Positions 1 to 35,127 of a DNA stretch of 35,127 nt are shown here, piece after piece. Made by a program: the position numbers and the translations under genes. Location: assembly GCA_028706295.1 (NCBI GenBank), contig JAQWBQ010000036.1, positions 1 to 35,127 on the forward strand, written 5' to 3'. The notes under the pieces are model-generated. The model did no database searches. It had not been told where the DNA came from and saw only the letters and a program-made list of their open reading frames with translations. This DNA is from Bacteroidales bacterium (GTDB lineage Bacteria; Bacteroidota; Bacteroidia; Bacteroidales; FEN-979). Positions within the stretch are counted from its first letter, which is position 1. Each line of letters opens with the position of its first letter.

Positions 1-432
1 CGCAAACTGGATGACCCTTATCCCTATTTCAGGGGAGCCATCTCCGATCTCGGTTATGACCGGGCCGAAATTCCCTATACCCAACCCAAACGCGAAAAAG
101 GGAAAACCAAGAATAACTTTTATTCCCTCTACGACATGGCCATGCTGGGTTTTGTCAACCACTCCAAACTCCCGCTGCGACTGTCGAGTTTCATCGGATT
201 CACCGTCGCCCTGGTAAGCCTTCTGGTAGCGCTCGTTTATTTCATTTATAAACTCATCGACTGGCACGACTTCCAGCTTGGATTGGCTCCGCTCGTTATC
301 GGGATCTTCTTCCTCGGAGGCATCCAGTTGTTCTTCCTTGGTATAATCGGCGAATATATCGGGGCCATATTTACCCAGGTCAAAAAACGGCCGCTGGTCA
401 TCGAAAAAGAACGCATCAATTTTGATGAATAA
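1..432 (+). CDS. GtrB/DPM1-like polyprenyl-phosphate glycosyltransferase, C-terminal fragment
   Basis: The frame is open from the first base, so the gene starts before the window and only its last 143 residues are present. The visible part opens with a soluble tail (PYFRGAISDLGYDRAEIPY) that in GtrB/DPM1-like family 2 glycosyltransferases precedes the membrane anchor. Two strongly hydrophobic segments follow (about residues 62-82 and 96-120) and then a short basic cytoplasmic end. Such enzymes transfer a sugar from a nucleotide donor to undecaprenyl phosphate on the inner face of the membrane. The catalytic GT-A domain lies outside the window, so the sugar cannot be guessed. The stop codon overlaps the start of the GtrA-like gene, supporting a two-gene unit. 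An ATG at 136 is internal and is not the real start. Confidence 0.85.
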   Translation, partial: RKLDDPYPYFRGAISDLGYDRAEIPYTQPKREKGKTKNNFYSLYDMAMLGFVNHSKLPLRLSSFIGFTVALVSLLVALVYFIYKLIDWHDFQLGLAPLVIGIFFLGGIQLFFLGIIGEYIGAIFTQVKKRPLVIEKERINFDE

Positions 433-859
433 TTATCTGGAAGAGATACTGCGAAAACCTTTGAAAAACGGACTGGTCCGTTTTTTTTTGGTCAGCGGAC
501 TGAACACCGCTTTTGGCTACGGTATCTTTGCCCTTCTGATTGCCCTCGGACTGCACTATTCACTGGCCGTCCTCATCAGTACGATGCTGGGTATCCTGTT
601 CAACTTTAAGACCATCGGGGTACTGGTTTTCAAAAATCACGACAACGTTCTGATATTTAAATTTTTTCTGGTTTATGCCATCCTCTACCTCGTCAACGTG
701 GGATGCCTGGCCTTGCTGAAGCATTTCGGAACGGATGTATATGTCGCCGGAGCCCTGTTACTGGTTCCGGTAGGACTGTTAGGCTATTTCCTGCATAAAA
801 CCTTTGTCTTCGGAAAACGCAAAAATGAACCTGCAAAAAATCCGGAGCCTCATGAATAG
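425..859 (+). CDS. GtrA-like membrane protein (putative lipid-linked sugar flippase)
   Basis: This 144-residue, very hydrophobic protein has about four membrane segments and fits the GtrA family (PF04138). Family features include the N-terminal RFFLVSGLNTAFGYGIF stretch, an N-F pair near the end of the second segment and a KTFVF motif just before the basic C-terminus. GtrA proteins are thought to move undecaprenyl-phosphate-linked sugars across the inner membrane, using the product of GtrB, which is encoded immediately upstream. The ATG at 425 is preferred over an in-frame TTG at 422. It overlaps the upstream stop codon, indicating translational coupling. The family and context are convincing; the flippase role is by family inference. 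Confidence 0.88.
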   Translation: MNNYLEEILRKPLKNGLVRFFLVSGLNTAFGYGIFALLIALGLHYSLAVLISTMLGILFNFKTIGVLVFKNHDNVLIFKFFLVYAILYLVNVGCLALLKHFGTDVYVAGALLLVPVGLLGYFLHKTFVFGKRKNEPAKNPEPHE

Positions 860-2549
860 TAAAACCAACGCTTTGGGTTTACCCAAAAATATTGACCGTA
901 CTGAACGCGTACTTCGGATCACGGCTTTCATCCTGATCTCCTTTTTCGGATTGTTGCAAATTGCAACCGCCCTTCTCCTGCTTTTAAACATCCCTGTTAC
1001 CGGATTTCATTTCCCGGTGACCTTTGCAGGGGCGCTCCTTTTTTCTTTCTTTTTCTCGAGGGAACGGGATGATTCCGGTTGGTCCTTGAAAGGATTCCTT
1101 GCCCCGGCCGCTGTAAGTCTCATCATCCTTTTAATTTCAATCCTGATCGCTGCCTGGTTTTTCGATTTTTCATGGGATGGACAATCCTATCATCAGGAAT
1201 ATATCATCCGGTTGAAAAACCATTGGAACCCAACACAAAGCTACCTGCCTTATACCGTACCACTCGCCGAAGTATGTAATTACTATTCGAGGGGGATCGA
1301 AACGATCCAGTCGACGCTGTACGCCTTTACAGGCTGTATTGAGACCGGAAAAGCCACCGGTTTCATCCTCTTCTTTGCCACCCTCTTCCTGTGTTACTCC
1401 TTTCTGCTTCGGCAGGCCGGCCTTTCAAAACCGAAGGCATGGATCCTTGCACTGATCACCGCTTGCAATCCGGTGTTCCTGTACCAGGCATTTACCTATT
1501 ATATTGATGCGCACATCTATTTTTTATACGTGATTCTGATTGTTTCGGCAATCAGGATTTTCATGACGGGTGACACCATGCCGATGATTCTTTACGGATT
1601 CACGATAGTGTTGTTACTGCCTGCAAAGTTCATTGCAATCCCGATGACCGGTATCCTGGTCATTGCACTGATTGTGACCCTGCTGTTGTACCGAAGATAC
1701 AAACTGTTTGTCAAAGTGGTAGCAGTTTCCACCTTATGTTCCGCAATCGGCTTTTTTCTCGTCGGATACCAGCCCTATGTGACCAACCTCGTAAATCACG
1801 GCAGCCCGTTCTATCCCTTTGCAGGAGCCGGCGCAGCCCCGGGAGCACCCCTCGTAGATCAGTCGCCCGAAGGCTTTCCGGAGAAAAACCGGGTTGCCAA
1901 ATTTTTTATCTCTGTTTTTTCACGTTCGGAGAACCTGCAGCATGCCGAAACCAGCCGTACACCCGGAATAAAGATCCCCTTTGCCCTGAATATAAGTGAG
2001 CTCAGGATTGTTTGGGATCAACGACTCGGCGGGTTCGGACCCTTCTACGGCGGAGCCTTCCTTTTTTCGGCAATATTACTGACCGCCCTGCTCTTCAGGC
2101 TTTCGCCGGCGGACCGCCGTTTTCTGATCTGCCTGATCGTACCTCTCACCGCTTCCGTATTTATAATTTCCGAACCCTGGTGGTTCAGATATGTTCCGCA
2201 ATTGTGGCTCTTTTCGGTCATACTGATTCTCTTTGCTGAACGGAAATGGAAAAACAGGTTTTCCAAAGTGCTTTCAGGTGTTGTATATGTCGCCCTTGCG
2301 TTGAACATCCTGTTAACGGGGGCCGGAACGCTTTACTGGAATTTTCGTGATTCGATGAAAGTACGTGAGCAACTTGAAACAATGAAGGAGTCGGGTAAAA
2401 CGGTAATAGCTGATTTCGGAATCTTCGCGGGCAATGAGATCCGCCTGCAGGAACAAGGCATATCGTACGTCAGAACGGAGGGACCTGTTGCCTGCCCCGA
2501 CGCTTTTTCCATGCTGCACTCCAAAGTGAAGATGTGTTATCTTCCCTGA
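852..2549 (+). CDS. Polytopic GT-C-like membrane protein, possible GtrC-type glycosyltransferase
   Basis: This protein of about 565 residues has roughly ten to twelve membrane segments and no soluble domain larger than about 70 residues. After the second or third segment, a DGQSYH motif (about residues 109-114) sits in what should be the first large periplasmic loop, followed by a WNP motif. Acidic residues there are typical of GT-C enzymes that use polyprenyl-phosphate sugars. The ATG at 852 overlaps the gtrA stop and has GGAG four bases upstream; ATG 825 or TTG 804 are possible alternatives. Directly after gtrB and gtrA, a large membrane protein of variable sequence is what a gtrC serotype-converting transferase would look like. 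That assignment rests on position and architecture, not on recognised sequence identity. Confidence 0.65.
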   Translation: MNSKTNALGLPKNIDRTERVLRITAFILISFFGLLQIATALLLLLNIPVTGFHFPVTFAGALLFSFFFSRERDDSGWSLKGFLAPAAVSLIILLISILIAAWFFDFSWDGQSYHQEYIIRLKNHWNPTQSYLPYTVPLAEVCNYYSRGIETIQSTLYAFTGCIETGKATGFILFFATLFLCYSFLLRQAGLSKPKAWILALITACNPVFLYQAFTYYIDAHIYFLYVILIVSAIRIFMTGDTMPMILYGFTIVLLLPAKFIAIPMTGILVIALIVTLLLYRRYKLFVKVVAVSTLCSAIGFFLVGYQPYVTNLVNHGSPFYPFAGAGAAPGAPLVDQSPEGFPEKNRVAKFFISVFSRSENLQHAETSRTPGIKIPFALNISELRIVWDQRLGGFGPFYGGAFLFSAILLTALLFRLSPADRRFLICLIVPLTASVFIISEPWWFRYVPQLWLFSVILILFAERKWKNRFSKVLSGVVYVALALNILLTGAGTLYWNFRDSMKVREQLETMKESGKTVIADFGIFAGNEIRLQEQGISYVRTEGPVACPDAFSMLHSKVKMCYLP

Positions 2550-2570
2550 TATTTTATACGTACTTCGCCC

Positions 2571-3953
2571 GTGAACCAGATCATAAGACAAACAGCCTCG
2601 CGCATCGGTATCGATAAAGCCATTTTTTACACAGCCGCATCGCGTTTGGTACAGGCGACCGGAGGGGTGATCAGCATTCTGTTCGTCGTGAGGTACCTGA
2701 CCGGGGTGGAGCAGGGTTTTTATTATACCTTCGGTAGTATCGTTGCCATTCAGGTGTTTTTTGAGCTGGGATTGAATGGGATCATCACGCAATATGTGGC
2801 CCACGAAGCATCGAACCTTTCATGGCGGGGCGATCTCCTCGAAGGGGATCCGAAGTACCGTTCCAGACTGTCGTCACTGCTCCGTTTCAGCATTCGGTGG
2901 TACCTTGTTTTTGCCGGTTTGCTCATAATTACCCTGCTCATTGCAGGAATAATCTTTTTTACCAGGTACGGAAGGTCTGAGTCGGCAGTAATGTGGGAGA
3001 TGCCCTGGATATTGCTGGCTGTCGGCACCGGCCTTAGCCTGCTGGTCTCACCTGTAATGGCATTCCTAGAAGGATTGGGAAAGGTAAAGGAAATGGCAAA
3101 GATCAGACTGATCCAGCAAACCATTACCTACGCGATCGTCTGGGGCGGGCTGATCCTTGGGGCCAAGCTGTTTGTATCAGGGATCAGCATACTGGTTGGG
3201 ACACTTCTGATCCTGACCATTCTTGCCGCCGGAAGGTACAAAACAATATTGATGGGAATCTGGTCCTTCCAGGTAACGGAGAAGGTTCTTTACCGGAAAG
3301 AGATATTTCCCTACCAGTGGAAGATCGCCGTCAGCTGGATCAGCGGCTATTTCATCACCCAGCTTTTCAACCCGGTGCTTTTTGCCACCGAAGGCGCAGT
3401 TGTGGCCGGACAAATGGGGATGACCCTGACGGTTCTGAACGGTGTGCTCTCCCTTTCTCTTGCATGGATCACAACCAAAGTACCGATGTTCTCGGGCCTG
3501 ATCGCGCAAAAGGAATATAAAAAACTTGATACTATTTTCAACAGAACACTGAAACAATCAATTGTCATCAATTTCTCGGCCCTGGTGGTCATGGGTTTGG
3601 CGGTAATGATCGTAAGGCATTACAACATCCATCTCGACGGAAGGTCGCTTGGAACCAGGTTTCTGAACTACCTCCCGATGATCCTGATGATGATCCCGGT
3701 ATTTCTGAACCAGTTTGTATCCTCCTGGGCGACCTACCTGAGGTGCCACAAACGTGAACCTTTCTTAATCAACTCCATGGTGGGAGGGATCCTTTGTTGT
3801 TTATCCACAGTGTTCCTGGGGAAATTATACGGGGTGATGGGCGTGACCTGCGGATACTTCCTGATATCCGTTTTGATGTTCCCCTGGGGATATTATATCT
3901 TCAGATCAAAAAAAACAGAATGGCACAATGTGTCGGGTACAGGCATCAATTAA
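2571..3953 (+). CDS. Wzx-like polysaccharide flippase (MOP superfamily)
   Basis: This 460-residue integral membrane protein has about twelve to fourteen hydrophobic segments across its whole length, the normal size and shape of Wzx/RfbX-type oligosaccharide-lipid flippases. The N-terminal part resembles the family: an amphipathic start, then RYLTGVEQGFYYTFGS and FELGLNGIITQYVA. Such proteins move undecaprenyl-diphosphate-linked repeat units across the inner membrane. The GTG at 2571 is taken as the start because no ATG lies in frame before the first membrane segment. It lies 21 bases after the previous stop and 34 bases before the next gene, within a row of glycosyltransferases. A flippase role is likely; the substrate is unknown. 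Confidence 0.85.
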   Translation: MNQIIRQTASRIGIDKAIFYTAASRLVQATGGVISILFVVRYLTGVEQGFYYTFGSIVAIQVFFELGLNGIITQYVAHEASNLSWRGDLLEGDPKYRSRLSSLLRFSIRWYLVFAGLLIITLLIAGIIFFTRYGRSESAVMWEMPWILLAVGTGLSLLVSPVMAFLEGLGKVKEMAKIRLIQQTITYAIVWGGLILGAKLFVSGISILVGTLLILTILAAGRYKTILMGIWSFQVTEKVLYRKEIFPYQWKIAVSWISGYFITQLFNPVLFATEGAVVAGQMGMTLTVLNGVLSLSLAWITTKVPMFSGLIAQKEYKKLDTIFNRTLKQSIVINFSALVVMGLAVMIVRHYNIHLDGRSLGTRFLNYLPMILMMIPVFLNQFVSSWATYLRCHKREPFLINSMVGGILCCLSTVFLGKLYGVMGVTCGYFLISVLMFPWGYYIFRSKKTEWHNVSGTGIN

Positions 3954-3987
3954 TGGAACAATTGGATTCGTTGATCATTAATCCTGC

Positions 3988-4911
3988 ATGAATTCCGAAA
4001 TCCTGCTTTCGATCTGTATCCCCACCTTCAACAGGGCGGGTTACCTGAAAAAAACACTCGGGAGTATAACTGCGCAGGGCGATTTCGACCACCGGGTCGA
4101 AATCGTGGTTTCCGATAATTGTTCCGACGACGATACCGAAAATGTCGTTTCCGGATTCCGGAAATCTTTTTCCAATATCAGGTATCACAGGAATGAGCAC
4201 AATATCCGGGATGAAAACTTCATTCAGGCCTTATCCCTGGGAACCGGAAGGTATTTAAAGCTTTTGAACGATACAGCTGTTTTTAAACCGGGATGTTTGT
4301 CGGAAATGCTGCAGGTAATTCAGCAGAACCTGACCGACGAACCGGTGCTTTATTTTGCAAATGGCACCAATAAAGCAAGGAATGGATTGGAGGCCTATCA
4401 TGATCTGAATTCATTTCTCAGGGATGTTTCCTTTTATGTTACCTGGATCGTCACGATCGGTATGTGGAAAAGCCATTTTGATGGTATTGAAAATAAATCA
4501 AAAGGCATCGAATTAAATCTGGTTCAGACCATTTTATTGTTTAATGAAATCGTTGAAAGAAAAAAAGTCGTCGTAGATTTTCGGGAACATTTTTTCGTTG
4601 AGGAGGTAAAAAATAAAGGAGGATATAACCTGATCCGGGTCTTCGTGGAAAATTATCTTGGTAAAATTCTTTTGAATTATTTAAAATCCGGTGAAATATC
4701 ACACTACGTTTATTTTTTTGAAAAAATAAAATTACTGAGATTCTTCCTGATGCCATGGCTTCTCAGACTTCAAAAACAAGATTCTGACTATAAAATCAAT
4801 ACAAAAGGGTCTATGAATATTTTACTAAAATACTATGGATTTAATCCGCTCTTTTATATTTTGATGATAAAATTGAAAACGGATTTATTAATAGAAAAAT
4901 ATTTCAAATAA
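3988..4911 (+). CDS. Family 2 glycosyltransferase
   Basis: The N-terminal 110 residues form a GT-A nucleotide-sugar-binding fold. They begin with LSICIPTFNRAGYL, continue with the VEIVVSDNCSDDDT acidic motif, and reach LLNDTA where many relatives have a D-x-D. The start resembles RfbV/abequosyltransferase-type enzymes, which attach a sugar branch to a lipid-linked unit. The C-terminal 150 residues are basic, rich in K, F, Y and I, and not clearly recognisable. Base composition shifts to AT-rich from about 4540 onward and stays so into the next gene. It is probably a cytoplasmic, membrane-associated enzyme of the repeat-unit pathway. Donor and acceptor cannot be deduced. Confidence 0.82.
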   Translation: MNSEILLSICIPTFNRAGYLKKTLGSITAQGDFDHRVEIVVSDNCSDDDTENVVSGFRKSFSNIRYHRNEHNIRDENFIQALSLGTGRYLKLLNDTAVFKPGCLSEMLQVIQQNLTDEPVLYFANGTNKARNGLEAYHDLNSFLRDVSFYVTWIVTIGMWKSHFDGIENKSKGIELNLVQTILLFNEIVERKKVVVDFREHFFVEEVKNKGGYNLIRVFVENYLGKILLNYLKSGEISHYVYFFEKIKLLRFFLMPWLLRLQKQDSDYKINTKGSMNILLKYYGFNPLFYILMIKLKTDLLIEKYFK

Positions 4912-4926
4912 TTATATTTTAATTTT

Positions 4927-5553
4927 ATGAAAAAAATATTTTCGAAATTTATTGAATATATCGTAATAATTTTTTCATATATTTATAATTATGAAAATTC
5001 AGGAAAAATTAAATATTTTTCCGACAGAATTTATTCCATTTGGTTAAGACGCACCTTTGCATATTGCGGCACCGACCTGATGATACAGAAACCTGCAATT
5101 ATCCGGGGCGGGAAATATATCAAAATAGGGAATAATTTTTTTTCTAATTCAAGGTTAAGAATGGAATGCTGGGATCAGTACGGATCCAGTCGTTATATTC
5201 CGGAATTAATAATCGGGAATAATGTTAGTTTTAACTTTAATTGTCATATCGGGTGCATAAACCGGATTGTAATCGGAGATAATGTTTTATTTGCCAGTAA
5301 TATTTTTGTCTCTGACCATTTTCATGGTACCTCACATAATCATGATACCGCGGAGCCTCCTGCCAAACGGGAGCTGTTCAGCAAGGGACCGGTTGTGATC
5401 GAAAAAAACGTGTGGGTAGGTGAGAATGTGGTCATCATGCCGGGAGTCACAATTGGTGAAAATTCGATTATCGGAGCCAATGCCGTCGTGACAAAAAATT
5501 TTCCGAAAAATTCTGTTCTGGCAGGAGTTCCTGCAACCCTGATAAAATCATAA
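4927..5553 (+). CDS. Left-handed beta-helix (hexapeptide) acyltransferase
   Basis: This 208-residue protein has a hydrophobic, lysine-rich N-terminal 50 residues and then successive hexapeptide turns of a left-handed parallel beta-helix, such as IIRGGKYIKIGNN, LIIGNNVSF and RIVIGDNVLF. The loop SDHFHG carries His131 and His133, one of which should be the catalytic base. The C-terminal helix reads VVIEKNVWVGENVVIMPGV and ends in the common VLAGVPATLI motif. The pattern matches WbbJ/maltose-acetyltransferase-like enzymes that O-acetylate sugars from acetyl-CoA. The first 100 bases are extremely AT-rich compared with the 3' half, suggesting a different origin or relaxed selection. It probably decorates a sugar of the polysaccharide made by neighbouring genes. 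Confidence 0.85.
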   Translation: MKKIFSKFIEYIVIIFSYIYNYENSGKIKYFSDRIYSIWLRRTFAYCGTDLMIQKPAIIRGGKYIKIGNNFFSNSRLRMECWDQYGSSRYIPELIIGNNVSFNFNCHIGCINRIVIGDNVLFASNIFVSDHFHGTSHNHDTAEPPAKRELFSKGPVVIEKNVWVGENVVIMPGVTIGENSIIGANAVVTKNFPKNSVLAGVPATLIKS

Positions 5554-5562
5554 AGCGGTTAA

Positions 5563-6630
5563 ATGAACCGAAAAGCGCGAATCTTAGCCTCTTATCTTCC
5601 GCAATTCCATCCGATTCCCGAAAACGACCTCTGGTGGGGAAAAGGATTTACCGAGTGGACCAATGTCGGAAAAGCAAAGCCTTTGTTCAAAGGACATTAT
5701 CAGCCCAGGGTGCCTGCCGACCTGGGTTATTACGACCTGAGGGTTCCGGAAACACGGCAGGCTCAGGCCGACCTGGCAGCAGCACATGGGATTGAGGGGT
5801 TTTGTTACTGGCATTATTGGTTTGGTGATGGAAAACGGCTGCTGGATCATCCATTCCGGGAAGTTCTGACGTCAGGCAAACCCGATTTTCCTTTTGCACT
5901 GGCGTGGGCCAATGAATCATGGCAGGGATTTGATTACGGGGCACAGGGCAGAAACGTGCTGATCGAACAAAAATACCCGGGGAAGAAAGATTTGGAAGAC
6001 CATTTTTATTCTGTTCTTCCGGCTTTACACGATAAAAGATACCTGAAAATAGACGGGAAACCGATATTCATGCTGTTCCGTCCCATGCAGGTTCCGGATG
6101 TCGGCGCATTCATCGAATTCTGGCAAAATCTTTCCATTAAAAACGGATTGAGCGGAATGTTCTTCATAGCTCATACTTACGAAACAAATCGTTTCAACGA
6201 ATTACTGCAGGCCGGGTACGATGCGGTGAATGTGGTACGACTCGGCGACTGCCTGAAAAATAACAACGCCTTTTTCACCCGGTTGAAACGTAAATTACTC
6301 TATGGCCCCAATGTTCTGCATTATAAAGATGCGATCAGCAACCTTACCGGGCAGGAGGAACGGCTGGAGAACTGTTATCCGACCCTGATCCCGAACTGGG
6401 ATCATACCCCCCGTACCGGCCGGAAGGGATCCCTCTTACACCAATCAACACCGGAACTTTTTGCCCGCCACCTGCAAAGAGTGCTCGAAAGTATCGAAGA
6501 AAAGCAGGATGACCACAAAGTCGTATTCCTCAAGTCGTGGAATGAATGGGCTGAAGGCAATTATATTGAACCTGACCTGAGGTTCGGAAAGGCTTACCTT
6601 GAAGTGATCCGGCAGCAAATTCTATCCTGA
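5563..6630 (+). CDS. WbsX-type glycosyltransferase (GH99-like fold)
   Basis: The 355-residue product carries the complete signature of the WbsX family (PF14307). This comprises an N-terminal YLPQFHPIPENDLWWGKGF block followed by TEWTNV, the FCYWHYWFGDGKRLLD stretch around residue 85, PFALAWANESW near 107, and a C-terminal NEWAEGNYIEPD motif followed by G-x-x-YL. The length agrees with the family, so the gene looks intact. These proteins occur in O-antigen and capsule clusters, where they are annotated as glycosyltransferases or lipopolysaccharide biosynthesis proteins; their fold is related to glycoside hydrolase family 99. No signal peptide is visible, so it should be cytoplasmic. It begins ten bases after the acyltransferase stop. 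Confidence 0.9.
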   Translation: MNRKARILASYLPQFHPIPENDLWWGKGFTEWTNVGKAKPLFKGHYQPRVPADLGYYDLRVPETRQAQADLAAAHGIEGFCYWHYWFGDGKRLLDHPFREVLTSGKPDFPFALAWANESWQGFDYGAQGRNVLIEQKYPGKKDLEDHFYSVLPALHDKRYLKIDGKPIFMLFRPMQVPDVGAFIEFWQNLSIKNGLSGMFFIAHTYETNRFNELLQAGYDAVNVVRLGDCLKNNNAFFTRLKRKLLYGPNVLHYKDAISNLTGQEERLENCYPTLIPNWDHTPRTGRKGSLLHQSTPELFARHLQRVLESIEEKQDDHKVVFLKSWNEWAEGNYIEPDLRFGKAYLEVIRQQILS

Positions 6631-6653
6631 TTTTCATATTTGATGAACCTTTA

Positions 6654-7964
6654 ATGACAACCGAAAAGAAAGAAAACCAGGATCCTGTTTTACCACGCAT
6701 CAGCATCATCACGGTGGTTTTCAATGCCGCGGATTCCATTGAAGAAACACTGCTGAGCGTTCTGGGCCAGACCTGGAAGAACATCCAATACCTGGTCATC
6801 GACGGCGGATCGACCGACGGTACCATCGATATCATTGAGAAATACCGGGAGCATATTCACTATTGGATAAGCGAATCCGATAAAGGAATTTTCGATGCCC
6901 TGAACAAAGGAATCGATGCCGCAACAGGTGATTGGATCGGATTATTGAATTCAGGAGACCTTTTCGCGAAAAAAACCACGGTGGAAGAACTATTCCGGGA
7001 AGATACTTCAGCGTATGATGTGGTGTACGGAAATTCGATGGCCGTTGACCCGGACGGAAATATTATTTATTCAGCGGCTACAGCCCCGCTGAACAGCATG
7101 TGGAAATTTGCCGTGTACAGGCACGGCGCATCGTTTGTTAAGGCAGCGGTGCATAAAAAAATAAAATTCAGCCTCGATAAAAAACTGGGTTTTTCATCTG
7201 ATTTCGATCATATTTATAACCTGTATTTTAATCAATATAAATTTCTTTACCGGGATATCGATGTGGTAAAATTCAGGGAAGAAGGTATCTCACACAACCG
7301 TCTGAAAAATATTATTTATAATTTTAAAATTGTTACAAAATATGAAGGAATAAAATTTAAAATTATTTTATTTTATTTTTATTTATTAATTCGATATTTG
7401 ATTACGAAAAATAAAAAAATAAAAAGTATATTATTTTATTTTATGAGTTTCTTCACCCATTATCTTCCCAATCATGTTATCAATGTCACTCCCTTTTACT
7501 GCATCCGCCATTTTTATTACCGGTATGTACTCCGGATGAAGATGGGGAAGGGGAGTAGCATACACATGAACACCTTCATCATGAATGGCGATAAAATCAG
7601 GATTGGCAAAGGCACCACCATAAACCGCCAGTGCATGCTGGATGCCCGGGGAGGGATCGAAATCGGTGACAACGTCACCATTGCACCGCGGGTTTCACTG
7701 GTAACGGCAGAGCACGATGTACAATCGGAAAACTTTGCCGGCCGGACCCTGAAAATTGAGATCGGTGATTATGCTTTTATCGGCATCAACGCCACCATAC
7801 TGCCGGGTGTTCGAATCGGCCGCGGGGCCGTGATTTGCGCGGGCGCAGTAGTGACGACCGATATCGGCGATTTCACAATTGCCGGCGGAGTACCCGCAAA
7901 AAAGATCGGGAACAGGAATGAAAACCTCGACTATTCCTGCCGCTGGTTTCCCCCTTTCGATTGA
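6654..7964 (+). CDS. Fusion of a family 2 glycosyltransferase and a hexapeptide acyltransferase
   Basis: The 436-residue frame is continuous but contains two proteins' worth of domains. Residues 15-235 are a WcaA-like GT-A domain: ISIITVVFNAADSIEETLLS, then VIDGGSTDGT and LLNSGD (Asn99-Asp102, replacing the D-x-D). Residues 264-436 are a left-handed beta-helix acyltransferase with a TAEHDV loop (His354 as probable catalytic base) and a GGVPAKKIG end. They are joined by a very AT-rich segment (about 7300-7445) encoding a hydrophobic and basic linker rich in I, K, F and Y. The ATG at 7443 would be a natural start for a separate 173-residue acyltransferase, so the single frame may reflect a recent fusion of two cistrons. 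A bifunctional enzyme adding and acetylating one sugar is plausible but unproven. Confidence 0.85.
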   Translation: MTTEKKENQDPVLPRISIITVVFNAADSIEETLLSVLGQTWKNIQYLVIDGGSTDGTIDIIEKYREHIHYWISESDKGIFDALNKGIDAATGDWIGLLNSGDLFAKKTTVEELFREDTSAYDVVYGNSMAVDPDGNIIYSAATAPLNSMWKFAVYRHGASFVKAAVHKKIKFSLDKKLGFSSDFDHIYNLYFNQYKFLYRDIDVVKFREEGISHNRLKNIIYNFKIVTKYEGIKFKIILFYFYLLIRYLITKNKKIKSILFYFMSFFTHYLPNHVINVTPFYCIRHFYYRYVLRMKMGKGSSIHMNTFIMNGDKIRIGKGTTINRQCMLDARGGIEIGDNVTIAPRVSLVTAEHDVQSENFAGRTLKIEIGDYAFIGINATILPGVRIGRGAVICAGAVVTTDIGDFTIAGGVPAKKIGNRNENLDYSCRWFPPFD

Positions 7965-8107
7965 GGCATCCTTCCTTCCAGTCACACCGTAATTTGTTTT
8001 AGGACTGATAAATCCCGGGGTACCGGCTACTGTTTCCGGATCAGGAAATCCGGAAGAAAGTCAGCCAATTTAAGAGACTCCTTTTCAATAACCAATCCGG
8101 AATAAGC
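7965..8107 (+). other. Intergenic spacer with a short inverted repeat
   Basis: This 143-base gap is the longest one inside the glycan block. It contains an 8-bp inverted repeat, TTCCGGAT at 8034-8041 and ATCCGGAA at 8048-8055, with a six-base loop. No T-tract follows, so it is not a convincing intrinsic terminator. No clear TAnnTTTG element is present. It could be a transcript-stability hairpin or have no function. Confidence 0.35.
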
Positions 8108-9148
8108 GTGCTAATCCTGATGATCACCGGTTCTTACCCGCCCGACGTTTGCGGCGTGGGTGATTATACCCATCGCCTCATGAATACGGCAACAGCAAAG
8201 GATTGGGAACTATACCGGTCAGCAGACTGGTCACTGATCTCTTTTTTTCATCACCTCAGGGCCATAAAAAAGATCAACCCCGATGCAATATTCATGCAGT
8301 ACCCGACGCAGGGATACGGCTGGAGTCTCATTCCACATTTATTGTGTTTCAGTTTTTCACTTTTTACAAAGATTATTTTCGTCGTTGTTTTTCATGAGTT
8401 ATCACAACAGACAAAAAAATCACGTCTTGCTTCAAACCTTATGCTGTTGACGGGAAATGCTTTTATTTTCACCGCAGCAGGGGAGCGGGAATACGCGGCA
8501 CGCAGGTACAGCCGGATTAAAAAAAGAAGTACCGTAATCAAACTTTTATCGAATATTGAGCAGGCTCCCGCACTCAGACCAATACATGAAAGAGGCCGGG
8601 AAATAGTTCATTTTGGATTGATCAGACCCGAAAAAGGGATTGAAACCTTTATTGAGGTTGTTGCTGAAATAAAAAAGATCAGGCCCGGTACCAAAGCGGC
8701 ACTGATCGGACAGGTTCCGAACGGAAAAGAGTCCTATTTCGAAAGGATCCGCGGGGAATGTGAGGCCAACGGGATTTTAATCTATAGGGATCCGGAACAA
8801 ACAGAAGTAGCTGACCTGTTAAATGATTCCCGTATTGCTTTTTTACCATTTCCCGACGGGGCCTCCGAACGAAGGGGAACCCTTCTGGCCGCCATAAAGA
8901 ATGGTGCCATCGTTGTTACGACCACGGGTGCGTCAACCACCAACGCGCTTGAAACAGCAACCGTCATTACTGAAACCCTGAATGCTCCTGCCGTTATCCT
9001 CGGATTACTCGGGGAACCTGTTGACAAAATGCAGGGACGCCAGCAAACGGGTATAGAATTCCTGAAAAATGAGTGGCCTGCATCGTGGGATGAAATTGCC
9101 CGAAAATATATCGAAAGCCTTCAGATCGAAAAAAAGGAGAAATCATGA
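8108..9148 (+). CDS. Family 4-like glycosyltransferase
   Basis: The 346-residue protein has a GT-B layout. It begins with MLILMITGSYPPDVCGVGDY, the glycine-rich acceptor-side loop of GT4 enzymes. The second half contains HFGLIRPEKGIETFIEV, FLPFPDGASERRGTLLAAI and a following VVTT, which correspond to the donor-binding part. The classical EX7E motif is altered here (the GASERRGTLL region), so it is a divergent member. The GTG at 8108 is chosen because it precedes the first beta strand by the expected few residues; ATG 8120 would cut into that strand. The stop overlaps the next gene's ATG. Acceptor and donor are unknown. Confidence 0.78.
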   Translation: MLILMITGSYPPDVCGVGDYTHRLMNTATAKDWELYRSADWSLISFFHHLRAIKKINPDAIFMQYPTQGYGWSLIPHLLCFSFSLFTKIIFVVVFHELSQQTKKSRLASNLMLLTGNAFIFTAAGEREYAARRYSRIKKRSTVIKLLSNIEQAPALRPIHERGREIVHFGLIRPEKGIETFIEVVAEIKKIRPGTKAALIGQVPNGKESYFERIRGECEANGILIYRDPEQTEVADLLNDSRIAFLPFPDGASERRGTLLAAIKNGAIVVTTTGASTTNALETATVITETLNAPAVILGLLGEPVDKMQGRQQTGIEFLKNEWPASWDEIARKYIESLQIEKKEKS

Positions 9149-10122
9149 AGACCCGGGTCCTTCTGATCGCTGAAAATGCTCCCGCTCCCGTCGGGGGTAT
9201 CGAACGACATTGCCATAATATTCTGGATTTATTCAGATCGGATGAGGCAGTTGAAATTAATTCAATTTCCCGTGAAAACATCAGATACAAACACTGGAAA
9301 ATATTTAATAAAATCATTTTTAATTTCAGGGATCTCGAAAATGCGATTAAGGAAAGCCGATGCGATGTGGTTCATGTGCATGGATTCGCCTCCATTGCGG
9401 CAGCACAAGCCATCCGGGCCGCAAAAAAACTGAAACTAAAAATAATATATACAGCCCATTATCATCCTTTCAATAAATTGGAAAACCCACTTAAAGGAAC
9501 AATATTTTTTTACCTGTTTCTGAAACCTTTGTTGAAATCGATCCATCAGATCATCACCATCAACAAAGAGGATTCGGAATTTTTTAGAAAATACCATTCG
9601 GGTGTCACAATGATCCCCAATTGGATCCGGTATTCCTTCCAGAAACAGCAAGGCGTCAGAAAAACCAACATGATTTTGTTTGTCGGCAGAGCCGACGCCA
9701 ATAAAGGAATTGATCACCTGTTGGCGCTTCCGGCCGACACCTATGAGATTCATTGTGTAACCGGCGCCGGTCCTGTCAGAGATGATTTTGTAGTCCATTC
9801 GGGAATTGATGAAAACAGTTTACGGGAATTGTACCGGATGGCATCTGTTGTTGTGGTTCCCTCGAGATATGAGGCCTTTTCCTACGTAACGCTGGAAGCG
9901 CTGGCACACGGTACCCCGGTGGTCATTTCCGACCAGGTAAGAATTCGTGACTACCTGGACGGGATTTCCGGTGTCACCCTCTTCCGGTATGGGAATAAAC
10001 CAACATTCATCAGGGCTGTCGCAGAAACCATCGGGAAGGAAGTGGATACCGATGCTGTCGCGAAGATTTTTGAACCCGGCCGGATTCGCGAAGAATTACG
10101 AAAAATATATCAGGATGGCTGA
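9145..10122 (+). CDS. Family 4 glycosyltransferase
   Basis: The 325-residue protein shows a standard GT4 pattern. The N-terminal GIERHCHNI loop follows the first strand, and VVHVHGF and IYTAHYHPF lie at the end of the first Rossmann domain. FVGRADANKGIDHLL starts the second domain, and the EX7E motif falls at Glu243 and Glu251 within SRYEAFSYVTLEALAHG. Retaining transfer of a nucleotide-activated sugar to a lipid-linked acceptor is the expected reaction. Its ATG overlaps the previous stop as ATGA, and the next gene begins within its last codons, so translation of the three genes is probably coupled. The protein is somewhat short, with little beyond the EX7E helix, but all key blocks are present. 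Confidence 0.85.
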   Translation: MKTRVLLIAENAPAPVGGIERHCHNILDLFRSDEAVEINSISRENIRYKHWKIFNKIIFNFRDLENAIKESRCDVVHVHGFASIAAAQAIRAAKKLKLKIIYTAHYHPFNKLENPLKGTIFFYLFLKPLLKSIHQIITINKEDSEFFRKYHSGVTMIPNWIRYSFQKQQGVRKTNMILFVGRADANKGIDHLLALPADTYEIHCVTGAGPVRDDFVVHSGIDENSLRELYRMASVVVVPSRYEAFSYVTLEALAHGTPVVISDQVRIRDYLDGISGVTLFRYGNKPTFIRAVAETIGKEVDTDAVAKIFEPGRIREELRKIYQDG

Positions 10123-10933
10123 AAAGTTCTCGTGTCTGTTATCGGTCTACCGGAAAGAAAACCCGCAGTACCTTAGCAGGGCGCTCGACAGCATCCTGGA
10201 TCAAACGGTTCGCCCTTCCGGGATCGTAATCGTGATCGACGGCCCGCTGACGGATTCGCTGACACGGGTGATCGCGCAATATGAATCCATGAATCCGGAT
10301 TTGGTGAAGATCGTTAAACTGGAAAAGAATTCAGGCCTGGGAATGGCGCTTAACGAAGGACTGAAAAATTGTTGTTGTGACCTTGTTGCCCGTATGGACA
10401 CCGATGACATCAGCAAACCCGAACGGTTTGAGAAACAGCTTGCCGTAATGTCGGCCGATTCCACGATCGATGTGGTCAGCTCCTGGATCGATGAATTTGA
10501 GGGTACGGAACAAAATATCATATCCACCCGGAAGCTGCCTGAGACCCATCCGGAAATCATGAAATATGCCCGGAAGAGGAATCCGGTAAACCATCCGGTT
10601 GTCATGTTCCGGAAAAACGCAGTGCAACAGGCAGGCGGGTACCGCCACCTGGCCTATTTTGAGGATTATTTCCTCTGGGCCCGAATGCTGATGAACGGAG
10701 CAAAATTTTACAATATCCCCGAAAGTCTCCTGCTTTTCAGAACCAGCACGGAAATGTACAAACGCCGGGGCGGATGGAGATATGCCAAAAGCGAAATAAG
10801 GCTTCAGACAACTTTTCTGAAAATGGGATTTATCTCCATTCCTGAATTCCTGCAAAATGTGTTATTCCGGCTTACGGTAAGAATGGTGCCGCATGGCCTG
10901 AGAAAGAGGGTTTACAAGTCGGTTTTAAGATGA
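10115..10933 (+). CDS. Family 2 glycosyltransferase (AmsE/WcaA-like)
   Basis: The start is set at ATG 10115, giving 272 residues that begin MAEKFSCLLSVYRKENPQYL, the expected first strand of a GT2 domain. A longer open frame upstream (from 9947) runs through the preceding GT4 gene and is not coding. The motif RMDTDD (Asp95, Asp97, Asp98) is the metal- and nucleotide-binding D-x-D. NPVNHPVVMFRK and YFEDYFLWARM supply the acceptor-side and catalytic-base region. The C-terminal 50 residues are amphipathic and basic, suggesting peripheral membrane association. It overlaps the upstream stop by eight bases and the downstream start by four. The architecture is typical of amylovoran/colanic-acid-type transferases; the sugar is not predictable. 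Confidence 0.87.
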   Translation: MAEKFSCLLSVYRKENPQYLSRALDSILDQTVRPSGIVIVIDGPLTDSLTRVIAQYESMNPDLVKIVKLEKNSGLGMALNEGLKNCCCDLVARMDTDDISKPERFEKQLAVMSADSTIDVVSSWIDEFEGTEQNIISTRKLPETHPEIMKYARKRNPVNHPVVMFRKNAVQQAGGYRHLAYFEDYFLWARMLMNGAKFYNIPESLLLFRTSTEMYKRRGGWRYAKSEIRLQTTFLKMGFISIPEFLQNVLFRLTVRMVPHGLRKRVYKSVLR

Positions 10934-11706
10934 ATTCAAAGCTTTCCGTCTCCCTGATCACACCATCATTCAACCAGGCAGAAACCATCAGGTCTTGCAT
11001 CGATTCGGTTATCCGGCAGCAATACCGGGTGCATGAGCATATAATCATGGATGGAAATTCATCCGACCCCACAGGCGATCTGGTTCATTCGCTAAACCTT
11101 CCGGGTATCCGTTTTTTTTCAGAACCCGACGGGGGCCCCTATGATGCCATGAACAAAGGAATTGAAAAGGCCACCGGCGACCTGATCGGAATCCTGAATG
11201 CCGACGATTGCTACTGCGACGACCGGGTGATTGGTGATGTTGCCGAACTCCTCGAAACATCTGGTGCCGATTGCCTTTATGCCGATCTGGTCTTTGTTAA
11301 CCGTCACAACCCCGGAAAAGTACTTCGGTACTGGAAATCCTATCCCTTTACGCCCGGCTCCTTCAGCAAAGGGTACCACCCGCCCCATCCCACCTTCTTT
11401 GTCAAAAGGGAACTTTACCGGAAACTGGGTGGTTTTAATACCATCCTGAAGATCAGCGCCGACTTTGAACTGATGCTTCGCTTCCTGGAGAAATACCGGA
11501 TCACCGCCTGCTATCTGCCAAGACCCATCGTCAGGATGCGTCTCGGGGGAATCAGTACAGGTTCTGCAGGGAGTGTCCTGCACGGCTACAAAGAATGTTA
11601 CCGTGCTTTCGGAATGAACGGAATACCCGTCGGCCCGGATTATTTTATCAGAAGGACCCGGGTCATCCTGCAGCAATACTGGAAGAGGGAGGGATTAGTC
11701 AATTGA
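10930..11706 (+). CDS. Family 2 glycosyltransferase (WcaA-like)
   Basis: This 258-residue protein begins SVSLITPSFNQAETIRSCID and continues with HIIMDGNSSDPTGD, GGPYDAMNKGIEKATGDLIG and ILNADD (Asn90-Asp93 in the D-x-D position). HPTFFVKRELY and ISADFELMLRFL follow in the acceptor half, as in family 2 transferases of colanic-acid and O-antigen clusters. The ATG overlaps the previous stop as ATGA. The last codons run into a dispersed AATTGACAATGG repeat: the stop codon TGA is itself part of the first repeat copy. The natural C-terminus may therefore have been changed when the repeat arrived, although the protein is near the normal length for the family. Confidence 0.87.
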   Translation: MNSKLSVSLITPSFNQAETIRSCIDSVIRQQYRVHEHIIMDGNSSDPTGDLVHSLNLPGIRFFSEPDGGPYDAMNKGIEKATGDLIGILNADDCYCDDRVIGDVAELLETSGADCLYADLVFVNRHNPGKVLRYWKSYPFTPGSFSKGYHPPHPTFFVKRELYRKLGGFNTILKISADFELMLRFLEKYRITACYLPRPIVRMRLGGISTGSAGSVLHGYKECYRAFGMNGIPVGPDYFIRRTRVILQQYWKREGLVN

Positions 11707-11780
11707 CAATGGACAATTGAAAAATGGAAAATGGGGAATTGACAATGGACAGCGGAAAAATGGAAAATTGAAAACGATAC
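11700..11780 (+). repeat. Low-complexity AATTGACAATGG-type repeat block
   Basis: The segment is built from imperfect copies of TTGACAATGGACAATTGA and ATGGAAAATTGA units. The same units recur inside the next gene at 12424-12472. It fills almost all of the 88-base gap between the GT2 gene and the TMTC-like gene and supplies the stop codon of the former. Such short repeats commonly occur in intergenic sequence of Bacteroidota and some other bacteria; no transposase accompanies them. Confidence 0.75.
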
Positions 11781-11794
11781 AAGTCTGACTGAAA

Positions 11795-13576
11795 TTGAAG
11801 AAGAAAACTAAAGGGTTAAAAACACAAAAGGTTCCGTGGTATGGCAGGAGGTTGTATGTTTATCTCCTGCTGATCGGAGTGACGGTGCTGGTCTATTTCC
11901 GGGTCTTTACCCTCGGTTATACCATGCTCGACGATACGATCTTTATCAAAGAGAATCAGGAGTACAATAAGAGTTGGTCGAATATTCCGGTTTCTTTTCA
12001 GCGGGGATTGTTCAACCCGACCGGCGATTCTTACTACCGCCCGGTATTTCTGGTTGATTTCATCATCGAATCGAAATTCTTTGGCACCTCGCCGGCCGGA
12101 TACCATTTTTCAAACCTTCTGTTTCATGTGCTCTGCGTGTTGTTGCTCTATTTCTTTTTCCTCAGACTGAAAATACCGGATCTGACAGCGCTCATACTGA
12201 CCCTGATCTTTGCCGTCCACCCGGTACTGACCCAGGCCGTGGCCTGGATACCCGGCCGCAACGACATGCTCCTGATGATCTTTTTCCTGTCAGGAACATT
12301 GCTGGCCCTTAAATATCGGGAGACTCCGAAATGGCAACTCCTGGTCGCCCAGTTTTTGATACTTCTGCTCGCCCTGTTTACCAAAGAAACCGCGGTGATC
12401 ATCCCGATCATCATCCTGGCAGTGTTGACAATGGACAATGGACAATGGAAAATTGACAATGGAAAATTGAATTTTCTTCTCCTCCTCTCCTGGGCGCTGG
12501 CGCTGGTGATTTGGTTTCTTGTCCGTTCAGCCGCGACTCTGAAGCCGCAGGACTTCACCCTGACCGACCTCCTGGTCAACGGGTTCAACCGTGCTCCGGT
12601 TCTGATCCAATACCTGGGTAAGATATTCTTTCCGTTCAACCTCACCGTCTTTCCCGATATCCGGCTGATCGCTCCCTGGTGGGGAGTAGCGGCTTTGGTA
12701 CTGCTGATCGGTTTAATCATCATGTCGCGGAGTTACGCCAGGCCCCTGACCTGGATCGGACTGGGTTGGTATATTCTTTTTCTGATACCGGTGTTGGTTG
12801 TCCCCGCCTCTCTGAACGACCAGGTATTTGAACACAGGCTTTATCTGCCCATTGTGGGGATATTGCTTGTTATTGGCCAGGTTAGTATATGTTTAAGTTC
12901 AATGATCAAAGATCAAGGATCAAGGATCAAGGATCAAGGATCAAAGACCAAAGATCAAAACCCCTCTAACTCTTCGTCCAACTCTTCATCCGCTCTTCGT
13001 CCGCTCTTCGTCCAACAGGTCCGCCAGGGAGTAATAGTTTTTGTGCTCTTGCTGTTTTCCGGTCTGACTTTTTACAGGATCGGCTGTTTCAAAGATCCGG
13101 TTACATTCTGGACAGCAGCGGTTGACGGTAATCCGACTTCTGCCTATGCCCGCATGATGCTGGGGCTGCGGATGACCGAACCGGCTCAGATGAAACAAAG
13201 ATTTGAAGAGGCTTACCGGTTGAATCCCAATGAAAAGATGCTTAACTACCTCATCGGCAAACTGGCCCTTGACGACAATGACATTCCCCGTGCCGAGAGG
13301 CACCTGAAAAAAGAACTCGAATTTTCGCAGATACCCGATAACTACTTCAATCTTGCACGGGTCTGTTTTTTAAAGAATATCCCCGACAGCGCTGCTTTTT
13401 ACCTGGAACAGGTCATCCGGCTCGAACCGCGCCATCCTCAGGCAAATCACAACCTCCTTTTGTTGTATCTTCAACTGGATCGCCGGGATGATGCCCGGCG
13501 CCAGATTCAGGCCATGCGCGACAAAGGCCTCGAAATCCCTCCCGAAGTGACAGGCCGGGCTGATTTGCAGCCTTGA
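11795..13576 (+). CDS. TMTC-like GT-C membrane glycosyltransferase with C-terminal TPR region
   Basis: The 593-residue protein has about ten to eleven membrane segments and then a soluble C-terminus (about residues 440-593) of helical repeats that read as TPRs. The membrane part has hallmarks of TMTC/PMT-like GT-C proteins: MLDDTIFIKEN in the first loop (Asp46-Asp47 as likely catalytic residues), YYRPVFL, HFSNLLFHVL, HPVLTQAVAWIPGRND (His142 onward) and LFTKETA. Such proteins transfer a sugar from a polyprenyl-phosphate donor on the outer side of the membrane. Two low-complexity blocks (residues about 210-227 and 371-407) sit in loops and derive from DNA repeats inserted in frame. The start is probably TTG 11795, because the first in-frame ATG (11924) would remove the first membrane segment. 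The frame remains intact, so it is likely functional. Confidence 0.75.
   Translation: MKKKTKGLKTQKVPWYGRRLYVYLLLIGVTVLVYFRVFTLGYTMLDDTIFIKENQEYNKSWSNIPVSFQRGLFNPTGDSYYRPVFLVDFIIESKFFGTSPAGYHFSNLLFHVLCVLLLYFFFLRLKIPDLTALILTLIFAVHPVLTQAVAWIPGRNDMLLMIFFLSGTLLALKYRETPKWQLLVAQFLILLLALFTKETAVIIPIIILAVLTMDNGQWKIDNGKLNFLLLLSWALALVIWFLVRSAATLKPQDFTLTDLLVNGFNRAPVLIQYLGKIFFPFNLTVFPDIRLIAPWWGVAALVLLIGLIIMSRSYARPLTWIGLGWYILFLIPVLVVPASLNDQVFEHRLYLPIVGILLVIGQVSICLSSMIKDQGSRIKDQGSKTKDQNPSNSSSNSSSALRPLFVQQVRQGVIVFVLLLFSGLTFYRIGCFKDPVTFWTAAVDGNPTSAYARMMLGLRMTEPAQMKQRFEEAYRLNPNEKMLNYLIGKLALDDNDIPRAERHLKKELEFSQIPDNYFNLARVCFLKNIPDSAAFYLEQVIRLEPRHPQANHNLLLLYLQLDRRDDARRQIQAMRDKGLEIPPEVTGRADLQP
12424..12472 (+). repeat. 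In-frame TTGACAATGG repeat inside the TMTC-like gene
   Basis: The block consists of tandem TTGACAATGGACAATGG and ATGGAAAATTG units, the same vocabulary as the intergenic block at 11700-11780. Its translation, TMDNGQWKIDNGKLN, is hydrophilic and lies between two membrane segments. It preserves frame and has no stop codon in this orientation, so the protein is tolerated with a longer loop. Confidence 0.8.
12904..13015 (+). repeat. In-frame GATCAAG and CTCTTCGTCC repeats inside the TMTC-like gene
   Basis: Two adjacent repeat families are present. The first (12904-12959) is a tandem GATCAAGGATCAAG array that encodes IKDQGSRIKDQGSKTKDQ. The second (12964-13013) is a degenerate CTCTTCGTCC array that encodes a serine-rich stretch and ALRPLF. 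Together they extend a loop just before a hydrophobic segment (VIVFVLLLFSGL). Neither is part of the conserved membrane core, so both look like later insertions. Confidence 0.8.
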
Positions 13577-13698
13577 TTATGCCTGCCCCGGTTCCGTTTC
13601 CGGAACACGTCATTTTCCCAATTCACATTAAATCAGTTTGTTACAATCGAAACAGCAGGAACTGTTCCCGGTTTGGAATTGTTTACTTACTAACATCC

Positions 13699-13714
13699 AA
13701 ATTGTTAACAATTT
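13699..13714. promoter_or_regulatory. Perfect 16-bp palindrome, possible operator
   Basis: AAATTGTTAACAATTT reads identically on both strands. It lies 12 bases upstream of the -33-like element of the predicted promoter, a position suited to a dimeric regulator. A run of T residues follows (13712-13718), so a weak terminator for the upstream gene is an alternative, although a palindrome without a loop makes a poor hairpin. Confidence 0.4.
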
Positions 13715-13726
13715 TTTTCGGAATCC

Positions 13727-13757
13727 ATTGAAGGTCGCGTTACACCGACTATTTTTG
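13727..13757 (+). promoter_or_regulatory. Predicted Bacteroidota promoter (-33/-7 type)
   Basis: TATTTTTG at 13750-13757 fits the TAnnTTTG -7 element of the primary sigma factor in this phylum. ATTG at 13727-13730 lies 19 bases upstream, matching the usual spacing of the TTG-type -33 element. It is about 85 bases before the ATG at 13842 and would drive the two tandem ligase-like genes. Confidence 0.5.
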
Positions 13758-13841
13758 TACCTTTATGAAAGAACTCCGATTTTAAGTTAAACCACCGGAA
13801 AAACGCTCAAACCGACTCACGATTAGCAAACCCAACAGAGG

Positions 13842-16235
13842 ATGGTCAAACCAGGTTCTTCCAGAAAAATAAAGAAAAAGGCAGCCATCGGGAATCCGCG
13901 AAGCAACTTCATCTTTATCCTGTTAATACTGTTGTTCGGCTTCGTCACCGTGATCACACCCAACTGGAATGCGTTTGATTCGAACGGGACCAAGTTTTTT
14001 ACCCTCTCCATCCTGAACCTCATCGCCTTTCCAATGCTGTTAATGCAAAAAGAGGTTCGCAACGACCGGGGATGGCCTGCGATCTTCCTGAACAACCCGG
14101 TCGGTATCGCCTACACGCTGCTGCTGATCGTAACCCTCTTGTCGTTTTTTAAGGCAATCAACCTTGTTGAAGCGCTCCTTACATACCTCAAGGTATTCAC
14201 CGTCTTTACATCCGCTTTTATTGTGGCCGTGATGGTACGGTACGACAAAAGGCTTATACGATACCTTGCCGTGGCCATGTCGCTGCTGCTTATCATCGAC
14301 AGCCTTACGGTGTTTTATCACATCACTGATAATATTATTGCCGGCCTGGGACCCTCGATCAAGGAGATCAAATCGGTCTATTCAAACAAGAATATCCTGT
14401 CGGCCTCCATATTCGTGAAGATTCCGTTCGCGTTGTATTTGCTGACTTTTGAAACCGGATGGATCAGAAAAGCCGGGATACTTACCGTTATCCTTGCTTT
14501 TATGGCCACCCTGTTCATGAGTACGAGGGCCTTTTATCTCGGAACTGCCATTCTTGTGATCGCCTATCTCGTGTTTATCGGCATTCGCTATTCCCGGCAG
14601 AATGAACGGAAGAAAATGATCAGGATGTCGATCTATACCGGAATCCTGCTCCTGGCCGGATTCCTTATTTTTAACTTTTCCCTCCGGTTTTTGTACCCCA
14701 AGACATACCAGGATGCCTTTACCGTTGATTTCGTTACCCGGTTTAAAACGATCTTCGACGGGGAACAGGGCCGTATCAATGCCTGGAGTCGTTCGTTCAG
14801 ACTGATCGGAGAGCATCCTTTGCTGGGAACCGGCATCGGAAACTGGAAGGTGGAGGTGCTCAAATATGAGAACCTGACCAGTCCGAACTATATCTACATG
14901 TACAAAAATCATAACGACTTCATTGAAACGGCTGCCGAAACCGGCATTCCGGGAGGATTGTTGTTTATTGCGGTTTTTGTCCTGGTCTTATTCAGATTCA
15001 TCCGGAAATTTATGTATCCCGAAAAGGGTGAAGACGATTACAGATACCTGTTTATTCCGGCTTTCGGACTCTTGTGCTATTCTTTCGACGCCTTCTTCAA
15101 CTTCCCGGCCGACCGGCCCGAGATTTCGGCGTTGTTTGCACTTTATGCCGGTATCGGAATCGCCGGTACCTGGAACAACGTGGATGAATGTCCGAAGTTC
15201 CTGGATCCCCTGACGGGATTTTGGAAAAATAAGTTTGCGAAAGGAATTCTGATATTTCTCTGGATGGTAATGATGGCGTTGACAGTATTTGTACTATACA
15301 AAAATTTTGTATCTTTGAAGCTGCAGCGATTTCTGGCTGAAGATATGAGTAAAGGAACCCTGACGCTTCCCTCCGCTATGTTCATGAACGGATTTCCGGC
15401 CATTCCCGACCTCAATGTGCAGGGAGAACCCATCGCGGTGCAAAAAGCGCGCTATCTGATCTCTGAGAAAAAGTACCCGGAAGCCATTGCCCTGCTGAAA
15501 GCCGATAATTCCAGCCCCTACGACACCCGTCCTGAATTTTTTATTTCCAACAGCTATATTGCCCTGGGAAAAACCGACAGCGCGCTGATCTATTACCGGA
15601 AAGTCTTCGAAAAAAAGCCGAATTTTTACACAAATACCCGGAACATGTGCGGCTACCTGAACAGTATCGGGCAGTATGTACTGGCCGGAAAACTCCTGGA
15701 AGATTTTCTTGCAGTATCAAAAGATCAGGCGGAAGCGTGGATCTTTGCGGTGGACATGTATCATAAAGCCGGGAATGATCAAAAGGCAATTAATCTGGTT
15801 AATGAAGGTCTGACCGCCTTACCCGGAAATCAGGAGCTTTTGACCCAGCAACGGCAGATCTCCGAATCGATCCGCCTGAAGCCTTACCGCGATGATTACC
15901 AGAATGCAATGGATCTATACGCCCGGAAGCAGTATCGCGAATCATGCAATCTGCTGACCCGCATCATCAGCCGGGATACTGCCATTTACAGTTTATATGA
16001 ATACAGGGCCTTCTGTTATTATTTTCTGAACGACTACCGCCAGTGCATCGGTGATGTGGATTTTGCAGAGAAAGGGGGACATATAAAGCCAAACCTGTTT
16101 AACCTGCGGGGGGTGAGCTGGCACATGACAGGCAACGATTCGGCCGCGTGCGCCGATTTTGTCCGGGCTATGGATATGGGAGACAAGGATGCACAAAACA
16201 ACTATGATCATTTTTGCCAGAACAGGACCAGATGA
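13842..16235 (+). CDS. O-antigen ligase/polymerase-like membrane protein with C-terminal TPR region
   Basis: The 797-residue protein has a basic N-terminus, then about twelve membrane segments with the Wzy_C/O-antigen-ligase layout (PF04932). The large periplasmic loop carries RINAWSRSFRLIGEHPLLGTG and then KNHNDFIETAAETGIPGG, where His357 is in the position of the essential ligase histidine. PAFGLLCYSFDAFFNFPADR follows. Residues from about 530 to the end form TPR-like helices, with DSSPYDTRPEF-like and LRGVSWHMTGNDSAACADF motifs; the last matches repeats common in Bacteroidota TPR proteins. Ligases of this superfamily transfer undecaprenyl-linked glycans to lipid A or, in PglL-type enzymes, to protein. 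The TPR part should be periplasmic and could bind an acceptor or partner. It overlaps its paralogue downstream by ATGA. Confidence 0.82.
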   Translation: MVKPGSSRKIKKKAAIGNPRSNFIFILLILLFGFVTVITPNWNAFDSNGTKFFTLSILNLIAFPMLLMQKEVRNDRGWPAIFLNNPVGIAYTLLLIVTLLSFFKAINLVEALLTYLKVFTVFTSAFIVAVMVRYDKRLIRYLAVAMSLLLIIDSLTVFYHITDNIIAGLGPSIKEIKSVYSNKNILSASIFVKIPFALYLLTFETGWIRKAGILTVILAFMATLFMSTRAFYLGTAILVIAYLVFIGIRYSRQNERKKMIRMSIYTGILLLAGFLIFNFSLRFLYPKTYQDAFTVDFVTRFKTIFDGEQGRINAWSRSFRLIGEHPLLGTGIGNWKVEVLKYENLTSPNYIYMYKNHNDFIETAAETGIPGGLLFIAVFVLVLFRFIRKFMYPEKGEDDYRYLFIPAFGLLCYSFDAFFNFPADRPEISALFALYAGIGIAGTWNNVDECPKFLDPLTGFWKNKFAKGILIFLWMVMMALTVFVLYKNFVSLKLQRFLAEDMSKGTLTLPSAMFMNGFPAIPDLNVQGEPIAVQKARYLISEKKYPEAIALLKADNSSPYDTRPEFFISNSYIALGKTDSALIYYRKVFEKKPNFYTNTRNMCGYLNSIGQYVLAGKLLEDFLAVSKDQAEAWIFAVDMYHKAGNDQKAINLVNEGLTALPGNQELLTQQRQISESIRLKPYRDDYQNAMDLYARKQYRESCNLLTRIISRDTAIYSLYEYRAFCYYFLNDYRQCIGDVDFAEKGGHIKPNLFNLRGVSWHMTGNDSAACADFVRAMDMGDKDAQNNYDHFCQNRTR

Positions 16236-18679
16236 AAGAACAACCCAGGAAAAAAAGACCCGTCACAACCCGGCCGGTCGCCGGCCCTGCTCCTTCCGCT
16301 TTAAAGAAAGTGAAGAAACAGGCACCGGAGCTGTCACTGGGAATCATTATCCTGGCCTATGCCCTGATCACGGTAATAACGCCGAACCTTTATACTTTCG
16401 ATTCAAACGGGCCCAAATTCCTGGCGCTGGCCGTTCTCAATATTGTAACATTCCTGTTCCTCCTGACCAGGAAAGATCTCGGCAACCGTAAAGAGGTATT
16501 TTTCCTCTTCTTCAGGAACGGGATCGGGTTGGTCTACCTGGGGATGATGCTCCTGGCCCTGTTGTCGTTCATGAAATCGATAAACATCCTCGAATCGGTT
16601 CTCCACTACTCCAAGATGCTGACCATATTCTCGGCCTGCTATTTCATCAGCATCATTCTGCGACATGACCTCCGGTACCTGAAACTGGTTGCCGTGGCGC
16701 TGTCGCTGTTACTCGTTTTTGATTGCCTGACTTTGTTCTACCATATTGCCAACAGCCTTATAGCCGGGAAAGGACCAGCCATTGTTGAAATAAAATCGGT
16801 CTATTCCAATAAGAACATCCTGGCTGCCGCCATATTTGTGAAGATCCCTTTTGCCTTATGGCTATTGACCTTCGAAAAGGGCGTGGTTCGCGTTTTGGGA
16901 CTGATCACTTTGTTCCTGGCTTTTATCGCAACGCTGTTTATGAGTACCCGTGCCTTTTACGTGGGTTCGATCGTTATCCTCCTTTTTTACCTGGTATTCA
17001 CCGGCATACGTTATTACCGGAAAAATTCGTTGAAAAGATTTTTCACCGTCACCCTCTCGGTCGTACTGGCAATCGTCATCGGATTATCACTTTACTCGGC
17101 GACCCTGAAATTCCTCTATCCGAAAGATTATCATGATCTTTACACCGTGGGATTTCTTGCACGGTTGAAAACCGTGGCACAGGGTGAAAGCCTCCGCGCG
17201 GGATCGTGGGATCGCTCCGTCAGACTAATCGGGGAGAACCCCCTGTTGGGCGTGGGATGTGGTAACTGGAAAGTTGCAGTGCTGAAATATGAGAATCCCG
17301 AAAAACCCGATTACGTCTATCAATACAAAACCCACAACGATTTTCTTGAAATCGCTTGCGAGTCGGGCATAATCACCGCACTGCTCTTCATTTCGATCTT
17401 TGTTTTTGCCGCCCTCCGTTTTCTGAAAGTCTTCTTTCGAAAAGGAAGCACGGAAGCCGATTACCACTACCTGTTCCTGCCTGCGTTTGGGCTGCTTGCT
17501 TACGCCTTCGATGCCTTTTTCAATTTCCCGGCCGACCGGCCTGAGATCGGTTCATTGTTTGCCCTTTTTGCCGGCGCCGTCGTCGCCGTATCGCCCGGTC
17601 TTGCTGTTTTTGAAAAGCCGGTGCCAGACGGTTCTGCCGGGGAAACGACGACAGGATTAAAGAATCTTTCCATTAAAATGGGTAGTCTGGCGCCCCTCAT
17701 TGCAACGTTATTCCTGCTCCTGATGGTAACGGCGGTGGTCATATTGAGCATTAATTTCCGTTCTCTCAAAATACAGCGTATCGCGAAAGAGGATCTGATG
17801 CGCCCCGAAATCATGGAACCCACCGATAAGATCGTGAACGGGTACCCCTTCATTCCGAACCTGAGCATGGAGGCCGAACCGATCGTGGTAAGCAAAGCCC
17901 GGTATCTGTTCAGGGATAAAAAATACCAGGAGGCGATCGATCTGCTCAAAGCCGACCGGTCGAGCCCCTACGACACCCGACCGGAGTTCTTTCTTGCCCA
18001 GGCCTATTTCAACCTTGGGGCCTACGACAGCGCCCTTGCCTGTAACTACCGGGTATATACTTATAAACCACTGTTTTTCAATAACATACTTAATATATGC
18101 CGCATTCTTGAAATGAAGAACAGGTACGCTGAAGCCATCGGACTGGTGCGGACCTATAACAGGCAAGCACCATACGCTGCCGACGGTTACCTATTCGGAG
18201 CTGCCTTGTGTCAAAATGGAGGCCGGACCGGTGATGCGGCAGCCATCCTCGACTCGGGGCATAAATATTTACCCGAAAACGAAGAAATATTGAAACAAAA
18301 AGAGTTTCTTGCCGTAAAAACAAAAATCGGGCCGCATGAGGCCCTGTATAACAGCGCGCAGAAAGCTTATATTGACAAAAATTACAGGGTGGCATTGAAG
18401 GAATTTGATGACTTTATCAAACTGGTCCCCGATCTGGTACCAGCCAGGGAGATGCGGGCCTACTGTAATTTTTTCCTGAAGGATTACAACCGGAGCCTTA
18501 GTGATGTGGCATGGATTTTCAATGAAGCGGAGCCCAATGGAGCAATGTATAACCTCAGGGGAGTGAACCTCCATATGCTGGGAAAAGATGAAGAGGCATG
18601 TCGTGATTTTGAACAGGCGGTGAAGATGGGCGACAAGGATGCGGTGACCAATCTGGAGCAATTTTGTAAGAAAAAATAG
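16232..18679 (+). CDS. Second O-antigen ligase/polymerase-like protein with TPR region, tandem paralogue
   Basis: Its 815 residues align with the preceding protein from end to end. Shared blocks include SVYSNKNIL, IFVKIPFAL, LFMSTRAFY, HNDFLEIACESGI (His368), FDAFFNFPADRPEIGSLFAL, LLKADRSSPYDTRPEFF and the closing HMLGKDEEACRDF...MGDKDA. The start is ATG 16232, overlapping the upstream stop, rather than the in-frame TTG at 16214. The N-terminal 35 residues are rich in K, R and P and precede the first membrane segment. Many substitutions separate the two copies, so the duplication is old and the enzymes may have different acceptors, for example one polymerase and one ligase, or lipid A and protein. 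No terminator is evident immediately after the stop. Confidence 0.82.
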   Translation: MKEQPRKKRPVTTRPVAGPAPSALKKVKKQAPELSLGIIILAYALITVITPNLYTFDSNGPKFLALAVLNIVTFLFLLTRKDLGNRKEVFFLFFRNGIGLVYLGMMLLALLSFMKSINILESVLHYSKMLTIFSACYFISIILRHDLRYLKLVAVALSLLLVFDCLTLFYHIANSLIAGKGPAIVEIKSVYSNKNILAAAIFVKIPFALWLLTFEKGVVRVLGLITLFLAFIATLFMSTRAFYVGSIVILLFYLVFTGIRYYRKNSLKRFFTVTLSVVLAIVIGLSLYSATLKFLYPKDYHDLYTVGFLARLKTVAQGESLRAGSWDRSVRLIGENPLLGVGCGNWKVAVLKYENPEKPDYVYQYKTHNDFLEIACESGIITALLFISIFVFAALRFLKVFFRKGSTEADYHYLFLPAFGLLAYAFDAFFNFPADRPEIGSLFALFAGAVVAVSPGLAVFEKPVPDGSAGETTTGLKNLSIKMGSLAPLIATLFLLLMVTAVVILSINFRSLKIQRIAKEDLMRPEIMEPTDKIVNGYPFIPNLSMEAEPIVVSKARYLFRDKKYQEAIDLLKADRSSPYDTRPEFFLAQAYFNLGAYDSALACNYRVYTYKPLFFNNILNICRILEMKNRYAEAIGLVRTYNRQAPYAADGYLFGAALCQNGGRTGDAAAILDSGHKYLPENEEILKQKEFLAVKTKIGPHEALYNSAQKAYIDKNYRVALKEFDDFIKLVPDLVPAREMRAYCNFFLKDYNRSLSDVAWIFNEAEPNGAMYNLRGVNLHMLGKDEEACRDFEQAVKMGDKDAVTNLEQFCKKK

Positions 18680-19059
18680 ATATGATCTGAATAACAACAA
18701 TTTAATCTGTATGAAGAAGCTTTGCGTGTATTTCGTTTATTTAGAATGAAATTAAATTATCAACGGAAAAATATTTGTAATAATCAGTAAATGAGTGCGG
18801 TAATGAAATTTGTTACAAAAAAATTGAATTTGAGGAATATTTTTCAGAAAATTACATATATTTGCCAAGTGAAGCTCTCAGGCGACAGCTTTGAGGGTTT
18901 ATGTATTATATATACGCGTAATGCAATTATAAATGTATGAAAATTAGGATACTAAGCATTTTTATTAAAATGGGAAACCATTTTTATTTTGCAAACATAA
19001 AATCAATATAACGACCCTATGAGCTATTAAAAATCCATTATCAACCAAATCGTATAAAT
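18680..19059 (+). other. 380-bp AT-rich leader of the giant surface-protein gene
   Basis: No protein gene is supported here; the only small frame (12 codons from 18711) is too short to credit. The sequence is much more AT-rich than the flanking genes. It contains a promoter-like TATATTTG and a short AAGCT/AGCTT inverted repeat around 18870-18890. About 195 bases lie between that promoter and the start codon, so a long 5' untranslated leader is possible. The bases just before ATG 19060 are A/T-rich without a Shine-Dalgarno sequence, as is usual in Bacteroidota. Confidence 0.5.
18829..18864 (+). promoter_or_regulatory. Possible Bacteroidota promoter for the giant surface-protein gene
   Basis: TATATTTG at 18857-18864 matches the TAnnTTTG -7 consensus exactly. 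The best -33 candidate, TTTG at 18829-18832, is 24 bases upstream, which is longer than the usual 19, so the match is only partial. It is the only clear consensus element between the ligase genes and the giant gene. Confidence 0.4.
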
Positions 19060-22000
19060 ATGAAAGCAAATTACGAATTAAAACGAATTGGGATCGGGCT
19101 AAAAACACCAATACTTTTACTGTTGTTGTTTTTAGCTGCTGTATTTCAATTGAAAGCACAGGTCCCGGACTTGATTTCAGATCCGGCAAGTGGGCACTAT
19201 TGTATCAATCCACCGGGTGGTGGCGTTACAATCAGTGTTCTGGGCGGTGAGGCGGTGACCTATACCCTGTGGAAGGACAATGTTTCCACAGGTGTATCTG
19301 TTGCCGGCACCGGTTCTCCGGTTACACCGGTTACTTTTACGGGAACATGGACCTATGGTACCTATACCCTGAACGGCCCCTGGGGCGCTCCATTCCTTGA
19401 ATACCTGACAGTTTACAGGGATGAAATGCCCACTGCTCCGACTTCAGCCGCAGCTACTGTGACCGAGGTTTGTCCGGAAGAAGAGACCACCATTTCCGCA
19501 GTTGGCGGCAGTGGAACGACCTTCGCATGGTACACCGGTTCCTGTGGCGAAACACTAATCGGATCAAGCACCGCAACTACTTCACTCAGTGTCTCTCCGA
19601 CCACAACGACCACCTATTACGGACGTTGGGAAAATGTTACCTGCGCTTCCGAGTGCGTTTCAATTACCATTACTGTTCTGAATACAAACACACCAACAAT
19701 CACAACCACACCTCCGACGATCTGCTGCGGTGATGAGACCACGCTCACTGCTGAGGGAACCGGCGGAACACTCTACTGGTACAGCGGCGGTTGCGTTGGC
19801 GTTGGTACATTCATCGTATCCAATACTACTTCTATAACAGTTTCACCTTGTACGACGACAACATACTATGTTAATAAAGTCAACAAGTGCGGAACCTCTG
19901 GCTGTGCATCAATCACAGTGACCCTTGATACTCCGACCACCGATCCGGAATCAGCTGCAGCAGCCCCGGCGGCAATCTGTGTGGGTGGCACAACAACCCT
20001 CACCGTTACCGGTGGCAGCGGCAATGCGCTGAAATGGTATACTGAGTCATGCGGCGGCACCCTGGTGGGCACCGGCAACGACCTGCTTGTCAGCCCGACC
20101 ACCACGACCCTCTACTATGCACGCTGGGAAAATACCTATTGTAAATCGGAATGCGTTACCGTTTCGGTGACCGTTTACCCGGTTCCGATCGATCTCGGCA
20201 GCGCGACCGCAAGCCCGACTACTATCTGCAGCGGCTCAACAACCTATCTTGATGTAACCGGATACACTGCAACCACCGGAGCTTATATCCAATGGTACAC
20301 CGGCTCATGCGGAGGCACTGCCCTGGCAATCGGCCGCAACATTCCTGTTACACCGACTACCACGACCACTTACTGGGCACAAACCAAGAACCCGGTCTGC
20401 ACCTCCCCGAATTGCGTTTCTGTGACCGTTACCGTTTATCCTTATCCGGAAGCTCCCACAGTGACTGGTGACGCTGTAATTTGTAATGGTTCATCGACCA
20501 TGCTGACCGCAGTCGGTGGTCCGTTCACCGGATCCACCATTGAATGGTACGCCGACGGAATCAAAGTTCCTGCCCTTTCCGGCCAGATGACCCCGACCGT
20601 AGCGCCTACCGTTACTACAGGTTACTATGCAAGGTTTGAGAACAGCGCCTGTGTCGGTCCCAACAGCAGTGTTGTAACCGTGACAGTGGGTTATATCCCG
20701 ACTACTCCGACTATCGTAGCCAGCGCCGTTGCACCGGGCGTTATCCTGGATAATACCATTTGCAAAGGCACCTCTATTAATCTGAATGTTACAGGCGGCG
20801 GTGCATCCGTACCTCCGGCTCTGACACTCAACTGGTACAGGGGATTCAGCCCGTGTGCAGGAACCTATTCTCCGACCTACACCGGTACCACCTTTACCGA
20901 CATGCCGGCCGGCAATACGAATTACTATGCACAGTATTCGAATATGTGCGGTGTTTCGGGTTGTGCAACCCTGACCATTTGCGTTGACTCCATGCCTTCG
21001 GCTCCTACAAGCATTACACCGAGCGCTACAATTATCTGCGCCGGAACAAATGTTACACTGACGGCCAACGGCCTGCCCGGTAACATTATCAACCCGTGTC
21101 CCGGATGTCCTCCGCAACCCATCAAGGCTACCATTTACTGGTATACCAATGAATGTGGCGTCGGAACAGCTATTGCTACCGGAACAACAATCACCGTATC
21201 GCCTACTTCCTCTACCAATTATTATGCACGGTATGAAAACGTTTGCGGCGCTAGTTCCTGCGCTTCAGTGAACATCACAGTGAACCGGGTTACCGATCCT
21301 GCGACCATTACTGCTCCCCATTCGATCTGCCTTGGTAACGAGACCACCCTTGAGGTTGGATTCCCGTTGTATCCGGCATATGGCACCATCAGATGGTACT
21401 CCAGCACAACGCCGTCAACCTGCGGAAGTGGTACCTTACTGACTGCCACCAGCACTTCGATCACCGTATCTCCGACCGTTACTACCTATTATTATGTACG
21501 TACAGAGAATACAAATGGCGGTGTGAACTGCTATTCAACTTGTACCGGTACGGTTGTTACAGTATTGCCGCTCCCGACAACACCGACATCGGCAAGCGCA
21601 TCACCGGCAACTATTTGCTACGGAAGCACCACCACCCTTACCGCATTACCTGCAACAGGTGTTGGCACTTTCAAATGGTACTATACTTGCCCGGTTAGCG
21701 AAACACCGACCCCGCTGCCTTCAGGAACAACCCTGGTTGTCTCCCCGACAGTTACAACTACTTATTACGGTCGTTGGGAAACTGCAACCTGTGGAAATTC
21801 TGCATGTGTAAGCGTTACTGTTACGGTTGACATGCCGAACGTCATGACCGGCCCGATCACCGCTTCTAACAATCCTGTTTGCGCCGGCAGCTCCGTAACG
21901 CTCGAAGCCCATGGTACAGGTAATACCTTACGTTGGTACAGCGGTTCTGAACCGTGCGGCGGTACCCTGCTGCAAACCGGCGGACTGCTTACCGTAACCC

Positions 22001-25000
22001 CGGTGATTACCTCACGGTACTTTGCCCGTTACGAAGGTGGCGCCTGCCCGAATTCGGCTTGCGAATCGATTACCATAACTTTGTCACCGGTTCCGACTAC
22101 TCCGGTCATCACCACTCCGAGCACTACCATTTGCTTTGGTGGCAATATTACCCTGAATGCTCAGGCCGGACCTGCCGGTACCACCATTAAATGGTACAAG
22201 GGCGCTTGCGGCACTGATTATCAGGGAACCGGAACCTCGCTGACTGTTACACCAACCCTGGGTACCAATTTATTCTATGCCCAGATGGAGAGCGCACCAT
22301 GTGCACCTTCAGCATGTGCAGTTGTAACCATTACGGCTTCAGCAAATCCTGCATTACCGACCAACGTTACTGAAAACCATAGCATTTGCTACGGTAACAC
22401 CACCACGCTTTCCGCTTCAGGCCCGACTGGTACAACCATTGCCTGGTACACCGGTTCATGCGGCGGAACCCTGGTAAGCAGTGGCCCGGGCCCGGTTTAC
22501 AGCATAACTGTATCACCGACCACCACAACCAAATACTATGTACGTACCGAAAGCGCAAGCTGCACTTCGTCTGAATGTCTGTCGGTGACTGTTACAGTTA
22601 ACCCGTTGCCGATTGATCCTGTTTCGATCGATGCAAGCGCTACCACCATCTGCCTGGGTAACACCGTAACCATGACGCCGCATACTCCGAGCAATGTTGG
22701 AGATGTTGCAAAATGGTACACTGGTTCTGATCCCTGCGGTGGAACGCTGATCGCTACTGTTACAGGTACTGGTTCCCTCACTGTTGCTCCGACGCTCACT
22801 ACTTTATATTATGTGACCTGGAACAACGACTGCGGTGAATCAGAATGTGCTCAGATACTGATCACTGTTATCAACCCGCCGGTTGCTCCAACCGAAATAA
22901 CTGCTACTGCAACAACCATCTGCAAAGATCATTCAACCACCATGACTGCCATCGGCGGTAGTGGCGCTACGATGAAGTGGTATCTGAACAGTTGTGGCGG
23001 AACGGCCATCGGAACGGGAACAACCTTAACGGTGACCCCGACAACCAAAGGCACCTATGTATATTATGCAAGATGGGAAAGCATACCTTGTGATCCGTCT
23101 GCATGCAAAACGATAACAATCACGGTTAATGACGTCGATCCTATCCCGACCATCACCACCACCCCGATGACCGTTTGTGTAACCAATGTAAATGTAACCC
23201 TGAATGCTACACAGGGTGCAGGCAGCATTGGTACGCTGAAATGGTACAAGGGTACTTGTGGCGGAACACTCGTTGGAACCGGTTCAACACTTAACGTAAC
23301 CTCGGCCATTTGCACCACTACGAGCACCTTCTTTGTACGCAGTGAGAATGAATGTGGTAACGGACCTTGTGCTTCAATCGTAGTGACAGTGGATCAGATC
23401 CCGACAGCCCCGACAACATTAAGCGGTCCGGGTACTATGTGTTCCGGAACTCCGGTACAGCTTTCAGCAACTACTGCCTCACCAACTCCTGGCGCCATCC
23501 TGAAATGGTACGACGGAGCTTGTGAAGGTACAGCTATTGGCACCGGAACCCCGATCACGGTTTCTCCGACCAACCTTACCAGCAGCAACATTACCAAGGT
23601 ATATTATGCACGATATGAAAATATGTGCGTATCAGCTTGTAAATCAGTTGTTGTTACGGTTAATCCTGCAAACATTGCACCGACTTCACTTACCGCTGTG
23701 GATCCCGTTATCTGCAATGGCGAGCCCGTTCTCCTTTATGCTAACGGCGGAAGCGGCGTACTGTTGAAATGGTACACCGGCTCGAATCCGTGTGGCGGAA
23801 CCTTCCTGAGCTCTGACAATCCTGTTACCGTATATCCGGTTCTTACTTCAAGGTATTTCGCACGTTATGAAGGTGGATTGTGTCCGCCGTCAGACTGCAA
23901 GGATATCCTTGTTGTTGTGAACGATGTACCGCAAACTCCGACTTCAATCAGCGCACCGGTAACTATCTGCGCCGGCTCATCAACAACCCTTTCAGCTACC
24001 TATACCAGCGGTACAGGTGTTACCCTGAAATGGTATGCGGGCGAATGTGGATATGGAACCAGCATCGGAACCGGAAATACTATTACAGTATCTCCGACTG
24101 TTACCACCACCTATTATGCAAGAACAGAAGCTGAAAGTTGCTCGCCGTCTGCCTGCCTCTCGGTAACTGTTACTGTAAACGCTGTACCTGAGGTACCGGT
24201 CAATGTAACCCCGAACAGCGCAATTTGTTACGGCCAGAGCATTGAACTGAATGCAAGTACAACCGGAGCAGGCAATACGGTTAACTGGTACACCGGATCA
24301 TGCGGCGGTACCTTCATCCAGACCGGAAGCCCGCTGGTAGTTTCTCCGACCGTTACTACTAAATACTATGTACGTTCAGAGGCTACCGGCTGCACTCCGT
24401 CGGCTTGTGCTTCAGTAACTGTAACGATCAATCCGTTACCGACACCTCCGACCGGAATCGTTGCCACGCTCAATCCGGTATGCAACGGAACCTATACAAC
24501 CCTCTCGGTTGTTGGCGGAAGTGGAGACTATGTATCATGGTATAATGGATCATCCGCTTGCGGTGGAATCTTTATCTCAACAAGTACCCTTTCACTGTCT
24601 GTTGCCCCGACGATCACCACGATCTACTGGGCAAGATGGGAAAATGGATGCGGTGTAACCGGTTGTGCTTCGATTACGATCACGGTTTCGGATGTACCGC
24701 AGATCCCGACTACCATCAGTGGTCCTGTTACAATTTGTAACGGTTCTTCAACAACCCTCACGGCTAGTTATGTTGCCGGCGCCGGTATCGCACTGTACTG
24801 GTACGATCACGCTCCGACACCGACCTCTGTGCCATTCGCTACAGGCGGAACGGTGGTTGTTGCCCCGACTGCTACAAAGACGTACTATGCACGTACTGAA
24901 AGCGCAGGATGTACCCCGTCAGCATGCAAGACTGTAACTGTAACAGTTTCAGATGTACCGACCACACCGACTTCAATCAGCGGTCCGGTAACCATATGCA

Positions 25001-28000
25001 CAGGTACATCTACAACCCTGACTGCGACCTATAACACAGGTGCCGGAATATCACTGAAGTGGTATCTTGGCGAATGCGGTGGAACGTCAATCGCAACAGG
25101 CGCTACCTATACCGTTCCTACTTCTCTGTCGGCAGGTACCTATGTGTATTATGCACGTACCGAAAGCACCAATTGCACACCGTCGAACTGTCTGTCGGTG
25201 ACTGTAACTGTAATTCCTGCTGCTACCAACCTGACGTCAATCAGCAAATCACCGAGCGAACCAGTATGCGAAGGCACACCGGTTACACTGACTGCTAATG
25301 GCGGCAGCTTCACTACCGGCGCTGTACTGAAGTGGTACACCGGTGGTTGTGGCGGAACTTTAATCGGTACCAGCACCAGTACCAGAACACTTATAGTAAA
25401 TCCGTCTGTGACAACAACCTACTATGCACGTTTTGAAAACGTAGCTTGTGTTGGCGCTTGCGTATCAGTTACTGTAAGCATCAAGCCGTTACCGACTGCT
25501 CCGACCTCGTTGTTGGCCAACCCGAACCCGGTTTGCGTTGGACATTCAACAACCATCCAGGCTGTGGGCGGAAGCGGTACAACTTTGAACTGGTATAGCG
25601 GTTCCATCCCATGTGCTGATCCGCTGGTTGCTACCGGTACCACCATCACGGTGTTCCCGCAGATCAATCCTACCCAGTATTCAGCACACTGGATCAACGA
25701 GTGCGGTGCATCAGCCTGTGCTGTTGTGAATGTTTACATCGATCCGTTGCCTGTTGCTCCAACCTCTATTACACCTTCAGCAACTGAAGTTTGCGTGGGC
25801 ACTTCCGTGACCATGACAGCAAACGGCGGTAGCGGAACGGTAGTGAAGTGGTATCTCAACGGTTGCGGTACAGGTACCGCTGTCGGAACCGGTCCGGTTC
25901 TTACGGTAACACCTGCTGCCGGCACCTATACCTATTATGCACGTTGGGAAAACGCTTGTGAACCTTCGACTTGTGCCGAGATCACAATTACCGTTTACCC
26001 GATCCCGACTGCTCCTGTCATCAATGCTTCTGTTAACCCGACCTGTGCCGGTGGTCTGACCACCCTCACTGCGGTTGGTGGCGGCGGTACCGGTTCTACC
26101 ATTAAATGGTATGCCGGAACCTGTGGCGGAACAGCTATTGCAAGCGGAGTTACCACGTTGAACGTTTCTCCGACTGCGACAACTACCTACTTTGCACGTT
26201 ATGAAAATAGCGCCTGCATGTCAGAGTGCGCTTCAAAGACCATCACGGTTTATGCAGTACCTGTAGCCCCGACATCTGCCTCGGCAAGTCCGAATAAAGT
26301 GTGCTACGGTTCAACAACAGTACTGACAGCAAACGGCGGAAGTGGCGAAACTCTGAAGTGGTATCGCGGAACCTGCGGTGGCATCTTCGTTGGAGAAGGT
26401 AATAATCTTACCGTAACCCCGACAGCTACAGCCACTTATTATGCTCGTTGGGAAAATCCTGCCTGCCAGTCAACCTGTGCCATGGTTACCGTACAGGTAG
26501 TACTGAGCCCGATTGCCCCGACTGCAGCCAATGTAAGCGCAGCTGAAATTTGCGAAGGCACCTCTGTACAGTTAACAGCTGTTGGCGGAGCAAATGGCAC
26601 TGCGAAATGGTATGCAGGTGGTTGCGGAACAGAAAACGGCGGAACCTTCGTCGGAAACGGCGTTGGATCCAATGCTGCTTTGACGATCGCCCCGACGGTT
26701 GGAACCACGGTGTATTATGTACGTTATGAGAATCCGCCGTGTGATCCATCAGCATGTGCATCGGTATCTGTTAAAACCTATGCAATTCCTGTAGCACCGA
26801 CCTCGATCACCGCTAATCCTCCGGTAGTGGGTGTTGGTTTAACCACCACCCTGACTGCTAATGGCGGAAGCGGTGAAACCGTGAAATGGTATACCGGATC
26901 ATGCGGTGGTCAGTATATCGGATCGGGTAACCCGATTACCGTAACAATCACTACCACGACTACTTTCTACGCACAGTGGACCAACCCGGTATGCTCTTCA
27001 GGTTGTGCTTCTGTGACAGTTAGTACGCAGACACTTGCACTCAGCGGTGTTGTGAAGTATAACAATCAGTACAATGTTGCTTTGAACGGTGTACATATTG
27101 CACTGAAACAAGGCTCGTCAACGATTGCTACCGACATAACTTCAACAGAGATTGTAGGTGGTATCCCGACACCGGGTTACTATAGCTTCACCGGTCTGAT
27201 TCCGGGAACTTATACCCTGGATGTGACCTACAGTGGAACATGGGGTGGTGTTAATGCTACCGACGCTCTTGTAATTGAACAACATGACGCCGGTCAGCTC
27301 ACCCTGCAGTACCTTTACTTAACTGCCGGTGATGTTGATGCTATTCCGCCTGTTAACTCAATCGACGCCCTCTGGGTCAAGATGCGTACCGTTGCAATGG
27401 TTAACTACTTCCCGGCAGGTGACTGGGTCTTCGGAACCACCACATCGGGATCGTTACCGGCAATAAATCTCACTGCAACACAAACCTTCAACTTTGTTGG
27501 ATTGTGTACCGGTGATGTCAATGGATCCTACATCCCGTCGGGCACCAAGGAAGCTTCGTTCATCTCCTTCATGGATGATGGAATACGCTACGTGAAACCG
27601 GGTGAAACCTTCACCTATGATATCGTGGCAGATAAGAATGCTGAAGTTGGCGCTATGACCCTGTTTATGAACTACGATGAAAACCTCGTTGAAGTAGAAA
27701 ATGTCAGCTCTGCACTGGGTGAAGTACAGTCGAAGATTGATGGCAACAACATCGGTGTTGCATGGTCCTCGATTAACCCGGCTAATGTTGACGCTACCAC
27801 ACCGGTTATTACTTTGACCATGAAGGCCAAGGGAACAATCGAAGAACCGAAACAGGTATTCACCGTGAACGGCGGAAGCGAATTTGCAAACGGTAAAGCT
27901 ATCAGGCTTGATAATCTGAACCTTAAGATGGCTAAACTTGCCACTGCAACCCATTCGTTCTCGCTGAACAACTACCCGAACCCGTTCAATAACAGCACGA

Positions 28001-28230
28001 AAATTGTTTACACCTTACCTGAAAAGGCTCACGTCACACTGATCATCACCAACCTTTACGGTGAAGTGTTACGTACGGTTGTAAACGGCGATGTAAGTGC
28101 CGGCGCTCACGAGGTAACGGTAAATGCTTCCGATCTTAACCTCTCAACTGGTGTTTATCTCTACAAGATTGAAGTTAATGGCGAAACCAACAACTTCAGT
28201 CAGGTGAATAAAATGATCTTCACCAGATAA
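19060..28230 (+). CDS. Giant T9SS-secreted protein with 29 Ig-like (CHU_C-type) domains, dockerin-like and cohesin-like modules
   Basis: The 3056-residue product has a signal peptide ending LKAQ (residues 1-34) and an atypical first domain (35-126). It then has 29 Ig-like domains of about 87 residues (127-2660), related to the Ig_7/CHU_C-associated family. Each unit follows the order I-C-x-G, T-T-L-x-A, K-W-Y-x-G-x-C-G-G, x-V-S-P-T, Y-Y-A-R and C-x-x-S-A-C. The cysteines suggest two disulfides per domain. After this come a small beta domain (from 2661), a dockerin-like pair (GGVNATDALVIE near 2729 and GDVDAIPPVNSIDAL near 2758), a cohesin-like domain (about 2841-2960, with IGVAWSSINP) and a T9SS type A sorting domain (2967-3056, beginning FSLNNYPNPFN). 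It should be exported by Sec, cross the outer membrane by T9SS and be anchored to the surface. A long rod-like adhesin or scaffold is the likely role. Confidence 0.9.
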   Translation: MKANYELKRIGIGLKTPILLLLLFLAAVFQLKAQVPDLISDPASGHYCINPPGGGVTISVLGGEAVTYTLWKDNVSTGVSVAGTGSPVTPVTFTGTWTYGTYTLNGPWGAPFLEYLTVYRDEMPTAPTSAAATVTEVCPEEETTISAVGGSGTTFAWYTGSCGETLIGSSTATTSLSVSPTTTTTYYGRWENVTCASECVSITITVLNTNTPTITTTPPTICCGDETTLTAEGTGGTLYWYSGGCVGVGTFIVSNTTSITVSPCTTTTYYVNKVNKCGTSGCASITVTLDTPTTDPESAAAAPAAICVGGTTTLTVTGGSGNALKWYTESCGGTLVGTGNDLLVSPTTTTLYYARWENTYCKSECVTVSVTVYPVPIDLGSATASPTTICSGSTTYLDVTGYTATTGAYIQWYTGSCGGTALAIGRNIPVTPTTTTTYWAQTKNPVCTSPNCVSVTVTVYPYPEAPTVTGDAVICNGSSTMLTAVGGPFTGSTIEWYADGIKVPALSGQMTPTVAPTVTTGYYARFENSACVGPNSSVVTVTVGYIPTTPTIVASAVAPGVILDNTICKGTSINLNVTGGGASVPPALTLNWYRGFSPCAGTYSPTYTGTTFTDMPAGNTNYYAQYSNMCGVSGCATLTICVDSMPSAPTSITPSATIICAGTNVTLTANGLPGNIINPCPGCPPQPIKATIYWYTNECGVGTAIATGTTITVSPTSSTNYYARYENVCGASSCASVNITVNRVTDPATITAPHSICLGNETTLEVGFPLYPAYGTIRWYSSTTPSTCGSGTLLTATSTSITVSPTVTTYYYVRTENTNGGVNCYSTCTGTVVTVLPLPTTPTSASASPATICYGSTTTLTALPATGVGTFKWYYTCPVSETPTPLPSGTTLVVSPTVTTTYYGRWETATCGNSACVSVTVTVDMPNVMTGPITASNNPVCAGSSVTLEAHGTGNTLRWYSGSEPCGGTLLQTGGLLTVTPVITSRYFARYEGGACPNSACESITITLSPVPTTPVITTPSTTICFGGNITLNAQAGPAGTTIKWYKGACGTDYQGTGTSLTVTPTLGTNLFYAQMESAPCAPSACAVVTITASANPALPTNVTENHSICYGNTTTLSASGPTGTTIAWYTGSCGGTLVSSGPGPVYSITVSPTTTTKYYVRTESASCTSSECLSVTVTVNPLPIDPVSIDASATTICLGNTVTMTPHTPSNVGDVAKWYTGSDPCGGTLIATVTGTGSLTVAPTLTTLYYVTWNNDCGESECAQILITVINPPVAPTEITATATTICKDHSTTMTAIGGSGATMKWYLNSCGGTAIGTGTTLTVTPTTKGTYVYYARWESIPCDPSACKTITITVNDVDPIPTITTTPMTVCVTNVNVTLNATQGAGSIGTLKWYKGTCGGTLVGTGSTLNVTSAICTTTSTFFVRSENECGNGPCASIVVTVDQIPTAPTTLSGPGTMCSGTPVQLSATTASPTPGAILKWYDGACEGTAIGTGTPITVSPTNLTSSNITKVYYARYENMCVSACKSVVVTVNPANIAPTSLTAVDPVICNGEPVLLYANGGSGVLLKWYTGSNPCGGTFLSSDNPVTVYPVLTSRYFARYEGGLCPPSDCKDILVVVNDVPQTPTSISAPVTICAGSSTTLSATYTSGTGVTLKWYAGECGYGTSIGTGNTITVSPTVTTTYYARTEAESCSPSACLSVTVTVNAVPEVPVNVTPNSAICYGQSIELNASTTGAGNTVNWYTGSCGGTFIQTGSPLVVSPTVTTKYYVRSEATGCTPSACASVTVTINPLPTPPTGIVATLNPVCNGTYTTLSVVGGSGDYVSWYNGSSACGGIFISTSTLSLSVAPTITTIYWARWENGCGVTGCASITITVSDVPQIPTTISGPVTICNGSSTTLTASYVAGAGIALYWYDHAPTPTSVPFATGGTVVVAPTATKTYYARTESAGCTPSACKTVTVTVSDVPTTPTSISGPVTICTGTSTTLTATYNTGAGISLKWYLGECGGTSIATGATYTVPTSLSAGTYVYYARTESTNCTPSNCLSVTVTVIPAATNLTSISKSPSEPVCEGTPVTLTANGGSFTTGAVLKWYTGGCGGTLIGTSTSTRTLIVNPSVTTTYYARFENVACVGACVSVTVSIKPLPTAPTSLLANPNPVCVGHSTTIQAVGGSGTTLNWYSGSIPCADPLVATGTTITVFPQINPTQYSAHWINECGASACAVVNVYIDPLPVAPTSITPSATEVCVGTSVTMTANGGSGTVVKWYLNGCGTGTAVGTGPVLTVTPAAGTYTYYARWENACEPSTCAEITITVYPIPTAPVINASVNPTCAGGLTTLTAVGGGGTGSTIKWYAGTCGGTAIASGVTTLNVSPTATTTYFARYENSACMSECASKTITVYAVPVAPTSASASPNKVCYGSTTVLTANGGSGETLKWYRGTCGGIFVGEGNNLTVTPTATATYYARWENPACQSTCAMVTVQVVLSPIAPTAANVSAAEICEGTSVQLTAVGGANGTAKWYAGGCGTENGGTFVGNGVGSNAALTIAPTVGTTVYYVRYENPPCDPSACASVSVKTYAIPVAPTSITANPPVVGVGLTTTLTANGGSGETVKWYTGSCGGQYIGSGNPITVTITTTTTFYAQWTNPVCSSGCASVTVSTQTLALSGVVKYNNQYNVALNGVHIALKQGSSTIATDITSTEIVGGIPTPGYYSFTGLIPGTYTLDVTYSGTWGGVNATDALVIEQHDAGQLTLQYLYLTAGDVDAIPPVNSIDALWVKMRTVAMVNYFPAGDWVFGTTTSGSLPAINLTATQTFNFVGLCTGDVNGSYIPSGTKEASFISFMDDGIRYVKPGETFTYDIVADKNAEVGAMTLFMNYDENLVEVENVSSALGEVQSKIDGNNIGVAWSSINPANVDATTPVITLTMKAKGTIEEPKQVFTVNGGSEFANGKAIRLDNLNLKMAKLATATHSFSLNNYPNPFNNSTKIVYTLPEKAHVTLIITNLYGEVLRTVVNGDVSAGAHEVTVNASDLNLSTGVYLYKIEVNGETNNFSQVNKMIFTR
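19438..27039 (+). repeat. Array of 29 tandem Ig-like domain repeats (about 262 bp each)
   Basis: I counted 29 units, from PTSAAATVTEVC to the STQTLA end, averaging about 87 codons. They are clearly related in protein sequence but diverged in DNA, so most are old duplications. Units 10, 17 and 24 share a x-G-S-x-P-C form of the central motif and related starts. Units 6, 13, 20 and 27 also resemble one another, which points to a seven-unit super-repeat. Unit 29 has lost the first conserved cysteine (VVGVG instead of I-C-x-G). Confidence 0.85.
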
Positions 28231-28240
28231 TTACTGAACT

Positions 28241-28288
28241 AATAAGAAGGCAACATGACTTCGGTCAGTTGCCTTCTTATTATTGTTT
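28241..28288 (+). terminator. Intrinsic terminator with UUCG loop
   Basis: AATAAGAAGGCAAC (28241-28254) pairs perfectly with GTTGCCTTCTTATT (28268-28281). Inside this, TGAC pairs with GTCA around a TTCG tetraloop, leaving one unpaired A at 28255. A short T-rich run follows. It starts ten bases after the stop of the giant gene, so much of that transcript should end here. Confidence 0.85.
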
Positions 28289-28343
28289 AATGAAGTAACC
28301 AATTAACATTAAATTAAACACTTCGAATATTGAGAATCGGTTA

Positions 28344-29381
28344 ATGAAAAGATTAATAGCACTCTTTTTATTTACAAATTTCAGTATTTATGTTTCAGCG
28401 CAAATTGCCATGTTGTCTATTGAGAACATGGCTGTTTGCGCTGAACAGGAAGTGTTGATTCCTGTTAAGGGATCCCAAATAAATAACCTTGCCGCACTCT
28501 CTTTACACATTTCCTATGATACCATCAACCTCCGTTTTATAGGGGTGACGAATATCACACCGCAGCTCACAGAACTGCAATTTGGCCTGAACATGAACCC
28601 CGACCCGAATATCGGAGTTGCATGGAGCAGCCTCAATCCTGTACAATTTTCTGATAATAAGCTTTTTGATCTGAAATTTTATTTAAAATCATTATACAGC
28701 CCGGTTACTTTTTTACCGACCTGCCAATTGGCTGACCTTTCACTGCAATCGATTGAAGCGGTTTACAGCAATGGCGGAGTGACGAACAACGCTCCGGTTA
28801 TCCTTAATCAACCTGACAATCGGAAAACGGTCGTCGGAGGAACGGTAGCTTTTGATATGGAAGCCACCTGTGAACAGTTTCAATGGCAGGAAAGCCGGGA
28901 TGGAGGAACCACCTGGGAGACCCTGCAAGAGAACTCAATTTATACAGGGGTTACTACGGCTCAGCTATCAATTCATAACGTTGCGCAAAGTTTCAATGGC
29001 TATTTGTACCGTTGTAATGTTGTTAACGGAAATTGTTTACTAAACTCAGAGGATGCCTTGTTGACCGTTGAAGCCTCCAATGGGTTAAATGATCCTGAAG
29101 AAAGTTTTCTTAATACCATTAAAATAATTCCAAATCCGGTTATTTCCATGGCCGGGATTCAATTTAAAGCTAACAGGACAGGCAAATTTTCATGGATATT
29201 AATGGACTGTCTGGGCAACTCAATCGGGAAACGGGAATCTGATATTATACATACGGGTATACAGAATTTATCTTTTGATCTGTCATACCTGAAACCCGGA
29301 ATTTATTTCTACCGGAGCGCATTCGTTACATCGGATGGAACCTACGGTACAACCGGGAAATTTATCAAACGCGCTGAATGA
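28344..29381 (+). CDS. T9SS-secreted protein with cohesin-like and Ig-like domains
   Basis: The 345-residue product has a signal peptide ending VSAQ (1-20). A cohesin-like beta domain (about 21-147) follows, with VLIPVKGSQINNLAALSLHI, a YDTINLRF strand and IGVAWSSLNP at residues 90-99. The Ig-like domain (about 150-243) has WQESRDGGTTW and GYLYRCNV blocks with paired cysteines. The last part, residues 256-345, is a T9SS type A sorting domain with KIIPNPV, LKPGIYFYR and GKFIK. It should be placed on the outer surface. The IGVAWSS motif is nearly identical to that in the giant protein's cohesin-like domain. The single cohesin-like domain may bind a dockerin-like partner, such as those in the neighbouring proteins; this is inference. 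It has its own start after the terminator, but no clear promoter was found. Confidence 0.85.
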   Translation: MKRLIALFLFTNFSIYVSAQIAMLSIENMAVCAEQEVLIPVKGSQINNLAALSLHISYDTINLRFIGVTNITPQLTELQFGLNMNPDPNIGVAWSSLNPVQFSDNKLFDLKFYLKSLYSPVTFLPTCQLADLSLQSIEAVYSNGGVTNNAPVILNQPDNRKTVVGGTVAFDMEATCEQFQWQESRDGGTTWETLQENSIYTGVTTAQLSIHNVAQSFNGYLYRCNVVNGNCLLNSEDALLTVEASNGLNDPEESFLNTIKIIPNPVISMAGIQFKANRTGKFSWILMDCLGNSIGKRESDIIHTGIQNLSFDLSYLKPGIYFYRSAFVTSDGTYGTTGKFIKRAE

Positions 29382-29438
29382 AATAAATAAACAACATATA
29401 AATCTATATTTTAAATATTAACTCTTTATAGAACAGTT

Positions 29439-31583
29439 ATGAAAAAGAAATTTACGCTGATATACTTAATGGTTTTGCTTTTCGGAGCAATATCTTATGG
29501 CCAGTCGGCGACAGCAACCCTAGCTACAGTTACGGGTACCCCGGGTAATCAGGTTATTGTACCCATTACCGTGACCGATTTTAACAATGTAGGCGCAATA
29601 ACTTTAAAGATTCATTTTACGAAAGGTGTTTTAAGTTATGCCAATATCATCAACGCTTTTCCTGGTTTCACACCCCTGATAGGATTTACCGACACCACAG
29701 TCAGTTTGGTTTGGTCTTCGTTAACACCTCTGACCATTCCAAATAATGTACTTGCGGAGCTGGTATTTCAATATTATGGTACTCCTACAGCGCTTACTTT
29801 TTTTGGATGTGCTGTTGCAACTGGTACACCGCCTGTGAATATTCCGGTGGCCTATACCAACGGAGCAATCAATCCGGATCAGACTTTAGCAAACCAGGCT
29901 CAGATCGGTACCAAAACAGCAGCGGCCTATGCTGCTACGGTAGCCGTCCCACTCTACTATCCCGCATTCAACGATTTAGCAGGTTCACTAACACAGAAGG
30001 TCCAGTTTGATCCGACAAAGCTTACTTTCCAGAGCTTGGTCGCAAAAGGAAATTTTGCCGGAGCGCTGGCAAGCTCCCTGAATGGCGTTGTAACTATTGC
30101 CTGGTCAAGCCTGACCGGTGTGAACATCGGAACACCGGGTGACACGCTGGTATTGAACTTTCAGTATCATGCAAGTGGTGATGTTCCTTTAAACTTTGCT
30201 GCCGGTAGTTTGATAACCACAACAGGTAGCGTCAATATTCCGGTCAGTTATTTTGGAGGAACAATTATTGCCCCCTTGCCAAGCGGAAATGCCACATTGG
30301 GTTCTTTTACTTCCTGCCAGGGAGATATCATTGAAGTTCCACTAACATTTTCCGGTTTCCCGGCCAATGTATCATCCTTTTCTCTGAATATCAATTATCA
30401 GATGCCAAAACTTTCATTTATCGAGGTATTGGATATCAACCCTGTTGGAAGCCTGACCTTCAATCAGACGGGAAATAACCTTTCCTTCGCATGGACCGAT
30501 TTATCAGGCCAGGATATTAACGGAACCTTTTTAAAACTGAGGTTCCGTTATAACGGAGTCGGAACTGCCGCCATTACATTCGGACCGGGATGTACGTTTA
30601 CCGTACTTCCGTCGAACCCTGTTTTGGTAACTTACGGTAACGGTGTTGTTACTCCTGCGCTTGCTGTAGGAAATAATGTACATATTGGTTATAAACAGGC
30701 TGTAAGTGGTGATGTGGTTCGGGTTCCGATAACTTTCGACAACCTGCCTACCGATATCGGCGCTGTAACCCTGTATGCAACTTTTGATAATACCAGTCTG
30801 AGTTATGTCGGCGCGCCGGTAAATCCTTTCGGAGCGCTGATCTATTCAACCGGAAATACCGTTGCAATTTCATGGGCCAGCATTACGCCGACCAACATCA
30901 ACGGAACATTTGCCGAACTTGCTTTTGAATATAACAGCACGGGCGCAGGATGCGGTGCGCCGATAACCTTCGCCGACGGTTGTGAAATTGCCAATGTCAA
31001 TCAACAGATACAGTGCATGAATTATCATAACGGCGGCGTCAACATGATGTTTAAGATCAGTGGTATTTTAAAATACGATGGCCCACCTAACTTTGCTGCC
31101 CTTCCACTTTCGAATTTCGAAGTTTACCTGAGTACTTCTCCCGAACCTGTAGCACCTGCTACTACTCCGTTAGCCGTTCGGGTTGATACCACTATCACCG
31201 ATGCCAACGGTTATTTTGAATTCTGGGCGCTTAATGGTACCTATTATATCTATGGCGGACAAACCATTGCATGGGCTGGTGTCGGTCCCCCGGATGTGAC
31301 CAACTTAAGAAGATATATTGCCGGTTTGTCCAATACTATAGGAACTGACGTTCTCAGACAAAAGGGCATGGATATCAATCAGGATGGAATAATCGATCCC
31401 AGTGATGTGACTCCTTTGAGAAGGAGAATTGCCAACCTGACACCCAACCCCAACTATCTTGCCCCGGATTGGTTTTACCAGAATCCATCTGTTACAGTAG
31501 ATTGTGCCAATATGGGAAACCAGGATGTTTATGGTATTTGCTCAGGAGATGCCAACGGTTCTTATCCTGATCCGAATCTCTAA
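29439..31583 (+). CDS. Secreted protein with four cohesin-like domains and a C-terminal dockerin-like domain
   Basis: The 714-residue protein has a signal peptide ending ISYGQ (1-22). Four tandem cohesin-like domains follow (about 23-147, 148-281, 282-407 and 408-536). Each contains a version of the A-W-S-S-L motif: VSLVWSSLTP, VTIAWSSLTG, LSFAWTDLSG and VAISWASITP. A carboxypeptidase-regulatory-like beta domain (about 537-610) precedes a dockerin-like domain (614-668). Its second half has a full calcium loop, DINQDGIIDPSD (645-656); the first keeps the helix DVTNLRRYIAGL but lacks a loop. The protein ends GICSGDANGSYPDPNL, aligning with GLCTGDVNGSY inside the giant protein, but no T9SS sorting domain follows. 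This domain order is that of a scaffoldin-like connector. The binding properties are unproven. Confidence 0.83.
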   Translation: MKKKFTLIYLMVLLFGAISYGQSATATLATVTGTPGNQVIVPITVTDFNNVGAITLKIHFTKGVLSYANIINAFPGFTPLIGFTDTTVSLVWSSLTPLTIPNNVLAELVFQYYGTPTALTFFGCAVATGTPPVNIPVAYTNGAINPDQTLANQAQIGTKTAAAYAATVAVPLYYPAFNDLAGSLTQKVQFDPTKLTFQSLVAKGNFAGALASSLNGVVTIAWSSLTGVNIGTPGDTLVLNFQYHASGDVPLNFAAGSLITTTGSVNIPVSYFGGTIIAPLPSGNATLGSFTSCQGDIIEVPLTFSGFPANVSSFSLNINYQMPKLSFIEVLDINPVGSLTFNQTGNNLSFAWTDLSGQDINGTFLKLRFRYNGVGTAAITFGPGCTFTVLPSNPVLVTYGNGVVTPALAVGNNVHIGYKQAVSGDVVRVPITFDNLPTDIGAVTLYATFDNTSLSYVGAPVNPFGALIYSTGNTVAISWASITPTNINGTFAELAFEYNSTGAGCGAPITFADGCEIANVNQQIQCMNYHNGGVNMMFKISGILKYDGPPNFAALPLSNFEVYLSTSPEPVAPATTPLAVRVDTTITDANGYFEFWALNGTYYIYGGQTIAWAGVGPPDVTNLRRYIAGLSNTIGTDVLRQKGMDINQDGIIDPSDVTPLRRRIANLTPNPNYLAPDWFYQNPSVTVDCANMGNQDVYGICSGDANGSYPDPNL

Positions 31584-31628
31584 GAACAACGTCGATAGCA
31601 CCTTTAACGAACTTAATAATCCAGACAT

Positions 31629-34600
31629 ATGAAAAATATATATTTATCCTCAGTTAAGAAATTGCTGGTCTTACTTATGCTTATCAGCAGTTTGGGAGTG
31701 ACTGCACAAACTTCGGTTACCATACAGCCCGACCGCATAGGTTGTGTTGGGGATACCATTCATATTCCGATCCATGTTACAGGTACCAATGTGTACAATA
31801 TGGCGTTTTATATTACCTATGACCATAGTGTATTATCACAGGTGGGGCCTCTTTACTATACCTCGGTTCACCCCTCGATGGTTGTGACTTATAACCCAAC
31901 TTTTAATGCAACTACCCTGGGATGTTTTCTCGATGTTAATGGTATTACAGGCCTCAATCTGAATAATGATAAAGTGATTGACCTTGTTTTTACGGTTGGT
32001 TCTGTTGGTTCAACAACCCTGCATATTCGGAAAAGTCCTGATACAAATCCTGTTTCCGGGATCTGGGATGATCTTGGCGCACCGATTTTACCGGTGACAT
32101 ATACCGATAATATTGTAACAGGAACCAACTTCCTGCCTGCCAGTGTAACCATTGCCTCCAACCCGGTAATGCCAATATGTCCGGGAAGCACGGTAACCTT
32201 CACTGCTACTCCGGTTAACGGCGGGACAAATCCTGCCTTCCAATGGAAAAATATGAATATTGACATACCGGGAGCTACCAATGCAACTTATATAACCAAC
32301 ACCTTACTCAGGAATGACCAGATCACCTGTGTGATGACCTCTTCCTATCCTTGTGCCACAGGTTCTCCGGCGACTTCAAATGTTATTACGGTGACCTTCC
32401 CTTATGCTGATTTTATTGCAGGAATTGCCGGTACTGACCAGGCAATCTGTTATAATACCATTCCTGATCCCTTACACGCAGACGATCCTATAGGTGGTAT
32501 TGCCCCCTATAGCCTGCAATGGGAAAGCAGTACGGATGGAATTCTTTGGAGTCCGATATTTGGTGAAACTAATAATATTTACGCACCGCCTGCTCTTAGC
32601 CAGACGATGATGTACAGGCAAATGCAGAGTTACACAGGCATCTGTGGTACTGAAACGGTATATACCAATGTCGTAACTATTCAGGTTTATCCCCAGTTCG
32701 TGGCAGGAAGCATTGCTTCGAGCCAGACCCGATGCTATGGCGCAGTTCCTGATCCGCTGATTGGCATTCCTCCTGTCGGTGGTAAAACGCCTTATACCTA
32801 TCAGTGGCAGAAATCAACAGACGGGATCCTGTTCAGCGATATTTATGGTGCTACAGATCTGAATTATGCCCCCCCGGCACTGAATCAGACTACCTATTAT
32901 CAGATGTTGCAAACATCCTCAGCTGGTTGCGGAACTGTGGTTACGAATATGTTGACCATTACCATTCACGATCAATTGATCGCAGGTGATGCAACCCCGC
33001 CGCAGACGATCTGCAATGGTGGCACCCCTTCAATGCTTTCGATTATCAATACGACAGGCGGCAGTGGTTTATTCACTTACCAGTGGCAGGATTCGCCGGA
33101 TGGAGTGGTCTGGAGTAATATACCCGGAGCAACGGATAATACGTACACCTTCACCACACCGTTAACTATGACAATGCATTACCAGGCTGAAATTACGGAC
33201 ACCTATTGCGGAACCAATCCGCTGACAGTGGAAGTCACCAACCCGGTTATCATAACAGTGTATGATCCATTGATCGCGGGCGATGCTACCCCGCCGCAGA
33301 CGATCTGCAATGGTGGCACCCCTGGAATGCTTTCGATTATCAATACGACAGGCGGCAGTGGTTTATTCACCTACCAATGGCAGGATTCACCGGATGGAGT
33401 GGTCTGGAGCGATATACCCGGAGCAACGGATAATACGTACACCTTCACTACACCGTTAACTATGACAATGCATTACCAGGCTGAAATCACCGACACCTAT
33501 TGCGGAACCAATCCGCTGACGGTGGAAGTCACCAACCCGGTTATCATAACAGTGTATGATCCATTGATTGCCGGCGATGCTACCCCACCGCAGACGATCT
33601 GCAATGGTGGCACCCCTGCAATGCTTTCGATTATTAATACGACAGGCGGCAGTGGTTTATTCACTTACCAGTGGCAGGATTCGCCGGATGGAGTGGTCTG
33701 GAGTAATATACCCGGAGCAACGGATAATACGTACACCTTCACCACACCGTTAACTATGACAATGCATTACCAGGCTGAAATTACGGACACCTATTGCGGA
33801 ACCAATCCGCTGACAGTGGAAGTCACCAACCCGGTTATCATAACAGTGTATGATCCATTGATCGCGGGCGATGCTACCCCGCCGCAGACGATCTGCAATG
33901 GTGGCACCCCTGGAATGCTTTCGATTATCAATACGACAGGCGGCAGTGGTTTATTCACCTACCAATGGCAGGATTCACCGGATGGAGTGGTCTGGAGCGA
34001 TATACCCGGAGCAACGGATAATACGTACACCTTCACTACACCGTTAACTATGACAATGCATTACCAGGCTGAAATCACCGACACCTATTGCGGAACCAAT
34101 CCGCTGACAGTGGAAGTCACCAACCCGGTTATCATAACAGTGTATGATCCATTGATTGCCGGCGATGCAACCCCGCCGCAGACGATCTGTGCGGGTGAAA
34201 CCCCTGCAATGCTTTCGATCATCAATACGACAGGCGGCAGTGGTTCATTCACTTACCAGTGGCAGGATTCGCCGGATGGAGTGGTCTGGAGTAATATACC
34301 CGGAGCAACGGATAATACATACACCTTCACCACACCATTAACTATGACGATGCATTACCAGGCTGAAATCACCGACACCTATTGCGGAACCAATCCGCTG
34401 ACAGTGGAAGTTACCAACCCGGTAACAATAACGGTAAATCCCTTACCACTGGTTTCTGCAGTTGCATTGGAGTATTCAACAACCGGAACCACTCCATGGA
34501 TACCTGTCAATGGTACACTCGGAACGGGTTATGACTTGTGTATCGATACCGATATTCCGTTCTATTACCTCGATATCAATACCCTTGTTGTTAACGTACC

Positions 34601-35127
34601 TTTAGCTTCCACCGGATTCGTTCAGAACGGATTTAAGTTGAACACAACCAGTCTGCCTCCCACCTGGAGCGCTTATTGGAATGCCAAGGGCGTAAACGCA
34701 GGTGCAACTCCCGGAACCTGGCAGGCAGTGATGTATCAGATCATCCTTGGAAATCAACCGATGTTCTATATCAATTATACCGGAACCGATTATCAGTTGA
34801 TCGACGGAATGCAGTACCAGTTAAATGGAACAATTGCCACCTTGCGCGTTTCGGGAGATTACCCGCAATGGGCATATGGCTATACGGGTTCCGTGACAGA
34901 TATCAATGGGTGTGTTTCGAATCCTATGAATATCCAGATGACATTCAATACTATTCCGGATCCGACGATCACAGGCCCGATTGCAGCCTGCGTGAACTCA
35001 ACCGGAAACATCTATACAACAGAAGCAGGCATGACGGGATATACCTGGGTTGTAGTTGGCGGAACGATAGTCGGACCTTCAACAGGCAACAGCATCAATG
35101 TAACCTGGACGACGGTAGGCGCACAAT
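31629..35127 (+). CDS. Secreted repeat protein with cohesin-like, Ig-like and 98-residue tandem repeats, 3' end outside window
   Basis: An uninterrupted frame runs from ATG 31629 to the window edge, giving at least 1166 residues. It begins with a signal peptide ending GVTAQ (1-27). A cohesin-like domain follows (about 28-160, with IGCVGDTIHIPIHVTG and VYNMAFYITYDHSVL). An Ig-like domain comes next (about 166-255, SNPVMPICPGSTVTFTATP, with FQWKN). Two diverged repeats (about 258-447) contain QWESSTDGILW and QWQKSTDGILF. Residues 448-937 are five nearly identical 98-residue units with TYQWQDSPDGVVW. The part after 938 has a different beta domain and then a PKD-like start (PDPTITGPIAACVNSTGNIY). 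A T9SS sorting domain is expected beyond the edge but cannot be confirmed. It is probably a surface or secreted filamentous protein. Confidence 0.82.
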   Translation, partial: MKNIYLSSVKKLLVLLMLISSLGVTAQTSVTIQPDRIGCVGDTIHIPIHVTGTNVYNMAFYITYDHSVLSQVGPLYYTSVHPSMVVTYNPTFNATTLGCFLDVNGITGLNLNNDKVIDLVFTVGSVGSTTLHIRKSPDTNPVSGIWDDLGAPILPVTYTDNIVTGTNFLPASVTIASNPVMPICPGSTVTFTATPVNGGTNPAFQWKNMNIDIPGATNATYITNTLLRNDQITCVMTSSYPCATGSPATSNVITVTFPYADFIAGIAGTDQAICYNTIPDPLHADDPIGGIAPYSLQWESSTDGILWSPIFGETNNIYAPPALSQTMMYRQMQSYTGICGTETVYTNVVTIQVYPQFVAGSIASSQTRCYGAVPDPLIGIPPVGGKTPYTYQWQKSTDGILFSDIYGATDLNYAPPALNQTTYYQMLQTSSAGCGTVVTNMLTITIHDQLIAGDATPPQTICNGGTPSMLSIINTTGGSGLFTYQWQDSPDGVVWSNIPGATDNTYTFTTPLTMTMHYQAEITDTYCGTNPLTVEVTNPVIITVYDPLIAGDATPPQTICNGGTPGMLSIINTTGGSGLFTYQWQDSPDGVVWSDIPGATDNTYTFTTPLTMTMHYQAEITDTYCGTNPLTVEVTNPVIITVYDPLIAGDATPPQTICNGGTPAMLSIINTTGGSGLFTYQWQDSPDGVVWSNIPGATDNTYTFTTPLTMTMHYQAEITDTYCGTNPLTVEVTNPVIITVYDPLIAGDATPPQTICNGGTPGMLSIINTTGGSGLFTYQWQDSPDGVVWSDIPGATDNTYTFTTPLTMTMHYQAEITDTYCGTNPLTVEVTNPVIITVYDPLIAGDATPPQTICAGETPAMLSIINTTGGSGSFTYQWQDSPDGVVWSNIPGATDNTYTFTTPLTMTMHYQAEITDTYCGTNPLTVEVTNPVTITVNPLPLVSAVALEYSTTGTTPWIPVNGTLGTGYDLCIDTDIPFYYLDINTLVVNVPLASTGFVQNGFKLNTTSLPPTWSAYWNAKGVNAGATPGTWQAVMYQIILGNQPMFYINYTGTDYQLIDGMQYQLNGTIATLRVSGDYPQWAYGYTGSVTDINGCVSNPMNIQMTFNTIPDPTITGPIAACVNSTGNIYTTEAGMTGYTWVVVGGTIVGPSTGNSINVTWTTVGAQ
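32970..34439 (+). repeat. Five tandem 294-bp repeats in ABABA order
   Basis: Units start at 32970, 33264, 33558, 33852 and 34146. The sequence CAGACGATCTG recurs at exactly 294-base spacing (33003, 33297, 33591, 33885, 34179). The copies are almost identical in DNA. Units 2 and 4 share markers such as GGAATGC, CCAATGG and GAGCGATATA. Units 1, 3 and 5 share CCAGTGG and GAGTAATATA. This implies recent duplication of a 588-bp two-unit block. Confidence 0.92.

Follow-up and report, generated by a model that had tools for sequence, protein, structure and literature searches.

Cohesin and dockerin modules outside cellulosomes are reportedly the subject of a survey by Peer et al. in 2009. In the clostridial cellulosome, XDocs (an X-module plus a dockerin) of the primary-scaffoldin kind bind type II cohesins; the sections of PMC5141474 that concern these pairs describe those of C. 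thermocellum ScaA and CipB with the ScaF/ScaC2 type II cohesins and that of A. cellulolyticus ScaA with ScaB3. In the Cloacimonadota, a cellulosome-like system has been predicted from genomes for “Ca. Stygibacter,” where the relevant part of PMC8542988 describes a scaffoldin-like protein that has multiple cohesins and a C-terminal domain for attachment to the surface of its own cell, together with signal-peptide enzymes, including a C25 peptidase, that carry C-terminal dockerins. Eukaryotes have cohesin-Ig adhesion proteins (TMEM132) for which the corresponding part of PMC6030884 gives no dockerin detectable in vertebrates; a 345-aa protein encoded at the locus studied here likewise has a cohesin beside Ig domains.

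The window, the whole stretch of 35,127 nucleotides analyzed here, is an entire contig (C70) of the genome of an uncultured Bacteroidota bacterium. Four adjacent exported proteins encoded in it carry seven cohesins and two dockerins, each dockerin an XDoc. The last gene runs off the contig end, which places its own tail outside the window. The features are as follows.

19060..28230, + strand: giant exported protein, 3056 aa, with 29 Ig_7 repeats, then XDoc, cohesin, and T9SS sorting domain
27040..27537, + strand: XDoc of the giant, residues 2661-2826 (family profile and its PDB matches)
27244..27264, + strand: GGVNATD, second half of the dockerin first calcium loop of the giant, ligand positions 7, 9, and 12 (alignment of 77 modules)
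27514..27528, + strand: DVNGS at the C-terminal end of the module, proposed first half of the same loop of the giant, ligands 1, 3, and 5
27595..27900, + strand: XDoc-adjacent cohesin of the giant, residues 2846-2947 (family profile)
27964..28218, + strand: T9SS type A sorting domain of the giant (TIGR04183, 26.2 bits, cut-off 23)
28344..29381, + strand: 345-aa protein, cohesin, Ig, and T9SS-type tail
28416..28781, + strand: cohesin of the 345-aa protein, residues 25-146 (family profile; alone below the Pfam cut-off)
29439..31583, + strand: 714-aa protein resembling a primary scaffoldin, with four cohesins, a C-terminal XDoc, and no sorting domain
29511..29870, + strand: scaffoldin cohesin 1
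29898..30266, + strand: scaffoldin cohesin 2
30288..30650, + strand: scaffoldin cohesin 3
30678..31040, + strand: scaffoldin cohesin 4 (PF00963, 41.1 bits; PDB 2vn5_A, E 3.4e-4)
31056..31568, + strand: scaffoldin XDoc, type A, residues 540-710 (PDB 4wi0_B, E 1.4e-4)
31056..32117, + strand: proposed cognate cassette, scaffoldin XDoc plus next-gene cohesin, which look to be exchanged together between species
31629..35127, + strand: open-ended protein (1166 aa seen), cohesin, SprB repeats, and PKD-like; proposed anchor
31740..32117, + strand: cohesin of the proposed anchor, residues 38-163 (PF00963, 28 bits, above cut-off)

The resemblance to a scaffoldin system noted in the sequence-only reading is stronger than was claimed, as the 714-aa protein has several cohesins followed by an X-module and a dockerin and its neighbors combine a cohesin with a T9SS-type tail. 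Going by the portions of PMC5141474 on the clostridial cellulosome (comparison structures PDB 2b59, 5g5d, 5k39, 4u3s, and 4wi0), this succession and a separate cohesin protein as the (here proposed) anchor are shared with that system, as is the X-module, which has a carboxypeptidase-D-like Ig fold there and a CarboxypepD_reg match here. Of the cellulosome layout, the scaffoldin part is thus present; for the candidate anchor, orthologues of the open-ended protein have a cohesin and, by family profile, a T9SS-type tail (below the Pfam cut-off in the six scanned). Unlike in clostridia, however, there is a T9SS-type tail rather than a wall anchor, no cellulose-binding module or tagged glycoside hydrolase was seen, the first calcium loop appears split, most XDoc proteins have a cohesin after the XDoc, and the proposed anchor is encoded beside the scaffoldin and changes type together with it. 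“Ca. Stygibacter” belongs to another phylum and its tagged partners are enzymes; the sections of PMC8542988 on its system report neither a four-cohesin-XDoc scaffoldin beside a cohesin anchor nor paired switching.

We consider it probable that the four proteins form a cohesin-dockerin scaffold exposed via type IX secretion and built around a matched XDoc/anchor-cohesin pair. Domain identities, gene order, the scaffoldin's lack of a sorting domain, and a paired A/B switch are computed; binding, calcium dependence, surface location, and the partners of the four free cohesins we infer. The filament or matrix suggested in the sequence-only reading would be a conjectural further step. The 714-aa protein would be a primary scaffoldin, with four cohesins, a C-terminal XDoc, and no anchor of its own, and its XDoc would dock onto the cohesin of the neighboring open-ended protein. 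The latter would be the surface anchor, because its complete orthologues end in a T9SS-type tail. The four free scaffoldin cohesins would take XDoc partners, such as the 3056-aa Ig-repeat giant and a beta-helix protein encoded on contig C79, while the 345-aa cohesin-Ig protein would be a second, single-socket anchor. Exchange of scaffoldin XDoc and anchor cohesin as a unit would keep the plug fitting the socket.

The seven cohesin-like domains read from the letters alone are borne out by PF00963 and a family profile combined, with one each in the giant, the 345-aa protein, and the open-ended protein and four in the 714-aa protein. PF00963 (cut-off, 24.1 bits) is exceeded by the 714-aa protein (four stretches; E 1.8e-25, 90.2 bits) and the open-ended protein (E 2.9e-6, 28 bits), but the C terminus of the giant (E 0.0036, 17.9 bits) and the 345-aa protein (E 0.015, 15.9 bits) fall below, and as single domains 3/7 pass in a search of the own genome. 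The family profile, built by iteration with the four scaffoldin cohesins and one from C79 as seeds, recovers all seven, including those two. At E<=0.001, PF00963 is matched by 5 of 11 proteins in the family set of the 345-aa protein and by 5 of 13 giant-type tails; across the phylum, it has matches in 98 of 296 genomes (86 above cut-off). The x-A-W-S-S-L-x-P motif attributed to six of the domains is recognizable in six but loose, being exact only in the 345-aa protein (VAWSSLNP); five others have VAWSSINP, LVWSSLTP, IAWSSLTG, FAWTDLSG, and ISWASITP at this site, and the seventh is without it. The Ig_7 repeats of the giant match Pfam in 29 stretches (E 6.1e-258).

AlphaFold models from four-row alignments (segments of the window and of locus L017) have a pLDDT of 30.8 for cohesin 4 with the XDoc and of 38.8 for the XDoc-cohesin of the giant. 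In a Foldseek search, the latter, low-confidence model has cohesins as its top three matches (E 0.007-0.011; none at E<=0.001). Solved cohesins in that list include 2jh2 (C. perfringens) and 2xdh (A. fulgidus).

Dockerin-like segments had been proposed for two of the proteins, and a family profile that matches solved dockerins and XDocs (4dh2_B, 3.7e-8; 4wi0_B, 1.5e-6) confirms them. By PF00404, both window proteins are below the 22.9-bit cut-off (13.0 and 14.9 bits), although 8/13 giant-type tails match at E<=0.001. The family profile covers both parts of the module in the primary-scaffoldin XDocs 4wi0_B, 2b59_B, 4u3s_B, and 5g5d_B; in that search, higher scores go to PDB entries matched in one part only (NOMO2, SdrD, and a serine-protease dockerin). 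For the scaffoldin XDoc itself, the best of 12 PDB matches is the primary-scaffoldin XDoc 4wi0_B (E 1.4e-4). CarboxypepD_reg/SdrD_B and then Dockerin_1 are matched in sequence order in relatives; the X-module lies directly before a two-repeat dockerin, the arrangement that makes an XDoc. Chance resemblance of the domains to cohesins and dockerins was rejected on the Pfam and family-profile matches.

Of the two calcium loops in PF00404, the second is complete here and the first appears split. The first loop is without ligands 1, 3, and 5 at its place, and a DVNGS motif lies ~80 residues downstream, conserved across an alignment of 77 modules (D in 73/77, N in 69/77, and S in 66/77). The loop thus appears to be divided between the two ends of the module, and DVNGS may supply the three ligands. 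Starts of PF00404 matches are bimodal (90 matches in 24 genomes): 28 at profile positions 1 to 4, 59 at 7 to 11, and 3 at 21 to 23. Covariation of the half-loops across the 77 modules gave no clear signal under a strict rule, by which both halves are present in 44; 26 fail in the first half alone, in most cases through S or T at ligand 9, while 6 fail in the second alone and 1 in both. With a canonical second loop and an apparently split first loop, binding may depend on calcium. A literature search found no report of such a way of closing a dockerin, which the split loop, if confirmed, would be.

Ligands of the second loop are conserved (D at position 1 in 73/77 and at position 12 in 77/77), which argues against the proteins being stalks of generic beta-sandwich modules with a leftover cohesin/dockerin signature and no mutual binding. 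Such stalks would fit the presence of X-module-like folds without a dockerin role (NOMO2 and SdrD) among the top PDB matches, the excess of cohesins over full-length XDocs in the own genome (16 to 3, the reverse of a cellulosome), and four family f18 genomes that have strong XDoc matches and none to PF00963. They would give no reason for the paired A/B switch, and family genomes with an XDoc have cohesins in 25/25 cases versus 4/18 of those without, an association that is partly trivial because XDoc and cohesin are fused in one chain. We regard generic stalks as improbable. Nevertheless, the XDoc module does not always imply the system proposed here, because SprA was found in 0/9 of the f18 genomes with XDoc-like ends and family-profile cohesins, mostly weak, in 6/14 genomes of that family. 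At 10 XDoc loci on viral contigs, the family profile matches the X-module part only in 7 and nothing in 3 (E 0.01), and these loci were left out; plasmids have no match to the scaffoldin.

T9SS anchors had been read on two of the proteins. The giant passes TIGR04183 (26.2 bits against 23), but the 345-aa protein does not (20.2 bits), though its family set matches PF18962 in 11/11 members at E<=0.001 and TIGR04183 in 10/11. SprA is encoded on contig C19 of the own genome (2611 bits), and the giant qualifies as a T9SS type A cargo. No sorting domain was found on the 714-aa scaffoldin. By family profile, all 10 complete orthologues of the next gene have a C-terminal T9SS-type tail; the six complete ones scanned against PF18962 are all below its cut-off (15.3-23.8 bits versus 27; L074, E 0.025).

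Gene order is conserved across the genus, and the cluster gene preceding the scaffoldin encodes a cohesin-tail protein at 15 of 16 loci, the 16th being at a contig end. The set does not include L082, which is from another genus and has another layout and an open end. The next gene was read at 13 of the 16 loci: two contigs end there (L070 and L068), and L064, the window's counterpart in a genome almost identical to its own, was left out of this and the switch tests. In 13/13, the product of the next gene has an N-terminal signal peptide, judged by eye, and then a cohesin-like domain. These next-gene cohesins are divergent. Six were found by the general family profile and seven by a profile of those six (E 5e-11 to 1.7e-50); as a group, the seven match the general cohesin profile at 98.6%, and PF00963 matches two of them (L078 above cut-off; L071, 0.0014, below). 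The next gene of L078 has a second cohesin-like domain, which was left out of the analysis. Domain starts in the next gene were set by hand, that of L069 above all.

The strongest new result is evolutionary, namely, a paired type switch of the scaffoldin XDoc and the next-gene cohesin. Their divergences are correlated across 13 genomes (r=0.74; leave-one-out, 0.68-0.78; Mantel p=0.0002, the lowest obtainable with 5000 permutations), whereas the scaffoldin XDoc correlates at 0.08 with the rest of the next gene, at 0.08-0.32 with its own cohesins, and at 0.14 with the upstream cohesin (n=12, as L078 is without an upstream gene). Both domains fall into two types, A and B (support of 100/100 for the XDoc and 99/99 for the cohesin). 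The A/B label needs three changes on the scaffoldin-plus-upstream backbone and three on the rest of the next gene, a tree that leaves out the window and L078, whose proteins are of another, longer type. A single type-B clade is rejected by the scaffoldin cohesins (p-AU 3.1e-59) and the rest of the next gene (p-AU 1.1e-71). The correlation is due to the A/B switch: once the three type-B genomes are removed, r drops to 0.54, on a par with the controls (0.59 for the rest of the next gene and 0.47-0.61 for the own cohesins). Because both domains switch while their flanks reject one type-B clade, they look like a cognate pair exchanged between species as a cassette; in the window, the XDoc of this likely pair belongs to the 714-aa protein and the cohesin to the adjoining open-ended protein. 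GNVLGTN is the C-terminal motif in three of the four type-B scaffoldin XDocs, where the spacing ahead of the first helix differs as well; this is one lineage of one domain.

Recombination tracts are contiguous, and the two domains are neighbors on the DNA, ~170 bases apart (31568 to 31740), so a single tract could carry both without any binding. The switch would then reflect linkage, with one tract replacing a polymorphic stretch that spans a gene end and the next gene start. The signal does come from three genomes of type B in which both genes can be seen, but in all three both domains are type B. On either side, the exchanged tract ends close to the domain boundaries: cohesin 4 follows the backbone (r 0.32), as does the rest of the next gene (r 0.08). 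Moreover, well-supported branches force two of the three label changes on the scaffoldin side and all three on the next-gene side. Linkage without binding therefore seems to us unlikely. The partner of the four free cohesins was looked for by correlation and not found; the giant-type XDoc correlates at 0.62-0.83 with all cluster parts except the scaffoldin XDoc (0.13; 11 genomes), a pattern that is species signal.

Among 98 XDoc proteins with the C terminus in view, 62 have the order XDoc, cohesin, sorting domain, 33 have no sorting domain, and the remaining 3 have a cohesin-like stretch (by eye) between XDoc and sorting domain. The rule is that the protein either ends without a sorting domain or has a cohesin between the XDoc and the sorting domain. 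The 62 cassettes could mean that the XDoc and the adjacent cohesin of the same chain lock in cis as a rigid pre-anchor unit, with trans scaffolding minor. XDoc and adjacent cohesin correlate at 0.82, XDoc and sorting domain at 0.46, and the cohesins that adjoin an XDoc group together on the cohesin tree (66 rows; 6 changes versus a mean of 60 after shuffling). However, adjacency alone gives the same chain-like pattern (0.67 for cohesin and sorting domain), and no cohesin follows the scaffoldin XDoc; a cis lock is a possibility to which we give less than even weight.

The same syntax, the paired switch, and genome G194, in which the one cohesin found belongs to a protein that has a sorting domain and adjoins two that end in an XDoc, also lead to a more speculative extension of the proposed scaffold, which we hold to be doubtful: the dockerin could act as a boarding pass. 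XDoc proteins without a sorting domain would cross the outer membrane riding a sorting-domain cohesin, and A/B would be a recombining specificity code. Passengers (the scaffoldin and, in family f35, CotH, deacetylase, and other proteins) would fold in the periplasm and then dock, and the plug-socket type would decide which passenger rides which carrier.

The absence of dockerin-tagged glycoside hydrolases, seen at first from the neighborhood, is upheld at the genome level. In the own genome (95.6% complete), three full-length XDocs were found. Their bearers are the scaffoldin, the giant with Ig repeats, and a right-handed beta-helix protein (contig C79), none of them a recognized enzyme. Dockerin-bearing polysaccharide-degrading enzymes of the cellulosomal kind were not found in this genome, and a cellulosome proper was rejected. 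In relatives, the same XDoc is found on a gingipain-like C25 peptidase, a GH16 protein, a polysaccharide deacetylase, and a CotH kinase, so the XDoc family is not purely nonenzymatic. These relatives would favor a cellulosome-like complex with enzymes that had escaped detection, but against the three XDocs of a nearly complete genome such a complex is very improbable.

The arrangement raises the question of which route proteins lacking a sorting domain take to the surface. If the proposed scaffold is real, new orthogonal cohesin-dockerin pairs would be on offer, and the Bacteroidota would have their own version of cellulosome assembly logic, tied to the T9SS and used for surface proteins rather than cellulases.

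The genome that holds the window is Bacteroidota-type (4.0 Mb, 149 contigs) and has a type IX secretion system (T9SS; SprA at 2611 bits on contig C19), and the window is the entire contig C70. Four exported proteins are encoded in a row, with intergenic gaps of 113, 57, and 45 bases; XDoc stands for an X-module followed by a dockerin.

19060-28230, + strand: P1 (3056 residues), 29 Ig_7 repeats, XDoc, cohesin, T9SS tail
28344-29381, + strand: P2 (345 residues), cohesin, Ig, T9SS-type tail
29439-31583, + strand: P3 (714 residues), four cohesins and a C-terminal XDoc, without a tail
31629-35127 (open), + strand: P4, cohesin, SprB repeats, PKD-like

Family profiles show that the seven cohesins and two dockerins ascribed to these proteins by the sequence-only reading are real. 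Taken alone, both dockerins and two cohesins score below the Pfam cut-off, and it is the family profiles that secure them. Five near-identical SprB units of roughly 100 residues each lie at 32960-34430 in P4, and these repeats may be the reason for the contig break nearby. A cluster for glycosyltransferases and O-antigen-ligase-like proteins precedes the four genes; directly before them, 3988-18679 encodes glycosyltransferases, hexapeptide transferases, WbsX, and two Wzy_C/O-antigen-ligase-like TPR proteins. A link of these upstream genes to surface polysaccharide attachment is possible.

Judged by profile comparison, the dockerins of P1 and P3 are XDocs. A family profile built from 30 modules and compared with PDB sequences covers both parts of the cellulosomal scaffoldin XDocs 4wi0_B, 2b59_B, 4u3s_B, and 5g5d_B (E values of 1.5e-6 to 2.3e-5), and 4wi0_B is also the best of 12 PDB matches to the P3 module alone (E value of 1.4e-4). 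These scaffoldin XDocs are described in PMC5141474 as shown to bind type II cohesins. Matches to one part outscore those to whole XDocs in the same search: NOMO2, with X-module-like domains, at 1.7e-18; SdrD at 8.5e-10; a serine-protease dockerin (8x39_A) at 5e-10; and the dockerin 4dh2_B at 3.7e-8. The X-module of relatives matches CarboxypepD_reg/SdrD_B, and the X-module is likened to carboxypeptidase D domain II in the same source (PMC5141474).

Across 77 modules, the second calcium loop of the dockerin is complete (position 1 is D in 73, position 3 is N in 64, and position 12 is D in 77). In the first repeat, positions 12 (D in 76) and 7 (G in 57) are retained, but the alignment of the 77 modules has no residues in place for ligands 1, 3, and 5. 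The module end carries the motif G-D-V-N-G-S-Y, in which D (73/77), N (69/77), and S (66/77) have the spacing of those ligands. Match starts are bimodal for PF00404: of 90 matches across 24 genomes chosen from the phylum, 28 begin at profile position 1 to 4, where the first loop is complete, 59 at 7 to 11, where its first half is missing, and 3 at 21 to 23. Because the ligands are absent in place, the end motif has matching spacing, and the match starts are bimodal, the first calcium loop is probably closed by both module ends. A W precedes the first helix in 73/77 modules and a P follows the end motif in 70/77 (7 gaps), which recalls the W-P clasp of the Ruminococcus flavefaciens ScaA dockerin described in PMC5934362.

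T9SS cargo generally requires a sorting domain. Domain order was read in 65 loci (45 plus 20), where 98 XDoc proteins have their C terminus inside the stretch. The order XDoc, cohesin, sorting domain occurs in 62 of the 98. Three more have a gap of about 150 residues between XDoc and sorting domain that is cohesin-like by eye, and one of these matches PF00963. The sorting domain is absent from 33, of which 23 (outside family f18) end at most 5 residues past the XDoc, 8 belong to f18, and 2 (locus L087) have other, long ends. None of the 98 has an XDoc immediately preceding the sorting domain. The simplest case is genome G194 (family f35, SprA present), in which the one cohesin found is carried by a sorting-domain protein that adjoins a CotH kinase and a DMFA2_C protein, both ending in an XDoc; an XDoc-ended deacetylase is encoded elsewhere. 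At four loci (L068, L070, L072, and L079), the cluster holds an extra protein of about 1040 residues with four cohesins, an XDoc, a cohesin, and a sorting domain. Two genus relatives (G010 and G026; loci L084, L080, and L085) encode several XDoc-cohesin-sorting-domain proteins in rows, one of them a gingipain-like C25 peptidase (L084:12509-16882).

The window is one of 16 loci with a P3-type scaffoldin. The preceding gene of the cluster encodes a cohesin protein with a tail in 15 of them; the remaining locus is at the edge of its contig. The next gene, orthologous to that for P4, could be read in 13 after a near-copy of the window (L064) and two loci at contig ends were left out, and in all 13 a signal peptide, recognized by eye, and a cohesin-like domain open its product. 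Six of these cohesins are found with the general family profile, and seven only with a profile of those six (E values of 5e-11 to 1.7e-50); as a group, the seven match the general cohesin profile at 98.6% probability, and PF00963 picks up 2 of them. A T9SS-type tail ends all 10 complete next genes by family profile, whereas PF18962 stays under the cut-off in all six complete ones scanned (15.3 to 23.8 bits of 27); three others, including that in the window, run off the contig. In one case (L078:2374-5690), the next gene encodes cohesin-like domains at residues 36-165 and at 610-755, against a single one elsewhere. In each of the six loci viewed (L065, L066, L067, L071, L072, and L074), this predicted anchor gene is followed by one for a small exported protein of 144 to 150 residues. 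The same locus, with the same neighbors and a 96% identical scaffoldin, occurs in SACF01000052.1 (L017), a record titled “Alphaproteobacteria bacterium isolate INTA.CYC.164,” a title that looks wrong. In the genome of the window, a second conserved scaffold locus (L018, G000:C79:1-8367) encodes a beta-helix protein with XDoc, cohesin, and sorting domain next to a protein with four cohesins, Ig-like spacers, and a sorting domain, a pair also present in L088 to L091. At a contig end (L019, G000:C99:5545-6369), a paralogue of the 714-residue scaffoldin is represented by its first two cohesins.

The scaffoldin XDocs split, at 100/100 support, into clade A, with 11 genomes, and clade B, with 4. The next-gene cohesins fall into the same two groups (99/99), B being the three type B genomes with the next gene in view. 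Distances between XDocs correlate with those between next-gene cohesins (r = 0.74; Mantel P = 0.0002; 13 genomes; 0.68 to 0.78 when leaving one out). The control correlations with the XDoc are 0.08 for the rest of the next gene, 0.08 to 0.25 for scaffoldin cohesins 1 to 3, 0.32 (P = 0.04) for cohesin 4, and 0.14 (12 genomes) for the upstream cohesin. Type B requires three changes on the tree of the scaffoldin cohesins plus the upstream gene, two of them forced by well supported branches, and three, all forced, on that of the rest of the next gene (11 genomes). A single type B clade is rejected by the scaffoldin cohesin part (p-AU of 3.1e-59) and by the rest of the next gene (1.1e-71), and in the flanks L073 (B) clusters at 100/100 with the type A genomes L077 and L083. 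XDoc and next-gene cohesin switch together while the flanks keep other groupings, so the scaffoldin gene at its 3′ end and its downstream neighbor at the 5′ end were replaced jointly, more than once, with boundaries near domain edges. Two observations weigh against reading the switch as that of a matched pair, however: without the three B genomes, r falls to 0.54, which is not above the controls (0.47 to 0.61), and the two domains are neighbors on the DNA.

Among 43 genomes of the family, 25 encode an XDoc, and all 25 have PF00963; 4 of the 18 others have one PF00963 match each (Fisher P = 3.9e-8), an association that is partly trivial because both domains often share one chain. In a draw of 296 genomes from the phylum, with at most 12 or 13 candidates scored per genome, 17 have an XDoc (E ≤ 1e-15), and PF00963 occurs in 13 of these versus 85 of the 279 others (P = 2.1e-4). 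The four XDoc genomes without PF00963 all belong to f18; three show one to three hits with the cohesin profile built for the family (one being a row of it), a profile that matches 6/14 f18 genomes. SprA was found in none of nine f18 genomes, and by eye none of eight XDoc-ended proteins from two f18 genomes, one of them cut at its start, has a signal peptide. In L151 to L153, f18 giants that show no signal peptide terminate with an XDoc-like module, which closes on GDV[N/D]G[S/N]W and two further residues. As exceptions, the f18 XDoc proteins fall outside this system; a different export route, perhaps type I, seems to use the same module as a C terminus.

The nearest published system is that of “Ca. 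Stygibacter” (Cloacimonadota), proposed from genomes, for which PMC8542988 describes tagged enzymes together with a scaffoldin that has an attachment domain at its C terminus. According to PMC5831590 and PMC8810776, cohesins and dockerins, or at least any tied to cellulases, are absent from the Bacteroidetes or gut data examined there, and PMC10266427 describes Bacteroidota single cells with dockerins but no cohesin. Among the open-licence papers listed for cohesins or dockerins with T9SS, non-cellulosomal systems, X-modules, gingipains, circularly permuted dockerins, and Bacteroidota sorting domains, none describes a comparable Bacteroidota system in its title, the start of its abstract, or the excerpts cited here.

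P3 has the domain layout of a primary scaffoldin. The P4 cohesin is the predicted, and most likely, socket for the P3 XDoc, and orthology to the other next genes makes P4 most likely the surface anchor of P3. P2 would be a further cohesin anchor. The four cohesins of P3 could be occupied by the XDocs of P1 and of the beta-helix protein on contig C79 (P0006; Beta_helix E value of 4.6e-32), or these XDocs may instead engage the cohesin adjacent to each in its own chain. In relatives, the same XDoc is also carried by enzymes: the C25 peptidase, a GH16 protein (f18), and a deacetylase (f35). For P1 to P4, the filament or matrix proposed in the sequence-only reading is one possible outcome among those conceivable.
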